A program made the translations under genes and the position numbers. From Exiguobacterium marinum DSM 16307 (GTDB taxonomy: Bacteria; Bacillota; Bacilli; Exiguobacteriales; Exiguobacteriaceae): a stretch of DNA of 64,000 bases. The notes under the pieces are model-generated. The model did not search any database. It was not told where the DNA came from and saw only the letters and a program-made list of their open reading frames with translations. Positions 1 to 64,000 of the stretch are shown piece after piece (within the stretch, counting starts at the first letter, position 1; every line of letters begins with the position of its first letter). The stretch is taken from the NCBI RefSeq assembly GCF_000620845.1, contig NZ_KK211189.1, forward strand, positions 883,662 to 947,661. Direction: 5' to 3'.

Positions 1-32
1 CGCTCCCCAATCGATGGGGGCGCGTGCTTTTT
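1..32 (+). terminator. Partial intrinsic terminator at window edge
   Basis: CGC-CCCC on the left pairs with GGGG-GCG on the right with one internal mismatch, followed by GTGC and five Ts. The left arm probably continues outside the window (GTGC has no visible partner). It would end a plus-strand gene lying off the left edge and could also serve the minus-strand small gene that stops at 35. Confidence 0.55.
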
Positions 33-34
33 AG

Positions 35-196
35 TTAGTGGATCGTTGTTCGTTTGTTTCGTCCGAGTTGGTTGGCAACGATGAGGCTCGCGCCAAGAAC
101 GACACCGAACACTAATCCGAATAAGTTGTTGAAGAGTAACATGAGGATGATCCCGAAGACGAGACCGATACTCATGAGGCCAATCCGATCAAACAT
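35..196 (-). CDS. Small hydrophobic membrane protein, 53 aa
   Basis: A short reading frame translating to 53 residues, beginning MFDRIGLMSI and ending NKRTTIH. Residues 5-42 are almost entirely hydrophobic with two glycine-containing stretches, so one long or two short membrane segments are likely, followed by a basic tail. The ATG is preceded on the minus strand by AAAAGGGG at good spacing, which makes translation plausible. I do not recognise a named family and no function is proposed. It ends against the terminator at the window edge, so it looks like a self-contained single-gene unit. Confidence 0.6.
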   Translation of the reverse strand: MFDRIGLMSIGLVFGIILMLLFNNLFGLVFGVVLGASLIVANQLGRNKRTTIH

Positions 197-285
197 AGTG
201 AATCCCCTTTTCTGTAGTTGTGCACCTCAATGATTACCCGAGAATTTCAAAGAAAGAACACCGACGAAATGGATCGATTGATTCA

Positions 286-1203
286 TTATACGTGTTTGGC
301 CGAACTAGGTTTCGTTTTGTAGAAACTATAGAGAACGCTAATCAAGATGACGAGAACGATTGTCCCGAGCGACATCCAGATCGGCATCTTGTACACATCA
401 CCTAAAATCATCTTCGCCCCGATAAAGACGAGCATGAAACTGAGGCCGTGCTTCAAGTAATAGAAGCGGTCGATCAAGTTGGCGAGAACGAAGTAGAGAC
501 TACGAAGTCCAAGAATCGCCATGATATTCGCATAGAAGATGATATACGGGTCACGCGAATACGCGAAGCTCGCGGCGACCGAATCGACGGCGAAGACGAT
601 ATCCGACAACTCGATGAAGATGAGCGCGATGAAGAGCGGTGTGAAGAACAACTTCCCGTTGATCCGTTTCGTGAACTTCCCAGATGAAATGTCTTGTGTG
701 ATCGGAAGGCGTCGTTCGAGCCAACGAATCGTCTTATTTTCTTCAAGTGACTCGTCTTTCCCGATATTTTTATACATCACCCAACCCGTATAGACGAGGA
801 ACGCTCCGAACACGTAGTACACCCAACCGAAGTTTTCTAACAACGATACCCCAGCGACGATGAAGACGGCGCGGAAAAGAATCGCTCCGAGAATCCCCCA
901 GAACAACACTTTGTGCTGATACTTGAGCGGGATGGCGAAGTAGGCAAAGACGAGCGAGAAGACGAACACGTTATCAATCGCGAGTGCCTTCTCGATGAAG
1001 TATACGCTCGCATATTCCGTCGCGGCCGTACTGCCTTGCGTGTAGAACAACCATCCCCCGAATACGAGGGCAATCCCAATCCAGACAAACGTCCATGTCC
1101 ATGCCTCGCGGAGCGAGACTTCGTGTGCCTTGCGGTGGAACACCCCGAGGTCAAGCGCGAGCATGAAGATGACGATGAGTAAAAACCCGATGAGTAGGGT
1201 CAA
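286..1203 (-). CDS. TerC/Alx-family integral membrane protein, probable metal exporter
   Basis: About 305 residues with eight or nine membrane segments. The acidic membrane motifs typical of TerC proteins are visible: KALAIDNVFVFS near residue 75 and ELSDIVFAVDS near residue 200. Family knowledge: TerC/YceF/YkoY-type proteins export manganese and may metallate secreted proteins; the substrate here is inferred only. The start is one of three consecutive TTG codons (1209, 1206, 1203). AGGAGG lies at 1212-1217, so the TTG at 1203 (8-nt gap) or 1206 (5-nt gap) fits better than 1209 (2 nt). It is transcribed divergently from the NmrA-like gene, and a palindrome fills the spacer of its promoter. 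No yybP-ykoY riboswitch fold was recognised in the leader. Confidence 0.9.
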   Translation of the reverse strand: MTLLIGFLLIVIFMLALDLGVFHRKAHEVSLREAWTWTFVWIGIALVFGGWLFYTQGSTAATEYASVYFIEKALAIDNVFVFSLVFAYFAIPLKYQHKVLFWGILGAILFRAVFIVAGVSLLENFGWVYYVFGAFLVYTGWVMYKNIGKDESLEENKTIRWLERRLPITQDISSGKFTKRINGKLFFTPLFIALIFIELSDIVFAVDSVAASFAYSRDPYIIFYANIMAILGLRSLYFVLANLIDRFYYLKHGLSFMLVFIGAKMILGDVYKMPIWMSLGTIVLVILISVLYSFYKTKPSSAKHV

Positions 1204-1220
1204 CAACAATTCCTCCTTTT

Positions 1221-1275
1221 AAGTTCATGCGAACCTTTATATCATTAATTTAAGTTCATATGAACTTGAAGTCAA
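1221..1275 (-). promoter_or_regulatory. TerC-gene promoter with palindromic operator pair
   Basis: On the minus strand TTGACT (1270-1275) is followed after exactly 17 nt by TAAATT (1247-1252). The spacer is filled by the perfect 16-bp palindrome AAGTTCATATGAACTT (1252-1267). An imperfect copy, AAGTTCATGCGAACCTT (1221-1237), lies about three helical turns downstream near the expected transcript start. The geometry suits a dimeric repressor binding twice. Which protein binds is unknown. Confidence 0.7.
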
Positions 1276-1351
1276 GTGTTATTTTGTTATCGAGTTAATT
1301 GCATGTAGAGAACGGGAATATATTCTGAAGCATGAGAAAGGGGATGGCCGC

Positions 1352-2209
1352 ATGAAATATTTAGTCACAGGAGCAACGGGTAAACTCGGCTCGAAGATCG
1401 TGGAGGAGCTACTCAAATCAATTGATACGAGTGATCTAGCTGTCAGTGTACGGAATCCAGAGAAAGCCGCTTCACTCAAAGAGCGCGGGGTCGATGTGCG
1501 ACATGGTGACTTCGATCAGTCGGACACACTCGATGAAGCGTTCAAAGGTGTCGAACGTCTTTTGATCATCTCGGCAGATGGCGACAACGACACGCGGATT
1601 CGTCAACATACGAACGCAGTCGAGGCGGCAAAACGGGCTGATGTTTCATTCATCGCCTATACGAGTCTCGCCGATGCGACAGACAGTGAGAACTTGATGG
1701 CACCTCCACACGTCGTCACAGAGGAAGCGATTGTCGAGTCAGGTATTCCGTATGCATTCTTACGGAACAACTGGTACTTAGAGAACGAGTTGTCGAGCAT
1801 TCAGGCAGTCGTTGACGGGGCACCATGGATCACGGCGGCTCGGGATGGGAAAGTCGGATGGGCACTTCAACAAGATTATGCAGAAGCTGCGGCGAATGTC
1901 CTGTTGAAAGAACAGCAGGAGAGTGCTGTCTATGAATTGTCTGGACCACTTCATACCCAACAAGATCTTGTAGACGCACTCAGTGAAGTGTTAGGCCGTG
2001 ACGTGATGATGCAAGAGCTGAGCCTCGAGGCATACGAAGAGACGATGCGTGGGGCAGGGATGCCCGATGACCTGGTCGCACTTCTTGCTGGCATTCAACG
2101 AAGCATCCGTCAAGGAACGCTCGAGATTCACGAGAGCGACTTTGAACCGGTTCTCGGACGTCCGGTCACATCGCTTCAAGAAGGAATTCGTCAATTACTC
2201 GATCGATAA
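1352..2209 (+). CDS. NmrA-like NAD(P)-binding oxidoreductase (QorB-type SDR)
   Basis: A 285-residue atypical short-chain dehydrogenase. The N-terminal Rossmann motif GATGKLG (residues 7-13) binds NAD(P); the chain then follows the NmrA/QorB pattern with the AYTSLADAT stretch near residue 103 and FLRNNWYLEN near 135. QorB-type members reduce quinones or sense the NADP ratio; the substrate here is not determined. RBS AGAAAGGGG precedes the ATG. It is divergent from the TerC gene, so the palindromes between them may act on both. A strong terminator follows at once, so it is monocistronic. Confidence 0.85.
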   Translation: MKYLVTGATGKLGSKIVEELLKSIDTSDLAVSVRNPEKAASLKERGVDVRHGDFDQSDTLDEAFKGVERLLIISADGDNDTRIRQHTNAVEAAKRADVSFIAYTSLADATDSENLMAPPHVVTEEAIVESGIPYAFLRNNWYLENELSSIQAVVDGAPWITAARDGKVGWALQQDYAEAAANVLLKEQQESAVYELSGPLHTQQDLVDALSEVLGRDVMMQELSLEAYEETMRGAGMPDDLVALLAGIQRSIRQGTLEIHESDFEPVLGRPVTSLQEGIRQLLDR

Positions 2210-2250
2210 TACAAATGCCCCCGACCGCTTGGTCGAGGGCATTTGTATTA
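2208..2250. terminator. Bidirectional terminator
   Basis: AATACAAATGCCC pairs with GGGCATTTGTATT around a second short stem (CGACC/GGTCG). A-rich and T-rich flanks serve both the plus gene ending at 2209 and the minus gene ending at 2248, whose stop codons lie within it. Confidence 0.85.
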
Positions 2251-3780
2251 CGTGCGTGATGCGTGATCTTCGAGTTGTGTCGTCACATCTTCAAGTGCGT
2301 TCGCCGTGATGGCAAGACGGTCTGACATCGAACTGAGCTCTTTTTGGACGGCGACCTGTTCTTCCGTTGCGGCGGCCACGTGATGAATCTGTTGTTGCAG
2401 TTCGCTTGAAGCGTGTTTCGTTGATTCGAGGCGTGTTTCAAGCGTCTCCATCTGCGTGGTCACGAGTTGTCTCGTTTCTTGAATCGACGCGATTTGTGCA
2501 TCGATTTCGGACACGTCTTCAGTGAGGCGACCGAAGACGGCCGTCACGTCATTTGTGACGGTTTGACAGTTCTCTGTTGCTTGTTTGAAAAGGTGAGCCG
2601 ATTTCGACACGACCGTCGTATCATCCATCAATCCACCGAGGACACGGGTCATCTCGGATGCATATTCGCGTGACTGGGCGGCGAGCTTCCCGACTTCAGA
2701 AGCGACGACGGCAAAGCCACGACCAGCTTCTCCGGCACGAGCCGCTTCAATGGATGCGTTCAAGGCGAGCATATTCGTCTGTTCACTGATTGAGCCGACT
2801 TGCTGCAAGATGCCTTGGATTTCAGAGGAACGATTCGTCATCGTTGCGACGATCTGCTCGAGTTGCTCGGATTCCGTGATGATTTCATGTACTTTTTCTT
2901 CCATGAGACGCATATCCGTATTCCCAGAAAGGGCGTCTTTGGCGATGCGGGAAGAGGCTGCTGCCGTTTGCGCCATCCGTTCCTGGATGAGTGCTGTCAG
3001 GGAACGAATCGATTGAATTTCATCAGCCCCTTGCACCATGGAAGCTTGTTGGGACGAGGCGTGCGCGACAATCGGGTCGACCGTGATGGCAATCTGTTCA
3101 CCAGATTCGAGTGACTGGTTCGCAGCCGATTCGAGTTCTTCCGCGTGGTTATTCAAGGACTGAACGAGGGAACTGACGTCTTGAATCGCTTGTTGAAGCA
3201 ACGCTCGTGTTTCCTGTTCTTGTGTCTCGATCCGTTCCGATTCTTTATTGCGGTAGTAAATCTGGGCGACGAGTACCGCACTGAGCAGGATCAAGTATAC
3301 GGCATGGATGAGTAACAAGCTGAACGGATAATCGCTCGTTCCACAAATCATCTCAGGAAATAAAGCGTATCCCGCTAAATGTTGAACAGCAAAGATGCCA
3401 GCGCTGTAGAGGATCAAGTCGATGCGACGCATGAACGACAAAATCGCCAAGACGACAAAGATGGAGAAGTGATATTCAACGAGTCCTTGTCCACCGGCGA
3501 CCGTCGAGATGCTCGCGAAGGTGAGCGTGAGCATCATCCAATACGGGAACGTTTTATCTTCTCTTTTTAGGCTGACGAGCATCATTCCGAAGAAGACGAG
3601 TGGGAGTGCGAAGAGCACCCACGTTACACTTGAATACACATAGTCATCTGCGCCGTTTCGTAAAATCGTATACGTATAAGCAAATTCCGTGAAACGGTGA
3701 AGCAAATGGACGACAACCGACGTCATTACAATCAATAACGTCGTCAACAACATCAACTGATTTCGTTTCGTAAAACTCAT
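2248..3780 (-). CDS. Methyl-accepting chemotaxis protein with multi-spanning sensor
   Basis: 510 residues. The N-terminal ~200 residues hold about six hydrophobic membrane segments and no large extracellular loop, so sensing is probably within or close to the membrane. The C-terminal ~300 residues form the coiled-coil MCP signalling domain. The hairpin tip [19 protein letters not shown], which contacts CheA/CheW, is intact near residue 340, followed by [15 protein letters not shown]. Glu/Gln-rich heptads on either side are candidate methylation sites. It has no extracellular ligand domain and no clear HAMP. RBS GAGGAAAG precedes the ATG. A sigma-D-like promoter upstream fits co-regulation with motility. 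Confidence 0.93.
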
Positions 3781-3825
3781 GTTTCTTTCCTCACATTCTC
3801 GTTTTCATTTGTTGTAGCTCTATAC

Positions 3826-3852
3826 ATATCGGAAGAAGTTCACAGAAGTTTA
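3826..3852 (-). promoter_or_regulatory. Sigma-D-like motility promoter of the chemotaxis receptor
   Basis: Read on the minus strand: TAAA (3849-3852), 15 nt, TCCGATAT (3826-3833). The B. subtilis sigma-D consensus is TAAA-N14-16-GCCGATAT, so the match is 4/4 and 7/8 with ideal spacing. It lies about 45 nt upstream of the receptor start codon. Confidence 0.75.
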
Positions 3853-3875
3853 TTCTATTTACACATTCACGGCAC

Positions 3876-3897
3876 AAAAAAAGAGCATGATGCTCCT
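3876..3897 (-). terminator. Terminator of the TVP38-family gene
   Basis: On the minus strand GAGCA-TCA-TGCTC is followed by seven Ts. It sits just beyond the stop of the gene ending at 3910. Confidence 0.8.
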
Positions 3898-3909
3898 TTT
3901 CATGAGTTT

Positions 3910-4551
3910 TCAATTCAACCCAAGCCACTTTTTAACAGGCTCACGGAAGATATATGTGACAACAATCAACCCGGTGAAGACGAGCGCGGCGATGAAAATC
4001 GTGGTGACACTACCTGAAGCGAGGCTTGCCCCAAGAAAACTATAAGCGAACGTCCCCGGAATCATGCCGAGCACGGTCGCCGGGACGAAGGCACTGAAAC
4101 GGACGCGTGAGATTCCGCCGGCGTAGCTGAGTAAGTCAAAACTGACGAGCGGGATCAGTCGTAAGACGAACACATATAAGAAACCGCGGCGTTCCATCTG
4201 GGTGAACAGCTTCTCCGACCACGGATAACGGTCAACATTGATAACCGAGCGGCCGAAAAAGCGCCCCATAACGTAACCGGTCGTCGCAGCAGCGGTCGCA
4301 CCGATGATGATATAGAGGACTCCTGGCCATACGCCGAACGCGAGACCGGCTCCAAGTGACAGCACAGATGTCGGTAAAAAGGCGACTGGCCCGATGGCAT
4401 AAAGAAAAATAAAGAAGAGTGGACCCCAAAATCCAAATGATAAGACGATGTCCCGGATGTCAGACGGACGCAACTCATAATGGAAATGAGTGATATAAAA
4501 CAACGTGCCGAATACGAGTAAAAACAAAGTGATTTTTAGCCAACGTGGCAT
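3910..4551 (-). CDS. TVP38/TMEM64 family membrane protein (VTT domain)
   Basis: 213 residues from the chosen start, with five or six membrane segments. The VTT/SNARE-associated (DedA-like) domain is visible: FWGPLFFIFLYAIGPVAFLP, then SLGAGLAFG, then the small-residue stretch GATAAATTGYVMGRFFGR. Family proteins are lipid scramblases or transporters of polyprenyl and phospholipid headgroups; the cargo here is unknown. An upstream in-frame ATG at 4578 exists, but AAAGGAGGG lies seven to eight nt ahead of the ATG at 4551 (protein MPRWLK...), so the shorter start is preferred. Monocistronic, with its own terminator. Confidence 0.88.
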   Translation of the reverse strand: MPRWLKITLFLLVFGTLFYITHFHYELRPSDIRDIVLSFGFWGPLFFIFLYAIGPVAFLPTSVLSLGAGLAFGVWPGVLYIIIGATAAATTGYVMGRFFGRSVINVDRYPWSEKLFTQMERRGFLYVFVLRLIPLVSFDLLSYAGGISRVRFSAFVPATVLGMIPGTFAYSFLGASLASGSVTTIFIAALVFTGLIVVTYIFREPVKKWLGLN

Positions 4552-4614
4552 GAGGCGTCCCTCCTTTTTTCTAAGCATACCGTAAACTCAGCTCATGAAA
4601 GAATACGAATGTGC

Positions 4615-4641
4615 GAAAAAACCGAAGCGTTAGCCTCGGCT
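4615..4641 (-). terminator. Terminator of the DUF2200-DUF1801 operon
   Basis: On the minus strand GCCGAGGC-TAAC-GCTTCGGT is followed by TTTTTC. It overlaps the last codons of the DUF1801 gene, whose stop is at 4630-4632. Confidence 0.75.
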
Positions 4642-5061
4642 TCCTTCGTAGCGCTGAATCCATTCCTCAACAGTCATCTTCTCGACGAGTTCCCCGACCA
4701 AGTCAAACGGGATCCGTTTCACGTTATTGAAGCGAATACAGCTTTTGCCCATATCGAGCTTTGTCGGGACGCGATTCGCATACTCCTGTTTGAACCAAGC
4801 GAGCAATTCAGGATCGGAGTAAATGCCCATATGATAGAGTCCGATATGACGTTTTTGAGCGATTACACTGATGAATGGTAAGGGAGTATGAAGTGTGACA
4901 TGATACCCGGATGGATATGTGTCGAGTGGGACGACGTAATGAATCCCATGTCCATCGGTCGTCTTTTCAAACCCTTCTGGTAGATGCTCATCGATGACCT
5001 CAATCAGATGAATGAAAGAATCAAGTCGTGCCTCGTCCACGAGTGTCGTCACGTCCATCAT
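4630..5061 (-). CDS. DUF1801 domain protein
   Basis: 143 residues. The C-terminal pattern [18 protein letters not shown] is typical of the DUF1801/YdhG family (YjbR-like fold), whose biochemical role is not firmly established. No membrane segment or signal peptide. Its ATG overlaps the stop of the DUF2200 gene by four bases, so the two are translationally coupled. A second in-frame ATG follows the first at once and would serve equally. Confidence 0.8.
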
Positions 5062-5414
5062 GATTCGCCTCCTCGTAAGATTTTCTCCATTTTCTTGCCC
5101 CTCGCCAACTCATCGATGAGTTTATCCAAGTAACGAATCTCGCGCATGAGTGGCTCTTCGACGTTTTCGACACGTACACCACAAACGACGCCTTTGATGA
5201 GGGTACGGTCTTCATTTAGATGTGGTGCCGAAGCGAAGAACGTATCGAAATCTACTTCGTCCGCAAGTTGACGCTCGAGTCCGGTCTCGTCATATCCCGT
5301 CAACCACTCGATGATCGAGTCGACCTCTTCCTTCGTTCGTCCTTTCCGTTCGGCTTTGGCGACGTAGTGTGGATAGACGCTCGCAAAGCTCGTAGTGTAA
5401 ATACGGTGTGCCAT
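5058..5414 (-). CDS. DUF2200 family protein
   Basis: 118 residues, soluble. It begins [27 protein letters not shown], and the central [36 protein letters not shown] segment matches what I recall of DUF2200. Function is unknown in the family. First gene of a two-gene operon with the DUF1801 gene (4-bp overlap). Confidence 0.8.
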
Positions 5415-5472
5415 GTGTCTCCCTCATTTCGGTCCTATTTTCTTTATTTTCTCATATTTAGATCGACGTGGG

Positions 5473-6138
5473 TTACACCCATTCCATAATCCCGTTTAAC
5501 TCTTCATAAATCGCATCCGGTTTAACATCGAACGCTTCGAACGGCAAGTCGTTCCGATTGATCCATGCCGCATGGAAGCCGAAGTTTTTTGCCCCGGCGA
5601 TGTCCCATCCGTTCGACGATAAGAAGAGCACCTCGTCACGACGAAGACCGGACGTCTTGAACCAGTGCATGTAGGCGGCTGGCGTTGGTTTCGGTTGTTT
5701 GATCCCGTCGACACTGACGACTTCATCGAAATAGTCGGTAAGTCCGGCATTTTGAAGCAATACCTCGAGCATCTCGTTCGTCCCGTTCGAAAGGATGACG
5801 GTCTCCACGTCATGCAGCTCTTTTAGGACCGACTCGACCTCCTCATACGGGGTGAGGTGCGCATACGATGCAATCAGATGTTGTTCGATTTCATCCGTCG
5901 CTTTTGCGTCATGCACGGCGAGCGCGTAACGGAGTGCGTCCCGGGTCACTGTATCGAAATCTTCATATCGTCCCATCATGTGCCGCCAAAAGAAATACTC
6001 AAGTTGTTTCGTTCGCCACACTTGACTGATAGCTGCTCCTTTTTCAGGGAACTCTTGTTCACAGGCATCTTTTACAGAATGGACGTCGAATAATGTGCCG
6101 TATACGTCAAAGACGATGGCTTTGATCGTTGGTTTCAT
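5473..6138 (-). CDS. Haloacid dehalogenase type II (HAD superfamily)
   Basis: 221 residues. HAD motif I is FDVYGTLFD with the nucleophile Asp11, motif II is LSNGT (Ser117), the lysine of motif III lies in KQPKP (Lys150), and motif IV is SSNGWDIAGAK (Asp179). The SSNxWD form of motif IV and the ~220-residue length are characteristic of L-2-haloacid dehalogenases, which hydrolyse C-halogen bonds through an aspartyl ester. Annotation by homology often over-reaches here, and a phosphatase is possible. Cap insertion follows motif I (residues 15-100). Divergent from the PaiB-like gene. Confidence 0.88.
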   Translation of the reverse strand: MKPTIKAIVFDVYGTLFDVHSVKDACEQEFPEKGAAISQVWRTKQLEYFFWRHMMGRYEDFDTVTRDALRYALAVHDAKATDEIEQHLIASYAHLTPYEEVESVLKELHDVETVILSNGTNEMLEVLLQNAGLTDYFDEVVSVDGIKQPKPTPAAYMHWFKTSGLRRDEVLFLSSNGWDIAGAKNFGFHAAWINRNDLPFEAFDVKPDAIYEELNGIMEWV

Positions 6139-6207
6139 AAAAACATTCCTCCTTCTGTGTCGATATACCCGTCTTGTTCAGAATATAATAGGAGAAAGGG
6201 GGACATT

Positions 6208-6801
6208 ATGTATATTCCAAAACAATATTCGGTCAAAGAGCGAGCTGAGATTTACGCGTTTCTCGATGCCCATCCATTCGGTACCATCGTCACGCATGAT
6301 GGGGACAAACCGATTGCGACGCACGTTCCTTTACGATTTGACGAGGTGAACGGTCAACTGACGACTCACGTGTCAAAAGCGAATCCACAGTGGCGAACGA
6401 TTGAAGAACAGACGGTCCTCGTCATCTTCCAAGGTTCGGACGCATATGTGTCAGCATCCTGGTACGGGCACGAAGACGTATCGACTTGGAATTATCAAGC
6501 CGTACACGTGTATGGGCGTGCGACGATTCTCAATGAAAACGAGTTGGTTGAGGAACTAGCAGGATTACTACACGAGCATGAAGGGGAACGTGAGCATGCA
6601 GTGCGTTGGGATACATTATCAGAACCGGTAAAGCGACAAATGCACGGTGTCGTCGGGTTTCGGATCGAGATCACTGACATGCAGGCGACGTTCAAATTAA
6701 GTCAAAATCGAAACGATATGGATCATGAACGGATTGTATCAGAGCTTGAAAAACAAGATGAACCGATTGCTGATGTCATGCGACGCCATCGGGAGTTGTA
6801 A
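6208..6801 (+). CDS. FMN-binding PaiB-like protein
   Basis: 197 residues. It starts MYIPKQYSVK and carries the split-barrel flavin-binding fold of PaiB: HPFGTIVT, ATHVPLRF, HVSKANPQW, SASWYGH, VPTWNY-like VSTWNYQAVHVYGRA, and C-terminal KLSQNR. B. subtilis PaiB is a negative regulator of sporulation and protease genes; whether this protein binds DNA or only FMN is unproven. AGAAAGGGGG lies upstream of the chosen ATG; longer in-frame starts lack such a site. A TATAAT-like -10 (6184-6189) directly precedes the RBS, implying a very short leader. Confidence 0.88.
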   Translation: MYIPKQYSVKERAEIYAFLDAHPFGTIVTHDGDKPIATHVPLRFDEVNGQLTTHVSKANPQWRTIEEQTVLVIFQGSDAYVSASWYGHEDVSTWNYQAVHVYGRATILNENELVEELAGLLHEHEGEREHAVRWDTLSEPVKRQMHGVVGFRIEITDMQATFKLSQNRNDMDHERIVSELEKQDEPIADVMRRHREL

Positions 6802-6804
6802 TCA

Positions 6805-6830
6805 ACCTGTCCTAAAAAGACAGGTTTTTT
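6805..6830 (+). terminator. Terminator of the PaiB-like gene
   Basis: ACCTGTC (6805-6811) pairs with GACAGGT (6819-6825), followed by a T run. Confidence 0.85.
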
Positions 6831-6853
6831 CATATTTCTTTGCCGAATAGCGG

Positions 6854-6905
6854 TTGACATGACTTAGGAGCAGGTCTATACTCATAAATGATAATGATTA
6901 TCAGT
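6854..6905 (+). promoter_or_regulatory. Fur-controlled promoter of the siderophore operon
   Basis: TTGACA (6854-6859), 17-nt spacer, TATACT (6877-6882): a near-consensus sigma-A promoter. Starting seven bases after the -10 is a perfect 7-1-7 Fur box, TGATAATGATTATCA (6889-6903). It covers the transcription start, so iron-loaded Fur should block initiation. Confidence 0.92.
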
Positions 6906-6947
6906 ATCGATAAAATACAGAAAAAGTTCGAAAAGGAGAATAATCAC

Positions 6948-7991
6948 GTGAACAAGACAATGAAGAAGTGGTTACATATGTTTATCTTTGTATCGGCATT
7001 TGCACTCATTTTAGCCGGTTGTGGTTCAGAAGAAGCTGAGAACGCTTCCACGAATGAAGGTACCGAGGAGTCGGCAGAAGGTTACCCGATCACAATCGAG
7101 CATGCGTTTGGGGAAACGGTCATCGAAGAAAGACCAGAGCGCGTCGCTACGATTTCATGGGGGAACCATGACGTCGCGCTCGCACTCGATGTCGTACCGG
7201 TCGGACTCTCGGCTGCGAACTACGGTGTCCAAGACGACAGCGGCATGCTTCCATGGACAGCTGAGAAGTTGAAAGCGCTCGGGGAAGAGAACCCGAACAT
7301 CTATCAAGACACGGACGGATTAGACTTTGAAGCAATTGCCGATTCAAACCCGGACGTCATCTTAGCGGCCTACTCAGGCATCACGCAAGAAGATTACGAC
7401 ACACTCAGCCAAATCGCGCCAGTCGTGGCGTACAAAGAGACACCTTGGGTCACGTCATGGCAAGACATGGTTCGTTATGACTCACTCGCGATGGGGCTTG
7501 GTGAAGAAGGTGAACAATTGATTAAAGACACGGAGCAGTTGATTACAGACAAGGCGACAGCCGTTTCTGAGATTGCCGGTAAAAAAGCCGCTTTCGTTTC
7601 GATGAGCGCGGAAGACCTCTCAAAATTCTATATTTACACAACGGGTGACCCTAGAGGTGCTTTCATTGAAGAGCTCGGGATGGAGTATCCACAAAACATT
7701 TTAGATGAAGCGGAAAAAGCAGATAGCTTCTATCTTGAACTCAGTAAAGAGAACGTCGACATCTTGAACGACGTCGACATCTTCGTCACTTACGGAAATG
7801 AAGACACGTTGAAGGCGCTTCAAGCAGACCCGCTCTACAGTAAAGTACCAGCTATCGAGCGTGGTTCGGTCGTCTTGATCGAAGACAACACACCACTCGC
7901 AGCGGCTGGAACACCGACGCCACTTTCAATCGAATATACGATTGATGAGTACGTCTCACGTGTATCGGATGCCCTTGCGAAAGTAAAATGA
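6948..7991 (+). CDS. Iron-siderophore ABC transporter, substrate-binding lipoprotein
   Basis: 347 residues from a GTG start chosen because AAAAGGAG lies nine nt upstream; an in-frame ATG at 6888 would fall inside the Fur box. The signal peptide ends in the lipobox LAGC (Cys25), giving a membrane-anchored lipoprotein, followed by a Glu/Ser/Thr-rich linker. The rest is a class III (FecB/FhuD-type) binding protein: RPERVATISWGNHDVALAL, LDFEAIADSNPDVILA, and a C-terminal VVLIEDN segment. It delivers a ferric siderophore to the two permeases that follow. Stop overlaps the next start (ATGA). Exact siderophore not determinable. Confidence 0.93.
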   Translation: MNKTMKKWLHMFIFVSAFALILAGCGSEEAENASTNEGTEESAEGYPITIEHAFGETVIEERPERVATISWGNHDVALALDVVPVGLSAANYGVQDDSGMLPWTAEKLKALGEENPNIYQDTDGLDFEAIADSNPDVILAAYSGITQEDYDTLSQIAPVVAYKETPWVTSWQDMVRYDSLAMGLGEEGEQLIKDTEQLITDKATAVSEIAGKKAAFVSMSAEDLSKFYIYTTGDPRGAFIEELGMEYPQNILDEAEKADSFYLELSKENVDILNDVDIFVTYGNEDTLKALQADPLYSKVPAIERGSVVLIEDNTPLAAAGTPTPLSIEYTIDEYVSRVSDALAKVK

Positions 7992-9013
7992 TGCAATCAC
8001 AAATCAAACAGATGCACTCGCCAAAACACTTTCCGCTTCTTCTCACCGGGACGCTCGTATTGACGGTGCTGTGCATTTTGGCATCCCTTGCCTTCGGCTC
8101 ACGGACAGTCGGGTGGAATGAACTGCTGGACGGTTTATTTCGCCCGGCTGTTCAGTCGTATGAAGCGGACATCGTCCGAGAGCGGGTCGTCCGAACAATC
8201 TTCAGTTTCATGTGCGGGGCGGCACTCGGTGTGGCGGGGGCGCTCATGCAATCGGTGACGCGTAACCCAATCGCTGACCCGAGTATTCTCGGGGTCAACA
8301 CGGGAGCGGCCCTCGCCGTCGTCATTGGGATCGCGTTCTTCAACATCTCGACAGCGAGTGCGTTCATCTGGTTTGCGCTCGTCGGGGCGCTATTGACGGC
8401 CATCTTCGTCTTCGGAATTGGCTCGCTCGGTCGAGGTGGGGCGACCCCGCTCAAACTCGTCTTGGCGGGAGCGGCGACGAGTGCGGCGTTATCGTCACTC
8501 GTCATGGCACTCATGATTCCGCGTTCGAACGTCATGGATCAGTTCCGTTTTTGGCAAGTGGGGAGCGTTGGTGCGGGGAATGTGGATTCCATCTATACGT
8601 TTTTACCGTTCTTATTGATCGGTCTCGTGATCGCGGTCGTAACAGCGCCTTCCTTGAACGCGCTCGCGCTCGGGGAAGAGATGGCGAAAAGTCTCGGCGT
8701 TCGGACCGGGACGCTGAAACTGACCGCCTCGTTCGCCGGAGTGATTCTTTGCGGGGCAGCGACGGCGCTCGCCGGACCGATTGGGTTTATCGGACTTCTC
8801 GCCCCGCACTTGATTCGACTCGTGCTCGGTCCGGATCAGCGTTATCTCATGCCGATGTCTGCTCTAGCCGGTGCATTTATTCTGACCTCCTCAGACGTCA
8901 TCGGACGTTTGCTCGGAAGCCCGGGTGAACTTGAGGTTGGTATTGTGACGGCGTTCATCGGGGCTCCGATCTTGATTCTATTGACAATGAAAGTGAAAGT
9001 ACGAGGACTATGA
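7988..9013 (+). CDS. Iron-siderophore ABC transporter permease (FecCD family), first subunit
   Basis: 341 residues, about nine or ten membrane segments. FecCD signatures are visible: VRTIFSFMCGAALGVAGALMQSVTRNPIADPSILGVNTGAAL, the coupling region GEEMAKSLGV, and GPIGFIGLLAPHLIRL. It pairs with the next permease to form the transmembrane channel of a vitamin B12/ferric-siderophore-type importer. Two consecutive ATGs give alternative starts. Both ends overlap the neighbours by 4 bp, so it is tightly coupled in the Fur-controlled operon. Confidence 0.94.
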   Translation: MMQSQIKQMHSPKHFPLLLTGTLVLTVLCILASLAFGSRTVGWNELLDGLFRPAVQSYEADIVRERVVRTIFSFMCGAALGVAGALMQSVTRNPIADPSILGVNTGAALAVVIGIAFFNISTASAFIWFALVGALLTAIFVFGIGSLGRGGATPLKLVLAGAATSAALSSLVMALMIPRSNVMDQFRFWQVGSVGAGNVDSIYTFLPFLLIGLVIAVVTAPSLNALALGEEMAKSLGVRTGTLKLTASFAGVILCGAATALAGPIGFIGLLAPHLIRLVLGPDQRYLMPMSALAGAFILTSSDVIGRLLGSPGELEVGIVTAFIGAPILILLTMKVKVRGL

Positions 9014-10041
9014 TGCAACCAGCGATTGAACAAATCAGACAAGGACGGATGAAGCGTCGCCGTCGTTATGTTGGCATGACGCTTATCTTGACCGTCATCG
9101 CGATTTTATTGAGCGGGTTAATGCTCATGTTGGGCAATACGATTTATCCCGTTCAAGATGTCATCCGCGTCTTGCTCGGGGAAGACGTAAAAGGAGCGAC
9201 GTTCGCCGTAGAGGTACTTCGTCTCCCGCGTATGCTCGCCGGCGTCTTCGCCGGAGCGGCATTCGGGGTCGCGGGAACGATTTTCCAAACGATGCTCCGT
9301 AACCCGCTCGCCAACCCGAACGTCATCGGGATCACAACCGGTTCGAGTGCGGCGGCTGTCTTCTGTATCGTCGTCCTTCAGTCGAGTGAGGCCATCATCT
9401 CGATTGCCTCGATTATCGGAGGGCTCGTCACCGTGCTCGTGATTTATTTTCTATCGAAAGGTGCCGCGTTTTCCATCGGTCGTCTCGTCTTGGTCGGGAT
9501 TGGGATTCAGGCGATGCTGACAGCGGTCATCAATTACTTACTGCTCATCAGTCGACAAAACGATGTCTCGATGGCCATGCGGTGGTTGACAGGAAGTTTA
9601 AATGGGGCGAAACTTGAGGAGTTGCCGCCTTTAATCATAACAGTGCTCATCTGTTTACCGATTGTCCTGTTACTCACTCGTCAGCTCGAAATGCTCGAGC
9701 TCGGGGAAATGGCGGCGACAGGGCTCGGGATCAATACGAACCAGACCCGACTTCTACTGATCATTGCTGCAGTGTTCATGCTGGCGCTTGCGACAGCGAC
9801 GACGGGACCAATCGCCTTCATCGCCTTTTTGGCAGGACCGATCGCCAAACGCCTCGTCGGAATGAACCATGCGGGAATCCTCCCGGCAGCGCTTGTCGGG
9901 ATCATCTTAGTGCTCGCGGCCGACCTCGTCGGACAATTCGCCTTCACGGCACGTTATCCGGTCGGTGTCATCACCGGCATCATCGGCGCGCCATATCTCT
10001 TATACTTGTTGATTCGGATGAACCAGAAAGGGGACTTTTAA
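9010..10041 (+). CDS. Iron-siderophore ABC transporter permease (FecCD family), second subunit
   Basis: 343 residues, FecCD fold: RLPRMLAGVFAGAAFGVAGTIFQTMLRNPLANPNVIGITTGSSAA, GEMAATGLGI, GPIAFIAFLAGPIAKRL. The basic N-terminus (RMKRRRR near residue 14) precedes the first membrane segment. Heterodimer partner of the preceding permease. The ATPase gene starts immediately after its stop. Confidence 0.94.
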   Translation: MMQPAIEQIRQGRMKRRRRYVGMTLILTVIAILLSGLMLMLGNTIYPVQDVIRVLLGEDVKGATFAVEVLRLPRMLAGVFAGAAFGVAGTIFQTMLRNPLANPNVIGITTGSSAAAVFCIVVLQSSEAIISIASIIGGLVTVLVIYFLSKGAAFSIGRLVLVGIGIQAMLTAVINYLLLISRQNDVSMAMRWLTGSLNGAKLEELPPLIITVLICLPIVLLLTRQLEMLELGEMAATGLGINTNQTRLLLIIAAVFMLALATATTGPIAFIAFLAGPIAKRLVGMNHAGILPAALVGIILVLAADLVGQFAFTARYPVGVITGIIGAPYLLYLLIRMNQKGDF

Positions 10042-10878
10042 ATGGCATCCATTATGAAAGTGGAACATCTCACCTCAGGATACGAGGACAAGATGATTTT
10101 GAACGATATCAGTCTTGAAATTCCGAGCAATCAGATCAGCATCATCATCGGTGCGAACGGTTGCGGGAAGTCGACGCTACTGAAGACGATGGCACGCCTC
10201 ATCAAACCGAGTGCCGGTCAAGTGACGCTTTATGACAAGCCGATCTCGAAGATGGCACCGAAAAAGCTAGCGCGTGTCCTCGGGATGTTGCCACAGTCCC
10301 CGATCGTACCGGAAGGCATCACGGTCGCCGATCTCGTCGGTCGCGGCCGTTATCCGCATCAATCATTCTTGAAGGGATGGACAAAAGCCGATTACGAGGC
10401 TGTCGCTGAAGCGATGGAGATGATGAACATCACCGAGTTTGCGGACCGTCCGATTGATGAGTTGTCAGGCGGACAGCGTCAACGCGTCTGGATTGCGATG
10501 GCACTTGCCCAACAGACGGAGGTCCTCTTTTTAGATGAACCGACGACATATCTCGATATCACGTACCAAGTCGAAATTCTCGACTTGTTGACGGACTTGA
10601 ATCGAAAGTACGGGACGACGATCGTCATGGTGCTTCACGATATCAACTTGTCGGCGCGTTATGCGGACTATATCTTCGCACTCGATAAAGGGAAGTTGAT
10701 TGCCGAAGGGAAGCCGTCGGACGTCATCACGTGTGATTTGATCCATCGGGTCTTCAACCTTCGCTGCTCGGTCATGTGTGACCCGGTATCCGGTTCACCT
10801 TCCGTCATTCCAATCGGTCGTCATCACGTGCAGACGGAAAGGGAAGAGGCGGCTGTCGCGCAGCTTGAGTTGGTATAA
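10042..10878 (+). CDS. Iron-siderophore ABC transporter ATP-binding protein
   Basis: 278 residues. Walker A GANGCGKST (37-45), Q-loop MLPQSP (near 83), ABC signature LSGGQ (141-145), Walker B VLFLDE (161-166), D-loop and switch histidine in LHDINLSARYADY. This is the FecE/FhuC/YusV-type ATPase energising the two permeases. About 20 extra residues at the C-terminus after IPIGRHHVQ have no assigned role. Last gene of the four-gene Fur operon, followed by a terminator. Confidence 0.95.
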   Translation: MASIMKVEHLTSGYEDKMILNDISLEIPSNQISIIIGANGCGKSTLLKTMARLIKPSAGQVTLYDKPISKMAPKKLARVLGMLPQSPIVPEGITVADLVGRGRYPHQSFLKGWTKADYEAVAEAMEMMNITEFADRPIDELSGGQRQRVWIAMALAQQTEVLFLDEPTTYLDITYQVEILDLLTDLNRKYGTTIVMVLHDINLSARYADYIFALDKGKLIAEGKPSDVITCDLIHRVFNLRCSVMCDPVSGSPSVIPIGRHHVQTEREEAAVAQLELV

Positions 10879-10894
10879 AGGGGAAAGAGAGGGG

Positions 10895-10921
10895 AGAAGG
10901 AGCGAGAGTTCCTTCTTTTTT
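10895..10921 (+). terminator. Terminator of the siderophore operon
   Basis: AGAAGGA (10895-10901) pairs with TCCTTCT (10910-10916), followed by Ts. Confidence 0.8.
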
Positions 10922-10952
10922 GTTTGTTCATGAAAGCGTTTGTAAAAAGTCA

Positions 10953-10981
10953 TTGACTTCTCTTCGGGGTGGGTGTATGCT
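10953..10981 (+). promoter_or_regulatory. Sigma-A promoter of cytidine deaminase gene
   Basis: TTGACT (10953-10958), 17-nt spacer, TATGCT (10976-10981). The leader to the ATG at 11055 is about 65 nt with a small GCCT/AGGC hairpin; no known riboswitch was recognised. Confidence 0.7.
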
Positions 10982-11054
10982 AAAAATCCTGCCTAAAAAT
11001 GAGAGGCATGGGGACTGGCATCAGTTCATTCGATATTCGAGAGGAATGACTTAG

Positions 11055-11453
11055 ATGAACCAACAACAATTAGTCGAACGCGCACGCCAATTGAAGGACA
11101 ATGCGTATTCACCATATTCGAAGTTCCGCGTCGGCGCGGCACTTCTCATGAAGGACGGTACGGTCATCGACGGCGTCAACGTCGAGAACGTTTCGTTCGG
11201 AGCAACAAACTGTGCAGAGCGTACAGCGATTTTCACAGCAATCGCTCAAGGATACAAAAAAGGTGACTTCGAAGCGGTTGCCGTGTCTGGGGACACGGAA
11301 GACTTCTTGCCACCTTGCAGCATCTGTCGCCAAGTCATGGTCGAATTCGGCGATCCTGACTTCAAAGTACTCCTCACAAACGGCAACGCCGATGTGAAAG
11401 AAGTGACGCTCGGGGAACTCGTCCCGCTCGCGTTTACAGATTTGGATATGTGA
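11055..11453 (+). CDS. cdd: Cytidine deaminase
   Basis: 132 residues, the normal size for the tetrameric bacterial enzyme. The zinc site is complete: Cys53-Ala-Glu55 in NCAERTA, and Cys88 and Cys91 in PPCSICRQ. Glu55 is the proton shuttle. SPYSKFRVGAALL near residue 19 is the substrate loop. It deaminates cytidine and deoxycytidine to uridine and deoxyuridine in pyrimidine salvage. Own promoter and terminator, so monocistronic here, unlike the era-linked arrangement in B. subtilis. Confidence 0.96.
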   Translation: MNQQQLVERARQLKDNAYSPYSKFRVGAALLMKDGTVIDGVNVENVSFGATNCAERTAIFTAIAQGYKKGDFEAVAVSGDTEDFLPPCSICRQVMVEFGDPDFKVLLTNGNADVKEVTLGELVPLAFTDLDM

Positions 11454-11462
11454 TGTTGGGCC

Positions 11463-11486
11463 CCTCAGATTTCTGAGGTTTTTTTT
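11463..11486 (+). terminator. Terminator after cdd
   Basis: CCTCAGA (11463-11469), TT, TCTGAGG (11472-11478), then eight Ts. Confidence 0.9.
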
Positions 11487-11673
11487 ATCCAAAAAAGCGA
11501 AAAAACAATCGTGGAATGGCCTGTATGACATATAGAAGCAGTTCTAAGAAATCGAGGGCTGCAATCCCATACGACCATCCCTCTTCCTCGCGGGAAGTGA
11601 CCACTTTTCCACGAACTGGTCGCAATCGACCTTTCCATCGAATCGGTTCATAAAATAGCTTGTTAGAAACCAT
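11485..11673 (-). CDS. Small protein with C-terminal hydrophobic helix, 62 aa
   Basis: 62 residues: a basic, soluble N-terminal half (FYEPIRWKGRLRPVRGKVV) and a hydrophobic C-terminal half (ALDFLELLLYVIQAIPRLFF) that could be one membrane helix. The amino-acid composition looks like a real protein rather than an antisense shadow, and no other gene covers the stretch. The RBS is weak (CAGG three to six nt before the ATG). I cannot place it in a family with certainty. Its stop is beside the terminator of cdd. Confidence 0.5.
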   Translation of the reverse strand: MVSNKLFYEPIRWKGRLRPVRGKVVTSREEEGWSYGIAALDFLELLLYVIQAIPRLFFRFFG

Positions 11674-11783
11674 TTACCTGACGAGTAGTCCTAAAAATGC
11701 TGAACGTCTATTCGAATCCGTAAAGCAGCTGGAATAGCATAAGTCTGTAGGATAAATATTGAAGTATATAAGTTAGCATTTCA

Positions 11784-11819
11784 AAACACCCAGTGAATCG
11801 TTAGATTCACTGGGTGTTT
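11784..11819 (-). terminator. Terminator of the GntR-type regulator gene
   Basis: A perfect 16-bp stem, AAACACCCAGTGAATC with GATTCACTGGGTGTTT, and a four-base loop. It overlaps the end of the regulator gene (stop at 11807). Confidence 0.85.
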
Positions 11820-12544
11820 GTAGTTTCATGTCTCCGACCGGATCGGATGATAAAGCGATACTCTTCACTCTTGAAATAGGTTTCGGTGAACTCAAATCGA
11901 CTACCGTCCATGAGAAATGAATAAAGTTCGACTTTTAGTATTGGCGTTCGATCGCTCACCTCGAGCATTTCAGCAATTTCTTTCGCCGGTAAGACCGGGA
12001 TAAATTCTTGAACACTGTCGGCAATCTTCAAGTTCTTGACGTTTTCAATATAATCGTACTTCGACCGTGTCATTACCTCGTACGTTAAATCCGGGAACAA
12101 TTGGAGCGGAAGATACGTATCTTCGACAATGAGCGGCTCTCCGTTCGCAAAGCGTAGACGGCGAATGTAGTAGACAAGAGCATTTTCATCGAGTTCGAGT
12201 ATTTCCCTTATTTTTTCAGTCGGAGGTTGGACGGTGAAAGTGAGTACTTTACTCGTGACTTCCTTTCCTTCCCGTTTCATATCTTCAGTGAAGCTTTTTA
12301 ATTCGTACATATTATGTTCAATCTTTTCGGATTGCACATACGTGCCGCTCCCTTGTCGCTTCCAAAGTAGACCTTCTTCTTGAAGTAGTTTGACGGCTTG
12401 TCGAACGGTGACTCGACTCGCTTTAAATTCCTCGACGAGTTGTGCTTCTGTCGGAATCGCTTCACCGGGCGCCCAATCGCCTGCCTCGATAAACGTGCGC
12501 ATCTCCTGAGCAATCCGCTGATATAGCGGAGATTTGGCTTTCAT
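11807..12544 (-). CDS. GntR/HutC-family regulator (UTRA domain), probable control of maltose-type PTS locus
   Basis: 245 residues. N-terminal winged helix of the GntR family: PTEAQLVEEFKASRVTVRQA (near 32-51) with LLQEEGLLWKRQGSGTYV. The C-terminal UTRA effector domain covers about 85-240 and begins FTEDMKREGKEV; it binds a phosphorylated sugar in relatives such as TreR and YvoA. It is divergent from the 6-phospho-alpha-glucosidase and PTS genes, so it most likely regulates them in response to a disaccharide phosphate. B. subtilis uses an unrelated activator (GlvR, RpiR family) for the same job. Confidence 0.88.
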   Translation of the reverse strand: MKAKSPLYQRIAQEMRTFIEAGDWAPGEAIPTEAQLVEEFKASRVTVRQAVKLLQEEGLLWKRQGSGTYVQSEKIEHNMYELKSFTEDMKREGKEVTSKVLTFTVQPPTEKIREILELDENALVYYIRRLRFANGEPLIVEDTYLPLQLFPDLTYEVMTRSKYDYIENVKNLKIADSVQEFIPVLPAKEIAEMLEVSDRTPILKVELYSFLMDGSRFEFTETYFKSEEYRFIIRSGRRHETTNTQ

Positions 12545-12580
12545 GTGAATAACCTCCTAATCTCATACGTTCATTACTCA

Positions 12581-12670
12581 TAGTATACAAAAATAAAACG
12601 TTTTCAAAAAGGTGTTGACGGTTTAAATAATATGTATTAAATTTGTATTGTAATCAATTAGGTATGTATT
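12581..12670 (+). promoter_or_regulatory. Promoter and operator region of the maltose-type locus
   Basis: TTGACG (12615-12620), 17-nt spacer, TAAATT (12638-12643). Upstream, ATAAAACGTTTTCAA (12593-12607) matches the cre consensus in reverse with one mismatch. TAGTATACAA (12581-12590) contains GTATAC, the core pattern of HutC-type GntR operators. TATGTATT occurs twice, at 12631 and 12663, 32 bp apart, the first overlapping the -10 region. Operator assignment is inferred. Confidence 0.55.
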
Positions 12671-12687
12671 GAAAGGGGAACGCACAC

Positions 12688-14040
12688 ATGAAAAAACCAC
12701 AGCGTCTCGTCGTCGTCGGTGGAGGTAGTACGTACACAATCGGCATGATCATGAGTTTGATTGAGGAGAAAGCACACTTCCCACTTCGTTCTATCACGTT
12801 TTACGATACAGATGAATTACGTCAAGAACGTGTCGCGAAAGCGAGTGAAGTCATCTTGCGTGAGCATTATCCAGAACTTGAGTCGTTCGAATACACGACG
12901 GACAAAGAATATGCCTTCAAAGATAAGGATTTCTTCTTCGTTCAGATTCGAACGGGTGGCTTGGAGATGCGCGAAAAAGATGAACAGATTCCGCTTCGTC
13001 ATGGCGTGGTGGGACAAGAAACGTGTGGACCGGGCGGAATGTCATACGGGATGCGCTCGATCGGAGATATGATTGAACTCATCTCTGACATTCGCGCCGG
13101 CTCACCGGATGGCTGGATCTTAAACTATACGAACCCTGCTGCGATTGTCGCCGAGGCGCTCAAACGTGCGTACCCGAACGATCAAAAAATATTAAATATT
13201 TGTGATATGCCGGCAGCAATTATGGTGAGCTATGCGAAAATTCTAGGTAAAGAGATTTGGGATCTCGTCCCGGAATATTTCGGACTGAATCACTTTGGCT
13301 GGTTTACAGGCATCTTTGATAAAGAAGGAAATGAATTAACGGAAGATATCAAACGCGCCATTTTAGAAGACGGCTTCATTCCAGAAGATTCAGAGATTGC
13401 GAATGATCCGTCGTGGATCAAGACGTTCAAGCAAGTCGAGAAGATGCTTACAGACTTCCCAGAGTACTTGCCGAACACGTATCTTCAATATTACTTGTAT
13501 CCATCTGATATGGCAGAAAAAGAGGACGTCACGAACACACGGGCACGACAAGTGATCAACGGCCGTCAAGAACGTGTCTTCTCGATGTGTGACCAAATCA
13601 TTGCGGACGACTCGCTCGAGAACGTCCACCTAGAAGTCGATATTCACGGTTGTTACATGATTCGAGTTGCGGCATCGTTAGCTTACAATAACGGTGATAT
13701 TTTCATCGTCATGGTGAAAAATGACGGGATCATTTCGAACTTACCAGACGATGCGATGGTTGAAGTACCGGCGATGCTCACAAATCGTGGTCCAAAACCA
13801 TTCGCAGTCGGGAAAATCCCACGTTTCTATAAAGGCATGATTGAAGGGCAACTAGCGTATGAGCAACTCGTCGTCGACGCATACTTTGAAAACAGTTATG
13901 AGAAGGCACTTCAAGCGCTCACACTCAATCGTACAGTTGTCGATGCACCGGTGGCTCGTCGAATCTTAGATGATTTGATTGAAGAAAACAGAACGTACTG
14001 GCCGGAATTAAAATCGGGTGAGACAGTAGCGATGCGGTAA
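12688..14040 (+). CDS. malA: 6-phospho-alpha-glucosidase (GH4)
   Basis: 450 residues, collinear with B. subtilis GlvA/MalA. NAD-binding VVVGGGSTYTIG (8-19), GVVGQETCGPGGMSYGMRS (106-124), metal-binding Cys172 in NICDMP with the adjacent catalytic Asp173, and His202 in LNHFGW. GH4 enzymes use NAD, a divalent metal and redox-elimination chemistry to cleave 6-phospho-alpha-glucosides such as maltose 6-phosphate. Asp173 rather than Asn after the cysteine is the alpha-glucoside signature. First gene of a two-gene operon with the PTS transporter. Confidence 0.93.
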   Translation: MKKPQRLVVVGGGSTYTIGMIMSLIEEKAHFPLRSITFYDTDELRQERVAKASEVILREHYPELESFEYTTDKEYAFKDKDFFFVQIRTGGLEMREKDEQIPLRHGVVGQETCGPGGMSYGMRSIGDMIELISDIRAGSPDGWILNYTNPAAIVAEALKRAYPNDQKILNICDMPAAIMVSYAKILGKEIWDLVPEYFGLNHFGWFTGIFDKEGNELTEDIKRAILEDGFIPEDSEIANDPSWIKTFKQVEKMLTDFPEYLPNTYLQYYLYPSDMAEKEDVTNTRARQVINGRQERVFSMCDQIIADDSLENVHLEVDIHGCYMIRVAASLAYNNGDIFIVMVKNDGIISNLPDDAMVEVPAMLTNRGPKPFAVGKIPRFYKGMIEGQLAYEQLVVDAYFENSYEKALQALTLNRTVVDAPVARRILDDLIEENRTYWPELKSGETVAMR

Positions 14041-14079
14041 CTAGAGAGGGGAGAAAATCCCCTTTCTCATTGTCAAGAT

Positions 14080-14093
14080 TGATAACGCTTACA
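14080..14093 (+). promoter_or_regulatory. cre site between malA and the PTS gene
   Basis: TGATAACGCTTACA fits the CcpA consensus TGWNANCGNTNNCA at every fixed position. It lies 19 nt ahead of the PTS start codon, so CcpA could act as a roadblock. Confidence 0.7.
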
Positions 14094-14111
14094 ATATGAG
14101 GAGTGAATCGA

Positions 14112-15665
14112 ATGAGTCGATGGTTTGGAGTTTTTCAAAAGTTCGGGAAAGCGCTCATGGTACCGGTCGCTTTGTTGCCGGCTGCCGGAATTTTGCTAGG
14201 ACTAGGTGCAGCACTCACAGGTCCCTTAGCAGATAGTTGGACTTTTTTACAGAACGGAACGGTAGAAGCAATCAGTGCTGGGATGTTACAAATCGGTCTA
14301 AGCATCTTTGCGAACTTACCAATCATTTTTGCCATCGGCGTCGCAGTTGGTTTGTCAGGGGGATCAGGGATTGCCGCACTCGCAGCACTCGTCGGATATG
14401 TCATTATGAATACGACAATCTCGATTTCACTCGGCATCACGGCAGAAATGGCTGCTGAGAGTGGGGAATACGGGATGTTACTTGGTATTCCTTCGCTTGA
14501 AACCGGTGTGCTCGGAGGGATTGCGGTCGGGTTGCTCGCAGTTTGGGTATATAAAAAGTTCCATACGTTCAATCCGCCAGAAGTGTTAGGTTTTTTTGCA
14601 GGTGATCGTTCTGTCGGGATTGTGATGGTCTTCTTCTCCATTTTACTTGGATTTGTCATGATGCTCATTTGGCCACCGATCCAATCGGCATTGACTTCAA
14701 TGGCAAATGTCATCGCAAGTGATGCGACTAATCCTGCATACGTAGGGTTATATGGAATGTTGGAGCGGTTATTGATTCCGACAGGATTACATCATATTTG
14801 GTATGCCCCGTTCCTGTGGACATCTCTCGGTGGAACAGCAACGGTCGGTGATGCGGTAGTGAACGGTGATCAGTATATTTTCCTCGCCCAGATTGCTGAG
14901 GGTGTTGAAGTGACGGCAGGTCGCTTCATGTCTGGTAAGTTCCCGATCATCATGTTCGGTCTTCTTGGAGCGGCGCTCGCGATGTATCGTCAGGCTGATC
15001 CGGACAAACGTCCCGTTGTAAGAGGGTTGTTGATTGCCGCAGCCGGTACAGCCTTTTTAACAGGAATCACAGAACCGATTGAATTCACTTTCTTATTCGT
15101 GGCACCAATCCTGTATGTCATCCATAGCGTGTTGACGGGGATTTCCTTCGCGCTCATGTATGCGCTCGATACACATATCGGTTGGGCTGGAGGATCAGGG
15201 TTGATTGACTATATTTTAGTGAACGTCTTACCAGGAACACCGCGTTGGTGGATGAACATCGTCGTCGGCATTGGGTTCTTCATCGTTTACTATAGTATCT
15301 TTACATTTGCCATCAAGAAGTGGAACTTGGCGACACCTGGTCGAGGTGGACAAGAAGCGAAACTGTATACACGGAAAGATTACAATGATAAAAAGTCAGG
15401 TCAGTCAGCGATTCAAACGACAGCACTCGCGATTGAGGAGGCACTTGGGGGCCGAGAGAATATTCTCGATATCGACGCTTGCTTCACACGACTACGTGTT
15501 GAAGTGAGAGATGTCTCTCAAATCGATGAAGACGAATTAAAAGCACTTGGGGCGGCGGGAGTCGTCAAAGTGAAAAACAACATTCAAGCGATTTTTGGAG
15601 GTCGTTCTGACCTATATAAAAATGAATTGTTACGAATCCACAAAGAAATGGATGAAGCAAATTGA
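14112..15665 (+). CDS. PTS transporter subunit IICB, maltose/alpha-glucoside type
   Basis: 517 residues from the ATG at 14112 (AGGAG at 14098-14102; an in-frame GTG at 14103 is too close to the RBS). EIIC of the glucose family covers about 1-410 with ten or so membrane segments and the GITEPIEFTFLF motif. The linker leads to EIIB (about 425-517), whose phosphorylated cysteine is in DACFTRLRVEV. There is no EIIA domain, so it must borrow one, probably from the glucose PTS, as B. subtilis MalP does. It imports maltose or a related alpha-glucoside as the 6-phosphate for the adjacent GH4 enzyme. Confidence 0.92.
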   Translation: MSRWFGVFQKFGKALMVPVALLPAAGILLGLGAALTGPLADSWTFLQNGTVEAISAGMLQIGLSIFANLPIIFAIGVAVGLSGGSGIAALAALVGYVIMNTTISISLGITAEMAAESGEYGMLLGIPSLETGVLGGIAVGLLAVWVYKKFHTFNPPEVLGFFAGDRSVGIVMVFFSILLGFVMMLIWPPIQSALTSMANVIASDATNPAYVGLYGMLERLLIPTGLHHIWYAPFLWTSLGGTATVGDAVVNGDQYIFLAQIAEGVEVTAGRFMSGKFPIIMFGLLGAALAMYRQADPDKRPVVRGLLIAAAGTAFLTGITEPIEFTFLFVAPILYVIHSVLTGISFALMYALDTHIGWAGGSGLIDYILVNVLPGTPRWWMNIVVGIGFFIVYYSIFTFAIKKWNLATPGRGGQEAKLYTRKDYNDKKSGQSAIQTTALAIEEALGGRENILDIDACFTRLRVEVRDVSQIDEDELKALGAAGVVKVKNNIQAIFGGRSDLYKNELLRIHKEMDEAN

Positions 15666-15670
15666 CAAAT

Positions 15671-15693
15671 GGCTCAACCTCAAAGGTTGGGCC
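15671..15693. terminator. Hairpin between convergent genes
   Basis: GGCTCAACC pairs with GGTTGGGCC (one G-T pair), followed by GTTTC. T runs are short, so it is a modest terminator for the PTS gene and the convergent WYL regulator. Confidence 0.5.
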
Positions 15694-15703
15694 GTTTCAG
15701 TCT

Positions 15704-16594
15704 TTATACGTATAATGCGGCAAGGCGTTTTGTATGCTCCTTCATCATCTCTCGTAACGCACTCGGCGCTTTCACCTCAACTTCCGCTCCAGCCTTCAAC
15801 AGCTGTCTCGATAAAAACGGAAGTTCTTCCTCGGGTATGTCCCACTCATTTTTCTCCTCGATATCGGGTAATACATCTTCAAGTAAACGACGACCGAGTG
15901 GCGTCAGTTCGAGTTGAACGGTCACACCGACCCGTTCGTCACTTGCCTGTAGTAATGTCACCAAGTCTTCGGATTCAAACATTTCTTCCAGCAATTGTAC
16001 CGCTTCGATGCGATCAACCCGATATTGACGGAGTCCAAGTTCAGAGAGGCCGAAGAGATACCACTTCAAGTCAAGGAGTGCCATGCCAATCGGTGCGACG
16101 GTGAACGTGCGTTGACCTTTCGTCGTTCGATACGCTATCTCTATCTGGTTTCTTTGTTCGACCGCCTGATAGATGTCTTTTGTGAACGGAGTCTTAGGAA
16201 TCTGTTTGTTCCCGAGCCATAGGATGTTTCGTTCCAAGCGATGAATCTTCGTCTCCAAGTCTTGCGGTAATTCGTTCGCGTACCAGTCGGACAGCGTATT
16301 TCTTATATCACCGAATGGCACGTCGGAGATTTGTTCCATCCATTTGAGCGTAAGGTAAAGGGCGACGGCTTCTTGTTCGCGGAGGTGAAGGGGCGGCAAC
16401 AAGCGATTCGGTAACATCTCATAGCCCCCACCAATCCCGGGCACGCTCCAAATCGGATAACCGAGCTCTTCAAGTGACAGCATATCCCGTTGAATCGTCC
16501 GGATGGAGGCGCCTGTCTCTTGAGACAGTTCTTCGGCGGTAACACGTCGTCCACGATTGAGCAGCCGAATCAGTTGTAAATGTCTTTTTTTCAT
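15704..16594 (-). CDS. WYL-domain transcriptional regulator (DeoR-type HTH)
   Basis: About 296 residues from the third in-frame ATG. N-terminal winged HTH: RRVTAEELSQETGASIRTIQRDMLSLEELGYPIW. The central WYL-type domain begins near KDIYQAVEQRNQIEIAYRTTKGQRTFTVAPIGMALLDLKWYLFG, and a C-terminal WCX extension follows. WYL proteins bind nucleic acid or small ligands and regulate stress or defence genes. Upstream ATGs at 16612 and 16603 are possible, but only the one at 16594 has a purine-rich GGGAATGG at usable distance. Divergent from the DHFR-fold gene, which it may control. Confidence 0.85.
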   Translation of the reverse strand: MKKRHLQLIRLLNRGRRVTAEELSQETGASIRTIQRDMLSLEELGYPIWSVPGIGGGYEMLPNRLLPPLHLREQEAVALYLTLKWMEQISDVPFGDIRNTLSDWYANELPQDLETKIHRLERNILWLGNKQIPKTPFTKDIYQAVEQRNQIEIAYRTTKGQRTFTVAPIGMALLDLKWYLFGLSELGLRQYRVDRIEAVQLLEEMFESEDLVTLLQASDERVGVTVQLELTPLGRRLLEDVLPDIEEKNEWDIPEEELPFLSRQLLKAGAEVEVKAPSALREMMKEHTKRLAALYV

Positions 16595-16666
16595 CGTGAC
16601 CATTCCCGTCATCTTTTGTCGTGTTTATTCGTTAAGCTGACTATATCAAGAATCAAGGAGGAAGAC

Positions 16667-17185
16667 ATGATGCCAAATGTAGTGTTATATATTGCGATGA
16701 GTTTAGACGGAAAGATTGCTCGGTCGAACGACCAGCTTGATTGGTTGTTCGCGGTAGATGGGGACGGGGACAACGGCTATGCCGAGTTTTTCAAAACGAT
16801 TGGTGCCGTCATCATGGGACGGAAGACGTATGAGGAAGTCCTTCAATTGTCAGAAGAGTACCCATATAAAGACATGCCGAACTATATTATGACGAGGAAC
16901 CCTGATCGTGAAGCCGAGCATGTCACGTTCACAGATGAGTCGATTGAAGAGCTGATCCATCGGCTGAAAAGAGAAGTCGATCAAGACATCTGGCTTATCG
17001 GTGGGGGTGAAGTCATCAAAGCGGCGATGGAACATGATTTGATTGACCGGTATGAGATTGCGATTGCTCCAATCGTGTTAGGAGAGGGGATACCGCTCTT
17101 CCCAGAAGGTACGGAAGAGACGAAACTTCAACTGACGAATCAGCGTGCATCCGGTCAATTTGTAATGGTGACATATCAAAACTAA
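16667..17185 (+). CDS. Dihydrofolate-reductase-fold protein (RibD C-terminal family)
   Basis: 172 residues. YIAMSLDGKIA (near 7-17), AVIMGRKTYEEV (near 45), and LIGGGEVIKAAMEHDLIDRYEIAIAPIVLGEGIPLF match the RibD_C/YwjB group of NADPH-dependent reductases. These are not classical FolA and the substrate is usually unknown. AAGGAGG precedes two adjacent ATGs (16667, 16670), either of which could start it. Long upstream extensions of the frame have no RBS. Confidence 0.88.
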   Translation: MMPNVVLYIAMSLDGKIARSNDQLDWLFAVDGDGDNGYAEFFKTIGAVIMGRKTYEEVLQLSEEYPYKDMPNYIMTRNPDREAEHVTFTDESIEELIHRLKREVDQDIWLIGGGEVIKAAMEHDLIDRYEIAIAPIVLGEGIPLFPEGTEETKLQLTNQRASGQFVMVTYQN

Positions 17186-17192
17186 ATTTGAG

Positions 17193-17219
17193 TCGAGTCC
17201 AATCAAGGCTCGATTTTTT
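17193..17219 (+). terminator. Terminator of the DHFR-fold gene
   Basis: TCGAG (17193-17197) pairs with CTCGA (17209-17213) with an inner CC/GG, followed by six Ts. The following ~215 bases to 17435 hold no gene; only an ATTGG/CCAAT inverted repeat was seen. Confidence 0.7.
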
Positions 17220-17435
17220 GGTGGTATGTAGAATGATAATAATCGACTTACTTTGAATAAACACGGAATTCATATCTCCGTCTCAATTGGTATTGCCAAT
17301 GGGAAGAGGAAGTATCTTTATGTGATGTGTTTTTTACGAGAAGTTGGAGACACAAGGTGAATCACAGTCGTCTTTTCATTTATTCGAACAAAGACCTCCT
17401 TGAGTCAAAATAAGTGACCTATGTAACCGACCTAA

Positions 17436-17915
17436 TCACACATCCGATACACCGAGCTGATAAATCTGTTCATCCATCTCTGTCGTGAGATAAGTGAAGT
17501 TCAATTTTCTCAATAGCGCGATGGACGCCATGTTCTCCTCTAAGACACCGGCTTTGAACGCTTCCGCTCCTCGGTCGGCCAAGTGACGAATCAACTCCGA
17601 CATCACCTCGAACGCATAGCCTTTTCGAGCGTGAGTGGGCGAAATCGTGTAACCGATCCAATATGTTGTACCTTCCTGCTGGATATACACATCCCCAATC
17701 AGTTCACCGGTCACTTGGTCGATGATGGCGAGTTGCGCGCCTTGAAGAAGCGATTGTTCGCCGAGTAGGGCGTTTTCGTATTCTACGTAGCTAAGTCCTT
17801 TGAATGACTGATGCTTCATCCAGTCCAAGTCGTTCCGATACGTCATGAACGACTCGATGTCTTGTCGTTCGAACGGACGGATGAGACAGCGGGTTGTCGT
17901 GAGTGTTATGGTCAT
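17436..17915 (-). CDS. GNAT-family N-acetyltransferase
   Basis: About 159 residues. The RimJ/RimL-like pattern is present: TTTRCLIRPFERQDIESFMTYRND at the N-terminus, QLAIIDQVTGELIGDVYIQ, IGYTISPTHARKGYAFEVMSELI (the acetyl-CoA loop with RKGYA), and ENMASIALLRKLNF near the end. Substrate unknown. The frame can be extended to a TTG at 17924 that overlaps the upstream stop by 4 bp; neither start has a strong RBS. Probably co-transcribed with the small membrane protein upstream. Confidence 0.87.
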   Translation of the reverse strand: MTITLTTTRCLIRPFERQDIESFMTYRNDLDWMKHQSFKGLSYVEYENALLGEQSLLQGAQLAIIDQVTGELIGDVYIQQEGTTYWIGYTISPTHARKGYAFEVMSELIRHLADRGAEAFKAGVLEENMASIALLRKLNFTYLTTEMDEQIYQLGVSDV

Positions 17916-17920
17916 ATCAT

Positions 17921-18202
17921 TCAAACCATCTTCTTTTCTTTTTTGAATAGACCGACCAATAGAAGCGCAAGACCACTAAAGAAAATCACAGGAAAAATGA
18001 ACCACATGATTAGTGCGGCCCAACCGTTCTGCACACTTATTGCGTAGGAGAGTCCGATTGAAAAGGCCAAGGCTGGTGATATAGGAATCATGAGAGCGAC
18101 TCCCCATATTTTAAATTTTGTGTTTCGTGCTTCGCCTGTACTGAACCAATACGCTACAAATGCTCCTAAACTTGCGATGAGATATCCGATTGCAATCGCC
18201 AT
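17921..18202 (-). CDS. Small membrane protein, 93 aa
   Basis: 93 residues with three predicted membrane segments (about 3-20, 32-54, 61-87) and a basic tail LFKKEKKMV. No family recognised. GAAGGG lies upstream of the ATG. The end abuts the acetyltransferase gene, suggesting a two-gene unit. Confidence 0.65.
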   Translation of the reverse strand: MAIAIGYLIASLGAFVAYWFSTGEARNTKFKIWGVALMIPISPALAFSIGLSYAISVQNGWAALIMWFIFPVIFFSGLALLLVGLFKKEKKMV

Positions 18203-18283
18203 TCCATCAATCCCTTCTTTCGTGTCGACAGTTCAACCTCACACTTACTTTCTATTTATATAACTTAATCTCCTGTCATCCTT

Positions 18284-18313
18284 CAAAAAACCGAGCCCTC
18301 GAAGGACTCGGTT
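18284..18313 (-). terminator. Terminator of the gluconate operon
   Basis: On the minus strand ACCGAG-T-CC pairs with GG-G-CTCGGT, followed by TTTTTTG. Confidence 0.85.
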
Positions 18314-18318
18314 TGATG

Positions 18319-19818
18319 TCATACATGCTTCCGCTGAAAGGCTGAAATGGCTTCATATTCTTCCGATAGATGACGCGACAGACGAATGTAGATCGGTAAG
18401 AGTTCGCGATATACGTTCGTTGCTTCCATGTTCGCTGCATGCTCATGGGTCACTTGCGGAACCTCTTGAAACTCCTGAATGTCCCCAAAGGCATACTCCC
18501 CGAGCATGACGGCCCCGAGGCATGAACTTTCGTGACTTTCCGGCACGACGACCGGCGTATCGAAGATGTCTGCCATCATCTGGCGCCATAGGCTCGACTG
18601 GGCGAATCCACCCGTCGCATGGATCCGGTTCGGTGCGCCCGTCAACTCGTCGAGTGCGAGCATGACCGTATAGAGATTAAAGATGACACCTTCTAACACA
18701 GCACGGATGAAGTGTTCGCGTTTATGGTGAATGCTGAGTCCGAAGAAGGAACCACGGGCGTTCGAATCCCAAAGTGGTGCCCGTTCACCCATCAAATACG
18801 GATGGAACAAGAGACCGTCCGCACCCGGTTTGACCGTTTCTGCGATTCGGGTCAACACGTCGTACGCATCAATCCCGAGTCGTTTCGCCGTCTCGACCTC
18901 ACTTGCCGCGAACTCGTCACGGAGCCAACGGAGGATGATGCCACCGTTATTGACGGGTCCACCGATTACCCAATGTTTGTCCGTCAGTGCATAACAGAAG
19001 ATGCGACCTTTCGGGTCTTCGACAGGCTCCGAGACGACCGTTCGAATGGCGCCACTCGTCCCGATCGTCACGGCGACAACACCTTGTTCGAAGGCACCGA
19101 CACCGAGATTTGAGAGTACGCCGTCGCTTGCCCCGATGACGAGCGGGAAATCAAAACCGAGTGTCTCGGTCACTTCAGGCGTCACGTGTAAAATTTCTGT
19201 CGTCGGAACGAGTTCTGACAGACGATCTGGCGTCACACCGGCGACTTCGAGTGCTTCCGCATCCCAATCCCGTTGTTTCAAATTGAATAGTCCCGTCGCT
19301 GAAGCGATGGAGTGGTCGACGACGAAGCGTCCCGTCAACCGATAGAAGACATACTCTTTGATGGAGACGAACTTGTCCGTCTGTTCAAACACATCCGGAT
19401 GTTCCGCCTTCAGCCAACGTAACTTCGACAGCGGAGCCATCGGATGAACGGGTGTGCCGGTACGCATATGGAGAGCGCTCGCGTCAAAGTCGCGTTTGAT
19501 TTCTTGCGTATACGGGTTCGCACGACTGTCGGCCCATGTGATGCTGTTTGTGAGCGGACGTCCTAATGCGTCGAGTGCGATCAAGCTGTGCATCGCCGAA
19601 CTGAATGATGCGAAGCGAATCGGACCATCCGCTTTGGCGCGAACCGCCGAGACGGCTTCGAGCACGGCCCCATAGATGATGACCGGATCTTGCTCGGCCG
19701 TCTCCGTATCGGGCGTGAGAAGCGGATACAACACGTTATGTACCGCCAGTTGTTGATGACCGTTGAACAGGACGGCTTTCGTACTTGTCGTCCCGATATC
19801 GACCCCAATCGTAAACAC
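18319..19818 (-). CDS. gntK: Gluconokinase (FGGY family)
   Basis: 499 residues, normal for FGGY kinases. N-terminal phosphate loop GVDIGTTSTKAVLF (5-18), substrate region FSSAMHSLIALD, ITWADSRA near 93, and the C-terminal ATP motif TIGTSGAIRTV and GGPVNNGGIILRW. The TTSTKAVLF and WADSRA forms match GntK rather than xylulokinase or glycerol kinase. It converts gluconate to 6-phosphogluconate for the Gnd enzyme upstream. Last gene of the gluconate cluster, 16 nt after gntP. Confidence 0.93.
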   Translation of the reverse strand: MFTIGVDIGTTSTKAVLFNGHQQLAVHNVLYPLLTPDTETAEQDPVIIYGAVLEAVSAVRAKADGPIRFASFSSAMHSLIALDALGRPLTNSITWADSRANPYTQEIKRDFDASALHMRTGTPVHPMAPLSKLRWLKAEHPDVFEQTDKFVSIKEYVFYRLTGRFVVDHSIASATGLFNLKQRDWDAEALEVAGVTPDRLSELVPTTEILHVTPEVTETLGFDFPLVIGASDGVLSNLGVGAFEQGVVAVTIGTSGAIRTVVSEPVEDPKGRIFCYALTDKHWVIGGPVNNGGIILRWLRDEFAASEVETAKRLGIDAYDVLTRIAETVKPGADGLLFHPYLMGERAPLWDSNARGSFFGLSIHHKREHFIRAVLEGVIFNLYTVMLALDELTGAPNRIHATGGFAQSSLWRQMMADIFDTPVVVPESHESSCLGAVMLGEYAFGDIQEFQEVPQVTHEHAANMEATNVYRELLPIYIRLSRHLSEEYEAISAFQRKHV

Positions 19819-19834
19819 ACAATCACTTCCTAAC

Positions 19835-21178
19835 TTAGATGATAAATAGGCTAATCAAGAACACAACGGCGAAGCCCGTGAGTCCGATAATTGTTTCCAT
19901 AATCGTCCACGACTTGAGCGTGTCTTTCACGTCGAGACCGAAGTAACGGTTGACGAGCCAGAAGCCCGAGTCGTTGACGTGCGAGAGGACTGTCGCTCCT
20001 GAGGCGATGGCGATGACAATCAAACCGAGTGCCGCGCCCGTGATGTTTTGAATTTCGAGTAGTGGTGTGATGAGTCCGGCTGCTGTGACCATCGAGACCG
20101 TTGCCGACCCTTGGGCGACACGAACGACCGTCGCAATCAAGAAGGCGAGGACAATCGCCGGAAGTGGGGAACCGGCCATCATTTCACCGAGTACGTCACC
20201 GACACCTGAGTCGATGAGCACTTGTTTGAACACACCACCGGCCCCTGTGACGAGGATGATGATCCCAGCTGGTTCGAGCGCTTTCGTTGCAATCTCTTGG
20301 ACCTCGTCACGTGAATAGCCACGACGTGTCCCGAGGAAGACGAACGTGAGAAGCGTCGCGATCGTCAAGGCGACGAACGGATGTCCGAGGAACGTCAAGA
20401 AGTCACGGACGGCATTCCCTTCATCTAGAAGAACCGCTGATAATGTGTTCGCTAAAATTAGCACGAGCGGAATCAAGATGAGCGATAAAATCATTTTGAA
20501 GCTCGGTAATTCTTTCGATGTATCGATTTCTTCGAATTCCATGTAGTCTGGAATCGTCACATGAATCTTCTTAGCAATATACTTCCCAAAAACAGGACCT
20601 GCTAAAATCATGGATGGAATCCCGGCGAGGACACCGAACAAGATGACCCATCCGAGGTCAGCACCAATCAAGTTGGCCACGGCGATTGGACCAGGTGTCG
20701 GTGGGATGAAGCTATGCGTGACTGCGAGACCTGCGAGGAGCGGAATCCCGTAGTAGAGAAGCGAACGTCCCGTCTTTTTGGCGAGACCGTATACGATTGG
20801 GACGAGAATGATGAATCCGACATCAAAGAAGACCGGGACGGCGACGATGAAGCCTGTAATCCCGAGTGCCCATTGCGCTTTATCTTCTCCGAACTTACTG
20901 ACGAGCGTCTGGGCGAGGCGTTCCGCTCCACCTGACACCTCGAGCATCTTCCCGAACATCGCACCGAGACCGACGACGACGGCGACGAAGCCGAGCGTTC
21001 CGCCCATCCCGCTCTGGATGGAAGCGATGACGTCCCCGAGTGGCATGCCGGCCGCGACCCCGACGATGAGACTGACAAGTAACAACGAAACGAATGCGTG
21101 AAGCTTTGTGCGAATGACTAAAAATAAAAGCAAGAAGATCCCGGCTAAGGCGATCAAAATAAGTGTTGAGCCAGACAT
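19835..21178 (-). CDS. gntP: Gluconate:H+ symporter (GntP family)
   Basis: 447 residues, about 12 to 14 membrane segments. GntP features are visible: GMGGTLGFVAVVVGLGAMFGKMLE near 55-80, THSFIPPTPGPIAVA near 155, GGVFKQVLIDSGVG near 310, and LSHVNDSGFWLVNRYF near 395. It brings gluconate into the cell. AGGGGGA precedes the ATG. The promoter with an internal cre box just upstream suggests gntP-gntK can be transcribed apart from the 6-phosphogluconate dehydrogenase gene. Confidence 0.93.
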   Translation of the reverse strand: MSGSTLILIALAGIFLLLFLVIRTKLHAFVSLLLVSLIVGVAAGMPLGDVIASIQSGMGGTLGFVAVVVGLGAMFGKMLEVSGGAERLAQTLVSKFGEDKAQWALGITGFIVAVPVFFDVGFIILVPIVYGLAKKTGRSLLYYGIPLLAGLAVTHSFIPPTPGPIAVANLIGADLGWVILFGVLAGIPSMILAGPVFGKYIAKKIHVTIPDYMEFEEIDTSKELPSFKMILSLILIPLVLILANTLSAVLLDEGNAVRDFLTFLGHPFVALTIATLLTFVFLGTRRGYSRDEVQEIATKALEPAGIIILVTGAGGVFKQVLIDSGVGDVLGEMMAGSPLPAIVLAFLIATVVRVAQGSATVSMVTAAGLITPLLEIQNITGAALGLIVIAIASGATVLSHVNDSGFWLVNRYFGLDVKDTLKSWTIMETIIGLTGFAVVFLISLFII

Positions 21179-21200
21179 TGAGTGTTCCCCCTAAATTCCG

Positions 21201-21229
21201 AATATGTAACCGTTTACAGTTTCTGACAA
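21201..21229 (-). promoter_or_regulatory. gntP promoter with cre box in the spacer
   Basis: On the minus strand TTGTCA (21224-21229), 17 nt, CATATT (21201-21206). The spacer holds TGTAAACGGTTACA (21205-21218 on the plus strand as its complement), a perfect CcpA core. CcpA binding would exclude RNA polymerase. Confidence 0.75.
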
Positions 21230-21230
21230 A

Positions 21231-21258
21231 GGAAAAGGCCAACTCCCCGTGACCTTTT
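21231..21258 (-). terminator. Possible terminator between gnd and gntP
   Basis: On the minus strand AAGGTCA pairs with TGGCCTT (one G-T pair), followed by TTCCTTT. With the promoter just downstream it would split the cluster into two units. Confidence 0.55.
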
Positions 21259-21268
21259 CAAACATTCC

Positions 21269-22150
21269 TTACTTCTTGACGACCGCGTGGCCACCGAACT
21301 CATTGCGAAGCGCGGCGACGACTTTTCCAGAGAACGTGTCATCTTCGAGTGAACGGTAGCGCATCATGAGCGAAAGGGCGATAACCGGTGCCGCTGCCTG
21401 AAGTTCGAGTGCTGTCTCGACCGTCCATTTTCCTTCACCGGACGAATGCATGACCCCACGAATCTCATCAAGCTTCGCATCTTTCTTGAAAGCATTCTCT
21501 GTGAGCTCCATGAGCCAAGAACGGACGACCGAGCCGTGGTTCCAGACACGTGCGACTTGTTCATAGTCGTAGTCGAACGGGCTCTTCTCCAAGATATCAA
21601 ATCCTTCGGCAATCGCCTGCATCATCCCATACTCGATGCCGTTATGGATCATCTTCAAGAAGTGACCGCTTCCGGCAGGACCCGTATACAAGTAGCCGTT
21701 CTCGACAGACAGATCTTTGAAGATTGGTTCAATCGTTGGCCACGCCTCCGCGTCACCCCCGACCATCGTACAGGCACCGTTTCGTGCCCCGTCCGTGCCT
21801 CCGCTCGTCCCGCAATCGAAGAATTTGATCTCTTTCTCGGCGAACTGTTCGGCGCGTGCGACCGAGAGTTTGTAGTTCGAGTTCCCGCCGTCGATGACGA
21901 TGTCGCCTGGCTCGAGTCGCTCATACAATTCGGCGAGCACCGCTTCCGTGACGTCTCCGGCCGGGACCATCGCCCAGATGATACGTGGTGTCGACAACTT
22001 GCTCACGACATCTTCGAGTGTCGGCACGATGGAGAACGCGTCCGAAGTGACATTCCCGACGTCCGTCCCGACGACCGTGTGTCCGTGGTCGCTCAAGTTG
22101 AGTGCCAAGTTGTATCCCATCTTACCTAAACCAATCAAACCAATTTCCAT
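21269..22150 (-). CDS. gnd: 6-phosphogluconate dehydrogenase, decarboxylating (short form), copy 1
   Basis: 293 residues, typical of the short NAD-preferring 6PGDH class. NAD-binding GLIGLGKMGYNLA (4-16), substrate loop DGGNSNYKLSVARAE, GTSGGTDGARNGACTMVGG, and the catalytic segment GHFLKMIHNGIEYGMM. It oxidises and decarboxylates 6-phosphogluconate to ribulose 5-phosphate. Context with gntP and gntK gives its role in gluconate catabolism. A second copy at 30283-31167 is roughly three-quarters identical by eye. RBS AGGGGTG. Confidence 0.93.
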   Translation of the reverse strand: MEIGLIGLGKMGYNLALNLSDHGHTVVGTDVGNVTSDAFSIVPTLEDVVSKLSTPRIIWAMVPAGDVTEAVLAELYERLEPGDIVIDGGNSNYKLSVARAEQFAEKEIKFFDCGTSGGTDGARNGACTMVGGDAEAWPTIEPIFKDLSVENGYLYTGPAGSGHFLKMIHNGIEYGMMQAIAEGFDILEKSPFDYDYEQVARVWNHGSVVRSWLMELTENAFKKDAKLDEIRGVMHSSGEGKWTVETALELQAAAPVIALSLMMRYRSLEDDTFSGKVVAALRNEFGGHAVVKK

Positions 22151-22192
22151 ATTGTCACCCCTGAAAAAGAATTTTTTTCCGTCTCTAGATTT

Positions 22193-22223
22193 ATCATATC
22201 AAAATAAATTCGACTTACAAGTC
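22193..22223 (-). promoter_or_regulatory. Promoter of gnd copy 1 with palindrome over the -35
   Basis: On the minus strand TTGTAA (22215-22220), 16 nt, TATGAT (22193-22198). The -35 is embedded in the palindrome GACTTGTAAGTC (22212-22223). It resembles in part the ACTTGTATACAAGT operator I recall for B. subtilis GntR, but no GntR of that class is in the window. Confidence 0.6.
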
Positions 22224-22251
22224 TAATGACGGAATTTTTTTCGAGTAATGC

Positions 22252-22287
22252 AAAAAAAGCGTCCCGGCTTAATTCGTAGGCGGGACG
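22252..22287 (-). terminator. Terminator downstream of the MFS gene
   Basis: On the minus strand CGTCCCG (22281-22287) pairs with CGGGACG (22260-22266), followed by GCTTTTTTT. It lies about 110 nt past the MFS stop; the stretch between holds no gene that I can support. Confidence 0.75.
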
Positions 22288-22400
22288 ACGGACAGGCACT
22301 CTTATATAGATACAAGAACGAACGATCAATCTTTGAGAGTGAATAAAATTCCCGAAATGCGATACAAGCATTGATTAGTAACAAAGTGATTGCGGTAACC

Positions 22401-23606
22401 TTAAGACGAAACTTTCATTTGGTTCAGCCTGTCAAATAGCTTCGCATACAGCCCCATACCGATGAGTGCCGACAGCAAGATGAGTGTGAACACAGCGAGC
22501 GGGGAGAGAAATCCTGATGCAAATACCGTCACCGGTGCGAGGAACTTGCCGATTGTGTTTTGGAGCGTATCGGTCGCGAGGTATTGTCCACGTGACTCGA
22601 TTGGTGCATAGTGACTAACGAAACTCTGACTGACGGGAGAACGAATCAGCTCCCCGAACGTGAACATGGTCGTGACGATGAGCAAGTACCAGATATTTGA
22701 TGAGAAGGCGACGAGAAACGTCCCGAAACCTCCTAGGAAAGTCGACAATAGTAAAACACGCCGTTCGTCCCATGCCCGAAACACACGTGTGACAGGAATG
22801 ATGAAGACGACGAACAAGAGGCCGTTATATGCAACGAGCCAGCCGAATAAGACTGTATTCGAGACGTTGAACGTGGCCGGAGTTTGTTCAATCAAATAGA
22901 CAGGTAAATACACGTCTAGCTGCATGATTGGGATTAAGGCGAATACGCCAGCAATCAGATAGAGGCGAAAAAGCGGGTCAATCAAAATCGTCGCATACGA
23001 CCGCCATTGGGTGAAAAATGTCGTTGCGACCGTCTTCTCGGTCGAGACCGGTCGTGTCTCACTGGTTAGAACCGCGAGCAAACCCCCGTAACCAAAAAGA
23101 ACAAGGGCGCAGCCGAGGAGGAGCGCCTGACGATACTCGAAAAAGAGGACCGCACCAAGAAGCGGACCGAGAACAGCACCGATATTGTTCGAAGCCATAA
23201 ACGTCGCGAATACATTCCGTAAATGTTCAGTCGGAACGAGGTCGGCGACCATCGCCGAGCTGGCCGGTTTGTAGATGGCACCCATAAAACCGATGCTGAT
23301 GTAGGTGATGTAATCGACATAGGCGTTCGTTGATAAAGCGAAAACGAGGAATAGGAAACCTTGTGAGAACGTCCCGGCGAGCATGACGGGGCGGCGACCA
23401 ATCTCATCTGCAAGCGAACCGCCAATCAAGCTGCCGACTAGCAGGAACAACGGTGGCACGGCCATGAGTAGTCCGGCTAGCTCAACACCGAGCGTCCGGG
23501 CGAAATAGACGGTGATGAATGGAAAGTACATCCAAAACAAGAGGTTGAATAAGCCTTCGCCGAATAAGCGGACTTTCAGATTGAGGTCCCAACGGTATAA
23601 TTCCAT
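22401..23606 (-). CDS. MFS transporter (DHA1-type, probable efflux)
   Basis: 401 residues, 12 membrane segments. The MFS loop 2-3 motif appears as GGSLADEIGRRPVML (near 63-77) and the motif-C-like region as NNIGAVLGPLLGAVLF (near 140). The pattern fits the MdtG/YfmO-like drug-exporter group. Substrate cannot be read from sequence. RBS AAAGGAG precedes the ATG. Stands alone. Confidence 0.88.
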   Translation of the reverse strand: MELYRWDLNLKVRLFGEGLFNLLFWMYFPFITVYFARTLGVELAGLLMAVPPLFLLVGSLIGGSLADEIGRRPVMLAGTFSQGFLFLVFALSTNAYVDYITYISIGFMGAIYKPASSAMVADLVPTEHLRNVFATFMASNNIGAVLGPLLGAVLFFEYRQALLLGCALVLFGYGGLLAVLTSETRPVSTEKTVATTFFTQWRSYATILIDPLFRLYLIAGVFALIPIMQLDVYLPVYLIEQTPATFNVSNTVLFGWLVAYNGLLFVVFIIPVTRVFRAWDERRVLLLSTFLGGFGTFLVAFSSNIWYLLIVTTMFTFGELIRSPVSQSFVSHYAPIESRGQYLATDTLQNTIGKFLAPVTVFASGFLSPLAVFTLILLSALIGMGLYAKLFDRLNQMKVSS

Positions 23607-23757
23607 AGATATGCTCCTTTCAAGAGTCTCTCTTTAATGTAAGAGGTCGTGGAGAGAAAGAATAGACTTATGTTGCGGGATTTGCTAGACTAAAAATAGA
23701 AAAAGCGAATATATAGGCGCTTGTTTGCGTTGTACTATAAAACGAACGTATGTTTGT

Positions 23758-23794
23758 AAAATGACCTCCGATATAATCATCGGAGGTCATTTTT
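23758..23794. terminator. Perfect bidirectional terminator in the 23607-23977 gap
   Basis: AAAATGACCTCCGAT pairs perfectly with ATCGGAGGTCATTTT around a six-base loop. It directly follows the stop of the gene fragment at 23793-23930. The rest of the gap (23607-23757) should contain the MFS promoter; I see no gene there. Confidence 0.85.
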
Positions 23795-23930
23795 ATTGTG
23801 TCGTCTTCATCGATTTAAAGCTATGGGCGAAAGATCCCTCAAATAGCTCGTCATTTTCAGGCAACAATTTTCCAATCATCGAGAGGTGTCGGGTAACCTG
23901 TGCGCATTGCTCGGTGTGACTCAGCGATCG
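23793..23930 (-). pseudogene. C-terminal remnant of an unrecognised gene
   Basis: A 45-codon stretch on the minus strand reads like genuine protein (…TRHLSMIGKLLPENDELF then EGSFAHSFKSMKTTQ) and stops exactly at the base of a strong terminator, as real genes do. Upstream it is closed by an in-frame TGA (23931-23933) and then runs into the terminator of the next gene. The only internal ATG would give 28 residues. I infer the 3' end of a gene whose 5' part was deleted. The family is not recognised. Confidence 0.4.
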
Positions 23931-23943
23931 TCAAAATCCTAGT

Positions 23944-23972
23944 AAAAAATCGACCCCCGTCATGGAGGTCGA
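23944..23972 (-). terminator. Terminator of the MHYT-GGDEF-EAL gene
   Basis: On the minus strand TCGACC (23967-23972) pairs with GGTCGA (23950-23955), followed by TTTTTT. Confidence 0.85.
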
Positions 23973-23977
23973 ATGAA

Positions 23978-26485
23978 TCAACTCGATAATGCTTTTTTAT
24001 ATTGCTCGAAGAAGACTTCGATGTCTTCCGCCGGCAAAGGACGATTGTAATAATACCCTTGTGCCTGATTGCACGATTCGGCTTTTAGGAAAGCGACTTG
24101 ATTCTCCGTCTCGACGCCTTCCGCGATGACGTTCAAATCGAGCTCGTGCGCCATGCGGATAATTGTTTTGACGAGAGCCGCGTCCTTTTCGTCGCTCTCG
24201 ATATTTTTTGTGAAGTGCTGGTCGATCTTCAGCGTATCAATCGGGAACAGCTTCAAGTAACTGAGTGATGAATAACCGGTCCCGAAGTCGTCGATGGAGA
24301 GGTGGACGCCGAGGGCGACGAGCTCATGCATCGTCTCGATGGCGCGGTCTGCACTTTGGATGACGCTCTCGGTCAACTCGAGTTCTAAATACTGCGCGTC
24401 GAGACCTGATGAGTCGAGTGCGCGGCTGACGACTTCCGGCAAGTCTTTTTGAGCGAACTGAATGGCCGAGATGTTGACGGCGACCCGAAACGGGGGAATG
24501 CCGGCATCTTGCCACGCCTTGTTTTGGCGACACGCCTCATTCAAGACGAACTCGCCGAGACGATGGATGCTCCCTGTTTCCTCAGCAATCGGAATGAACT
24601 CGCCAGGCGAAATCATCCCGAGTTCTGGATGTTGCCAACGGACGAGCGCTTCCATGCCAATTAACGTTTCCGTCTCCAGTTGGATCTGCGGTTGATAGTG
24701 GACGGTGAACTCGCCACGTCCAATCCCTTTCCGGAGTGCCATCGACAAGTTCGAACGACGGGAAACCGACTCGTTCAGTTCGTTCGTGAAGAACCGATAG
24801 CCGTTCTTGCCGTCGGCCTTCGCCCGGTACATAGCGATGTCAGCGTTTTTGATTAAATCCTCTGCCGTATCCCCGTCGGACGGATGGAGACTGATCCCGA
24901 TCGAGGCACCGGTGAACACTTCCTCGTTTTCGAGCTCGAACGGAGGATTCAGGACATTGATCAGTTCTTGCGCACGATGGGCCGCGAGGTTACTTTTCGT
25001 ATGCGGCGACAAGATGATAAACTCATCTCCGCCGAGACGGGCGAGCGTGTCCGACTTTTGAATCGTCGATTGGATGCGGGTCGTCACTTGTTTCAAGAAC
25101 TGGTCGCCGGTCGAGTGGCCGAACCGGTCGTTGATGACCTTGAAGTTGTCCAAGTCGATATAGTACAAGGCAAACTGTTCAGATTGAGACTGGCCGAGAA
25201 GGGCGTCGAGTCGGTCGCTGAATAGACGACGGTTCGGGAGACCGGTGAGCGGGTCCAAATAGACGAGGTCGTTGATTTGCGCCTCGATTCGTTTCCGTTC
25301 ACTGATGTCACGGATAATGCTACTGAAGAAGATGCCCTTGTCCGTCTTCCACGTTCCGAGCGACATCTCGATTGGCACTTCGACACCGTCTTTTCGTAAT
25401 CCGATGAGTTCGACCGTCTGACCGATGACGCGTTTTTCATCCGTCGCTTCATAACGCTTCATCCCGCGCTCATGAGCCTCGCGGAAACGTTCTGGAATGA
25501 TGGCGACAATCGATTGTCCGAGCATCTCGTCTGTTGTATAACCGAACAAGTCGGTCGCCCCTTGGTTCCACTGAAGGATGGTGCGATTGTGATCGGCGAC
25601 GATGATGGCATCCGAGGCAGATTCGATGATGGATTCGAATTTTAATTCTAGTTCTTCCGACTGTGCCTCGAGTTGTGATGCCGTCCGGAGCGAGATGTAC
25701 ATCAAGATGAATAGTGTCATGACGCTCGCCGCAATGACATAGGCGAGTAGGGTGCTGTCGACGGCATAGTCGCTGACCGGTTTGGCCGCACCTTCCATCG
25801 GGGTGAAACGGGCTGCGCCCATCCCGACATAATGCATACTAGAAACGGCAACCCCAATCAAGACCGAACTGGCTAGACGGCGCCAATGGAATCGCGAGAC
25901 GTTTGGGATATAAAAGAGAATATATAGTCCGACGAGCGACGCAACGAAGGCGACGATGGCAGATGCAATCCACATGATGGGGTCGTATGTGAGGATGGCG
26001 TTCATTTGCATCGCTTCCATCCCGATGTAATGCATGGAGACGATGCCGACGCTAATCAAGAAGGCACCGAAGACGAGCTGGATGGGTCGTGTCTCCGGAT
26101 GGCTGATCATCCAAAAGGCAAGTCCGGAAGCGACGACGGCCGGCACGATGGATAATAGTACGATGCCGAGATGGTACGTCACATCATCGTGCAAGTGAAA
26201 CGCCAGCATACCGATGAAGTGCATGGCCCAAATGCCGAGACCGAGGCTGAAGGCACCAGCGACGACCCACCTGAGTCGCGAGGCGTGCTTCGCATATTTC
26301 AAACGACTGCTAATATCGAGAGCGACACCGGCAGCGAAGATGGCGACAGCGATGGAAAGAATGACGAGTGGGAAGTTATATGAGCTACTCAAGTGATGTT
26401 CGATGAGAAACAGTCCTTTCAATTTCAAATGGTACAAAGAATGAATGAAAAAGTGCTTTATTAGAGTAGCACACTCGGGAATCAC
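23978..26485 (-). CDS. Membrane c-di-GMP signalling protein: MHYT-PAS-GGDEF-EAL
   Basis: Up to 835 residues. The N-terminal MHYT sensor (about 35-260) has the three copies of its motif: MHFIGM, MHYIGM and MHYVGM, thought to bind copper and sense O2, CO or NO. A PAS domain follows (about 285-400, ADHNRTILQWNQGATDLFGYT). GGDEF is intact (LARLGGDEFIIL), so diguanylate cyclase activity is possible. The EAL domain keeps GMEALVRWQHP, DDFGTGYSSLSYLK and the late E in VIAEGVET, so phosphodiesterase activity is also plausible. The start is uncertain: the GTG at 26485 has a poor RBS, while AAAGGA sits nine nt before an ATC codon at 26404. Single gene with its own terminator. Confidence 0.93.
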   Translation of the reverse strand: MIPECATLIKHFFIHSLYHLKLKGLFLIEHHLSSSYNFPLVILSIAVAIFAAGVALDISSRLKYAKHASRLRWVVAGAFSLGLGIWAMHFIGMLAFHLHDDVTYHLGIVLLSIVPAVVASGLAFWMISHPETRPIQLVFGAFLISVGIVSMHYIGMEAMQMNAILTYDPIMWIASAIVAFVASLVGLYILFYIPNVSRFHWRRLASSVLIGVAVSSMHYVGMGAARFTPMEGAAKPVSDYAVDSTLLAYVIAASVMTLFILMYISLRTASQLEAQSEELELKFESIIESASDAIIVADHNRTILQWNQGATDLFGYTTDEMLGQSIVAIIPERFREAHERGMKRYEATDEKRVIGQTVELIGLRKDGVEVPIEMSLGTWKTDKGIFFSSIIRDISERKRIEAQINDLVYLDPLTGLPNRRLFSDRLDALLGQSQSEQFALYYIDLDNFKVINDRFGHSTGDQFLKQVTTRIQSTIQKSDTLARLGGDEFIILSPHTKSNLAAHRAQELINVLNPPFELENEEVFTGASIGISLHPSDGDTAEDLIKNADIAMYRAKADGKNGYRFFTNELNESVSRRSNLSMALRKGIGRGEFTVHYQPQIQLETETLIGMEALVRWQHPELGMISPGEFIPIAEETGSIHRLGEFVLNEACRQNKAWQDAGIPPFRVAVNISAIQFAQKDLPEVVSRALDSSGLDAQYLELELTESVIQSADRAIETMHELVALGVHLSIDDFGTGYSSLSYLKLFPIDTLKIDQHFTKNIESDEKDAALVKTIIRMAHELDLNVIAEGVETENQVAFLKAESCNQAQGYYYNRPLPAEDIEVFFEQYKKALSS

Positions 26486-26594
26486 GCTTCTTGCCTACTT
26501 TTGTAAGGTGGGTCAATCATTTGCATGAATCACACATTGCGGAATTATTTTCGAAACGGTATCGTTAGATGAAGAAGAGAAAGGGTGATGCTTG

Positions 26595-27443
26595 ATGGAA
26601 ACGATGAACGGGACGGCCCGCATCCGTGGTGCCTATTCGACACTGAGCAAGAAAGAACAACGTATTGCCGACTATATTTTGAAGCAACCAGAAAAAATCA
26701 TTCATCATACGATCAATCAGGTGGCAGATGACCTCGATGTGGCAGAGTCGACTGTGTTTCGTTTTTGTCAGCGTGTCGGATTCAAAGGCTATCAGGCGCT
26801 AAAAATCGCACTCGCCTCAGATGTCGTCGCACCGCTCCAAGATATTCATGAAGATATTACCGAGACGGATACCGTACTCGAAATCGCAGAGAAAATTTTT
26901 TCGACGAACGGAAAGACGATCGAGTCGACGCGTCAGATTTTAGAGGGTGCTTCTCTTGAGAAGACGGTCGAGCAGTTCCTCAAAGCACGCCGCATCGAAT
27001 TCTTCGGGAGCGGCGGGTCGGCCGTCGTCGCCCTAGACGCGTATCATAAGTTTGTCCGGAGCGGGCTTCAAGTGAGCGCAATCCTCGAGTCGCATATGCA
27101 GCTGATGTCGGCCTCACAATTGACGACAGCAGACCTAGCCGTCGTCATCTCGCATTCCGGTGCCTCGAAAGAGACACTTGATATCGCCAAACTCTTAAAA
27201 GAGAAGGGTGTGCCGATGATCGCCATCACGAACTATGCGAAGTCGCCTCTCTCAAAAATCGCGGACGTGTCGCTCTACACCGTGTCCCAAGAAACGGCGT
27301 TCCGTTCAGAGGCGCTCGCTTCCCGCATCGCCGAACTCAGTCTGATCGATGCGTTGTTCACGGCTGTCATGATGCGTCGAGGCGAGGCGGCCCGGACGTC
27401 GCTTCAACAGATGCGTGAGGCGATTTCGATGCGCCGAATCTGA
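26595..27443 (+). CDS. MurR/RpiR family transcriptional regulator (HTH_6 + SIS)
   Basis: 282 residues. N-terminal HTH_6 domain: TLSKKEQRIADYILKQPEKI (about 16-35) and DLDVAESTVFRFCQRVGFKGYQALK (about 48-72). C-terminal SIS sugar-phosphate domain from about 125 to 265: RIEFFGSGGSAVVALDAYHKF and VISHSGASKETLDIAKLLKEKG. The SIS ligand pocket usually senses a phosphosugar. AAAGGG lies nine to ten nt before the ATG at 26595; a TTG three bases earlier is less likely. It sits between two 6-phosphogluconate dehydrogenase loci and is a reasonable candidate for gluconate control. Confidence 0.9.
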   Translation: METMNGTARIRGAYSTLSKKEQRIADYILKQPEKIIHHTINQVADDLDVAESTVFRFCQRVGFKGYQALKIALASDVVAPLQDIHEDITETDTVLEIAEKIFSTNGKTIESTRQILEGASLEKTVEQFLKARRIEFFGSGGSAVVALDAYHKFVRSGLQVSAILESHMQLMSASQLTTADLAVVISHSGASKETLDIAKLLKEKGVPMIAITNYAKSPLSKIADVSLYTVSQETAFRSEALASRIAELSLIDALFTAVMMRRGEAARTSLQQMREAISMRRI

Positions 27444-27526
27444 GCGAAATAGGGTTAGTTTCTACAAAAAGGTGGAAATTATAAACCCTGAGAGCAAAGC
27501 GAGGCTTAGAGAGAGAAGGTGGACCG

Positions 27527-27913
27527 ATGAACCATATTGATTTTTTATCTTCCGACCACTACAACGAGTTCAAACGGTTGGCACAACGGCTCACGGATCC
27601 GGGCAGTACCGGTCGAGAATATTTCGCCGCGTTGTATGTGATTGCGGGAAACACCCATGTTCGTGAACGGTTGCTTCCTTATATGGATTTAGAGGCAGGG
27701 AAGATTCGGACCTCGACCATCATCGATGACAATACGTTTGATAAACGAGAATTTGTGCTCACCAAGCTCGTCATCCATCTGTATAACTCAAAAGAATGGG
27801 TCCTTCCGACCGAGTTGATTGCCTTGCCGGAAGAAGACTATAAGTTGGCGATGCAAGCAATCACGCTATGCCGCAATGAACAATTTGACGGGGTCACGAT
27901 CCCGAACGACTGA
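27527..27913 (+). CDS. Small conserved protein, DUF6075-like
   Basis: 128 residues, soluble, acidic. FLSSDHYNEFKRLAQR, REYFAALYVIAGN and WVLPTELIALPEEDYKLAMQAI resemble, as far as I recall, the DUF6075 family of small Firmicute proteins. No catalytic motif visible. AGAGAGAAGGTGG precedes the ATG. Followed by a terminator, so monocistronic. Confidence 0.65.
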   Translation: MNHIDFLSSDHYNEFKRLAQRLTDPGSTGREYFAALYVIAGNTHVRERLLPYMDLEAGKIRTSTIIDDNTFDKREFVLTKLVIHLYNSKEWVLPTELIALPEEDYKLAMQAITLCRNEQFDGVTIPND

Positions 27914-27915
27914 TG

Positions 27916-27947
27916 ACACCCTGTTTTGTTGGAAACAGGGTGTTTTT
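27916..27947 (+). terminator. Terminator of the DUF6075-like gene
   Basis: CACCCTGTTT pairs with AAACAGGGTG, followed by TTTTT. Confidence 0.88.
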
Positions 27948-27973
27948 CGTCGAGCCATAGAGGAGGGAATTCC

Positions 27974-29557
27974 GTGTCACTCACCACATCGATGTTAACC
28001 ATTTTACTGATGCTCATGTTGCTCATCATGATCACGCCACCGCTCTTGATTTTTTATCTGTGGCGGCGTGACCGGAACCAACGCGAACACTCCGTCCTCC
28101 GGAACTTCCCGATTCTCGGAAAGTTGCGCTATATATTTGAGAAGATGGGACCTGAACTTCGGCAATACTTGTTCTTGAACGACAATGAGGCGAAGCCGTT
28201 CTCGCGGAACGAGTACGAGGCGGCCGTCATTGCCGGGAAATATAAGTCGCGCATCATCGGATTCGGTTCGGAGCGAGACTTTGAGGCAGGCGGATTTTAT
28301 CTTCCGAATGCCCTCTACCCGACGAACCGGAACGAGCTACGCATCGACAATTCAACCAAGGTATCGACGTGGGTGTATGAACTCGATGAAGACAATCTCT
28401 TTACCCGAAAAGAGCATCTCGTCGAACGAGACATCTCCCCGTACTTATTAACAGAAGAAGATATCATCATCATCGGGAAAGAGACGTGTCGGGAGCCGTT
28501 TTATGTCCGAGGTCTCGTCGGTCAGTCGGCCATGAGCTTCGGTTCGCTCGGCGACAAGGCAATCACAGCCCTCTCGATTGGGCTTGGTCGTGCGGGTGGT
28601 ACATGGATGAACACGGGGGAGGGCGGATTGTCCGATTATCATTTAAAAGGTAACGTCGATATCATCTGTCAGATTGGACCGGCGCTCTTCGGTGTAAGGG
28701 ATGAAGACGGTAGGTTTTCAGTCGAGGCGTTCAAACAAAAGAGTAATCTTCCGCAAGTGAAAGCGTTCGAACTGAAACTCGCGCAAGGGGCGAAGACGCG
28801 TGGGGGACATATCGATGGCTCGAAAGTGACCGAGGAGATCGCCCGCATCCGTCATGTGCGCGTCGGGGAAACCATTGACAGCCCGAACCGCTTCTCTGAA
28901 TTTCACACCCATGCGGAATTGTTGGCGTTTGTTGAGAGGTTACGTGAAATCGGTGGGAAGCCGGTCGGCATCAAACTTGTAGTTGGGAAGTTGCAAGACA
29001 TTGACTCGCTCGTCCGAGAGATGGCGAGATCTCAAATTGTACCTGATTTCATCACCATCGACGGGAGTGAAGGGGGTACGGGTGCGACGTATCAAGAGCT
29101 TGCGGATACAGTCGGTTTACCGCTGAAGGCGGCGCTCCCTTACGTGCATCACCTTCTCATCGAGCACGGTTTGCGAGACCGAGTCAAACTGTTCGCCTCT
29201 GGGAAACTCATCACGGCGGATAAGATAGCCATCGCACTCGCGCTCGGCGCAGACCTCGTCAATATCGCTCGCGGACTTATGTTCAATGTCGGGTGCATCC
29301 AGGCACAGGTTTGCCACACGAACCGCTGCCCGGTCGGTGTCGCAACGACCGATGCGAAACTGCAGCGTGCTCTCGTTGTCGAAGAGAAGAGCTTTCGGGT
29401 GACGAACTATATCATTTCACTTCGGGAAGGACTATACAATATGACGGCTGCGGCAGGGGTCCGTTCACCGACGGAATTGGCTCAGGAACATGTGATTTAT
29501 GAAGAGTCGGACGGTCGGTTAAAATCAGTATTAGATATGATTGAGACTATGTTATAA
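27974..29557 (+). CDS. FMN-binding glutamate-synthase-family protein (YerD-like)
   Basis: 527 residues from a GTG with AGGAGGG six nt upstream. One N-terminal membrane helix (about 8-30, LTILLMLMLLIMITPPLLIF-like) is followed by WRRDRNQRE. The body is the GltB FMN/central domain: SAMSFGSLGDKAITALS, GEGGLSDYH, GAKTRGGHIDGSKV, TIDGSEGGTGATY, and the cysteine cluster in CIQAQVCHTNRCPVGVAT, which in GltB binds a 3Fe-4S cluster. It lacks the amidotransferase and GXGXG domains, so it is not a full glutamate synthase. Relatives such as B. subtilis YerD are of unknown function. Confidence 0.87.
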   Translation: MSLTTSMLTILLMLMLLIMITPPLLIFYLWRRDRNQREHSVLRNFPILGKLRYIFEKMGPELRQYLFLNDNEAKPFSRNEYEAAVIAGKYKSRIIGFGSERDFEAGGFYLPNALYPTNRNELRIDNSTKVSTWVYELDEDNLFTRKEHLVERDISPYLLTEEDIIIIGKETCREPFYVRGLVGQSAMSFGSLGDKAITALSIGLGRAGGTWMNTGEGGLSDYHLKGNVDIICQIGPALFGVRDEDGRFSVEAFKQKSNLPQVKAFELKLAQGAKTRGGHIDGSKVTEEIARIRHVRVGETIDSPNRFSEFHTHAELLAFVERLREIGGKPVGIKLVVGKLQDIDSLVREMARSQIVPDFITIDGSEGGTGATYQELADTVGLPLKAALPYVHHLLIEHGLRDRVKLFASGKLITADKIAIALALGADLVNIARGLMFNVGCIQAQVCHTNRCPVGVATTDAKLQRALVVEEKSFRVTNYIISLREGLYNMTAAAGVRSPTELAQEHVIYEESDGRLKSVLDMIETML

Positions 29558-29634
29558 ATTACGTAATTTGGCTTTAGGAAGTATGAAGAGTGGGGAAAAC
29601 GTAATTGAAACCATTTCATGTTGGGAGGGATTAG

Positions 29635-30249
29635 ATGAAAGCTCTATTCTTGAACTGTACGTTAAAAGGTGGCGACACGACGTCGCATACGGAAGGGTTG
29701 ATTCGTGATATCTTGCCACACTTCGATTTACTCGGGGTCGAATCGGAAATCGTTCGCATCGTCGACTATAATGTTTCTTTTGGGGTGACGGAGGACGAAG
29801 GAAACGGGGATGAATGGCCACGGATTTTTGAGAAGGTGAAAGAGTCAGACATCGTCGTCATCGGCACACCACTTTGGCTCGGTGAGAAGAGCAGCGTTGC
29901 GACACAAGTGATTGAACGGTTATACGGTGGTAGCGGGCTGACGAACGAGTTAGGACAGGCGATCTACTACAACAAAGTCGGTGGGGTCGTCGTCACGGGG
30001 AATGAAGACGGGGCGAAACATGCGTGTGCCGGCATTCTTTATGCTTTGTCGCATATCGGCTTCACCGTGCCACCGAACGTCGACACGTATTGGGTCGGGG
30101 AAGCAGGACCAGGTGACTCATATATCGATGCCGGGCGCGACAACGAGTTCACGAAGTCACATGGGGAGACGATGGCGTATAATCTCGTGCACTTCGCGAG
30201 AATGTTGAAAGCGAATCCGATTCCGCCAGAGGGAAATACGATGGAATGA
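29635..30249 (+). CDS. Flavodoxin-like NAD(P)H-dependent oxidoreductase
   Basis: 204 residues. The flavodoxin-like FMN-binding fold is seen in MKALFLNCTLKGGDTTSHTEGL (phosphate loop), SDIVVIGTPLWLGEKSSVATQVIER (flavin-contacting loop) and GGVVVTGNEDGAKHACAGILYALSHIGF. Similar proteins are annotated NADPH-dependent FMN reductase or flavodoxin family; the electron acceptor is unknown. GGGAGGG precedes the ATG. Followed by a strong terminator. Confidence 0.85.
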   Translation: MKALFLNCTLKGGDTTSHTEGLIRDILPHFDLLGVESEIVRIVDYNVSFGVTEDEGNGDEWPRIFEKVKESDIVVIGTPLWLGEKSSVATQVIERLYGGSGLTNELGQAIYYNKVGGVVVTGNEDGAKHACAGILYALSHIGFTVPPNVDTYWVGEAGPGDSYIDAGRDNEFTKSHGETMAYNLVHFARMLKANPIPPEGNTME

Positions 30250-30254
30250 AGTAT

Positions 30255-30285
30255 GGCCTCGGCACACGCCGAGGCCTAATTTTTA
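30255..30285 (+). terminator. Terminator of the flavodoxin-like gene
   Basis: GGCCTCGGC-ACAC-GCCGAGGCC, then TAATTTTT. It also lies at the end of the convergent 6-phosphogluconate dehydrogenase gene. Confidence 0.88.
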
Positions 30286-31167
30286 CTCTTTTTTCTCCAC
30301 TGCATGCCCACCGAACTCATTCCTGAGCGCGGCGACGACTTTCCCTGAGAACGTGTCGTCTTGTAGCGAACGTTGTCGCATCATGAGAGAGAGGGCGATG
30401 ACCGGTGTCGGCACGTCATACTCGAGTGCCGTTTCGACTGTCCATTTCCCTTCTCCTGACGCATGCATGACTCCTCGAATATCATCGAGCTTCGCATCTT
30501 TCGAAAATGCGCTTTCGGTCAGCTCCATCAACCAAGAACGGATGACCGATCCATGATTCCATACGCGTGCGACATCCTCATACTCATAGTCGAACGGGCT
30601 TTTTTCGAGCACTTCGAACCCTTCGGCAATCGCCTGCATCATCCCGTACTCAATCCCGTTATGCACCATCTTCAAGAAGTGACCACTTCCGCTTGGCCCC
30701 GCGTAAAGATATCCCTGGTCGGTCGAGACGTCTTGAAAGAGTTGCTCGATTTTTCCGAACGCCTCCATATCGCCCCCGATCATCGTACACGCTCCGTGAC
30801 GGGCTCCTTCCATGCCACCACTCGTCCCGACGTCAAAGAAATATATGAGTTTTTCTTTGAAATGGTCAGCGCGCCGCATCGACTCTTTATAGTTCGAGTT
30901 CCCTCCGTCGATGACGATATCACCAGGTGAGAGGGCGTCATACAAGTCGTTGAGTACATGCTCGGTCACTTCGCCAGCTGGTACCATCACCCAGATGACA
31001 CGTGGTGCCTGAAGCGCCGAAACGACTTCTTCTAGCGATGATTTTGTTTCAAATTGACTCGTTGACACATTTCCCGGGTCATAGCCATGGACGTGATGTC
31101 CATTGTCCGTTAAATTCAGAGCCAGGTTCAGTCCCATTTTACCAAGTCCAATCATGCCGATTTCCAT
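30283..31167 (-). CDS. 6-phosphogluconate dehydrogenase, decarboxylating (short form), copy 2
   Basis: 294 residues. It has every landmark of copy 1: GMIGLGKMGLNLA, DGGNSNYKESMRRAD, GTSGGMEGARHGACTMIGG and GHFLKMVHNGIEYGMM. The C-terminal half is nearly the same in both, while the NAD-binding half differs more (GYDPGNVSTSQF here, GTDVGNVTSDAF in copy 1), which could shift cofactor preference. No gluconate genes are attached, so this may be the housekeeping oxidative pentose-phosphate or NADPH-generating copy. Single gene. Confidence 0.92.
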   Translation of the reverse strand: MEIGMIGLGKMGLNLALNLTDNGHHVHGYDPGNVSTSQFETKSSLEEVVSALQAPRVIWVMVPAGEVTEHVLNDLYDALSPGDIVIDGGNSNYKESMRRADHFKEKLIYFFDVGTSGGMEGARHGACTMIGGDMEAFGKIEQLFQDVSTDQGYLYAGPSGSGHFLKMVHNGIEYGMMQAIAEGFEVLEKSPFDYEYEDVARVWNHGSVIRSWLMELTESAFSKDAKLDDIRGVMHASGEGKWTVETALEYDVPTPVIALSLMMRQRSLQDDTFSGKVVAALRNEFGGHAVEKKE

Positions 31168-31293
31168 TCTTCCACCCCATTTTTAAAATTTACTCTTCTA
31201 TAGGGCATACCCGAAATACAGCTTGCTCAAAAGGACAGGTTGATTGAGGTGTAGAATGATATAGATGAATACTTTATTGAAAGGCGGGCAGCT

Positions 31294-32139
31294 ATGGGAG
31301 AGAATTTGTTTCGTTTGGCGGTGGACGTCAGGCACCGCTTCAAAGATCATCACATAAATGACTATAGCGCGACACTGGCCTTCTTCTGGTTTTTAGCCAT
31401 CTTCCCGACGTTCTTTGTCCTCTTTGCCGTGATGGCATGGTTTCAAATTGATGATGCACTTCTCATCGAACAGATTGAGACGCTCATTCCAGGTTCGAGT
31501 GTCCGTGAGCTGTTGTCGGTCGTCTATGATGTCAGTGGGAATTTAAACGGAGGCTTGTTGTCAGTCAGTGCGATTATCGCGTTTTGGTCTGCTTCGAACG
31601 GGACGGCGCGACTCGTCAAACTGACCGTATTCGCTTATGGAGAAACGGAGGCGCGGGGTTACATTTTCCGTCGGTTGATTGGGTTACTCGTGATTTTAGC
31701 AGGCAGTATAGGTGCCGTCATCTTGATTGTCTTTCATCTATTTGGTCAGGAGTTTGTTCAACTTATTTATGCTCTTTATCCTGAAGTCGAAGAGTTTGAC
31801 CGGTTGTCGACGGTGACACGCTATACGGTCTCAACGCTCATCCTGATTATTGCATTCTCACTTTTCTATAAAATCGCACCACAACAGCGTGTGCGGTTCA
31901 TGGAAACGATTCCGGGAGCCGTGTTTGCGGTCATCTCGTGGCAATTGTTATCAACCGGATACAGTATCTATGTCGAACGTTTCTCAATCCTCGGTGACAC
32001 ATACGGCACGATTGGTGCGGTCATCTTGCTGCAAATTTGGCTCTATTTGACGGCTGCGACGATGCTGATTGGTGCGGAAATCAATGCTGCTTGGTCGAAC
32101 CATATGACACGTCAACCGGAGAGGACGCACTTTCCGTGA
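31294..32139 (+). CDS. YihY/BrkB family membrane protein
   Basis: 281 residues with six membrane segments. Family landmarks: HHINDYSATLAFFWFLAIFPTFFVLFA (about 26-52), FWSASNGTARLVKLTVFAYGE near 105, and GTYGTIGAVILLQIWLYLTAATMLIGAEINA near 240. Family members were once called ribonuclease BN in error; the true role (transport or envelope function) is unsettled. AAAGGCGGG precedes the ATG. No attached genes. Confidence 0.88.
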   Translation: MGENLFRLAVDVRHRFKDHHINDYSATLAFFWFLAIFPTFFVLFAVMAWFQIDDALLIEQIETLIPGSSVRELLSVVYDVSGNLNGGLLSVSAIIAFWSASNGTARLVKLTVFAYGETEARGYIFRRLIGLLVILAGSIGAVILIVFHLFGQEFVQLIYALYPEVEEFDRLSTVTRYTVSTLILIIAFSLFYKIAPQQRVRFMETIPGAVFAVISWQLLSTGYSIYVERFSILGDTYGTIGAVILLQIWLYLTAATMLIGAEINAAWSNHMTRQPERTHFP

Positions 32140-32240
32140 CAAATGAGGGGATATGACTATCATTTTTTGTGAACATACTTTAAAACAACCCGACCGCCGG
32201 GAATAAAATAGTACTATTTCACGGAAGAAGGTGTGGCCAC

Positions 32241-33164
32241 GTGGCGAAACAACGTAAACCATCAAAGTGGAAAATCGTACTAAGGGTTGTAGCAGGCGTC
32301 ATGGCCTTGTTGCTCATTACAGGTGGAGCATTTGTCTGGTCGATGGTACAGGAAGTCGATGACACGGTTGCGCAAGTGAATGACAATTTAAAGATTAGCA
32401 AAGAACGTAAACAAGTGGAGACAATCGAACGAAAAGAAGCGGTTTCGATTTTATTGTTAGGAATTGACCGTCGGGGGAGCGAACAAGGACGGAGTGACTC
32501 AATCATCGTCCTGACGCTCAACCCTGAACTCGATGAAGGAGCGATGCTGTCGATTCCGCGGGACACAAAGACGGAGATTGTCGGAAAGGGGACACGTGAC
32601 AAAATCAATCATGCTTATGCATTTGGTGGGGCCGAAATGGCCATGAACACGGTCGAGAACTTCCTCGATATCCCGATTGATTATGTCATCGAAACAGATA
32701 TGGAAGCGTTCAGTGATGTGGTCGATGCGCTCGGCGGGATCACGGTCATGAACAAATTCGCCTTTGCGACAGACGGATTTACGTTTCCTGTCGGTGAAGT
32801 GAAGTTAGATGGAGAAGCAGCGCTCGCTTACACCCGAATGCGCTATGATGATCCGAATGGTGACTTTGGACGACAAGAACGTCAGCGAGACGTCGTCGCC
32901 GCCATCGTCGAACAGGGGCGGACGGACTTCTCTCTCGACAAGGTCACTGCGTTACTCGATGTCGTCGGAAATCAAGCGAAGACGAATATCGAACTCAATG
33001 AATTCGTCTCATTGTCGACAGACTATATGAACGCATTTCGTAATGCGAGCGTCTTACGACTAGAAGGTACAGGAGGTTTAGAAGGGGATGGAATCTATTA
33101 TTGGAATCCGGACGAGACCTCGTTGAGTGGCCTACAGGAAGAATTGAAGCGATTGATGGAGTGA
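32241..33164 (+). CDS. LytR-CpsA-Psr (LCP) family cell-wall polymer transferase
   Basis: 307 residues from GTG with GAAGGTG upstream. Basic N-terminus, one membrane anchor (about 12-32), then the extracellular LCP domain: SILLLGIDRRGSEQGRSDSIIVLTLNP, LSIPRDTKTEI, KINHAYAFGG, LAYTRMRYDDPNGDFGRQERQRDVV. The conserved Arg/Asp residues that bind the polyprenyl pyrophosphate are present. LCP enzymes ligate teichoic acid or capsule to peptidoglycan. Which polymer is unknown. It lies just upstream of the CpsB-type phosphatase region but ends in its own terminator. Confidence 0.92.
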   Translation: MAKQRKPSKWKIVLRVVAGVMALLLITGGAFVWSMVQEVDDTVAQVNDNLKISKERKQVETIERKEAVSILLLGIDRRGSEQGRSDSIIVLTLNPELDEGAMLSIPRDTKTEIVGKGTRDKINHAYAFGGAEMAMNTVENFLDIPIDYVIETDMEAFSDVVDALGGITVMNKFAFATDGFTFPVGEVKLDGEAALAYTRMRYDDPNGDFGRQERQRDVVAAIVEQGRTDFSLDKVTALLDVVGNQAKTNIELNEFVSLSTDYMNAFRNASVLRLEGTGGLEGDGIYYWNPDETSLSGLQEELKRLME

Positions 33165-33165
33165 G

Positions 33166-33194
33166 CTGTCTGACTAAGGTCAGGCAGTTTTTTT
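33166..33194 (+). terminator. Terminator of the LCP gene
   Basis: CTGTCTGAC pairs with GTCAGGCAG (one G-T pair) around a TAAG loop, then seven Ts. Confidence 0.88.
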
Positions 33195-33250
33195 GTTTCA
33201 AACCGAACAGAAAGTGGGAGAAATAAAGAGATGCCAAGGAGGGATGAATC

Positions 33251-34456
33251 ATGAAATGGGAAGCGATTGAAGAAGTGCTCCATGAACTCGGGGACACCGC
33301 ACGACAAGACTGGAACCGATTGTTCGAGAAGTGGTCGAATCATCACTGGCACGATCATGAGCACCCTTCTGAAAAAACAAATATCTTGTTAGTGGATGCA
33401 GGCTTTATCCTTACGGACGGAAGAGCCAATTTAGAGGCGCTCCATCAATTGTTGGCGGATCACGTCCGAACGACAGTGAGTGACCTCTATCTCGTCTCAC
33501 TGTTTCCATACAAAACGAGACAAAATGATACAGCCATCGACTCGCGCGTGCAACTGTTTGAAGATTTGGGGCGTTTCACGGATGAGTTTGATCTCATGTA
33601 CGAGATGGTACCTGAAGCGTATAGCGAACATCAATTTGACCTGATCATCGAAACGGATGCACTCATTGAACGTTTAGCGTACGGAGCGACGAAAATCAGG
33701 GTTCATGTGGAATCGTTTCGTGGAATCGAACCGGAACGAATTAAACTAGTCCTCAAGCTGTGGAGAATGGTCATGCATGCGTATAAGCCGAATGCACAAC
33801 TCGTCGTCGCCAATGAGCGAGTCGATTCTTCTCTCGTGTACGAGCAAGAGGCGGATGTCGTCTGTCATTTTGATTTATCTAGTCATGTAATCTTAGCGTT
33901 TGCGCAGTCGGATGTGACAAGGTTGGCAGACTGGGTGAGACAGGGTCATCCGCTGTCATCGGATAAAACGTATTTTAATTTCCTATCTTCAGCGGAACGC
34001 GACCCGTTTGAGAAGAATTTAATGGATGCTACACCTGATGCGATTCTTGCTGCACACAGTGTGCTGTTCTCGCTTCAGGGCATTCCGTTGATTGACTACC
34101 GAACACTGTTTGGAGCGGCACAACCAATCGAGCAAGACGAGTTGCTTCAAGCGCTAAAGCGCGATCCGAACCGCCTTCGTGTCTATGAGGGCATATTGAG
34201 TCAATTGAACGTCAAACGACTCCACCCGGCATTTTCACCTTATATAGGTCAAGAAGTGGTGAGTCTCGATCGTCGTATCTTTGCGGTCAAACGACAGCAC
34301 AAGGATGAGACGCTTCTCTTATTGACGAATATGAGTGAAGAGACGGTGCAAACCGACTGTGAGGGGATGAGTCTTTTCACAGAAGAGCGGATGACAAATG
34401 TAACGCTTCGCCCGTATGAATACGTTTGGCTAAAACAATCTCACATTGGAGAGTGA
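33251..34456 (+). CDS. Catalytically dead GH13_18-like pseudoenzyme
   Basis: 401 residues. It aligns through its length with the GH13_18 phosphorylase at 40950-42593 (shared landmarks: LHQLLAD/LHRFLNR, LFPYKT/MFPYTS, FDLMYEMV/FRLMYDFV, YGATKIR/KGASSIR, YKPNAQ/FKPGAQ, LADWVRQ/LSDWARQ, TYFNFLSS/TYFNFLAS, RRIFAVKRQ/TRVFAVKRT). Yet the nucleophile Asp223 of that enzyme is His152 here, the acid/base Glu265 is Ala187, and His331-Asp332 are Ala248-Glu249. The ~65-residue B-domain insert is also missing. The frame is intact with a good RBS (AAGGAGGG), so it is not a decaying pseudogene. It is 6 nt upstream of the phosphatase gene. A carbohydrate-sensing or scaffolding role is inferred. Confidence 0.8.
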   Translation: MKWEAIEEVLHELGDTARQDWNRLFEKWSNHHWHDHEHPSEKTNILLVDAGFILTDGRANLEALHQLLADHVRTTVSDLYLVSLFPYKTRQNDTAIDSRVQLFEDLGRFTDEFDLMYEMVPEAYSEHQFDLIIETDALIERLAYGATKIRVHVESFRGIEPERIKLVLKLWRMVMHAYKPNAQLVVANERVDSSLVYEQEADVVCHFDLSSHVILAFAQSDVTRLADWVRQGHPLSSDKTYFNFLSSAERDPFEKNLMDATPDAILAAHSVLFSLQGIPLIDYRTLFGAAQPIEQDELLQALKRDPNRLRVYEGILSQLNVKRLHPAFSPYIGQEVVSLDRRIFAVKRQHKDETLLLLTNMSEETVQTDCEGMSLFTEERMTNVTLRPYEYVWLKQSHIGE

Positions 34457-34462
34457 ACCCTC

Positions 34463-35230
34463 ATGATCGATGTACATTGTCATTTGTTGCCTGAGGTGGA
34501 TGATGGCCCACGTACAATCGAAGCGTCACTTCAACTGGCGAGACGCGCGGTGGAAGAAGGTGTGACATCGATTGTCGTGACGCCTCATGCGTATCATCCG
34601 TACTTTGAAACACGACATCACAATGTGGCGCTAGAAGTCGCACAATTGCAGCAACGACTAGACGAAGAAGGCATTTCATTAACTTTATACGTCGGACAAG
34701 AAATTCGAATTTTTGGGGAGTTGGTTGAAGCACTTGAGTCTGGGGAAGCACATTCACTCGCCGGATCTCGCTATGTACTCGTGGAATTACCGAGTCAAAG
34801 CATACCGGCGTACACGGAAGCGTTGTTTTTTCAACTCCAAACGGCGGGTTACATTCCGGTCATCGCGCACCCTGAACGGAATCACGAACTCGCGCTTCAT
34901 CCTGAAAAATTGCATCATCTCGTATCGTCTGGTGCATTGTCGCAGGTAACGACAAGCAGTTTGACGGGACAATTCGGAAGACAGGTGCGGGAACTGGCGC
35001 TTACGTTCATCAGTAACGGCTTGAGTCAAATCATCGCGTCAGACGCTCATAACGTAGAACATCGCGATTTCAATTGGCGAGCAGCGAAACAAGAAGTCGT
35101 CAATGAACTAGGAGAAGAGATGTGGGAGCAACACCTCCATTTCACGGAGCAAATCTTAGCAAATAAACAGATTGCGATGAACCCACCACGATTGCCAGAG
35201 AAAAACTGGCGGGGGCGTTGGAAGTGGTAA
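34463..35230 (+). CDS. PHP-domain tyrosine-protein phosphatase (CpsB/YwqE family)
   Basis: 255 residues. PHP-type metal site: MIDVHCHLLPEVDDGPRTIE (His and Asp ligands), VTPHAYHPYF, the VGQEIRI region, VIAHPERN and IIASDAHN near the end. This matches the manganese-dependent phosphatases CpsB/YwqE/CapC that dephosphorylate BY-kinases controlling exopolysaccharide synthesis. No kinase or capsule gene is visible nearby; the only partner is the pseudo-GH13 gene 6 nt upstream. Between its stop and the next terminator (35231-35426) I see no gene. Confidence 0.9.
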   Translation: MIDVHCHLLPEVDDGPRTIEASLQLARRAVEEGVTSIVVTPHAYHPYFETRHHNVALEVAQLQQRLDEEGISLTLYVGQEIRIFGELVEALESGEAHSLAGSRYVLVELPSQSIPAYTEALFFQLQTAGYIPVIAHPERNHELALHPEKLHHLVSSGALSQVTTSSLTGQFGRQVRELALTFISNGLSQIIASDAHNVEHRDFNWRAAKQEVVNELGEEMWEQHLHFTEQILANKQIAMNPPRLPEKNWRGRWKW

Positions 35231-35426
35231 AAAACTACCCGATTACGAATCAACCGGTCATGGTCGGCCACAGGTAACTAGAGATACTGACCCTTGATGG
35301 GCGCTAGAAACACAGTACGATTTGTCTCGAGTTGCAGGTGTCCTCGGATAGCACGACTTCGATTCAACTTAAATCGGGTGAGCTATATCACTCGCGGACA
35401 GTGTAATGGTTTGGGATGGAATGTAC

Positions 35427-35462
35427 TAAAAGACCTGATGACGCAGTCGCGTTGTCAGGTCC
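35427..35462 (-). terminator. Terminator of the RpiR gene
   Basis: On the minus strand ACCTGA pairs with TCAGGT around an inner GC-rich loop, followed by CTTTTAG. Confidence 0.65.
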
Positions 35463-35469
35463 ATTTTCG

Positions 35470-36207
35470 TTAAGTTCGCAAATATTCTTCGATTAATACA
35501 TCAATTAAGACAAATAATGGAGAACGAGGCGTGATATCATATCCTGATCGTGATTCTGTTGGGAAAGCCGTACTCAAGTTAAAGTGGACAAGTTGAGATA
35601 GCGTACTATCAGCCGCGTTAGTGAAGGCGAATAGTTGAGCTCCGGTGAAACGGAGCTTTTTTACGGATTGGATGAGGGTTTGTGTCTCGCCGCTCATCGA
35701 AATGAAGATGACAACATCGTTCGGTTTCAGTAAATTTGGCAACAAGTCGATTAAATGTGATTCGTAAGCATGCATGGCAGGCTTGTTTGCTTGAATGAGT
35801 CGTTGAGAAGCATACTCCCCGACCGTTTTTGTTAAACCTACAGATACGATAAAAATAGAAGGGGCTTGTTTAATAATGTTACCCATTCGTTTTAAACGAA
35901 TGGGATCGATTTGATCGAATGTTTCGGTTAAAAATGGGATATACTCCTGTATAAATGATGAATAAGCAATCGTTTTTGATTGGTTCATTTGTTTCAATTT
36001 ATATTTTAAATCAGAGAAACCTTCTAGTCCGAGTTTATGTGTCATTCGAATGACTGTCGTTGTAGAAACACGCGTTGCCTCAGCCAGTTTGACCAGTGTC
36101 AAGGCATCTATATCATCGATGTGGTTATCCAAATAATATAAGACAAGCTTCTCTGATTCACTTAACTGTTCCATTTCATTATGAAACGTAGCAATGATTT
36201 TCCCCAT
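35470..36207 (-). CDS. MurR/RpiR family regulator of the glycosylglycerate locus
   Basis: 245 residues. HTH_6: QLSESEKLVLYYLDNHIDDI (about 14-33) and ATRVSTTTVIRMTHKLGLEGFSDLKYKLKQ. SIS domain about 105-240: SIFIVSVGLTKTVGEYASQRLIQ, VVIFISMSGETQTLIQSVKKLR. Divergent from the PTS gene, so it probably controls the PTS, GH38, GH13_18 and glycerate kinase operon, with a 6-phosphoglycoside as likely effector. RBS AAGGAGGGG. In E. coli the corresponding mng operon uses a GntR-type regulator instead, so the control has been swapped. Confidence 0.88.
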   Translation of the reverse strand: MGKIIATFHNEMEQLSESEKLVLYYLDNHIDDIDALTLVKLAEATRVSTTTVIRMTHKLGLEGFSDLKYKLKQMNQSKTIAYSSFIQEYIPFLTETFDQIDPIRLKRMGNIIKQAPSIFIVSVGLTKTVGEYASQRLIQANKPAMHAYESHLIDLLPNLLKPNDVVIFISMSGETQTLIQSVKKLRFTGAQLFAFTNAADSTLSQLVHFNLSTAFPTESRSGYDITPRSPLFVLIDVLIEEYLRT

Positions 36208-36225
36208 CTAACCCCTCCTTATTCC

Positions 36226-36254
36226 TTGTACAATTATACACAATCCGTACAAAA
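36226..36254 (+). promoter_or_regulatory. Candidate RpiR operator in the divergent promoter region
   Basis: Perfect palindrome TTGTACAA (36226-36233) and a second half-site CCGTACAAAA (36245-36254), about two helical turns apart. The same TTGTACAA recurs at 43718-43725 ahead of the PRD activator gene. Assignment to the adjacent RpiR protein is inferred. Confidence 0.5.
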
Positions 36255-36288
36255 CGAAAAGTACTACCATGATAAAAATAGAGTGTAG

Positions 36289-36303
36289 ATGAAAGCGCTT
36301 CAA
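36289..36303 (+). promoter_or_regulatory. cre-like site before the PTS gene
   Basis: ATGAAAGCGCTTCAA fits the 15-bp cre consensus WTGNAANCGNWNNCW with one mismatch. It lies about 28 nt ahead of the PTS start codon. Confidence 0.6.
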
Positions 36304-36330
36304 CTAACAATGGGTATTGGGGGTATTAAC

Positions 36331-38310
36331 ATGGAACTACGGCAGATGACCAATGACCGTCTGTTGTTTCTCGACGCAACGTTTGCGTCAAAAGAAGAGG
36401 CAATCGACCAACTCGTCGGTGCCCTATATGAACAAAATATCGTCTCTTCCAAAGAAGGATTCAAACAAGTCGTCCTCGAGCGCGAGGCTCATTCGGCAAC
36501 GGGACTTGAAGCTGGACTTGCTATCCCGCATGGTAAGTCCACACTCGTTAAGGAAGCGAAAGTGGCGATTGCTCGACTTCAGACACCACTCACAGATTGG
36601 GAATCCATTGACCCTGAGAATAGAGTGGACTTGATTTTCTTGCTTGCTATTCCTGAAGCAGAAGCGGGATCGACGCACTTGACGTTGCTCGCCGAACTAT
36701 CGACTCGACTCATGAAACCTACCTATCGCGAAGGGTTGTATGCGGCGAAGACAAACGAGGAGTTCCTCCAAAACTTAGATCGCCTCGAACAGACGATCCA
36801 GTCTTCACCAGAAGCGGCAGAGAAAACCGTCCTCGCTGTCACGGCTTGCGCGGCTGGTATCGCGCATACTTACATGGCTGCTGAGGCACTCGAACAGGCC
36901 GGACGTGAGCTCGGCATTCGTGTCCTCGTCGAGAAGCAAGGGGCGAACGGCATTGAAGATCGTCATATGAAAGAGATCATCCAAGAGGCAGACGCCGTCG
37001 TCTTCGCAGTCGATACGAAAGTGAAAGACCAAGAGCGATACGCCGGACTTCCATACGTACAGACTCGTGTAGCAGATCCGCTCCGTCGGGCGAAAGAACT
37101 TCTCCTTGAAGCAACATCAACGACGCAAAAAGTAGCCGGTGACGCGAGTGACGTCACCGATGAGGCTCCAAAGAAAAAAGGTGTCAAAGGGTTCTTTGGA
37201 GAGATGGCGCAAGCCGTTATGACGGGGATTTCGTATATGATTCCACTCCTCGTCGCCGCAGGTCTCATGCTTGGGATTGCCAAGCTGACATGGATGTACG
37301 GACTTGGGCTTGATATCGCGGATCTTGCAAATCCTGACAACGGGACAGCTGGCGGTGCGATTCAGTTCTTCTACTTCTTAGATTTATTCGGCGGTATGAT
37401 TTTTAAATTCTTATACGCGATTTTTGCTATGTTTGTCGCTTATGCGATTGCTGATCGTGTTGGTCTCGTACCTGGTTTTCTTGGTGGATTATTTGCCAAC
37501 GGGCTCCATTACACGTTCTGGGGAATTGAAGGTGGAATTCCAAGTGGATTCCTTGGCGCACTTGTTCTCGGTCTCTCTGCCGGTTACTTGGCCCGTTTCT
37601 TGAACCAGAAGATTAAACTATCGCCAAACTTCCAAGCGATGAAACCGATGTTCCTCATCCCGGGGATTACCGTGCTCGCGGTCTTCATTTTGAACCAATA
37701 CGTCGTCGATCCAATCTTTGGTCAGTTGAATGCTTCGATGGCGGCCTTTATCACGAGCATGACCGGTGCTGGTGAACTTACACTTTCGGCTATCATCGCG
37801 GCAGCGACTGCTTTTGATCTAGGTGGTCCAGTAAACAAAGCAGCTGGTGCGATTGCGATTGGTATGGCAGCGGATGAGATTTTCCCACTCACGCCGCGCG
37901 TCCTAGCCATCGTCATCCCACCGATGGGACTCGGTCTTGCCACCATCATTGACCGTTTCGTTGTCGGACGTCGCGTATTTGACGCCAACTTACGCGTCGC
38001 AGGAAACACTGCATTCTTGCTCGGTTTCCTTGCCATCTCGGAAGGGGCGATCCCGTTCATGCTGCGTAACCCGCTCATCACGATTCCAATCAACATCATC
38101 GGAGCAATCATCGGGGCATGTACGGCCGTCTATCTCGGTGCGATTCAGTGGTACCCACTCCCAGCAGTTTGGGGTTGGCCGCTCGTTGAGAACTTCTGGG
38201 CTTACTTCATTGGCCTAGCATCAGGCGTATTGTTTATCGCTTTCGCCAATATCTTCATTCGCTATGCGTTCATTAAACGTCGCGAGCGCCGTGGAGAAGA
38301 GATCTTTTAA
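36331..38310 (+). CDS. PTS transporter IIABC, 2-O-mannosylglycerate (MngA)-type
   Basis: 659 residues from the ATG with GGGGGT upstream; an in-frame ATG at 36289 lies on the cre box. Order A-B-C of the fructose family: EIIA with phospho-His67 in GLAIPHGKST, EIIB with Cys173 in VTACAAGIAHTYMAAEAL, and EIIC from about 290 with GGPVNKAAGAIAIGMAADEI near 510. Size and domain order equal E. coli MngA (about 658 residues). With GH38 and glycerate kinase downstream, the cargo is probably mannosyl- or glucosyl-glycerate, delivered as the 6-phosphate. A fructose-like sugar remains possible. Confidence 0.88.
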   Translation: MELRQMTNDRLLFLDATFASKEEAIDQLVGALYEQNIVSSKEGFKQVVLEREAHSATGLEAGLAIPHGKSTLVKEAKVAIARLQTPLTDWESIDPENRVDLIFLLAIPEAEAGSTHLTLLAELSTRLMKPTYREGLYAAKTNEEFLQNLDRLEQTIQSSPEAAEKTVLAVTACAAGIAHTYMAAEALEQAGRELGIRVLVEKQGANGIEDRHMKEIIQEADAVVFAVDTKVKDQERYAGLPYVQTRVADPLRRAKELLLEATSTTQKVAGDASDVTDEAPKKKGVKGFFGEMAQAVMTGISYMIPLLVAAGLMLGIAKLTWMYGLGLDIADLANPDNGTAGGAIQFFYFLDLFGGMIFKFLYAIFAMFVAYAIADRVGLVPGFLGGLFANGLHYTFWGIEGGIPSGFLGALVLGLSAGYLARFLNQKIKLSPNFQAMKPMFLIPGITVLAVFILNQYVVDPIFGQLNASMAAFITSMTGAGELTLSAIIAAATAFDLGGPVNKAAGAIAIGMAADEIFPLTPRVLAIVIPPMGLGLATIIDRFVVGRRVFDANLRVAGNTAFLLGFLAISEGAIPFMLRNPLITIPINIIGAIIGACTAVYLGAIQWYPLPAVWGWPLVENFWAYFIGLASGVLFIAFANIFIRYAFIKRRERRGEEIF

Positions 38311-38367
38311 ACAGTGAATAGAGACTGGGGAAACCTGGTCTCTTTCTTATTTCTAGGAGGGTATACT

Positions 38368-40953
38368 ATGAAAACAGGCAAACCGAACGTCCACGTCGTC
38401 CCACATTCGCATTGGGATCGGGAGTGGTATTTCACAATCGAAGATTCGAATGTTTTACTAGTCGAAAATTTGGACCGTCTGTTGGACGTCCTCGAAGGAG
38501 ATCCGACCTACGTTTCCTACGTATTTGATGGACAAGTTTCAATCGTCGAGGAGTACTTGAAGATTCGTCCGGAAGAGCGAGACCGCATGAAACGTTTCAT
38601 CACCGAGCGTCGTCTCTTCGTCGGCCCGTGGTATACACAGACCGATACGCTTCTCGTCAATCGCGAGTCAATCATCCGAAATTTGTTGTATGGGACACGG
38701 ATTGCCAAAGCGATGGGTCACTCAATGAACGTCGGGTACCTCCCTGACATTTTTGGACAAAATGCGTATCTGCCTTCATTTTTTAAAGACTTCGGAATTG
38801 ATTATAGTGTCTTACAGCGCGGGATTTATCACGATGAGATCAAGGGTGATTTAAACTTCCATTGGCAATCTCCTGACGGTGCCCGGGTCAAGACGAACTA
38901 CATCTTTTTCGGCTATGGGCCTGGTAAGTTCTTAGAGGCGACGGACGCATATAAGACAGAACGACTCGATCCAATTCTCAAGACACTTGAGTCAATGAAT
39001 AGATCGACGGATGAACTGTTGCTCCCGTCGGGTGGGGACCAGGTGCTCGTGCGTGAGCATTTCCCTGAGGCCGTTCGTCGTTTGAACGAAATGGACCGAG
39101 AGCGGACGTATCAACTGTCTGACTACGAGACGTTCATGGAAGCGGCGTTTGCGAGAGAGATTCCAAACACGATTGAAGGCGAGCTGATTGCCTCACAAAA
39201 GTCACGGATGCACCACACAATCCGTTCGCAGCGCGTCGACTTGAAGCAAGGGAACTATGCGGTCGAGACGAAACTGATTGACCAGCTTGAGCCGCTCGGT
39301 GTCATCGCTGAATCTCTCGGATTCCGATATCCGAAGGCGTGGATTAATCAAGTGTGGAAAGAACTGTTCGACGTCCATTCCCATGATTCGATTGGGGGTT
39401 GCAATTCGGACGCGACGAATGATGACATCAAGAAAAGGATTGAAAAATGTGAGCGAATCGTCGATGGGCTGATCAATTTGCTGAAGAAACAGATCGCCCG
39501 TGCCGTCGACGTGCCAACAGGAGAGCTCGTCTTGTTCTTCAACTATGTCCCAAAACAGCGCACGCTGATTGAAGACGTCGTCGTCTTTACGAACGAATCG
39601 GATGTCGGGCTCGTGACGTTTGACGGCGACACGGTCAACACCGTCATCCGCGAGCAAAGTTATGTGAGCGGTGGCAAGAAAATCGTCGTCACGGCAGATG
39701 GCGAGAAAGAAGTTGAAGTGCCAGGCTATTACCGGACGGTGCTCGCGGCTGAAGTCACATTGCCGAGCCTAGGGTACGCGGCATACCGAATCGTGAACGA
39801 GACGAAGGCGACACTTGGCGCGACGGACGTGGCACGGATCGAAAATGACCAACTGGCCGTCACGTTCGCAGAAGGACGTGTCACGATGAAGGCCGGAACA
39901 CATGATGTCGAACTGTTCACGTTCGAAGATACGGCGGACACGGGCGACTCGTATGATTACTCACCGCTCGTCGGTGAGACACCGATCACGACAGCACAGG
40001 CTGAACTAATCGACGTCTCCGAGAGCGATCTCGTATCAACGATGACCGTTAAGCACACATGGTCGCTCCCAATCGATTTAGAGGCAAGGGGAACGGACAA
40101 GTTGAAGCAACAGACGATCGTGACGAAACTTGAGGTGCGTCAAGGCGAAGCGTTCGTTCGTGTGAACCACGAGATTGATAACGACGTCAAAGACCATCGT
40201 GTCCGTGTCTTGTTTCCATGGGCGCTTGAACGCACATTCGCCGACCAAGCATACACGGCGCTTGAGCGAAAGCAAAACCCGCGTGCCACCGTCTGGAAAG
40301 AAGAGAAGTATGCCGAGAAGCCCGTCTCGATTTATCCACTCGAGAATTACGTGGTCGCGGAAGGCGGCGCCGCACTCGGCGTCATCACCCAAGGGCTAAA
40401 AGAGTATGAACATCTCGATGACGGTCTCGCGCTCACGTTGTTCCGCTCTGTCGGCTTGCTTGGGAAAGACAATCTCGCTTGGCGCCCTGGTCGCGCTTCG
40501 GGAATCAACAATAAAGTCGTCGAGACGCCTGACGCGCAAATGCTTGGACATATGAGTTTCGACTACGCAGTCGGCGTCGCGGACTGCTTCGACGCGGTTG
40601 ACTGGACAGAACGGACCGAAACGTATAAAGCGAATCGTGCCAGCTACCATAAACAATCGCTCAACACGTTCGAGGAACGGTTGGAGCGCTTCGAGATTCC
40701 GCAGCCGGTCGATCATGTCCCGGCGACTTACTCGCTCTTGACGACAAGTCACTTCGTATCGGCCATCAAACAAGGTGCGGACGGCGGACGGATCGTTCGA
40801 CTGTTCAACCCGTCAAGCGAGGATGTCCCGCTCCACATCGAGACGGCAGGGACAATCCAACATGTCTCGCTCGCGGAGATTGAAGTGGACGCGCAAGACG
40901 TCATCAAGGCACACGGATATACCACGCTACACATCAAGGAGGAAACCTCATGA
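38368..40953 (+). CDS. Alpha-mannosidase, GH38 (MngB-like), copy 1
   Basis: 861 residues; start chosen by AGGAGGG seven nt upstream. Zinc ligands His15 and Asp17 in PHSHWDREW, nucleophile Asp127 in GYLPDIFGQ (also a zinc ligand), and the late histidine in VHSHDSIGGC. No signal peptide, so cytoplasmic. E. coli MngB cleaves 6-phosphomannosylglycerate into mannose 6-phosphate and glycerate; the position right after an MngA-type PTS supports the same job. Stop overlaps the GH13_18 gene by 4 bp (ATGA). A divergent GH38 paralogue lies at 57679-60171. Confidence 0.92.
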   Translation: MKTGKPNVHVVPHSHWDREWYFTIEDSNVLLVENLDRLLDVLEGDPTYVSYVFDGQVSIVEEYLKIRPEERDRMKRFITERRLFVGPWYTQTDTLLVNRESIIRNLLYGTRIAKAMGHSMNVGYLPDIFGQNAYLPSFFKDFGIDYSVLQRGIYHDEIKGDLNFHWQSPDGARVKTNYIFFGYGPGKFLEATDAYKTERLDPILKTLESMNRSTDELLLPSGGDQVLVREHFPEAVRRLNEMDRERTYQLSDYETFMEAAFAREIPNTIEGELIASQKSRMHHTIRSQRVDLKQGNYAVETKLIDQLEPLGVIAESLGFRYPKAWINQVWKELFDVHSHDSIGGCNSDATNDDIKKRIEKCERIVDGLINLLKKQIARAVDVPTGELVLFFNYVPKQRTLIEDVVVFTNESDVGLVTFDGDTVNTVIREQSYVSGGKKIVVTADGEKEVEVPGYYRTVLAAEVTLPSLGYAAYRIVNETKATLGATDVARIENDQLAVTFAEGRVTMKAGTHDVELFTFEDTADTGDSYDYSPLVGETPITTAQAELIDVSESDLVSTMTVKHTWSLPIDLEARGTDKLKQQTIVTKLEVRQGEAFVRVNHEIDNDVKDHRVRVLFPWALERTFADQAYTALERKQNPRATVWKEEKYAEKPVSIYPLENYVVAEGGAALGVITQGLKEYEHLDDGLALTLFRSVGLLGKDNLAWRPGRASGINNKVVETPDAQMLGHMSFDYAVGVADCFDAVDWTERTETYKANRASYHKQSLNTFEERLERFEIPQPVDHVPATYSLLTTSHFVSAIKQGADGGRIVRLFNPSSEDVPLHIETAGTIQHVSLAEIEVDAQDVIKAHGYTTLHIKEETS

Positions 40954-42593
40954 ACTGGACTGTGATCGAACAACATTTACGCTTTGTGTATAAAGAACGG
41001 GCCGATGAGGCGGTGGAAGGGATGTGCGCGCTCGTCGACCGCTTTGAACAGGTCTCGTTTGACAAGACGTCGCCGCTCACGGAGAAGAACGTCTACTTGA
41101 TCACGTATGGGGACGCGATTCAACGGAAAGGTGAGGTTCCGCTGCAGACGCTCCATCGCTTCTTGAACCGAGAAGCAAAAGGTGTCATTACGGACGTGCA
41201 TCTGTTGCCGATGTTCCCTTACACGTCCGATGATGGTTTCTCGGTCACGGATTACCGTGCCATCAACCCGGACTACGGGACGTGGCAAGACATTGTCTCA
41301 TTCTCTCATGACTTCCGGCTCATGTATGACTTCGTCGCCAACCACTTGTCGAAATCGAGTGACTGGTTCAAAGGCTATGTCGCCGGTGACGAACGCTACG
41401 CAGAATTCTTTATCCCGGAAGACCCGTCGTTCGATGCGAGCCGTGTCGTGCGACCCCGTACGTCACCGTTGATTCATACGTACGGCGAGAAAACAGCGTG
41501 GACGACGTTCAGTGAAGATCAAGTCGATGTGAACGTGGCACACATCCCGGCGTTTCTTGAGTTGACGGACGTGCTCCTCGATTACTTGGCGAAAGGGGCG
41601 TCCTCAATCCGCCTCGATGCCATCGGTTTCCTGTGGAAAGAATCAGGGACGACGTGTATCCATTTGCCGGAGACGCATGCCTTGATTCAAGTGTGGCGTG
41701 AACTCGTCGACCACTTCAAACCGGGCGCACAGATTATCACGGAGACGAACGTGCCACACCAAGAGAATATCAGTTACTTTGGGAGCGGGAACGACGAAGC
41801 GAACCAAGTGTACCAATTCTCACTTCCGCCACTCGTGCTCTACAGCTATACGACAAACGATGCGACGAAGCTCTCTGACTGGGCGCGACAAATCAAACCG
41901 GTATCGGAGACGGCGACATACTTCAACTTCCTCGCGTCACACGATGGCATCGGTATGCGCCCGACCGAAGGGATTTTAGACGAGACAGACCGCCAACTCC
42001 TCGTCGACAAGGTCGTCCACAACCATGGACGTGTGTCCTATAAATCGAACCCGGACGGCAGCCAGACGGTATATGAGTTGAACATCAACTACATGGATGC
42101 GCTTGCGAATGCTGGCGAGGAAGACACACCGCTCCATACTCAAAAAATGTTGTCCGCTCATAGCATCCTTCTCTCCGTCGTCGGTGTGCCCGCGATTTAT
42201 TATCATTCGCTGTTCGGCTCGCAAAACGATGAGGCAGCAGTCGAATCGAGCGGTATCAATCGTCGCATCAACCGTGAGAAACTCGACGCGGACACGCTCC
42301 ATGAGGAGCTCGAGAGCGATGCACGCCGTCGCAACGTGTTCAGTGGTCTGAAGCATATGATCTCTCTTCGTGGTCAATACGATGCGTTCAGTCCTTATGC
42401 CGATCAAGACGTTCTCGATTTGGACACGCGTGTCTTCGCGGTGAAGCGGACCGGTGCGACGTCGACGATTGTCGCGGTCGCCAACGTCAGTCCGGAGACG
42501 GTCGAGTTGGACCTGTCCGGAAATAACGTCTTCAAGGACACGACAGACCCGATCACGCTCCAACCATATGGTTTTGCCTGGATTGAGGTGTGA
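40950..42593 (+). CDS. GH13_18 glycoside phosphorylase (sucrose/glucosylglycerate phosphorylase family)
   Basis: 547 residues. Catalytic set complete: nucleophile Asp223 in SIRLDAIGF, acid/base Glu265 in IITETNVPH, and His331-Asp332 in NFLASHDGIGMRP; DYRAINPDYGTW and DFVANHLS belong to the first conserved regions. GH13_18 enzymes phosphorolyse sucrose, sucrose 6F-phosphate, glucosylglycerol or glucosylglycerate to glucose 1-phosphate. Glycerate kinase directly downstream makes glucosylglycerate the best guess. It is translationally coupled to GH38 by a 4-bp overlap. The pseudo-GH13 at 33251 is its inactive relative. Confidence 0.9.
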   Translation: MNWTVIEQHLRFVYKERADEAVEGMCALVDRFEQVSFDKTSPLTEKNVYLITYGDAIQRKGEVPLQTLHRFLNREAKGVITDVHLLPMFPYTSDDGFSVTDYRAINPDYGTWQDIVSFSHDFRLMYDFVANHLSKSSDWFKGYVAGDERYAEFFIPEDPSFDASRVVRPRTSPLIHTYGEKTAWTTFSEDQVDVNVAHIPAFLELTDVLLDYLAKGASSIRLDAIGFLWKESGTTCIHLPETHALIQVWRELVDHFKPGAQIITETNVPHQENISYFGSGNDEANQVYQFSLPPLVLYSYTTNDATKLSDWARQIKPVSETATYFNFLASHDGIGMRPTEGILDETDRQLLVDKVVHNHGRVSYKSNPDGSQTVYELNINYMDALANAGEEDTPLHTQKMLSAHSILLSVVGVPAIYYHSLFGSQNDEAAVESSGINRRINREKLDADTLHEELESDARRRNVFSGLKHMISLRGQYDAFSPYADQDVLDLDTRVFAVKRTGATSTIVAVANVSPETVELDLSGNNVFKDTTDPITLQPYGFAWIEV

Positions 42594-42594
42594 C

Positions 42595-43686
42595 ATGCGG
42601 GTCATCTGTGCGATTGATTCATTCAAAGGCTCGCTTTCTTCACGGGAGGTCGGGGAAGCGGCCGCAAACGGAGCGATTCGGGCCGGCGCGGAAGCGGTCG
42701 TCTTCCCTATCGCTGATGGGGGCGAAGGGACGCTCGAGGCACTAATGAGTTTTTTGCCCCATGAGCTAGTTCATGTCATGGCAGAAGATTTGATGCATCG
42801 ACCGTTCGAGTCGAGCTACGCTCGGTTCGGCGACTTCGCACTCATCGAATGTGCGGAGACGCTCGGTATCACTAAATTCACCCCTGGCCCTGAGTTCGTC
42901 CCATATGTGAGCAGTTACGGTCTCGGGCAACAGATCAAAGACGCTTTGCCGGCCGCGCGAATCGTCGTCACCCTCGGTGGGAGTGGGACGACGGACGGGG
43001 GGACGGGGATGCTCCAAGCGCTCGGAGCTGTCTTTACTAGTAATGGGCGCGTTATTCCGCACGATACGAACCCTCTATGGACGTTTGATGACGTCGATTT
43101 GTCGGGACTCGATTCCAGGTTGCAGTCGACAGAACTGGTCATCGCGACCGACGTCACGAACCCACTCGACGGAGAGACAGGAGCGGCACACGTCTTCGCC
43201 GCCCAAAAAGGAGCCATGGTCGAACAGATTCAACGGTTGGACCGTCAACTTGACTTACTTGGACATAAGCTCGGGGATATCGCTGACATCCAGGGAAGTG
43301 GAGCGGCAGGAGGTCTTGGGGCAGGCTTGCTCGCGCTTGGCGGTCGCATTATCTCCGGATTTGACTGGGTAGCAGAGACGATTGGTCTGAGAGAGGCAAG
43401 CCTTGGAGCGGATTTGATTATCACAGGAGAAGGGCGAATCGACCACCAGTCCGCCAAAGGCAAAGTACCGGTCGGTGTAGCGAGACTTGGTCAAGAGCTC
43501 GATGTCCCCGTTGTCGCATTGGCTGGTAGCGTTGGAATGGAGCTCGGCGACTTTGCGAATCAATTCGCTGGCGTCTTTTCGATTCAAAGCACATGCCGCC
43601 CACTCGACGAAGCGATGTTGCCTCATATCGCACGGGCTGAAATCGAACGAAGCGCAGAACAAATTGTTCGTTTGAGACGGGCTTGA
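42595..43686 (+). CDS. Glycerate kinase (GlxK/GarK family)
   Basis: 363 residues from the ATG one base after the upstream stop, with GAGGTG as RBS. Family landmarks: CAIDSFKGSLSSREVGEAAANG (4-25), PIADGGEGTLEAL (41-53), VTLGGSGTTDGGTGML near 125, GSGAAGGLGAGLLALGG near 225, and VITGEGRIDHQSAKGKVPVGVA-like region near 270. It phosphorylates glycerate, normally to 2-phosphoglycerate, feeding lower glycolysis. This supplies the sink for the glycerate released by GH38 and GH13_18 upstream. Confidence 0.94.
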   Translation: MRVICAIDSFKGSLSSREVGEAAANGAIRAGAEAVVFPIADGGEGTLEALMSFLPHELVHVMAEDLMHRPFESSYARFGDFALIECAETLGITKFTPGPEFVPYVSSYGLGQQIKDALPAARIVVTLGGSGTTDGGTGMLQALGAVFTSNGRVIPHDTNPLWTFDDVDLSGLDSRLQSTELVIATDVTNPLDGETGAAHVFAAQKGAMVEQIQRLDRQLDLLGHKLGDIADIQGSGAAGGLGAGLLALGGRIISGFDWVAETIGLREASLGADLIITGEGRIDHQSAKGKVPVGVARLGQELDVPVVALAGSVGMELGDFANQFAGVFSIQSTCRPLDEAMLPHIARAEIERSAEQIVRLRRA

Positions 43687-43717
43687 ACCTCGATAGCGAT
43701 ATCAAAGTTTTTCCTTG

Positions 43718-43725
43718 TTGTACAA
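43718..43725 (+). promoter_or_regulatory. TTGTACAA palindrome before the PRD activator gene
   Basis: Same 8-bp palindrome as at 36226-36233. It could serve as -35 (TTGTAC) with TATGAA 16 nt downstream. Its presence suggests the RpiR protein also controls the PRD activator gene. Confidence 0.45.
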
Positions 43726-43794
43726 GAAACGTAAAAACCTATGAAAAAATTATGCTATGCTTTTGGTGGAAAACTGCCAAAGGTGGAATGGACC

Positions 43795-45585
43795 ATGACG
43801 GAACGACAACGTAAACTGTTAGATTTGCTAAAGCATAAGGACTGGATGTCGACAAAAGATATCGCCTGGTCACTAAAGTGTTCGGAACGCACGGTACGAA
43901 CCGAGTTACGACTCCTCGAACAACTGCCGGATGTCATGATTGAGACGAGCCGCGGAAAAGGCGTTCGATTAATCGAGAACCTCCATGTCGATACGCCAGA
44001 GGCAGAAGATCGTGACTCTCGTATCAAGCATGAACTCGTTCAACTATTACTTGATGAATTGAACTCGATGCAAGCTGCTGAACGAATGTTTTACGTGAGT
44101 GAAGCGACGGTGAAGCAGGACATGGATGAAGTGGAACGATTGCTCACTGAACACGGACTGACATTCAATCGACGTACCTTTCACGTAGAAGGCGAAGAAC
44201 TTGTAAAGCGTGAGCTTTTGACACAACAACTTGTTCACGCTCGATTTAATTGGGCTCATAGTCAAGATGTGCAACTCATTGAGACCTTCCTGCTTCAATG
44301 GGAACATCGCGTCGGGAAGCGATACGCCGATTCGGCGGCGGAATTGCTTCAGACCCGATTTCTCGTCACACTAAAACGTATGCGACGACGTAGCTACGTT
44401 GAACTGTCACCAATTAGTTACGAGATGGTAGAAGCGACGAACGATTATCCATTGTTATGCGAACTTGTGGAAGACCTCGAGCGAGCACTTGGACTATCCA
44501 TCCCGTTTGCCGAACGTGCTTACATGATGCTGGCACTCGCTGGCGCCCAAGAATTCCTCCCGTCAGAAGATCGGGTAATGACAGAACTCGCACGGACAAC
44601 GAATCGATTCGCCCTCGCTGTAATTGGCACGATTTATGGGGGTGTCTTGCAACGTGAGTTATTCCAATCACTACTCGCTCACATTCGACCGATGGTGTAT
44701 CGGCAACTGATTAAAGCGCATGTCGACAACCCGCTTTTGGATCAAATCAAACGTCGGTTTACAGCGACGTATGCAGCGGTTTTACGTCACGCTTCGATTT
44801 TAGAGGAAGAGCTAGACTTATACGTGACCGAGGCTGAAGTCGGATTTTTGACGCTCCATTTCCAAACGATGCTTGAAGAACGACGCCCCGTCGACAAGAA
44901 GCGAATCTTACTCGTCTGTACGTACGGTGTGGGTACGAGCAAGCTGATTGCGGCACGACTCAAGAATCATTTCCACGATACGGTTGAGATTGTCGGTTTC
45001 TCGTCATTACGCGATGTTGAGCATCAAGTTTCCATTCACACTCCTGATTTGATTTTGTCGACCGTTAGCTTAAAGCAAGACCTTGTTCCGGTACACGTCG
45101 TTTCGGCCGTATTGACGGAACAAGACGTGGCACATTTAAGGCAGACGTTTGGAATCGGCGGTGTCTCATATGCCACGATCGCCTCGCTCATCGAACATAT
45201 TGTTTTCATTGATAGTGTACTTTCACGTGGACATGCGCTTAGTTTATTGATGGATCAAGTCAAAATCGATTCGACCTATGCAGGAACTGTATATGCTAGG
45301 GAACAAACTGGTCCGACTTCGATTGGACAAAGCGTTGCCATTCCACATGGAGATCCTGAGCATGCAACGATGAACCGAATCGATGTACTCGTTTCAAAAG
45401 AACCGATTGAGTGGGGACAAGAGAAGGTTCAGCTCGTGTTTCTTCTTCAATTTCGAGACTCAGACGCAACGTTCTCGAGTCATTTGTTTGAAGAGATTGC
45501 AGCTCTTACAGAAGACCCGGGTCTCGTCCGAAAACTCATTGAGACGAACGACAATACGGCATTCCGCAATTTGCTGTTGCCGTAG
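43795..45585 (+). CDS. PRD-containing transcription activator with EIIB- and EIIA-like domains (BglG/MtlR-ManR type)
   Basis: 596 residues from the ATG with AAAGGTGG upstream; a longer frame from 43741 lacks an RBS. Two N-terminal HTH units (about 1-130: STKDIAWSLKCSERTVRTELRLL and ERMFYVSEATVKQDMDEVERLL), two PRDs with regulatory histidines (about 180-385), a EIIB-like domain with Cys in LLVCTYGVGTSK, and a C-terminal EIIA domain with His in SVAIPHGDPEH. No AAA+ domain, so it is a MtlR/ManR-like DNA-binding activator whose activity is set by PTS phosphorylation. It probably controls the PTS genes directly downstream. Confidence 0.9.
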   Translation: MTERQRKLLDLLKHKDWMSTKDIAWSLKCSERTVRTELRLLEQLPDVMIETSRGKGVRLIENLHVDTPEAEDRDSRIKHELVQLLLDELNSMQAAERMFYVSEATVKQDMDEVERLLTEHGLTFNRRTFHVEGEELVKRELLTQQLVHARFNWAHSQDVQLIETFLLQWEHRVGKRYADSAAELLQTRFLVTLKRMRRRSYVELSPISYEMVEATNDYPLLCELVEDLERALGLSIPFAERAYMMLALAGAQEFLPSEDRVMTELARTTNRFALAVIGTIYGGVLQRELFQSLLAHIRPMVYRQLIKAHVDNPLLDQIKRRFTATYAAVLRHASILEEELDLYVTEAEVGFLTLHFQTMLEERRPVDKKRILLVCTYGVGTSKLIAARLKNHFHDTVEIVGFSSLRDVEHQVSIHTPDLILSTVSLKQDLVPVHVVSAVLTEQDVAHLRQTFGIGGVSYATIASLIEHIVFIDSVLSRGHALSLLMDQVKIDSTYAGTVYAREQTGPTSIGQSVAIPHGDPEHATMNRIDVLVSKEPIEWGQEKVQLVFLLQFRDSDATFSSHLFEEIAALTEDPGLVRKLIETNDNTAFRNLLLP

Positions 45586-45683
45586 ACAACGGCAAAAAGT
45601 TATCTGAAACCCCTTTCATATACGAGTAAAGTATAGATGTAGCAAGTGAAAATCAAATACTTACACGAAAGGGGAATACGATA

Positions 45684-47096
45684 ATGAAAATTGTTGCTAT
45701 TACAGCCTGTCCAGTCGGGATTGCGCATACGTACATGGCGGCTGAGAAGCTCTCAAAGACTGGCGCGGAACTCGGTCATGACGTCAAAGTCGAAACACAT
45801 GGATCAATCGGGATTGAGAACGGATTGACTGAACAAGAAATCAAGGAGGCAGACGGAGTCATCATCGCCGCCGATAAGACGGTGGACCTCGAACGCTTCG
45901 CAGGGAAACGTGTTGTGGTGGTACCGGTCGCCGAGGCAATCAAACAACCGGCAGAACTGATCGAACGCGTCAAAACTGCTCCGATTCAAAAGGGAGCAGT
46001 GAAGGACGTCAAGAAAGAGAAAGATGGAAACATTGTCTATCGAGCTCTCATGAACGGTGTCAGTCACATGATTCCATTTGTCGTCGTCGGGGGGCTGTTG
46101 ATTGCTCTTGCTCTCGCTATCGGAGGCGAACCGACAGCTAACGGACTTGCGATTCCAGAAGGTTCGATTTGGCAGAAGGTATTAGACGTGGGGGCGGCAT
46201 CCTTCATGTTCATGGTTCCAATCTTAGCCGGTTATATCGCTTATGCGATTGCAGATCGTCCAGCCCTCGCACCGGGTATCGTCGGAGGATACATCGCTGC
46301 GAACGGTAGTTTTTATGGGTCTGAGGCAGGAGCTGGTTTCTTAGGCGGTATCTTAGCAGGTTTTGCAGCCGGTTATCTCGTTCGGTGGATTAAGACGTGG
46401 AAAGTTCCACAGATGATGCAGCCAATTATGCCGATTCTTGTCATCCCAATCATCAGCATGGTCGCTATCGCGGCACTCTTTATTTTCGTCGTCGGGGCAC
46501 CGATTGCTGGATTGATGGAAGGCCTTACGACGATGCTTCAAGGTATGGAAGGGTCAAGTAAAATCGTTCTCGGTCTCTTGCTTGGAGCGATGATCGCCTT
46601 TGATATGGGTGGTCCGGTCAACAAAGTCGCCTTCTTGTTCGGAGCCTCAATGATTGCCGAAGGACAGACTGGCATCATGGGTGCCATTGCGGTCGCGATT
46701 TGTATCCCGCCGCTCGGTATGGGAATCGCTACATTCATCCGTAAAAAATTGTTCGTAAAAGAAGAGCAAGAAGCTGGTAAGGCGGCCTTCATGATGGGGC
46801 TAGTCGGAATCACGGAAGGGGCCATCCCATTTGCAGCCGGCGACCCGCTTCGTGTCATTCCCGCGAATATGATTGGTGCGATGGTGGGAGCGGCCATCGC
46901 TATCACAGTCGGAGTGACGAACAACGTCCCTCATGGTGGACCAGTCGTCGCGGTACTCGGTGCTGTTGACAATGTCATCATGTTCTTTATCTCCGTTATC
47001 ATCGGATCGCTCATCACAGCGTTCACGACGATTTTCTTAAAAGAACGGGCACAGCGTAAAGTCAAACAGTCGGAATCACTCAAACAAGTCGGGTAA
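45684..47096 (+). CDS. PTS fructose/mannose-type transporter subunit IIBC
   Basis: 470 residues. EIIB with phospho-Cys9 in ITACPVGIAHTYMAAEKL, linker near 105-115, then EIIC with about nine membrane segments, including MGGPVNKVAFLFGASMIAEG and LVGITEGAIPFAAGDPLRVIPANMIG. AAAGGGG precedes the ATG. The separate EIIA gene follows 12 nt later. With mannose-6-phosphate isomerase next, the substrate is plausibly mannose or a mannoside, though sequence alone allows fructose. Confidence 0.9.
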   Translation: MKIVAITACPVGIAHTYMAAEKLSKTGAELGHDVKVETHGSIGIENGLTEQEIKEADGVIIAADKTVDLERFAGKRVVVVPVAEAIKQPAELIERVKTAPIQKGAVKDVKKEKDGNIVYRALMNGVSHMIPFVVVGGLLIALALAIGGEPTANGLAIPEGSIWQKVLDVGAASFMFMVPILAGYIAYAIADRPALAPGIVGGYIAANGSFYGSEAGAGFLGGILAGFAAGYLVRWIKTWKVPQMMQPIMPILVIPIISMVAIAALFIFVVGAPIAGLMEGLTTMLQGMEGSSKIVLGLLLGAMIAFDMGGPVNKVAFLFGASMIAEGQTGIMGAIAVAICIPPLGMGIATFIRKKLFVKEEQEAGKAAFMMGLVGITEGAIPFAAGDPLRVIPANMIGAMVGAAIAITVGVTNNVPHGGPVVAVLGAVDNVIMFFISVIIGSLITAFTTIFLKERAQRKVKQSESLKQVG

Positions 47097-47108
47097 GGAG
47101 AGATAGAG

Positions 47109-47567
47109 ATGAAACTCATGAACTACATGGAAGAGACATTGATTGAATTGGACTTAGCGGCAACGTCACGTGAAGAAGCGTTTGAAGTATTGACGCGAAA
47201 ATTAGACGAAGCCGGGTACTTGAATGATCGTGTTGCATTTGTCACGGCACTTGAAGCGCGGGAAGCACTCAGTTCGACGGGAATCGGTTTTGAAGTCGCG
47301 ATTCCGCATGGAAAGACAAATGCGGTCAATCGTCCAGTCATTGCCTTCGCAAAAGCACCGAAAGGGATTGAGTGGGATAGCCTTGACGGCGAACCGGCTA
47401 AATTGATTTTTATGATTGGTGTACCTGAAGCGTCAGAAGGGGATGAGCATCTACGGATTCTTGCTCTTTTGAGCCGACGTCTCATTGACGATGAGTTCCG
47501 TAACAAATTAAAGGAAGCGACAACTGTTGAAGAAGTCGTCATGCAACTTGAAACGGTATACGCATAA
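47109..47567 (+). CDS. PTS EIIA component, fructose family
   Basis: 152 residues, a stand-alone EIIA with phospho-His67 in VAIPHGKTNAV and the STGIGFE lead-in. The downstream IGVPEASEGDEHLRILALLSRRL stretch is standard. It carries phosphate from HPr to the EIIB domain of the gene 12 nt upstream. RBS AAGGAGAGA. Confidence 0.93.
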   Translation: MKLMNYMEETLIELDLAATSREEAFEVLTRKLDEAGYLNDRVAFVTALEAREALSSTGIGFEVAIPHGKTNAVNRPVIAFAKAPKGIEWDSLDGEPAKLIFMIGVPEASEGDEHLRILALLSRRLIDDEFRNKLKEATTVEEVVMQLETVYA

Positions 47568-47570
47568 TGT

Positions 47571-47597
47571 ATAGGACGCTCATGACGAGCGTCCTAT
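47571..47597 (+). terminator. Strong intercistronic hairpin
   Basis: ATAGGACGCTC pairs perfectly with GAGCGTCCTAT around ATGAC. No T run follows, so it may attenuate or stabilise the message between the EIIA gene and the isomerase gene rather than terminate fully. Confidence 0.55.
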
Positions 47598-47636
47598 TGG
47601 TATGCAATTAAATAAAAAATCAAAATAGGAGGATTC

Positions 47637-48581
47637 ATGATGACGATTTTAACATGTAAACCAGTCTTTCAAGAACGACTTTGGGGTGGACGGAAGCTCG
47701 AAACGATGTTCGAATATGACATTCCAAAAGGGAACATCGGCGAGTGTTGGGGCATCTCGGCCCATCCGAACGGGATGAGTGTCATCACTTCTGGAGAGTA
47801 CGTGGGGCGTACGCTTGCTGAACTATGGGAGAAGAAACGTCATCTCTTCGGGGAGTATACACTCGACAGCTTCCCGCTTCTCGTTAAATTGCTTGATGCG
47901 GCGGATGACCTTTCCGTCCAGGTTCATCCGAACGATGAGGAAGCGATCCGCTTAGAAGGGGAGTCGTACGGAAAGACGGAATGTTGGTATGTCGTCGAGG
48001 CCGAACCTGGAGCAGAGTTGATTCTCGGTCATACAGCGGAGACGAAAGAAGAGTTGGCAAAGGCGATTGCGGACAGTGAGTGGGACACGTTGTTACGTCG
48101 TCAACCGGTGAAGACAGGCGATTTTATTTTCGTGCCGAGCGGGACAATCCATGCGATCGGGGAAGGGATCGTCATCCTCGAGACGCAACAGTCTTCAGAC
48201 ACGACGTATCGGGTATATGACTTTGACCGGACAGACGATGCGGGAAATACCCGTGAGCTCCACCTGGCTCAAGCGATTGAAGTAACGACGGTACCGGATA
48301 CGCCGTCAATCGTCCATCCGACGAAGACAGAAGTGACGGGTGGAACGATTCAGACATTGATCGAGACGGACGAGTTCAACGTCTATCGGATGGATGTCAC
48401 AGATGGGTTCACACTCAAGCCGCTAGACCGCTTCCGTCTCATCAGTGTACTCGACGGGACAGGTACGTTAGATGGGGTTCCGCTCGAGAAGGGCGACCAC
48501 ATCGTCGTAACGGTGAGCAATCAACCGCGCATCGTTACAGGTAGCATGGAGTTCATTGTAAGCGATTGCAACCCGAAATGA
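47637..48581 (+). CDS. manA: Mannose-6-phosphate isomerase, class I
   Basis: 314 residues. Zinc/active-site elements of the type I isomerase: WGGRKLETMF near 15, GECWGISAHPNG, DLSVQVHPNDEEA (His ligands), GKTECWYVVEAEPGAELILG, FIFVPSGTIHAIGEGIVILETQQSSDTTYRVYDF. It interconverts mannose 6-phosphate and fructose 6-phosphate. It links both mannosidase loci and the mannose-type PTS to glycolysis. Two adjacent ATGs follow AGGAGG; the second (47640) has slightly better spacing. Confidence 0.95.
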   Translation: MMTILTCKPVFQERLWGGRKLETMFEYDIPKGNIGECWGISAHPNGMSVITSGEYVGRTLAELWEKKRHLFGEYTLDSFPLLVKLLDAADDLSVQVHPNDEEAIRLEGESYGKTECWYVVEAEPGAELILGHTAETKEELAKAIADSEWDTLLRRQPVKTGDFIFVPSGTIHAIGEGIVILETQQSSDTTYRVYDFDRTDDAGNTRELHLAQAIEVTTVPDTPSIVHPTKTEVTGGTIQTLIETDEFNVYRMDVTDGFTLKPLDRFRLISVLDGTGTLDGVPLEKGDHIVVTVSNQPRIVTGSMEFIVSDCNPK

Positions 48582-48621
48582 TGACGAACCGAGACTATTT
48601 TGATGGGAAGGGGATTTTCAT

Positions 48622-49506
48622 ATGTTTGGAGCGATTGAATTAGGAGGAACGAAAATCGTCTGCGGCGTCGGCACGGAAACAGGAGACATTATACGCCACG
48701 TGTTCATCCCGACGACAGATCCGAAAGAGACGATGACGAGCGTGTTCGAATTTTTTGAAGGAGAGACAATCGAGGCACTCGGCGTCGGAACGTTCGGTCC
48801 GGTCGACTTGAACCGAGATAGTGAAACGTATGGGCACATTACGACGACACCAAAAGTAAAGTGGGCAAACTATCCGCTCTATGAAGTATTGAAGGCACAC
48901 TTTCAAGTTCCAATCGTACTCGATACCGATGTGAACGGGGCAGCGTTCGGGGAGATGACGTTTGGCGGGGCGACGGACGTCTCGAGTTGTCTCTATATGA
49001 CGGTCGGGACCGGAATCGGAGCGGGCGCCGTCATTGATGGGGAGCTCGTCCACGGGATGGGGCATCCGGAGATGGGACATATGATTGTCCGTCGTCATCC
49101 CGAAGACATGTCGAACGGCGTCTGTCCGTATCACGGAGACTGCCTCGAAGGTTTGGCATCAGGTCCCGCCATCGAGGCGAGACATGGCAAGAAGGCACAC
49201 TTGCTCGATCCGACCGACCCTGCGTGGGACATTGAGGCTGATTATTTGGCGCAGGCGCTCGTCAACATCGCCCTCATTCTCGCACCGGAGCGGATGATTC
49301 TCGGCGGTGGTGTCATGAAGCAGTCACACCTGTTCCCGAAAGTACGTGAAGCGTTTCGACAGAAGATGAACGGCTATATCCAAAATCCGTATGTGAATGA
49401 GTTGGAGACATATATCGTGCCACCGACACTCGGTGATTTCGCCGGATTAAAAGGAGCACTCGCCCTCGCCATCAAGAAAGGGGATGTCGTCCATGCCGGG
49501 CGTTGA
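48622..49506 (+). CDS. ROK-family fructokinase/mannokinase
   Basis: 294 residues. N-terminal ATP motif AIELGGTKIVCGVG, catalytic Asp in DTDVNGAAFGE, TVGTGIGAGAVIDGE, and the ROK zinc site HPEMGHMIVRRHPED with CPYHGDCLEGLASGPA. This zinc pattern is that of ScrK/GmuE fructokinases, which can also phosphorylate mannose. Next to manA it likely primes unphosphorylated hexoses. The end overlaps the esterase gene by 14 bp. Confidence 0.9.
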   Translation: MFGAIELGGTKIVCGVGTETGDIIRHVFIPTTDPKETMTSVFEFFEGETIEALGVGTFGPVDLNRDSETYGHITTTPKVKWANYPLYEVLKAHFQVPIVLDTDVNGAAFGEMTFGGATDVSSCLYMTVGTGIGAGAVIDGELVHGMGHPEMGHMIVRRHPEDMSNGVCPYHGDCLEGLASGPAIEARHGKKAHLLDPTDPAWDIEADYLAQALVNIALILAPERMILGGGVMKQSHLFPKVREAFRQKMNGYIQNPYVNELETYIVPPTLGDFAGLKGALALAIKKGDVVHAGR

Positions 49507-50443
49507 TGTGTCGGTCCGTGAGTTAGAGGCTTACCGATCAAACGTCACGATGCCGGACGACTTTGATCGATTCTGGGAGCGAGAACTTGAGACGTTACGG
49601 GACATTCCGATGCAAATCGAACGGAACCCAATCCCCGCTTACGTCCGAAACGTCGAGATGGAAGACATCCGTTACTTGTCGCATGGGGCAATCGTACACA
49701 AAGCGACGTTCATCAAACCGAAAACGATCGACCGCTCGCTTCCAGTCGTCATCCTCTATCACGGTTACAACTGGAATACCCACGAACCTCATATCGCCAT
49801 GAAGTATGTCGTACAAGGGATGTCGGTGCTCCTCGCCGAGACACGTGACCAAGGAATGGACCCGGAGCAGTCTTTGCTCATGCCTTTGGGCGGTGCCGCC
49901 GGATGGATGACGCGAGGGATTTTCAAGAAAGAGACGTATTATTACACACGGGTCATACTGGACGCAGTCCGTGCGCTCGATGTCGCCCTCATGCTGTCAG
50001 GTGCGAAGATGGCAATCGTTGAAGGTGGGAGCCAGGGCGGTGGCATCGCCCTCGGAGTCAGCGCATTGCATCCGAAAGTGAAGGCCGCATTGGTTGATAT
50101 CCCATTCCTCTGTGACATTCCAAGAGGGATCGAGTTGGCGACGGACGGGCCATATTTAGAAATCTCGCATCACTTCAAAGTACACGATCCTCTCCACGAG
50201 TCAGAAGAGGCATTGTACGATACGCTTCGTTATGTCGACGGGGTCAATTTTGCGAGACGCATCACTTGTCCTGTCATGGTCGGGATCGGTCTCTTAGATG
50301 AGGTGTGCCCTCCGTCGACAGGGTATGCGTTATTCCGTGAACTTTCCGGTGAGAAGGCGTTCCGTGTCTATCCGGAATATGGACACGGCCTCTCGAGCCG
50401 CCATGAAGAAGAAAAATTGAAATTCATCGCCCCGTTACTGTGA
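49493..50443 (+). CDS. Acetyl-xylan-esterase/cephalosporin-C-deacetylase family hydrolase
   Basis: 316 residues from the second ATG, with GAAAGGGG about eight nt upstream and within the kinase gene's 3' end. Alpha/beta hydrolase of the AXE1 group: oxyanion region ILYHGYNWNTH, nucleophile Ser in VEGGSQGGGIALG, acid loop GIGLLDEVCPPSTGYALF and catalytic His in YPEYGHGL. No signal peptide, so it acts in the cytoplasm, probably removing acetyl groups from imported sugars or oligosaccharides. Last gene before a terminator. Confidence 0.88.
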   Translation: MPGVDVSVRELEAYRSNVTMPDDFDRFWERELETLRDIPMQIERNPIPAYVRNVEMEDIRYLSHGAIVHKATFIKPKTIDRSLPVVILYHGYNWNTHEPHIAMKYVVQGMSVLLAETRDQGMDPEQSLLMPLGGAAGWMTRGIFKKETYYYTRVILDAVRALDVALMLSGAKMAIVEGGSQGGGIALGVSALHPKVKAALVDIPFLCDIPRGIELATDGPYLEISHHFKVHDPLHESEEALYDTLRYVDGVNFARRITCPVMVGIGLLDEVCPPSTGYALFRELSGEKAFRVYPEYGHGLSSRHEEEKLKFIAPLL

Positions 50444-50445
50444 GC

Positions 50446-50472
50446 ACTCCGTCATTTGACGGAGTTTTTTTC
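50446..50472 (+). terminator. Terminator of the manA-kinase-esterase unit
   Basis: ACTCCGTC-ATTT-GACGGAGT followed by seven Ts. Confidence 0.92.
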
Positions 50473-50569
50473 ATTCCGAATGAAAAAGTCAGACTTCGTT
50501 GACATATTGGGACGAAGGCACTACTCATTCAGGTGAACGAATGTAAGACAGGACGTTCTATTTTAGAAA

Positions 50570-50584
50570 TGAAAATTATTTTCA
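50570..50584 (+). promoter_or_regulatory. Shared operator 1: 7-1-7 palindrome before the GHL10 gene
   Basis: TGAAAATTATTTTCA is a perfect inverted repeat. The 13-bp core GAAAATTATTTTC recurs exactly at 53047-53059. Centre is about 58 bp upstream of the -10. It differs from the Fur consensus at only two symmetric positions, so Fur cannot be excluded, but the sugar context favours the RpiR half of the fusion regulator. Confidence 0.6.
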
Positions 50585-50634
50585 ATAAAATCCATAAAGG
50601 AAAAATGATTATTTTTACCTATCATCCTCTGTGC

Positions 50635-50659
50635 TATGTTGTTTTTGAAAGCGGTTACT
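50635..50659 (+). promoter_or_regulatory. Promoter -10 and cre box of the GHL10 gene
   Basis: TATGTT (50635-50640) is a good -10 with no clear -35 (TTTTTA at 17 nt), suggesting dependence on an activator. TTGAAAGCGGTTACT (50645-50659) fits all fixed positions of the cre consensus and covers the expected transcription start. Confidence 0.7.
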
Positions 50660-50682
50660 TTTTAGAAGAGGGAGTGAATGGG

Positions 50683-53007
50683 ATGAACAAACGTAACGTA
50701 GTCGGTACGGCACTTAGCCTCACATTGTTGGGAAGTTTATTACCGATGCAAGGAGCGGCAGCTGAAGAGGTGATGAAAGTCATCGATGCCTCGGGTGACG
50801 AGATGCGTGTCGGGGGCATCAACAAACTCGCGAACCAGCAGCAACTCATCATCTTCAACGATCAGTTTAGCTACTATACGGAGACGAACCCGGCGAGTAC
50901 GGAAGTCGTGCTAGAAAAAGTCGGGATCAATACGTACACGGTAGCGGAGAAACGAGGCGGGAACAGTCCGATTCCAGAGAATGGTCTCGTCCTGTCGACG
51001 GGGAAAGACACGACGGAAGCGGTCACTTCGTTCTTACGTCAGCTCGAAATCGGGGAGCGCGTCATGTTCGAGGAGCCGGTCGTCAAACAAGAAGAACGCA
51101 CGGCGAACGCGGTCGACCCGACGCGATCTTCGAACCCGGACGGGGCACCGTTCGATGGATTCCGTGGCCCGGACCAGTTGATCGTCTATACGCCTGCATT
51201 TGGGGAGTCGACGAAGACGAACGTATATGGCTATGAGATCACGGTCGAGGATGGCTATGTGACGAAGCTTGGTGGCGGGAATTCAAGCATCCCAGATAAC
51301 GGATTCGTCGTCAGCGGTCACGGTGTCAGCTCGGCGTTCCTCTCAGGCAACAGTATCATCGGGGCGAAAGTCGACGTGACGGACGGGGTCGTCACGATCA
51401 TGCAAGATGTGGACAGCTATGCGTTCCAAAGTGAGAAGGCAATCGAGAAGGCCGAACAGTCAATCTCAAAAGCGCGAGCTGAATGGATTGATGTCCCGCT
51501 CGACTTAGCAGACGAGGCGCTTCGTTCCGCTCGGACATATTTAGATCAGGCGAACGCAGAGTCAGATCCGGTCATCGCTTTAGACGCGGTAAGGCAAGCG
51601 ACACAACTTGCGTATGACGCCTATTATTACTCCATCGACTCAGGTGTCGCCGAACAGCGGGCCGTCTGGCATCGTCCGAAAGAATCGACGTTAACAGGCG
51701 TCGAGACCGTGCTCGACCGGATGGAAAAGGCCGGATTCAATGCGGTCTATCTCGAGACGACGTTCTGGGGATACCCGATCTATCCGAGTGCGGTCCAGGA
51801 ACAGTATGGACTTCCCGCCCAGCACCCGAACTTCAAAAACGGCGACTTCGGCGAGCACGGCACGGACATTCTCGCCGCCTATATCGCGAAAGCGAAAGAG
51901 CGTGGCATGACGGTTCACGCGTGGACGGACGGATTCATGGTCGGGGAAGCGAGCTTAGGTGTCCCGTCTCAGTTCAAACAGTATCCGGAATGGGCGGCCG
52001 TACAACGGACGAATACGACCGGACAACCGGCGCCGGACACGTCGAGCCGCTATTACTGGCTAGATATGATGCAGCCTGAAGTACAGGACTACATGCTTGC
52101 GCTCTATGAAGAGATGGAGTCGACTTATGACATCAAGGGATTGAATATCGATTACATGCGACTCCCGCATCATGGTTTTGACAAAGCGTATGGATTTAGT
52201 GAACCGACACGAGCCCTATACAAGCAAGTGAGCTTCATCGACCCGATTGATTTGAAGAAGGATACGCCGGAATGGGAGGCGTTCCAAGCATGGATCCGCG
52301 AACGGGAGAATGAATTCGTCGCCAAGCTACACGACATCTCGAAACAGAATGACGCGAAGTTCATGTTGACCGCAACGCCAGAACCAGGAGCGGAAGAAGT
52401 GTATATCAGTGACTGGAAAGAAGACATCGATGCCGTTATCCCACAAGCGTACGGACATGACTTCAATAGCATTCAAAAAACGGTCCAGGCGAGTAAGAAG
52501 CTGATGCCGGAAGGGACGATGTACTTCACGGGGATCTACTCGTTCTATCACCACTTGAACGAAGGAGCGGTGGTGGACGACGTCCTGTCGGCGAAGTTTG
52601 GCACATCGGGTGTGAATATGTTCGCATTCGGTCAAGCGAGCGCCCCATCCGTCGATGCGCTAGGAAAAGGTCCTTGGCGTGAGACGGCCGTCAACCCAGG
52701 GGAAGAGCCGCTCCTCGCCATCGAAGCGTTGTTGAAAGACACGCGCCGCGAGATGAACAGCCTGTATATGCCACAAGGGGCGATGGATAAAAAAGCGGGT
52801 CGCGCTCTCGCTAAAGAAATCCAACGTCTTGAGAAGGCAGCGAGAAAACAGTCGCTCAACCTAGAGGACGTACAACGAATCGAGCAGTCGTTAGATGTCA
52901 TGAAAACAAATGACCAACTCGAGCCGGTGTTATATGACCGTTTACAGTCACGAACGGCTGACATGAAACAGTGGCTACAATACGCCATCGAACGTCAAGG
53001 ACTCTAA
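50683..53007 (+). CDS. Secreted family-10-like glycosyl hydrolase (GHL10/DUF187 type)
   Basis: 774 residues; ATG chosen by AGAGGGAG. Signal peptide with cleavage expected after PMQGAAA near 27. Residues about 40-250 contain two similar units ending GGNSPIPENGLVLSTG and GGNSSIPDNGFVVSGHG. Helical linker about 250-325. The GHL10 TIM-barrel (about 325-660) shows RAVWHRPKE, VLDRMEKAGFNAVYLET, KAKERGMTVHAWTDGF, IKGLNIDYMRL, DAVIPQAYGHDF and MYFTGIYSFY. C-terminal helical tail. Relatives cleave or bind cell-surface or environmental polysaccharides; substrate unknown. No lipobox or anchor, so released. It starts the downstream glycan-utilisation locus. Confidence 0.88.
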   Translation: MNKRNVVGTALSLTLLGSLLPMQGAAAEEVMKVIDASGDEMRVGGINKLANQQQLIIFNDQFSYYTETNPASTEVVLEKVGINTYTVAEKRGGNSPIPENGLVLSTGKDTTEAVTSFLRQLEIGERVMFEEPVVKQEERTANAVDPTRSSNPDGAPFDGFRGPDQLIVYTPAFGESTKTNVYGYEITVEDGYVTKLGGGNSSIPDNGFVVSGHGVSSAFLSGNSIIGAKVDVTDGVVTIMQDVDSYAFQSEKAIEKAEQSISKARAEWIDVPLDLADEALRSARTYLDQANAESDPVIALDAVRQATQLAYDAYYYSIDSGVAEQRAVWHRPKESTLTGVETVLDRMEKAGFNAVYLETTFWGYPIYPSAVQEQYGLPAQHPNFKNGDFGEHGTDILAAYIAKAKERGMTVHAWTDGFMVGEASLGVPSQFKQYPEWAAVQRTNTTGQPAPDTSSRYYWLDMMQPEVQDYMLALYEEMESTYDIKGLNIDYMRLPHHGFDKAYGFSEPTRALYKQVSFIDPIDLKKDTPEWEAFQAWIRERENEFVAKLHDISKQNDAKFMLTATPEPGAEEVYISDWKEDIDAVIPQAYGHDFNSIQKTVQASKKLMPEGTMYFTGIYSFYHHLNEGAVVDDVLSAKFGTSGVNMFAFGQASAPSVDALGKGPWRETAVNPGEEPLLAIEALLKDTRREMNSLYMPQGAMDKKAGRALAKEIQRLEKAARKQSLNLEDVQRIEQSLDVMKTNDQLEPVLYDRLQSRTADMKQWLQYAIERQGL

Positions 53008-53013
53008 CCGTAG

Positions 53014-53042
53014 ACTCGTCTCTGAAAAGGGACGGGTTTTCA
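53014..53042 (+). terminator. Terminator of the GHL10 gene
   Basis: ACTCGTCTC pairs with GGGACGGGT (two G-T pairs), followed by TTT. Confidence 0.65.
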
Positions 53043-53046
53043 TTTA

Positions 53047-53059
53047 GAAAATTATTTTC
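53047..53059 (+). promoter_or_regulatory. Shared operator 2: palindrome before the ABC operon
   Basis: GAAAATTATTTTC, identical to the core of the site at 50571-50583. Its centre is about 45 bp upstream of the -10, just ahead of the -35, a position suited to an activator. Confidence 0.6.
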
Positions 53060-53074
53060 ATTTTAATTTTAGTA

Positions 53075-53124
53075 TTGCAAATAGATTTCTAAGGCGGTAT
53101 GATGAATTTGTGAAAACGCTTTCT
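53075..53124 (+). promoter_or_regulatory. Promoter and cre box of the ABC-GH38-ROK/RpiR operon
   Basis: TTGCAA (53075-53080), 17-nt spacer, TATGAT (53098-53103). TGAAAACGCTTTCT (53111-53124) is a cre match lying on the first transcribed bases, so CcpA repression is expected. Confidence 0.8.
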
Positions 53125-53150
53125 ATTTTATCTCGGGGAGGAAATGAAAG

Positions 53151-54473
53151 ATGAAAAAACGTACGAAACAACTCGCGGCGAGCGCATCGATCGCTGCCTT
53201 GTCAGTCGGCTTGATGGCTTGTAGCAATGAAGAATCTGATAGTGGCTCTGCATCGAGTGACGGCGAACTGTCAGGGAAGGTGACGATGTGGACGGCCTCG
53301 CTCGCGGGTGAACCGTTTGACTCTTATTTCGATGAGATTGAAAAAGAATTTGAAGAGATGCACCCAGATGTGGATGTCGTCATCGAAGACGTGCCTCAAA
53401 ATGAGATGGAGCAAAAAGTACTGACATCGTTGACGGGTAGTGACGTCCCAGACGTCGTCAACTTGAACCCACACTATATGTCGAACATCGCGGCACAGGG
53501 TGGATTGCTCGAACTTGACGACATGATGTCAGAAGAAGCGAAAACAGCTTACGTGGATGGTCCATACAAGTCTGGCATGTTCGAAGACAAATTGTACGCA
53601 CTTCCATGGTATTTGACGACGACCGTCTCTTGGTACAACGGTGACCACTTCGAACAGGCGGGCATCAAAGAAGTCCCGACTTCGACAGAAGGCATTTATG
53701 AAGCGTCGAAAATGTTGACGGACAAGACGGGTAAACCGGCATTCTATCCTGTCATCAATGACGGGAATGCCATCATGGAGAAAATGGTCTCAATCGCGGG
53801 TGAACCGATCGTCAAAGACGGAAAAGCAACGTTCGCCGACAACGAAGACATCATCAATTATTTCGAGACGATGCAAAAGATGTATGACGAAGGGTTGATC
53901 CCGCAAGAAGCAGCAGAAGGATCGATTAAGACAGGACAAGAACTCTATATGGCAGGTAACACATCATTACTCGAAGGTGGCGTCACATTCCTCGGACCGG
54001 TCGAGAGCGGCGCACCGGACATCTATGAAGTCTCAAAAGCAGGACAACCGCTTGAAGCATCAGACGCACCGGTCAACGTTGCGGTCATGAACTTCGCCGT
54101 ACCGGCGAAGACAAAGAATAAAGAGGCAGCGGTCGCATTCGCCGAGTTTGTCACGAATGCCGACAATCAGCTCGAATTCGCGAAGACGGCAGGAACGGTC
54201 CTCCCATCGACGAAAGCGTCACTCGAAGATGACTACTTCACGAATCCAGGTGACTCGCCGAAAGCGCTCGGGATGATGGAAGCTTCGAAATCACTCGAAC
54301 GTGCCGAGGTTCTCGTCCCGCCGACAGAGAACAGCGCGGAACTACGTGAGGCGACGAAAAACATCTTCGTTCAAAACTTACAAGGGAAAATGTCAGGTAA
54401 AGAAGCAGTAGAAGCACTTGCGAAAGCTTGGGATGACGCGTTCGAGAAATCTGGAGAGAGCGTGACGTTCTAA
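53151..54473 (+). CDS. Sugar ABC transporter substrate-binding lipoprotein (family 1)
   Basis: 440 residues. Signal peptide with lipobox LMAC (Cys24) and a Ser/Glu/Asp-rich linker. Typical MalE/UgpB-like features: VTMWTASLAGEPFDSYFDEIEKEFEEMHPDVDVVIEDVP, DVPDVVNLNPHYMSNIAAQGGLLELDDMM, LPWYLTTTVSWYN. It captures an oligosaccharide, probably one released by the secreted GHL10 protein, and passes it to the permeases downstream. GGGGAGGA precedes the ATG. Confidence 0.94.
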   Translation: MKKRTKQLAASASIAALSVGLMACSNEESDSGSASSDGELSGKVTMWTASLAGEPFDSYFDEIEKEFEEMHPDVDVVIEDVPQNEMEQKVLTSLTGSDVPDVVNLNPHYMSNIAAQGGLLELDDMMSEEAKTAYVDGPYKSGMFEDKLYALPWYLTTTVSWYNGDHFEQAGIKEVPTSTEGIYEASKMLTDKTGKPAFYPVINDGNAIMEKMVSIAGEPIVKDGKATFADNEDIINYFETMQKMYDEGLIPQEAAEGSIKTGQELYMAGNTSLLEGGVTFLGPVESGAPDIYEVSKAGQPLEASDAPVNVAVMNFAVPAKTKNKEAAVAFAEFVTNADNQLEFAKTAGTVLPSTKASLEDDYFTNPGDSPKALGMMEASKSLERAEVLVPPTENSAELREATKNIFVQNLQGKMSGKEAVEALAKAWDDAFEKSGESVTF

Positions 54474-54480
54474 ACGTTGA

Positions 54481-54526
54481 GAGCTGAATCAAAAGGAGAC
54501 CCCTCTTTTGATTCAGCTCGTTTTAT
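54481..54526 (+). terminator. Long hairpin between binding protein and permease genes
   Basis: A perfect 15-bp stem, GAGCTGAATCAAAAG with CTTTTGATTCAGCTC, nine-base loop, then GTTTTATT. Probably a partial terminator or mRNA stabiliser that keeps the binding protein in excess over the permeases. Confidence 0.8.
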
Positions 54527-54543
54527 TGGAAGGAGACCTGAAA

Positions 54544-55479
54544 ATGAATAAAGAGAATATAGCACTCCCTGTATCGACCACGAAAACGAAGGTCGTCAGA
54601 CGGAAGAAGAAAAACCTCCTCACCCCTTGGCTGTTCCTACTCCCATCGATTCTCGTGCTCGGCACGTTCCTCGTCATCCCAATCGTCGAGGCGTTTCATT
54701 GGAGTTTGTTGGACTATAAAATCATTGCGGGAACTGGAGAGTTCGTCGGACTCGCCAACTTCAAAGAGATTTTTACAGATACGTCGTTTTGGCTCGCGTT
54801 ATGGAATACGATTTTATTTTTGATTATCGTCCTTCCATTGAATATCTTTTTGCCAATGATTTTAGCAGTCTTGGTCAATCAGACTATCAAAGGTGTATCG
54901 ACGTTCCGTATCTTGTATTACTTGCCGGTCGTCACACCGATGGTCGTTGCCGCGCTCATGTGGAAGATGCTTTACTCACAGAGTGGCCCGGTCTCGTCAA
55001 TATTCGTATCGCTCGGTCTGTTTGACAATCCGACAAACTTACTTGTCCAAAGCTCGACCGCTCTCGTCGCAGTATCCGCGATCACAGTGTGGAAAGGCCT
55101 AGGCTACTACATGATCATTTATTTGGCTGGTCTTCAATCGATTTCAAAAGATGTCTATGAATCTGCTGAGATCGACGGAGCGAACGCCTTTCAAAAATTT
55201 TGGCGCATCACTGTACCGATGTTGACACCTTCTGTCACACTCGTGTCTGTCATGACAATCATCGCTGGAATGAAAGTGTTTGAAGAAATCGCGTTAACGA
55301 CGGGCGGTGGTCCGGCTGGAGCGACTACGACGCTCGTCATGTACATCTATAAAAAATTCATGTCACTGGACGTCAGTATCGCATCAGCCGCTGGTGTCGT
55401 CCTGCTCCTTCTCGCAATCGGTGCTTCCTTGCTTCAAATGAAGTTGACGAGTTCGCGAGAAGAAGATTTACGGGCTTAA
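54544..55479 (+). CDS. Sugar ABC transporter permease (MalF/UgpA-like)
   Basis: 311 residues from the ATG with GAAGGAGACC upstream; an upstream in-frame ATG lies within the hairpin. Basic N-terminal tail (VVRRKKKN), then six membrane segments. The EAA loop that docks the ATPase is YESAEIDGANAFQKFWRITVPML. Partner of the next permease. No ATPase gene is in the locus. Confidence 0.93.
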   Translation: MNKENIALPVSTTKTKVVRRKKKNLLTPWLFLLPSILVLGTFLVIPIVEAFHWSLLDYKIIAGTGEFVGLANFKEIFTDTSFWLALWNTILFLIIVLPLNIFLPMILAVLVNQTIKGVSTFRILYYLPVVTPMVVAALMWKMLYSQSGPVSSIFVSLGLFDNPTNLLVQSSTALVAVSAITVWKGLGYYMIIYLAGLQSISKDVYESAEIDGANAFQKFWRITVPMLTPSVTLVSVMTIIAGMKVFEEIALTTGGGPAGATTTLVMYIYKKFMSLDVSIASAAGVVLLLLAIGASLLQMKLTSSREEDLRA

Positions 55480-55492
55480 AGGAGAAGTGAAG

Positions 55493-56317
55493 ATGAAACG
55501 TAAACAAACGACACAAAAAATCATGTTATACCTATTGATGATTTTCATTTCGGTTATCACGGTCGGTCCATTCCTCATCACGTTATTTATGGCACTCAAA
55601 TCGCCAGGGGAAAGTATTTACGGAACAGTTTATCCGACAGACCCGACACTCGCAAACTTCACCGATTCGTTCTCGAAAGCGAACTTCGGGCTCTACTTCC
55701 TCAATACGTTTATCGTAACGGCGATTGCGATCCCGTTGAACTTGCTCTTCTGTAGTCTGGCGGCATATCCGCTCGCCCGAATGGACTTCCGAGGAAGAGG
55801 CGTCGTTCTCTCACTCATTATCGCGACGATGATGGTTCCCTTCCAACTGTACATGGCACCACTCTTCCAACTCGCAGGCGAGCTTGGTCTACGTAACTCT
55901 TACATCGGACTCGTTGTGATGCAGGTGGCGACGGCGTTTGGGATCTACTTAATGCGACAAGCGTATTTACGCATCCCGAAAGAGCTTGAAGAGTCGGCTT
56001 ACCTAGACGGGGCGAACCGTTTCCAAGTTTGGTATCGCGTCGCGTTACCACTCGTAAAACCGACACTCGTCACATTGGCGATTTTCACGTTTATGGGGAC
56101 GTGGGGCGACTACTTGTGGCCACTCCTCAATTCAACGGAGAGTAGCATGTACACGCTCTCGATCGGATTGGCGCAACTGTCGCAAAACTTCGATGGCTCG
56201 AACTTGAAATTAATTAGTGCGGCATCGATCTTGACGACGATTCCGACATTGATTTTATTCATGGCGCTCCAAAAATACTTTATCTCTGGTGCGACAGACG
56301 GCGCCGTGAAAGGTTAA
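55493..56317 (+). CDS. Sugar ABC transporter permease (MalG/UgpE-like)
   Basis: 274 residues, six membrane segments, EAA loop EESAYLDGANRFQVWYRVALPLVKPTL. AAAGGAGA is eight nt before the ATG; a GTG six bases upstream is too close to it. Together with the previous permease it forms a carbohydrate-uptake (CUT1) channel, which in Bacillales is commonly energised by a shared MsmX-type ATPase encoded elsewhere. Confidence 0.93.
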   Translation: MKRKQTTQKIMLYLLMIFISVITVGPFLITLFMALKSPGESIYGTVYPTDPTLANFTDSFSKANFGLYFLNTFIVTAIAIPLNLLFCSLAAYPLARMDFRGRGVVLSLIIATMMVPFQLYMAPLFQLAGELGLRNSYIGLVVMQVATAFGIYLMRQAYLRIPKELEESAYLDGANRFQVWYRVALPLVKPTLVTLAIFTFMGTWGDYLWPLLNSTESSMYTLSIGLAQLSQNFDGSNLKLISAASILTTIPTLILFMALQKYFISGATDGAVKG

Positions 56318-56338
56318 GAGAGAAAGGACGCGGAAGAG

Positions 56339-57682
56339 ATGATTCATTACGCAGGACACGAAATCAAGGTAGTACGAGAAGTCGATTGTGTCGTCGTTGG
56401 CGGCGGGACGTCTGGCGTGACGGCGGCCTATACTGCAGCAAGTGAGGGAGTCGACACACTTCTCATTGAAAAGACGATTGCACTCGGTGGGACGCAGACG
56501 AACGCGCTCGTCTCTCCGATGATGCCGACACACGTTCAACCTCGGGGCGTCAACCGCTACATCTTAGATCGATTGGAAGAGCGCGGCGTTAAAACGGATG
56601 ACGGGACGACGAATTGTCGGTGGTTCAATGTCGAGACGCTCACTTCGTTGCTAGATGAGTTGTTGGAACAGGTCGGATGTCAGGTGTTATACGATGCCGT
56701 CGTCATCGATGTGTTGAAAGACGATGACGCGATCACCCATCTGATCGTCCAGACATGTGCCGGCCTCGTCGCGATTCAGACGCAGACGGTCATCGATGCT
56801 TCAGCGGACGCCGTCGTCGCCCGTGTGTCGGACATCCCGACGTCTTCTGGTGACGAAAACGGACATAATCAGCAGATGACGTTCCGTTTTGAGATGGGCG
56901 GTGTCGACCTCGCTCGTGTCCGAGACTATGTGCTTGGACTCGGCGAAACGTTCTGTCAGATCGAGGACCCGAATTTCTTCGAGATTGTCATGGTCCCCGG
57001 GAAAGGTCATGTGCTCGAAGGGTTATTCCGGGACGGATTGGCAACAGGTGAACTCACGGCTGACGACCTGAAGTATTTTCAAGGATTCACACAACCGGGC
57101 AAACCGGGTGTCTTCTCCTTTAACTGTCCCCACATCCCTGGGTTGACGGACACGACCGACCCGTTCGCCCGTTCTGAAGCGGTGCGTATCGGGCGACAGA
57201 TGATGCAGCGTCTCAGCCGATTCTTGGTCCGTCATTTACCAGGATTTGAGTCCGCTTTCTTATTAAAAGAAGCAACACAGCTCGGCATCCGTGAGTCATA
57301 TCGAATTCAAGGGAAGTATGTGTTGTCCGAAACGGACTATGCGAATCGGGCCCGCTTCCATGACGCGATTGCCAAAGGAGATTGGTACGTCGATGTCCAT
57401 CGCGTCAAAGGAGACGAGGCGTTACCGAAGAAATACACGGCGGGTGAATATTATGAGATCCCGTATCGTGCCCTTATCGTGAATGAAGTGACGAATGTCA
57501 TTTTCGCTGGTCGACATATCTCGAGCACGTTCCTCATGCAAGCCTCGCTTCGGATTCAGCCGACGCTACGAGATGTCGGGGAAGCGACGGGACTGGCCGT
57601 CGCACTCGCGTTAAAAACGAAAACGGCACTGAATGAACTTGACGGCAGGTTGATTCGGGAACGAATGGAGGTTCTTCAATGA
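56339..57682 (+). CDS. FAD-dependent oxidoreductase (FAD_oxidored / PF12831 type)
   Basis: 447 residues. N-terminal dinucleotide fold DCVVVGGGTSGVTAAYTAA (16-34) with GGGTSG as the GxGxxG motif and LLIEKTIALGGTQT after it. Internal TVIDASADAVVARVSDIP and the C-terminal FAD contact NVIFAGRHISSTFLMQASLRIQPTLRDVGEATGLA are as in the PF12831 group. No signal peptide. The role in sugar metabolism is unproven; oxidising a sugar hydroxyl to open a glycoside or process a modified residue is the inference. Stop overlaps the GH38 start by 4 bp, so the two are made together. Confidence 0.88.
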   Translation: MIHYAGHEIKVVREVDCVVVGGGTSGVTAAYTAASEGVDTLLIEKTIALGGTQTNALVSPMMPTHVQPRGVNRYILDRLEERGVKTDDGTTNCRWFNVETLTSLLDELLEQVGCQVLYDAVVIDVLKDDDAITHLIVQTCAGLVAIQTQTVIDASADAVVARVSDIPTSSGDENGHNQQMTFRFEMGGVDLARVRDYVLGLGETFCQIEDPNFFEIVMVPGKGHVLEGLFRDGLATGELTADDLKYFQGFTQPGKPGVFSFNCPHIPGLTDTTDPFARSEAVRIGRQMMQRLSRFLVRHLPGFESAFLLKEATQLGIRESYRIQGKYVLSETDYANRARFHDAIAKGDWYVDVHRVKGDEALPKKYTAGEYYEIPYRALIVNEVTNVIFAGRHISSTFLMQASLRIQPTLRDVGEATGLAVALALKTKTALNELDGRLIRERMEVLQ

Positions 57683-60171
57683 AACAAGTGCACGTCTTGA
57701 ATCATACGCATTGGGACCGGGAATGGTATGAATCGTTCGAATCGTTCCGCTTCAAACTGACGGAAGGGCTACGTTATGTCGTCGATCGTCTAGAAGCTGG
57801 GCAATTCGATAACTTTTTTTTAGATGGACAGACGATCGTGCTCGACGATTATCGGGAAGTGGTCAGTGTGGACGAATATGAACAGCTCGTCGAGTGGATT
57901 CGTGCAGGCAAAATCGAGGTCGGACCGTGGTACTTACTCGCCGATGAGTTTTTAGTGGCGGGTGAAGCGCTCATTCAAAACTTGAAGATTGGGACGAAGC
58001 TGGCACGCGAACTGGGATCGAAACATGATATCGGCTATTTGCCGGATACGTTCGGACATATCGGACAGATGCCACAAATTCTAGAGCAATTCGGAATCGG
58101 TCACGCCATCCTATGGCGTGGTGCCGTATCGGATTCATTCGAGAATACGTGGGTCGCGCCGAACGGGTCGCACGTCAAGACGTTCGTCCTTCCTTTGTTC
58201 GAAGGCTATTATCAGACATTCTTAAAGCATGAGGCATTTCAAAAAGAGATGGATGACTATTTGACACGTAACGAACCGTTCGTGAAAAGCGGTCATTACT
58301 TGGTCATGAATGGGGCCGACCACACATTCACAGCACCAGACATCAAAGACAGGCTTAATGCGGTCGATTTGCCGGTCCGTCAATCGCTCATGTCTGACTA
58401 TACGGATGCGGTGGCGACACATCGTCCGACTGCCACGATTCACGGTGAACAGCGGGACCCATCGAAAATCTTCATCCTACCAGGTGTTCTCTCGACACGG
58501 ACGTATCTGAAGCGTGACAATCAACTCGTTGAGGATGAAGCGCTCAATACACTGGGATTTTTGAACGCCTTTCTCGGGACGGAGACACGAAACGATTCAT
58601 TCCGAGAGTACGTATGGAAACTGATTTTACAAAACCAACCACACGACAGCATTTGTGGATGTAGCATCGATGCCGTCCATGACGAGATGGAGACACGTTC
58701 AGCACGTGCACTCGCTGCCATGAGACAGTTCGAACAGACGCAGCTCGACAAGCATTATCCGGCACCGTATTTTGGTGAAGGCTATAACAATCAGCTCGTG
58801 GTGATCTCAACCGTGCCGGTCAAACGAATGCTCCCGGTAGAAACAACGATTCGTATCCCGAAACGTCTCGACCTCGGACATATTAGCCTCAGCATGAACG
58901 GGGGACCGATTGAGATCGACGTTTTGCGTCGGGAAGAGAAGGAAGTGTTTCTACGACACATTTTGGCAGAGCCGCATTACGACGAGTATGTAGAATATGA
59001 CGTCGTCTTTTCGATCCCAGTCGAAGGGGCAGGCGCTTATGTATGTGAGATTGAGCGAGTCGAAGAAGCAGTCACACCACTTGCTCAAACAGAAGACGTC
59101 ATCGAGAATGCGTTCTATAAAATCGAGACGAACGACCAAGGCTTGACGATTACGGATGTAGTGAGCGGGACACGTTATCCAGGACAACACGTCGTTTACT
59201 CGAGTCTCGATGCAGGCGATACGTATAACTACTCACCGCCACTTGAGGACTGTTTGTCAAAAGCAACACTTCTTCATGCCACGGTTGAACGTGGTCAATC
59301 CCATCAAACGATGTGTCTCGAGTTTACGTTGACGATCCCGGCTTCCTTGGATGATTCACGTCAAAAAGGAAGCGAACAGATGGTGACGATGCCAATCATG
59401 ACTACGGTCACACTGTATGAACATGACCCGCTCATCCGTTTCAAGACGACAGTGGACAACAAGGCGCAAGACCATAAGCTCCGTGTCGCCTTTGATGTCG
59501 GAACGTGTGAAGTCACGACGGCGGATACGGCGTTTGATTGGAATGAACGGGAGACGATGCGGGACAAGCGATTTGATGCTGAGAAAAATGAAGAGTGCGT
59601 CATGGCGCAAGCGCCGACGTATTCGTTCGTTCAGGCCAATGCGCACACCCTCGTTCATCGCGGTCTACAAGAATACGTTGTGAGCACATACGACGACCGA
59701 GACGTCGTGGAGCTGACGATGCTCCGAGCGGTCGGCTGGTTGTCACGACGGGACTTGCGGACGCGAGGGAACGGGGCTGGACCCGGATTTGAAGTGCCGG
59801 GTGCACAATGTCTGCGAACGGACACATTCGAATACGGACTTGTGTTGAATCGGGAGAACGAGTCGGCGACACACATCACGAGCTTCCGTCGACGTCCGAT
59901 CGTGCATCAAACACGCGCAGCGACACCGAGGCATTGGTTCACCATGACAGGTGGCGTATTCTCGAGTGTGACAGGAATCGAACCGAATGTCAGCGAAATT
60001 CGTCTATACAATCCGACGAGGGAACGTGTTCCTATTACCATGACGTTCGAACAACAGGTAACATTAGAGAGAGTAACGTTAACAGGAGACGTCATCGAAC
60101 AGGTGGATGCGGCGTTTACGGTCCGACCGAAAGACATCGTGACGATCCGGGTGACGAGCGAAGAGAAATAG
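57679..60171 (+). CDS. GH38 alpha-mannosidase-family hydrolase, copy 2
   Basis: 830 residues. Zinc ligands His11 and Asp13 in NHTHWDREW, nucleophile Asp123 in GYLPDTFGHIGQMPQIL, and the late histidine in QNQPHDSICGCSIDAVHDEM. Cytoplasmic (no signal peptide). It diverges from copy 1 mainly in the C-terminal half and has FGH where copy 1 has FGQ, so the substrate probably differs. The operon has ABC import rather than PTS, suggesting an unphosphorylated alpha-mannoside or N-acetylmannosaminide-like substrate. Coupled to the FAD oxidoreductase gene by overlap. Confidence 0.92.
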   Translation: MKQVHVLNHTHWDREWYESFESFRFKLTEGLRYVVDRLEAGQFDNFFLDGQTIVLDDYREVVSVDEYEQLVEWIRAGKIEVGPWYLLADEFLVAGEALIQNLKIGTKLARELGSKHDIGYLPDTFGHIGQMPQILEQFGIGHAILWRGAVSDSFENTWVAPNGSHVKTFVLPLFEGYYQTFLKHEAFQKEMDDYLTRNEPFVKSGHYLVMNGADHTFTAPDIKDRLNAVDLPVRQSLMSDYTDAVATHRPTATIHGEQRDPSKIFILPGVLSTRTYLKRDNQLVEDEALNTLGFLNAFLGTETRNDSFREYVWKLILQNQPHDSICGCSIDAVHDEMETRSARALAAMRQFEQTQLDKHYPAPYFGEGYNNQLVVISTVPVKRMLPVETTIRIPKRLDLGHISLSMNGGPIEIDVLRREEKEVFLRHILAEPHYDEYVEYDVVFSIPVEGAGAYVCEIERVEEAVTPLAQTEDVIENAFYKIETNDQGLTITDVVSGTRYPGQHVVYSSLDAGDTYNYSPPLEDCLSKATLLHATVERGQSHQTMCLEFTLTIPASLDDSRQKGSEQMVTMPIMTTVTLYEHDPLIRFKTTVDNKAQDHKLRVAFDVGTCEVTTADTAFDWNERETMRDKRFDAEKNEECVMAQAPTYSFVQANAHTLVHRGLQEYVVSTYDDRDVVELTMLRAVGWLSRRDLRTRGNGAGPGFEVPGAQCLRTDTFEYGLVLNRENESATHITSFRRRPIVHQTRAATPRHWFTMTGGVFSSVTGIEPNVSEIRLYNPTRERVPITMTFEQQVTLERVTLTGDVIEQVDAAFTVRPKDIVTIRVTSEEK

Positions 60172-60195
60172 ACTTTAACGAAGAAGGTGACAAAG

Positions 60196-61854
60196 ATGAG
60201 AAAATTCGTAGCGCTCGACATTGGCGGGTCGTTTATCAAGTACGGTGTGTTGACGGAAGATGCGATCTTTATCGAAAAACATGAGAGCATGACCGAAGCC
60301 AACCAGGGTGGGGCTCACATCTTAGAGAAGGTGACGGGATTCATCCGTGATTTGCAGACGCGTCACGACGTACAAGGCATTTGCATCTCAACGGCAGGGC
60401 AAGTCGACTCGAAAGAAGGGGTCGTCGTCTATGCCTCGAAGTTGATTCCTGCCTACACGGGCACCCGGTTAAAAGAAACGTTGGAGGCAACGTTCAGTCT
60501 GCCAGTCGAGGTCGAAAACGATGTGAACTGTGCCGGACTGGCCGAGTCATGGGTCGGGAGCGGCAAAGGGGCGAAAAGCTTATTCTGCCTGACAATCGGA
60601 ACGGGAATCGGAGGTAGTTACATTCTCGACAACAAACTCCATACGGGGCATAGCTTCAGTGGGGGCGAGATCGGTTATATCCCGATTGAAGGATATGCGT
60701 TCGAAGAATTGGCGTCTACCCGTGTCCTCATCGAACGTGTCGAGGCGAGAACGGAACAGACGGGATTGAACGGGAAAGACGTGTTCGAGATGGCGCATGC
60801 GGGCAATCCGATTGCTATCGAAGAAATCGATCGTCTCGTCTATTACTTGTCAAAAGGGATTGCTACGGTGACGTATATGATGAACCCTGAAAAAATCATC
60901 ATCGGTGGCGGAATCACGGCGCAAAAAGACTACTTGTATCCTCGCATCATGAAGCAACTCGCTGCCGACATCATTCCTGCCATCTTGGAGAAGACGACGA
61001 TTGAGATTGCCCGGAACTTGAACAACGCCGGGATGATTGGAGCGCTTCGTCACTTCTTGCTCCAGGAATCGATGCGACCGCTCCGGAGCATCACGACGAT
61101 TATCGAGTCGAACCATCATCGCTTCACGAAACGCGAGCAACTCGTCGCTGACTTTATCATCCAGAACCTTGAAGCTGTACCGAATAAGACGATCACTGAA
61201 ATGTCTCGCCAAATCAACGTATCGGAAGCGACAATCACCCGCTTTTGCCAAAAGCTCGAGTTCGGGTCATATAATAAGTTGCGCTTACTTGCCAAAGAAG
61301 CGACTGTCAGCAATCGCTACTATGGCCCTTCGAATATCGATGGACTCGATGAGATTAACGAAGCGTACTTCATGATGATGAAGAAATACGATTCATTGTA
61401 TGACCAAAAAGCGATGAACCGACTGAAAGAAGTGCTTGAATCGACGAACCAAGTCGTCTTATACGCGACGGATGAGTGGTCGCCGCTCTTACCCGCCATC
61501 AAGACGAAGCTGTTGGAGTTTGGCGTGATGACGGATCTGTTCTCAGGAGCGCAAGCGATTCAATTGTCCAAACGGGCGATTCGCCCGGAGACACTCGTCA
61601 TCGGTCTAAGTCGCGATGGCTATAGTGAAGAAGTCATTGACGGTTTGACGAATGCGAAACGAATCGGTGCCGTCACCGTCGGACTATCGACACAAAGTGA
61701 TTCGCCACTCTTTTCCGTATCAGATGTCCGTCTGACTGTCGCTTCAACGGAAAACGCGCATGTCACGTCGATTCGTGAAGTTGCCCTGTTTTATCTATTA
61801 GATGTCATCACGCACACGGTTCGGACGGAAGAGCCAAGCAGTGAGACGGTTTGA
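60196..61854 (+). CDS. Fusion protein: ROK sugar kinase + RpiR (HTH_6-SIS) regulator
   Basis: 552 residues in one uninterrupted frame, start set by AGAAGG eight nt upstream. Residues 1-290 are a ROK kinase: phosphate loop ALDIGGSFIKYG (6-17), catalytic Asp109 in VENDVNCAG, TIGTGIGGSYI (123-133), EIGYIPIEG (158-166) and PEKIIIGGGI (231-240). The usual ROK zinc cysteines are missing and the family histidine after ExG is Tyr161. Residues 296-372 are the HTH_6 DNA-binding domain (HRFTKREQLVADFIIQNLE, NVSEATITRFCQKLEFGSYNKLR). Residues 405-540 are a SIS domain with ETLVIGLSRDGYSEEVIDGL. With NanE two genes downstream, ManNAc is the likely kinase substrate. Standalone kinase and RpiR proteins are the norm; this arrangement is unusual. 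Confidence 0.9.
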   Translation: MRKFVALDIGGSFIKYGVLTEDAIFIEKHESMTEANQGGAHILEKVTGFIRDLQTRHDVQGICISTAGQVDSKEGVVVYASKLIPAYTGTRLKETLEATFSLPVEVENDVNCAGLAESWVGSGKGAKSLFCLTIGTGIGGSYILDNKLHTGHSFSGGEIGYIPIEGYAFEELASTRVLIERVEARTEQTGLNGKDVFEMAHAGNPIAIEEIDRLVYYLSKGIATVTYMMNPEKIIIGGGITAQKDYLYPRIMKQLAADIIPAILEKTTIEIARNLNNAGMIGALRHFLLQESMRPLRSITTIIESNHHRFTKREQLVADFIIQNLEAVPNKTITEMSRQINVSEATITRFCQKLEFGSYNKLRLLAKEATVSNRYYGPSNIDGLDEINEAYFMMMKKYDSLYDQKAMNRLKEVLESTNQVVLYATDEWSPLLPAIKTKLLEFGVMTDLFSGAQAIQLSKRAIRPETLVIGLSRDGYSEEVIDGLTNAKRIGAVTVGLSTQSDSPLFSVSDVRLTVASTENAHVTSIREVALFYLLDVITHTVRTEEPSSETV

Positions 61855-61863
61855 GGTGTGACG

Positions 61864-63372
61864 ATGAAAATCGTATATGTACCGATCGATGAACGACCAT
61901 GTAATGTCGATGTGGTGCAGCGGATTGTCGGGGTGACCGACGAGGTGACGCTGCTCACGCCACCCGATCATTTATATGGATACAAAAAAGAAGCCGCCGA
62001 CAAAATAGGGATTCGAGAGTGGGTGCGCAGTGTCAAAGACTGCGACGCTTTCGTCCTCAGTGCGGACATGCTTTGCTATGGCGGGCTCTTGCCGTCACGT
62101 CTTCATCATATGACAGAGACGGACCGTGACGCTTTCATCGAGTGGATGCGGACGCTCCAAAGTGAGACGGATGCACCGCTTTATGTCGCGACGATGATCA
62201 TGCGCACACCGAAGTATAGCTCGAATGATGAAGAACCTGACTATTATGGTCAATTCGGAGCCGAAATCTATCGACGTTCCTGGTTACAGGACAGAGAGGG
62301 ACGTGACGGTTTGACCGAGATGGAACAGCAGGAACTCGTGACATTGAACGAATTGGTTCCAACAGAACATGTGGAGGATTATGAGGCGAGACGTGCCTTC
62401 AACCGATCTATCAACGAAGCGATGATTCAACTCGTTGAGGAAGGTGTCATTGAGCGGTTGTTCATCCCTCAAGACGATAGTGCCGAATATGGCTACACAT
62501 CGATTGACCAGACAAACGTATTAAGGCAAATACAAGAACGACGTGTGTTGACGAAGGTTCATATGTATCCTGGAGCGGATGAAGTAGGTGCAACCATGGT
62601 CGCCCGAGCCTTTTTGGACCATCAAGGAACACGACCACGGGTGCATCCGATGTGGAGTAGTGTCCTCGGTCCGACGTTAATCCCGATGTATGAGGACCGA
62701 CCGTTCATCGAAAGCATGTATGCCCATCTGGACGCGATTGGACTACACCTCGTCGAGACGATAGAAGACGCGGATCTCATGCTCGCCTACAATGTCCCCG
62801 GACGTGTGATGCAGGAATCGTGGGATCAAGACGAGCGTGATGTGACGTACACGAGTTTTCGTCACATGCGTCAATTCGTCACCAAGATCGAATCTGCGCT
62901 TACGCAAGGGAAACGAGTCATCGTCGCCGACAGTGCCTATGCCAACGGTGGGGATCAAGAGTTGATCATGTGGCTCGATGAGTTGAATATTCTCGAACAG
63001 TTGGACTCTTACAAAGGTTGGAATACGAACGGGAATACGCTCGGGACGACGCTCGCGCAAGGGGTGTTTGCCCAAGTCGGGAAGAGAGAGCGGATTCGTG
63101 AGAACGTCCTGTATCACGTCCTTGACGATTTCGTCTATCAAGCAAAAGTTCGGATGAAGATGACGAATACCGTGTTACCGCAGTATGGGGCGAGCTACTT
63201 CGATTTAAACGAACAGGCAACAGTGATTTCGCAAGAGCGTGACCGTGTGATGACGGAAGTGGCGCGACATGTAATCCGTCATTCTTTCCAAGAAGCATGG
63301 ACAGTCAACACATCGGCACCTTGGAACCGCATGTTTGAATGCCGATTAGAGTTTGGAGGAACAACCCAATGA
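61864..63372 (+). CDS. DUF4127 family protein
   Basis: 502 residues, soluble, no signal peptide. Opening MKIVYVPIDERPCNVDVV, then DAFVLSADMLCYGGLLPSRLHH, YVATMIMRTPKYSS, FIPQDDSAEYG, PGADEVGATMVARAFLDHQG and VIVADSAYANGGDQELI match DUF4127 as I recall it. Family function is not established. Conserved Asp/His/Arg-rich segments suggest an enzyme acting on sugars or peptidoglycan-like compounds. Coupled to NanE by a 4-bp overlap and 9 nt after the fusion kinase-regulator, so its role must lie in the same pathway. RBS GAGGTG favours the ATG at 61864 over the GTG at 61858. Confidence 0.85.
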   Translation: MKIVYVPIDERPCNVDVVQRIVGVTDEVTLLTPPDHLYGYKKEAADKIGIREWVRSVKDCDAFVLSADMLCYGGLLPSRLHHMTETDRDAFIEWMRTLQSETDAPLYVATMIMRTPKYSSNDEEPDYYGQFGAEIYRRSWLQDREGRDGLTEMEQQELVTLNELVPTEHVEDYEARRAFNRSINEAMIQLVEEGVIERLFIPQDDSAEYGYTSIDQTNVLRQIQERRVLTKVHMYPGADEVGATMVARAFLDHQGTRPRVHPMWSSVLGPTLIPMYEDRPFIESMYAHLDAIGLHLVETIEDADLMLAYNVPGRVMQESWDQDERDVTYTSFRHMRQFVTKIESALTQGKRVIVADSAYANGGDQELIMWLDELNILEQLDSYKGWNTNGNTLGTTLAQGVFAQVGKRERIRENVLYHVLDDFVYQAKVRMKMTNTVLPQYGASYFDLNEQATVISQERDRVMTEVARHVIRHSFQEAWTVNTSAPWNRMFECRLEFGGTTQ

Positions 63373-64000
63373 TTGAACAATTAAGAAGTCAGTTGATCGT
63401 GTCCTGTCAGGCGCTCCCGGATGAACCGCTCCACGGTTCGGCTATCATGGCCCGCATGGCTGTCGCCGCAAAAGAGGGTGGGGCGAGTGGGATTCGTGCG
63501 AACGGCATCGAAGACATTCAAGCGATTCAATCTGTCGTCGATCTACCCATCATCGGCATCATCAAACGGGAATACGATGGTTCGGATGTTTACATCACAC
63601 CGACGCTGGAAGAAGTCGACGCGCTCGTATCGGCAGGTGTCGATTTGATTGCGCTCGATGCGACACATCGAGCGCGTCCGGACGGTTCGACGATTGCCAC
63701 GTTGTTCCCGCTATTAAAAGAGAAGTATCCGAATCAACGCTTCATGGCGGATTGTGCCACACTCGAAGATGCGGTCCGCGCTGAACGGCTAGGGTTCGAT
63801 GTCGTCGCACCGACGCTCTATGGTTATACAGCGGAGACGGTTGGTAAGAAAGTGTATGAAGGTGACTTTCAATTTTTAAGGGAAATGGTGCAGATTGTCT
63901 CGATTCCTGTCATTGCGGAAGGGAATGTGATTACACCGGAGCATGCACGTAGAGTTCTTGAAATCGGGGCGTATGCGGTCGTCGTCGGTGGCGCCATCAC
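63369..64000 (+). CDS. nanE: N-acetylmannosamine-6-phosphate 2-epimerase (partial, runs off window)
   Basis: The first 210 residues are present; about 15-20 are cut by the window end. TIM-barrel NanE landmarks: LIVSCQALPDEPLHG, AAKEGGASGIRANG, PIIGIIKREYDGSDVYITPT, LIALDATHRARPDG, FMADCATLEDAVRAERLGFD, PVIAEGNVITPEHARRVLEIGA and VVGGAIT. The catalytic Lys lies in IKREY. It converts ManNAc 6-phosphate to GlcNAc 6-phosphate. Start overlaps the DUF4127 stop (ATGA). No sialic acid lyase (NanA) or sialidase is seen in the window, so ManNAc may not come from sialic acid. Confidence 0.95.
   Translation, partial: MIEQLRSQLIVSCQALPDEPLHGSAIMARMAVAAKEGGASGIRANGIEDIQAIQSVVDLPIIGIIKREYDGSDVYITPTLEEVDALVSAGVDLIALDATHRARPDGSTIATLFPLLKEKYPNQRFMADCATLEDAVRAERLGFDVVAPTLYGYTAETVGKKVYEGDFQFLREMVQIVSIPVIAEGNVITPEHARRVLEIGAYAVVVGGAI

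Follow-up and report, generated by a model that had tools for sequence, protein, structure and literature searches.

A single-chain fusion of a ROK sugar kinase with an RpiR-type regulator in Exiguobacterium marinum, with a SIS domain that has lost most of its sugar-phosphate site

The SIS domain of RpiR regulators is regarded as their phosphosugar sensor. In the HTH-ROK repressors (NagC, Mlc, XylR and Lmo0178, the structure entry of the last being titled 'bound to inducer'), a ROK domain shares its chain with an N-terminal HTH; the sugar is sensed in the ROK cleft, its binding is thought to shift the HTH, and the ROK domain is no longer a kinase. A sugar kinase and an RpiR HTH-SIS in one chain are described by model NF010701/PRK14101, a bifunctional transcriptional regulator/glucokinase with RpiR matches at positions 351–595 of 638. 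We take this to be the Burkholderia-type Glk-HexR protein, whose N-terminal kinase belongs to family PF02685 and not to ROK. With this precedent, a kinase-RpiR fusion as such is already known. The closest separate proteins come from sialic acid operons, for which we draw on excerpts of three published accounts. The gene order in C. perfringens is nanEAT-yhcH-nanKR (excerpt of PMC4509764). FnNanK (5nck) is a zinc-less ManNAc kinase of the ROK family with an otherwise conserved active site, and Listeria LmNanK has Tyr in place of the ExGH His (excerpt of PMC5458393). SpNanR (8tx9), which like VvNanR (4ivn) has the HTH_6-SIS layout, is an activator with a dimer-tetramer behavior, whose HTH and SIS are connected by a flexible linker and whose response to ManNAc-6-P is a stabilized tetramer rather than a change in DNA affinity (excerpt of PMC12713135).

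Here we analyze a locus of Exiguobacterium marinum DSM 16307 in which the two kinds of protein are one chain. The window is a stretch of 64,000 nucleotides (contig NZ_KK211189.1, positions 883,662 to 947,661 of the forward strand), and the following features were placed in it.

50570..50584, no strand: candidate operator TGAAAATTATTTTCA, 5′ of the GHL10 gene, 0 mismatches to TGAAAATNATTTTCA
50680..53007, +: GHL10 glycoside-hydrolase-like gene, start placed near the Met ahead of a signal-peptide-like segment
53046..53060, no strand: candidate operator AGAAAATTATTTTCA, 5′ of the ABC solute-binding gene, 1 mismatch
53076..53090, no strand: tentative weak second operator copy, 4 mismatches, 30 bp 3′ of the 53046 site
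53151..56317, +: ABC sugar importer, three genes
53151–54473, +: ABC solute-binding protein (SBP_bac_1)
54508–55479 and 55487–56317, +: two ABC permease genes, named after the annotation of their Priestia counterparts
56339..57682, +: FAD-dependent oxidoreductase (PF12831, profile match)
57679..60171, +: GH38 alpha-mannosidase-type hydrolase (profile match)
60196..61854, +: ROK(NanK-clade)-HTH_6-SIS fusion, 552 aa (ORF and Pfam; single frame in 26 other loci)
60208..61047, +: ROK kinase domain, residues 5–284 (Pfam), with catalytic Asp109 at 60520–60522
61018..61110, +: segment joining kinase and HTH, residues 275–305, predicted continuous helix (model and alignment)
61093..61290, +: HTH_6 DNA-binding domain, residues 300–365 (Pfam)
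61477..61626, +: eroded ligand positions, residues 428–477 of the fusion protein (alignment to SpNanR)
61498..61782, +: SIS domain, residues 435–529 (Pfam range), sugar-phosphate site eroded
61858..63372, +: DUF4127 gene, just 3′ of the fusion gene
63339..64000, +: NanE, ManNAc-6-P 2-epimerase (profile match), continuing past the window end

The preliminary description of this DNA was right that a single intact frame carries all three domains. It runs from the ATG at 60196 to the stop at 61854, and ROK (PF00480; 158.4 bits against a curated Pfam cut-off of 22.9), HTH_6 (55.8 against 28.3) and SIS (33.1 against 25) all exceed their cut-offs, the last two together placing the protein in the RpiR family. 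Among the other fusions, L061 has a SIS match below the Pfam cut-off (14.7 against 25). A GTG at 60187, three codons 5′ of the ATG, is an alternative start; the ATG was preferred because the GTG lies, by eye, within an AGGTG stretch resembling a ribosome site. A sequencing frameshift or assembly artefact is very unlikely, since 26 other loci (L037–L061 and L098) hold the same uninterrupted frame, with 97% (E. qingdaonense) down to 44% identity to the window protein; E. chiriqhucha (93%) is the next closest named relative. Although it resembles Glk-HexR in layout, the protein scores 44.3 of the 920 needed for NF010701. It also differs from the HTH-ROK repressors, in that the HTH follows the ROK domain where that of NagC and Mlc is N-terminal, and its scores with the NagC and Mlc models are far below cut-off (85.5 of 650 and 77.7 of 530). 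The open-access literature, to which our search was confined, yielded no description of a ROK-RpiR fusion.

The fusion is not confined to this stretch. A protein-guided scan of genome contigs found 249 relatives, and the best 80 of these comprise 26 single-chain fusions and 54 standalone kinases. Fusions occur in Exiguobacterium, Fictibacillus, several Bacillus-type genera, Jeotgalibacillus, Oceanobacillus, Virgibacillus, Halolactibacillus, Alkalibacterium and others, as well as on three Priestia megaterium plasmids, one of which was read; uniqueness to the E. marinum genome is thus rejected. The gene table of the plasmid collection labels the Priestia protein merely 'ROK family protein', so the regulatory half is easily missed. 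The spread is patchy, full-length, stop-free matches being present in 3 of 19 Exiguobacterium and 4 of 398 Bacilli genomes. The separate counterpart is a split nanK-nanR pair, with a kinase of the same clade and an adjoining RpiR gene: 48 of the 54 standalone kinases (among the best 80 of 249) have an RpiR gene directly downstream, whose start ranges from 74 bases ahead of the kinase ORF's end to 165 bases past it. One further split locus (L090) has a remote, divergent RpiR alone, and five gave none. Unlike the fusion, these pairs are two proteins, with an intact SIS ligand site and commonly with clusters for NanA, an SSS transporter and YhcH nearby.

Trees were built for each half. The fused ROK halves group together as a clade sister to the sialic-operon kinases, both in a quick tree (support 97; 21 of 27 fusions and 49 of 54 splits, near-duplicates left out) and in a careful one (96/97), which is most simply read as the fusion having arisen once. 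The fused RpiR halves likewise form one clade in a quick tree (100; 21 of 27 fusions and 37 of 48 splits, near-duplicates left out) and a careful tree (100/100), on a long stem (1.42); the split RpiRs are scattered over several groups. The careful trees held 12 or 13 fusions and 10 or 13 splits, L205 also being omitted from that of the RpiRs. Neither RpiR tree gave the fused clade a supported sister that would tie it to a particular NanR. The length of the stem is compatible with SIS erosion either before or after fusion.

We examined the kinase half for residues that bear on activity and substrate. A plausible ManNAc kinase had been proposed, with Asp109 kept and the ROK zinc cysteines missing, and each point agrees with what we found. 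The nucleotide motif DxGxT reads DIGGS in the window (T in 22/27 fusions, S in 5/27), catalytic Asp109 is present in 27/27, and D8, G10, G11, K15, E107, N108, D109, N111, GTGIGG, E158 and G160 are invariant in 27/27. The ExGH motif is replaced by ExGY (Tyr161 in 27/27), and the window protein has no cysteine motif of the form CxCGxxGCx(E/D). In the absence of both signatures the protein was filed under ROK only, 'NanK' being a functional inference. FnNanK (5nck) is the best PDB match of the N half by sequence (E 4e-60) and the best among the re-aligned Foldseek matches of the predicted fold (Z 38.3, rmsd 2.1 Å, 291 aligned); it differs in lacking the HTH-SIS half and in having His where the fusion has Tyr in ExGH. 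Absence of the zinc cysteines had also suggested an atypical pocket. The cysteines are indeed absent, but FnNanK is itself a published zinc-less NanK (PMC5458393, in excerpt), and its ManNAc-facing Gln67, Asn106, Asp107, Glu156 and Glu168, as given there, correspond to Q69, N108, D109, E158 and E170 here, the last replaced by Gln in 16/27 fusions. Judging from these residues, the ROK half is likely to be an active kinase.

It is fairly unlikely that the substrate is another sugar, for example a disaccharide, mannose or GlcNAc. The TIGR00744 glucokinase and BglK models score higher than those for ManNAc kinases, though all fall below cut-off; genes for GH38 and a mannose-6-phosphate isomerase lie in the same island; and ExGY is shared with Listeria 4htl, given as a beta-glucoside kinase and as a putative ManNAc kinase in two listings. 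The NCBIfam ManNAc-kinase models reach only 80.3 of 283 and 73.1 of 450 with the window protein, and the first of these models is likewise missed, at 90.8 of 283, by the unfused kinase from the C. difficile sialic operon. Against another sugar stand the shared FnNanK substrate residues, the presence of NanE in 18 of 26 loci, and the careful tree, in which 13 fusion and 13 sialic-operon NanK rows form a clade (100/97) with FnNanK next; in the quick tree FnNanK grouped with long-branched outgroup rows.

Among PDB entries, the C half matches SpNanR best (8tx9 and near-identical chains); SpNanR binds ManNAc-6-P. The earlier account of this locus inferred that the kinase product, probably ManNAc-6-P, is passed to or sensed by the SIS domain, which would thereby control the operon, much as NanR does. 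A SIS domain is indeed still present, but the residues that would hold the ligand have not been kept, a point that account overlooked. According to the excerpt of PMC12713135, SpNanR contacts the phosphate through Ser135, Ser179, the Leu180 backbone, Ser181 and Thr184, and the sugar through Arg148, Tyr229 and Asp160. The window protein has W428 for Ser135, E441 for Arg148, Q453 for Asp160, D474 for Ser181 and S477 for Thr184, and keeps Ser179 as S472, so that positions 135, 148, 179, 181 and 184 read W, E, S, D, S. Ser135 is found in 48/48 split RpiRs versus 0/27 fusions (0/28 with the Priestia fusion), Arg148 in 48/48 versus 2/27, Ser179 in 46/48 versus 19/27, Ser181 in 45/48 versus 16/27, and Thr184 in 28/48 versus 2/27, with Asp at 184 in 12/27 fusions. 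All 48 split RpiRs and 23 of 23 other standalone RpiRs (L118 and L151 among the latter being the same gene, and L003 and L160 near-identical) have Ser/Thr at 3 or 4 of the 4 phosphate-cradle positions; fusions have 3 in 1/27, 2 in 20/27, 1 in 5/27 and none in 1/27. An acidic residue occurs in the cradle of 15/27 fusions but of 0/48 splits and 0/23 other standalone RpiRs. The Priestia fusion reads MKYSSA at 135/148/160/179/181/184, and a standalone RpiR adjoining nanE on the same plasmid stretch reads SRHSST, its site intact.

Two other explanations of this pattern were considered. A one-residue alignment shift at 135 would place Ser/Thr at 136, where it is found in just 15/27 fusions (Glu in 7/27), and the shifted site is thus not conserved either. 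Nor is it supported that erosion goes with the pathway and not with the fusion: nine standalone RpiRs from 20 unfused DUF4127 loci (L205 being clipped where its stretch ends) have SRHSST or SRHSSS at the same six positions in 9/9. The 26 standalone RpiRs nearest the fused half (L148–L173, from 29 matches in 398 Bacilli genomes) have 3 or 4 of 4 cradle Ser/Thr and no acidic residue in 26/26, with Ala at 135 in two; these sets of 48, 23, 26 and 9 rows partly overlap, twelve of the 26 being already among the 23. By sequence, the SIS half of the 28 examined fusions is still a SIS fold from which most of the sugar-phosphate site is gone. Sensing of the kinase product by the SIS is therefore improbable. 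It would fit the match to SpNanR, the retention of the Ser179 position in 19/27 fusions and of Gly182 in 27/27, and the selection that still acts on the domain; the near-complete loss of Ser135, Arg148 and Thr184 and the acidic cradle residues count against it, and the claim is left unsupported.

A domain re-tailored to another, perhaps unphosphorylated, ligand and still acting as the sensor is unlikely. In SpNanR numbering, Tyr/Phe 183 (27/27), Lys 143 (26/27) and Tyr/Phe 160 (22/27) are conserved features specific to the fusions, as a new site might require. However, the five core ligand positions are as variable in fusions as the rest of the SIS domain (entropy 1.67 vs 1.66, P 0.49), unlike a site for one shared ligand, while they lie far below the SIS average in splits (P 0.0014) and other RpiRs (P 0.0001); and positions conserved in at least 26/27 fusions number 10 of 141 in the SIS region versus 122 of 290 in ROK.

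Rates of change differ between the domains. Mean pairwise identity is 0.73 for ROK, 0.71 for HTH and 0.43 for SIS within fusions, and 0.58, 0.50 and 0.46 within splits. SIS dN exceeded ROK dN in 10/10 chosen fusion pairs versus 1/7 chosen split pairs, the pairs being hand-chosen, several sharing a locus, and some dS values being saturated or uncomputable. Where computable, SIS omega in fusions was 0.04–0.15; purifying selection persists, so some function remains and the domain could bind another ligand. Rapid dN together with purifying omega indicates a SIS that has been demoted, not discarded. The segment between kinase and HTH (residues 275–305) is the best conserved of five segments compared (mean identity 0.77, no indel in 27/27 fusions) and forms one helix in the AlphaFold model, whereas the HTH-SIS linker has an identity of 0.41 and pLDDT below 50 at residues 372–381. 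This suggests that selection protects the coupling of kinase and HTH. Domain orientation is uncertain at a pTM of 0.57, and a rigid ROK-HTH coupling would go beyond this model, in which mean pLDDT is 69 at residues 291–300.

The surrounding genes point to an imported glycan. Within 26 fusion stretches, which differ in length, we counted the ABC solute-binding protein in 25, each permease in 25, DUF4127 in 26, the FAD oxidoreductase in 17, GH38 in 16, GHL10 in 14 and an acetyl xylan esterase-like gene in 13. DUF4127 lies just 3′ of the fusion, directly or behind an esterase gene, in 26/26. NanE, whose predicted presence in the operon was borne out by the profile match, is the second gene 3′ of the window fusion; by tblastn it is full-length in 18/26 stretches, and one other stretch has a fragment of it. 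NanA, the SSS transporter and YhcH (clusters named from one representative each) occur in 45, 44 and 43 of the 54 split loci but in 1, 0 and 0 of the 26 fusion loci, and their near absence makes the fusion operon unlike a sialic acid operon. ManNAc would probably come from the imported glycan. Unfused versions of a similar operon exist: 20 DUF4127 loci of other Bacillota genomes contain a separate ROK in 9, a separate RpiR in 9, NanE in 5 and NanA in 0. The predicted structure of DUF4127 (pLDDT 91) had no clear fold match in the PDB (best VIA Z 10.0 over 134 residues, Foldseek TM ~0.2), and the name appears in no paper of the open-access literature searched.

In the promoters of this operon we looked for sites that the HTH might bind. 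Palindromes had been placed at 50570 and 53047; both are real and conserved, but the second starts at 53046. Each of the two operon promoters has one copy of the exact core, and the E. marinum genome has no other. When gapped palindromes were sought blindly 5′ of solute-binding genes, GAAAAT-N-ATTTTC ranked first, in 13 of 20 promoters, while five shuffles preserving base composition only gave at most 3. The 15-base consensus was found at ≤2 mismatches in 22 of 25 solute-binding promoters versus 49 of 2000 control stretches taken at random from the same loci, coding DNA included, and in 7/7 GHL10 promoters tested; the solute-binding promoters of L058, L059 and L061 have 3 or 4 mismatches. A single exact core is present in 5 of 16 Exiguobacterium genomes without the fusion, those with it having 2, 2 and 1, and a reversed control pattern matched once in 3 of 19 Exiguobacterium genomes. 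From this conservation and genomic exclusivity we infer that the fusion protein binds the palindromes, and the earlier proposal that it controls its own operon is likely to be correct.

Spacing was also conserved. Promoters were chosen blind to the palindrome; L053 gave none and was dropped, and L037 and the duplicate window locus were omitted. Sites at ≤4 mismatches are centred at −81 (±1) in 21/25 and at −51 (±1) in 18/25 promoters, 30 bp apart, counts that are inflated by the near-identical pairs L040/L041 and L047/L048. The −81 site is absent from four promoters (window, L038, L051 and L059), and three further ones are without −51. In the window and E. chiriqhucha (L038) the sites lie at −58 and, weakly, at −28 of the predicted promoter; L051 and L059 match neither spacing. 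Two sites three helical turns apart would suit a dimer of dimers. Sites upstream of −35, as in most other fusion loci, would suit an activator, and the −58/−28 geometry of the window is compatible with either sign. These patterns also bear on a kinase with a constitutive or vestigial DNA-binding tail and no ligand sensing, CcpA alone controlling the operon. In favor of this, a cre-like stretch can be seen by eye 3′ of the −10 box in the window. Against it, the fusions share 71% identity in the HTH, and most loci have the palindromes at fixed distances in the promoter; such a tail is highly improbable.

Taken together, we lean towards a bifunctional protein that would act as a ManNAc kinase and as a DNA-binding regulator of its own glycan-uptake operon, with the ROK domain as sensor and the SIS as scaffold. 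ManNAc released from the glycan taken up by the neighbouring ABC transporter would be phosphorylated by the fusion protein, and NanE would turn ManNAc-6-P into GlcNAc-6-P. It would be sugar or nucleotide in the ROK cleft, and not the product in the SIS, that shifts the HTH via the shared helix; the SIS would now be mainly an oligomerization scaffold, and two HTH pairs would hold operators 30 bp apart. That this arose by a swap of sensors, the SIS losing its site after fusion and becoming a scaffold while the still active kinase took over sensing, is an idea we hold tentatively, at slightly less than an even chance. The flexible linker and tetramer stabilization reported for SpNanR in the excerpt of PMC12713135 make a purely scaffolding SIS not far-fetched. 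One fusion retains 3 of 4 cradle Ser/Thr, which counts against the scaffold reading.

The fusion family provides a clean test of the RpiR rule: the standalone RpiRs examined keep the cradle, and in 28 fusions it is eroded. It also links DUF4127 with what is likely a ManNAc pathway. Should sensing lie in the kinase domain, the family would be a live-enzyme counterpart of the HTH-ROK repressors and an example of how domains can exchange enzyme and regulator functions. If the sensor swap is true, one protein would read its substrate by catalysing on it.

Two loci in other genomes are of note beside the single-chain architecture in which ROK, HTH_6 and SIS domains are joined.

L061:10001-11683, fusion of Alkalibacterium
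L073:9992-11707, nanK and nanR ORFs of Granulicatella

The Alkalibacterium fusion is the most divergent of the set; its SIS domain falls under the Pfam cut-off (14.7 of 25 bits), and its ROK and HTH_6 matches are still strong. The Granulicatella ORFs lie in the same frame with 0 intergenic bases between them (starts assigned mechanically), an arrangement that is a single step short of fusion. The E. marinum genome itself holds a second ROK fusion, outside the window.

L224:770-2563, mannose-6-phosphate isomerase-ROK frame

It has 597 residues, with mannose-6-phosphate isomerase domains N-terminal to ROK, and ROK-matching frames of similar length occur in several related genomes.

Among the best 80 of 249 relatives, all 26 fusion loci have a DUF4127 gene adjoining or close to the fusion.

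61858-63372, DUF4127 gene

In a survey of 398 Bacillota genomes, 62 carry a DUF4127 match that exceeds the cut-off. The AlphaFold model of the window's DUF4127 protein has a pLDDT of 91; comparison with PDB structures gave no clear match, and the name DUF4127 is absent from papers of the open-access library searched.

Two regions bear on the promoter and start sites of the operon.

50533-50680, start region of the GHL10 gene
53109-53124, stretch resembling TGAAAACGCTTTCT, read by eye

The latter, which we take to be cre-like, overlaps the predicted transcription start, and many fusion loci have similar stretches, also found by eye, downstream of the -10 box. If the mechanical ORF start of the GHL10 gene (GTG 50533) were used, the candidate operator palindrome at 50570-50584 would be coding; a Met near 50680, preceding a signal-peptide-like segment, is the more plausible start.

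Further upstream lies another block of genes.

45684-50443, PTS IIB-IIC and IIA, mannose-6-phosphate isomerase, ScrK-like ROK kinase (313 of 400 bits) and AXE1-type esterase

Because isomerase, ScrK-like kinase and esterase genes likewise surround the fusion on a Priestia megaterium plasmid, the region is suggested to be a mannose plus ManNAc glycan island.
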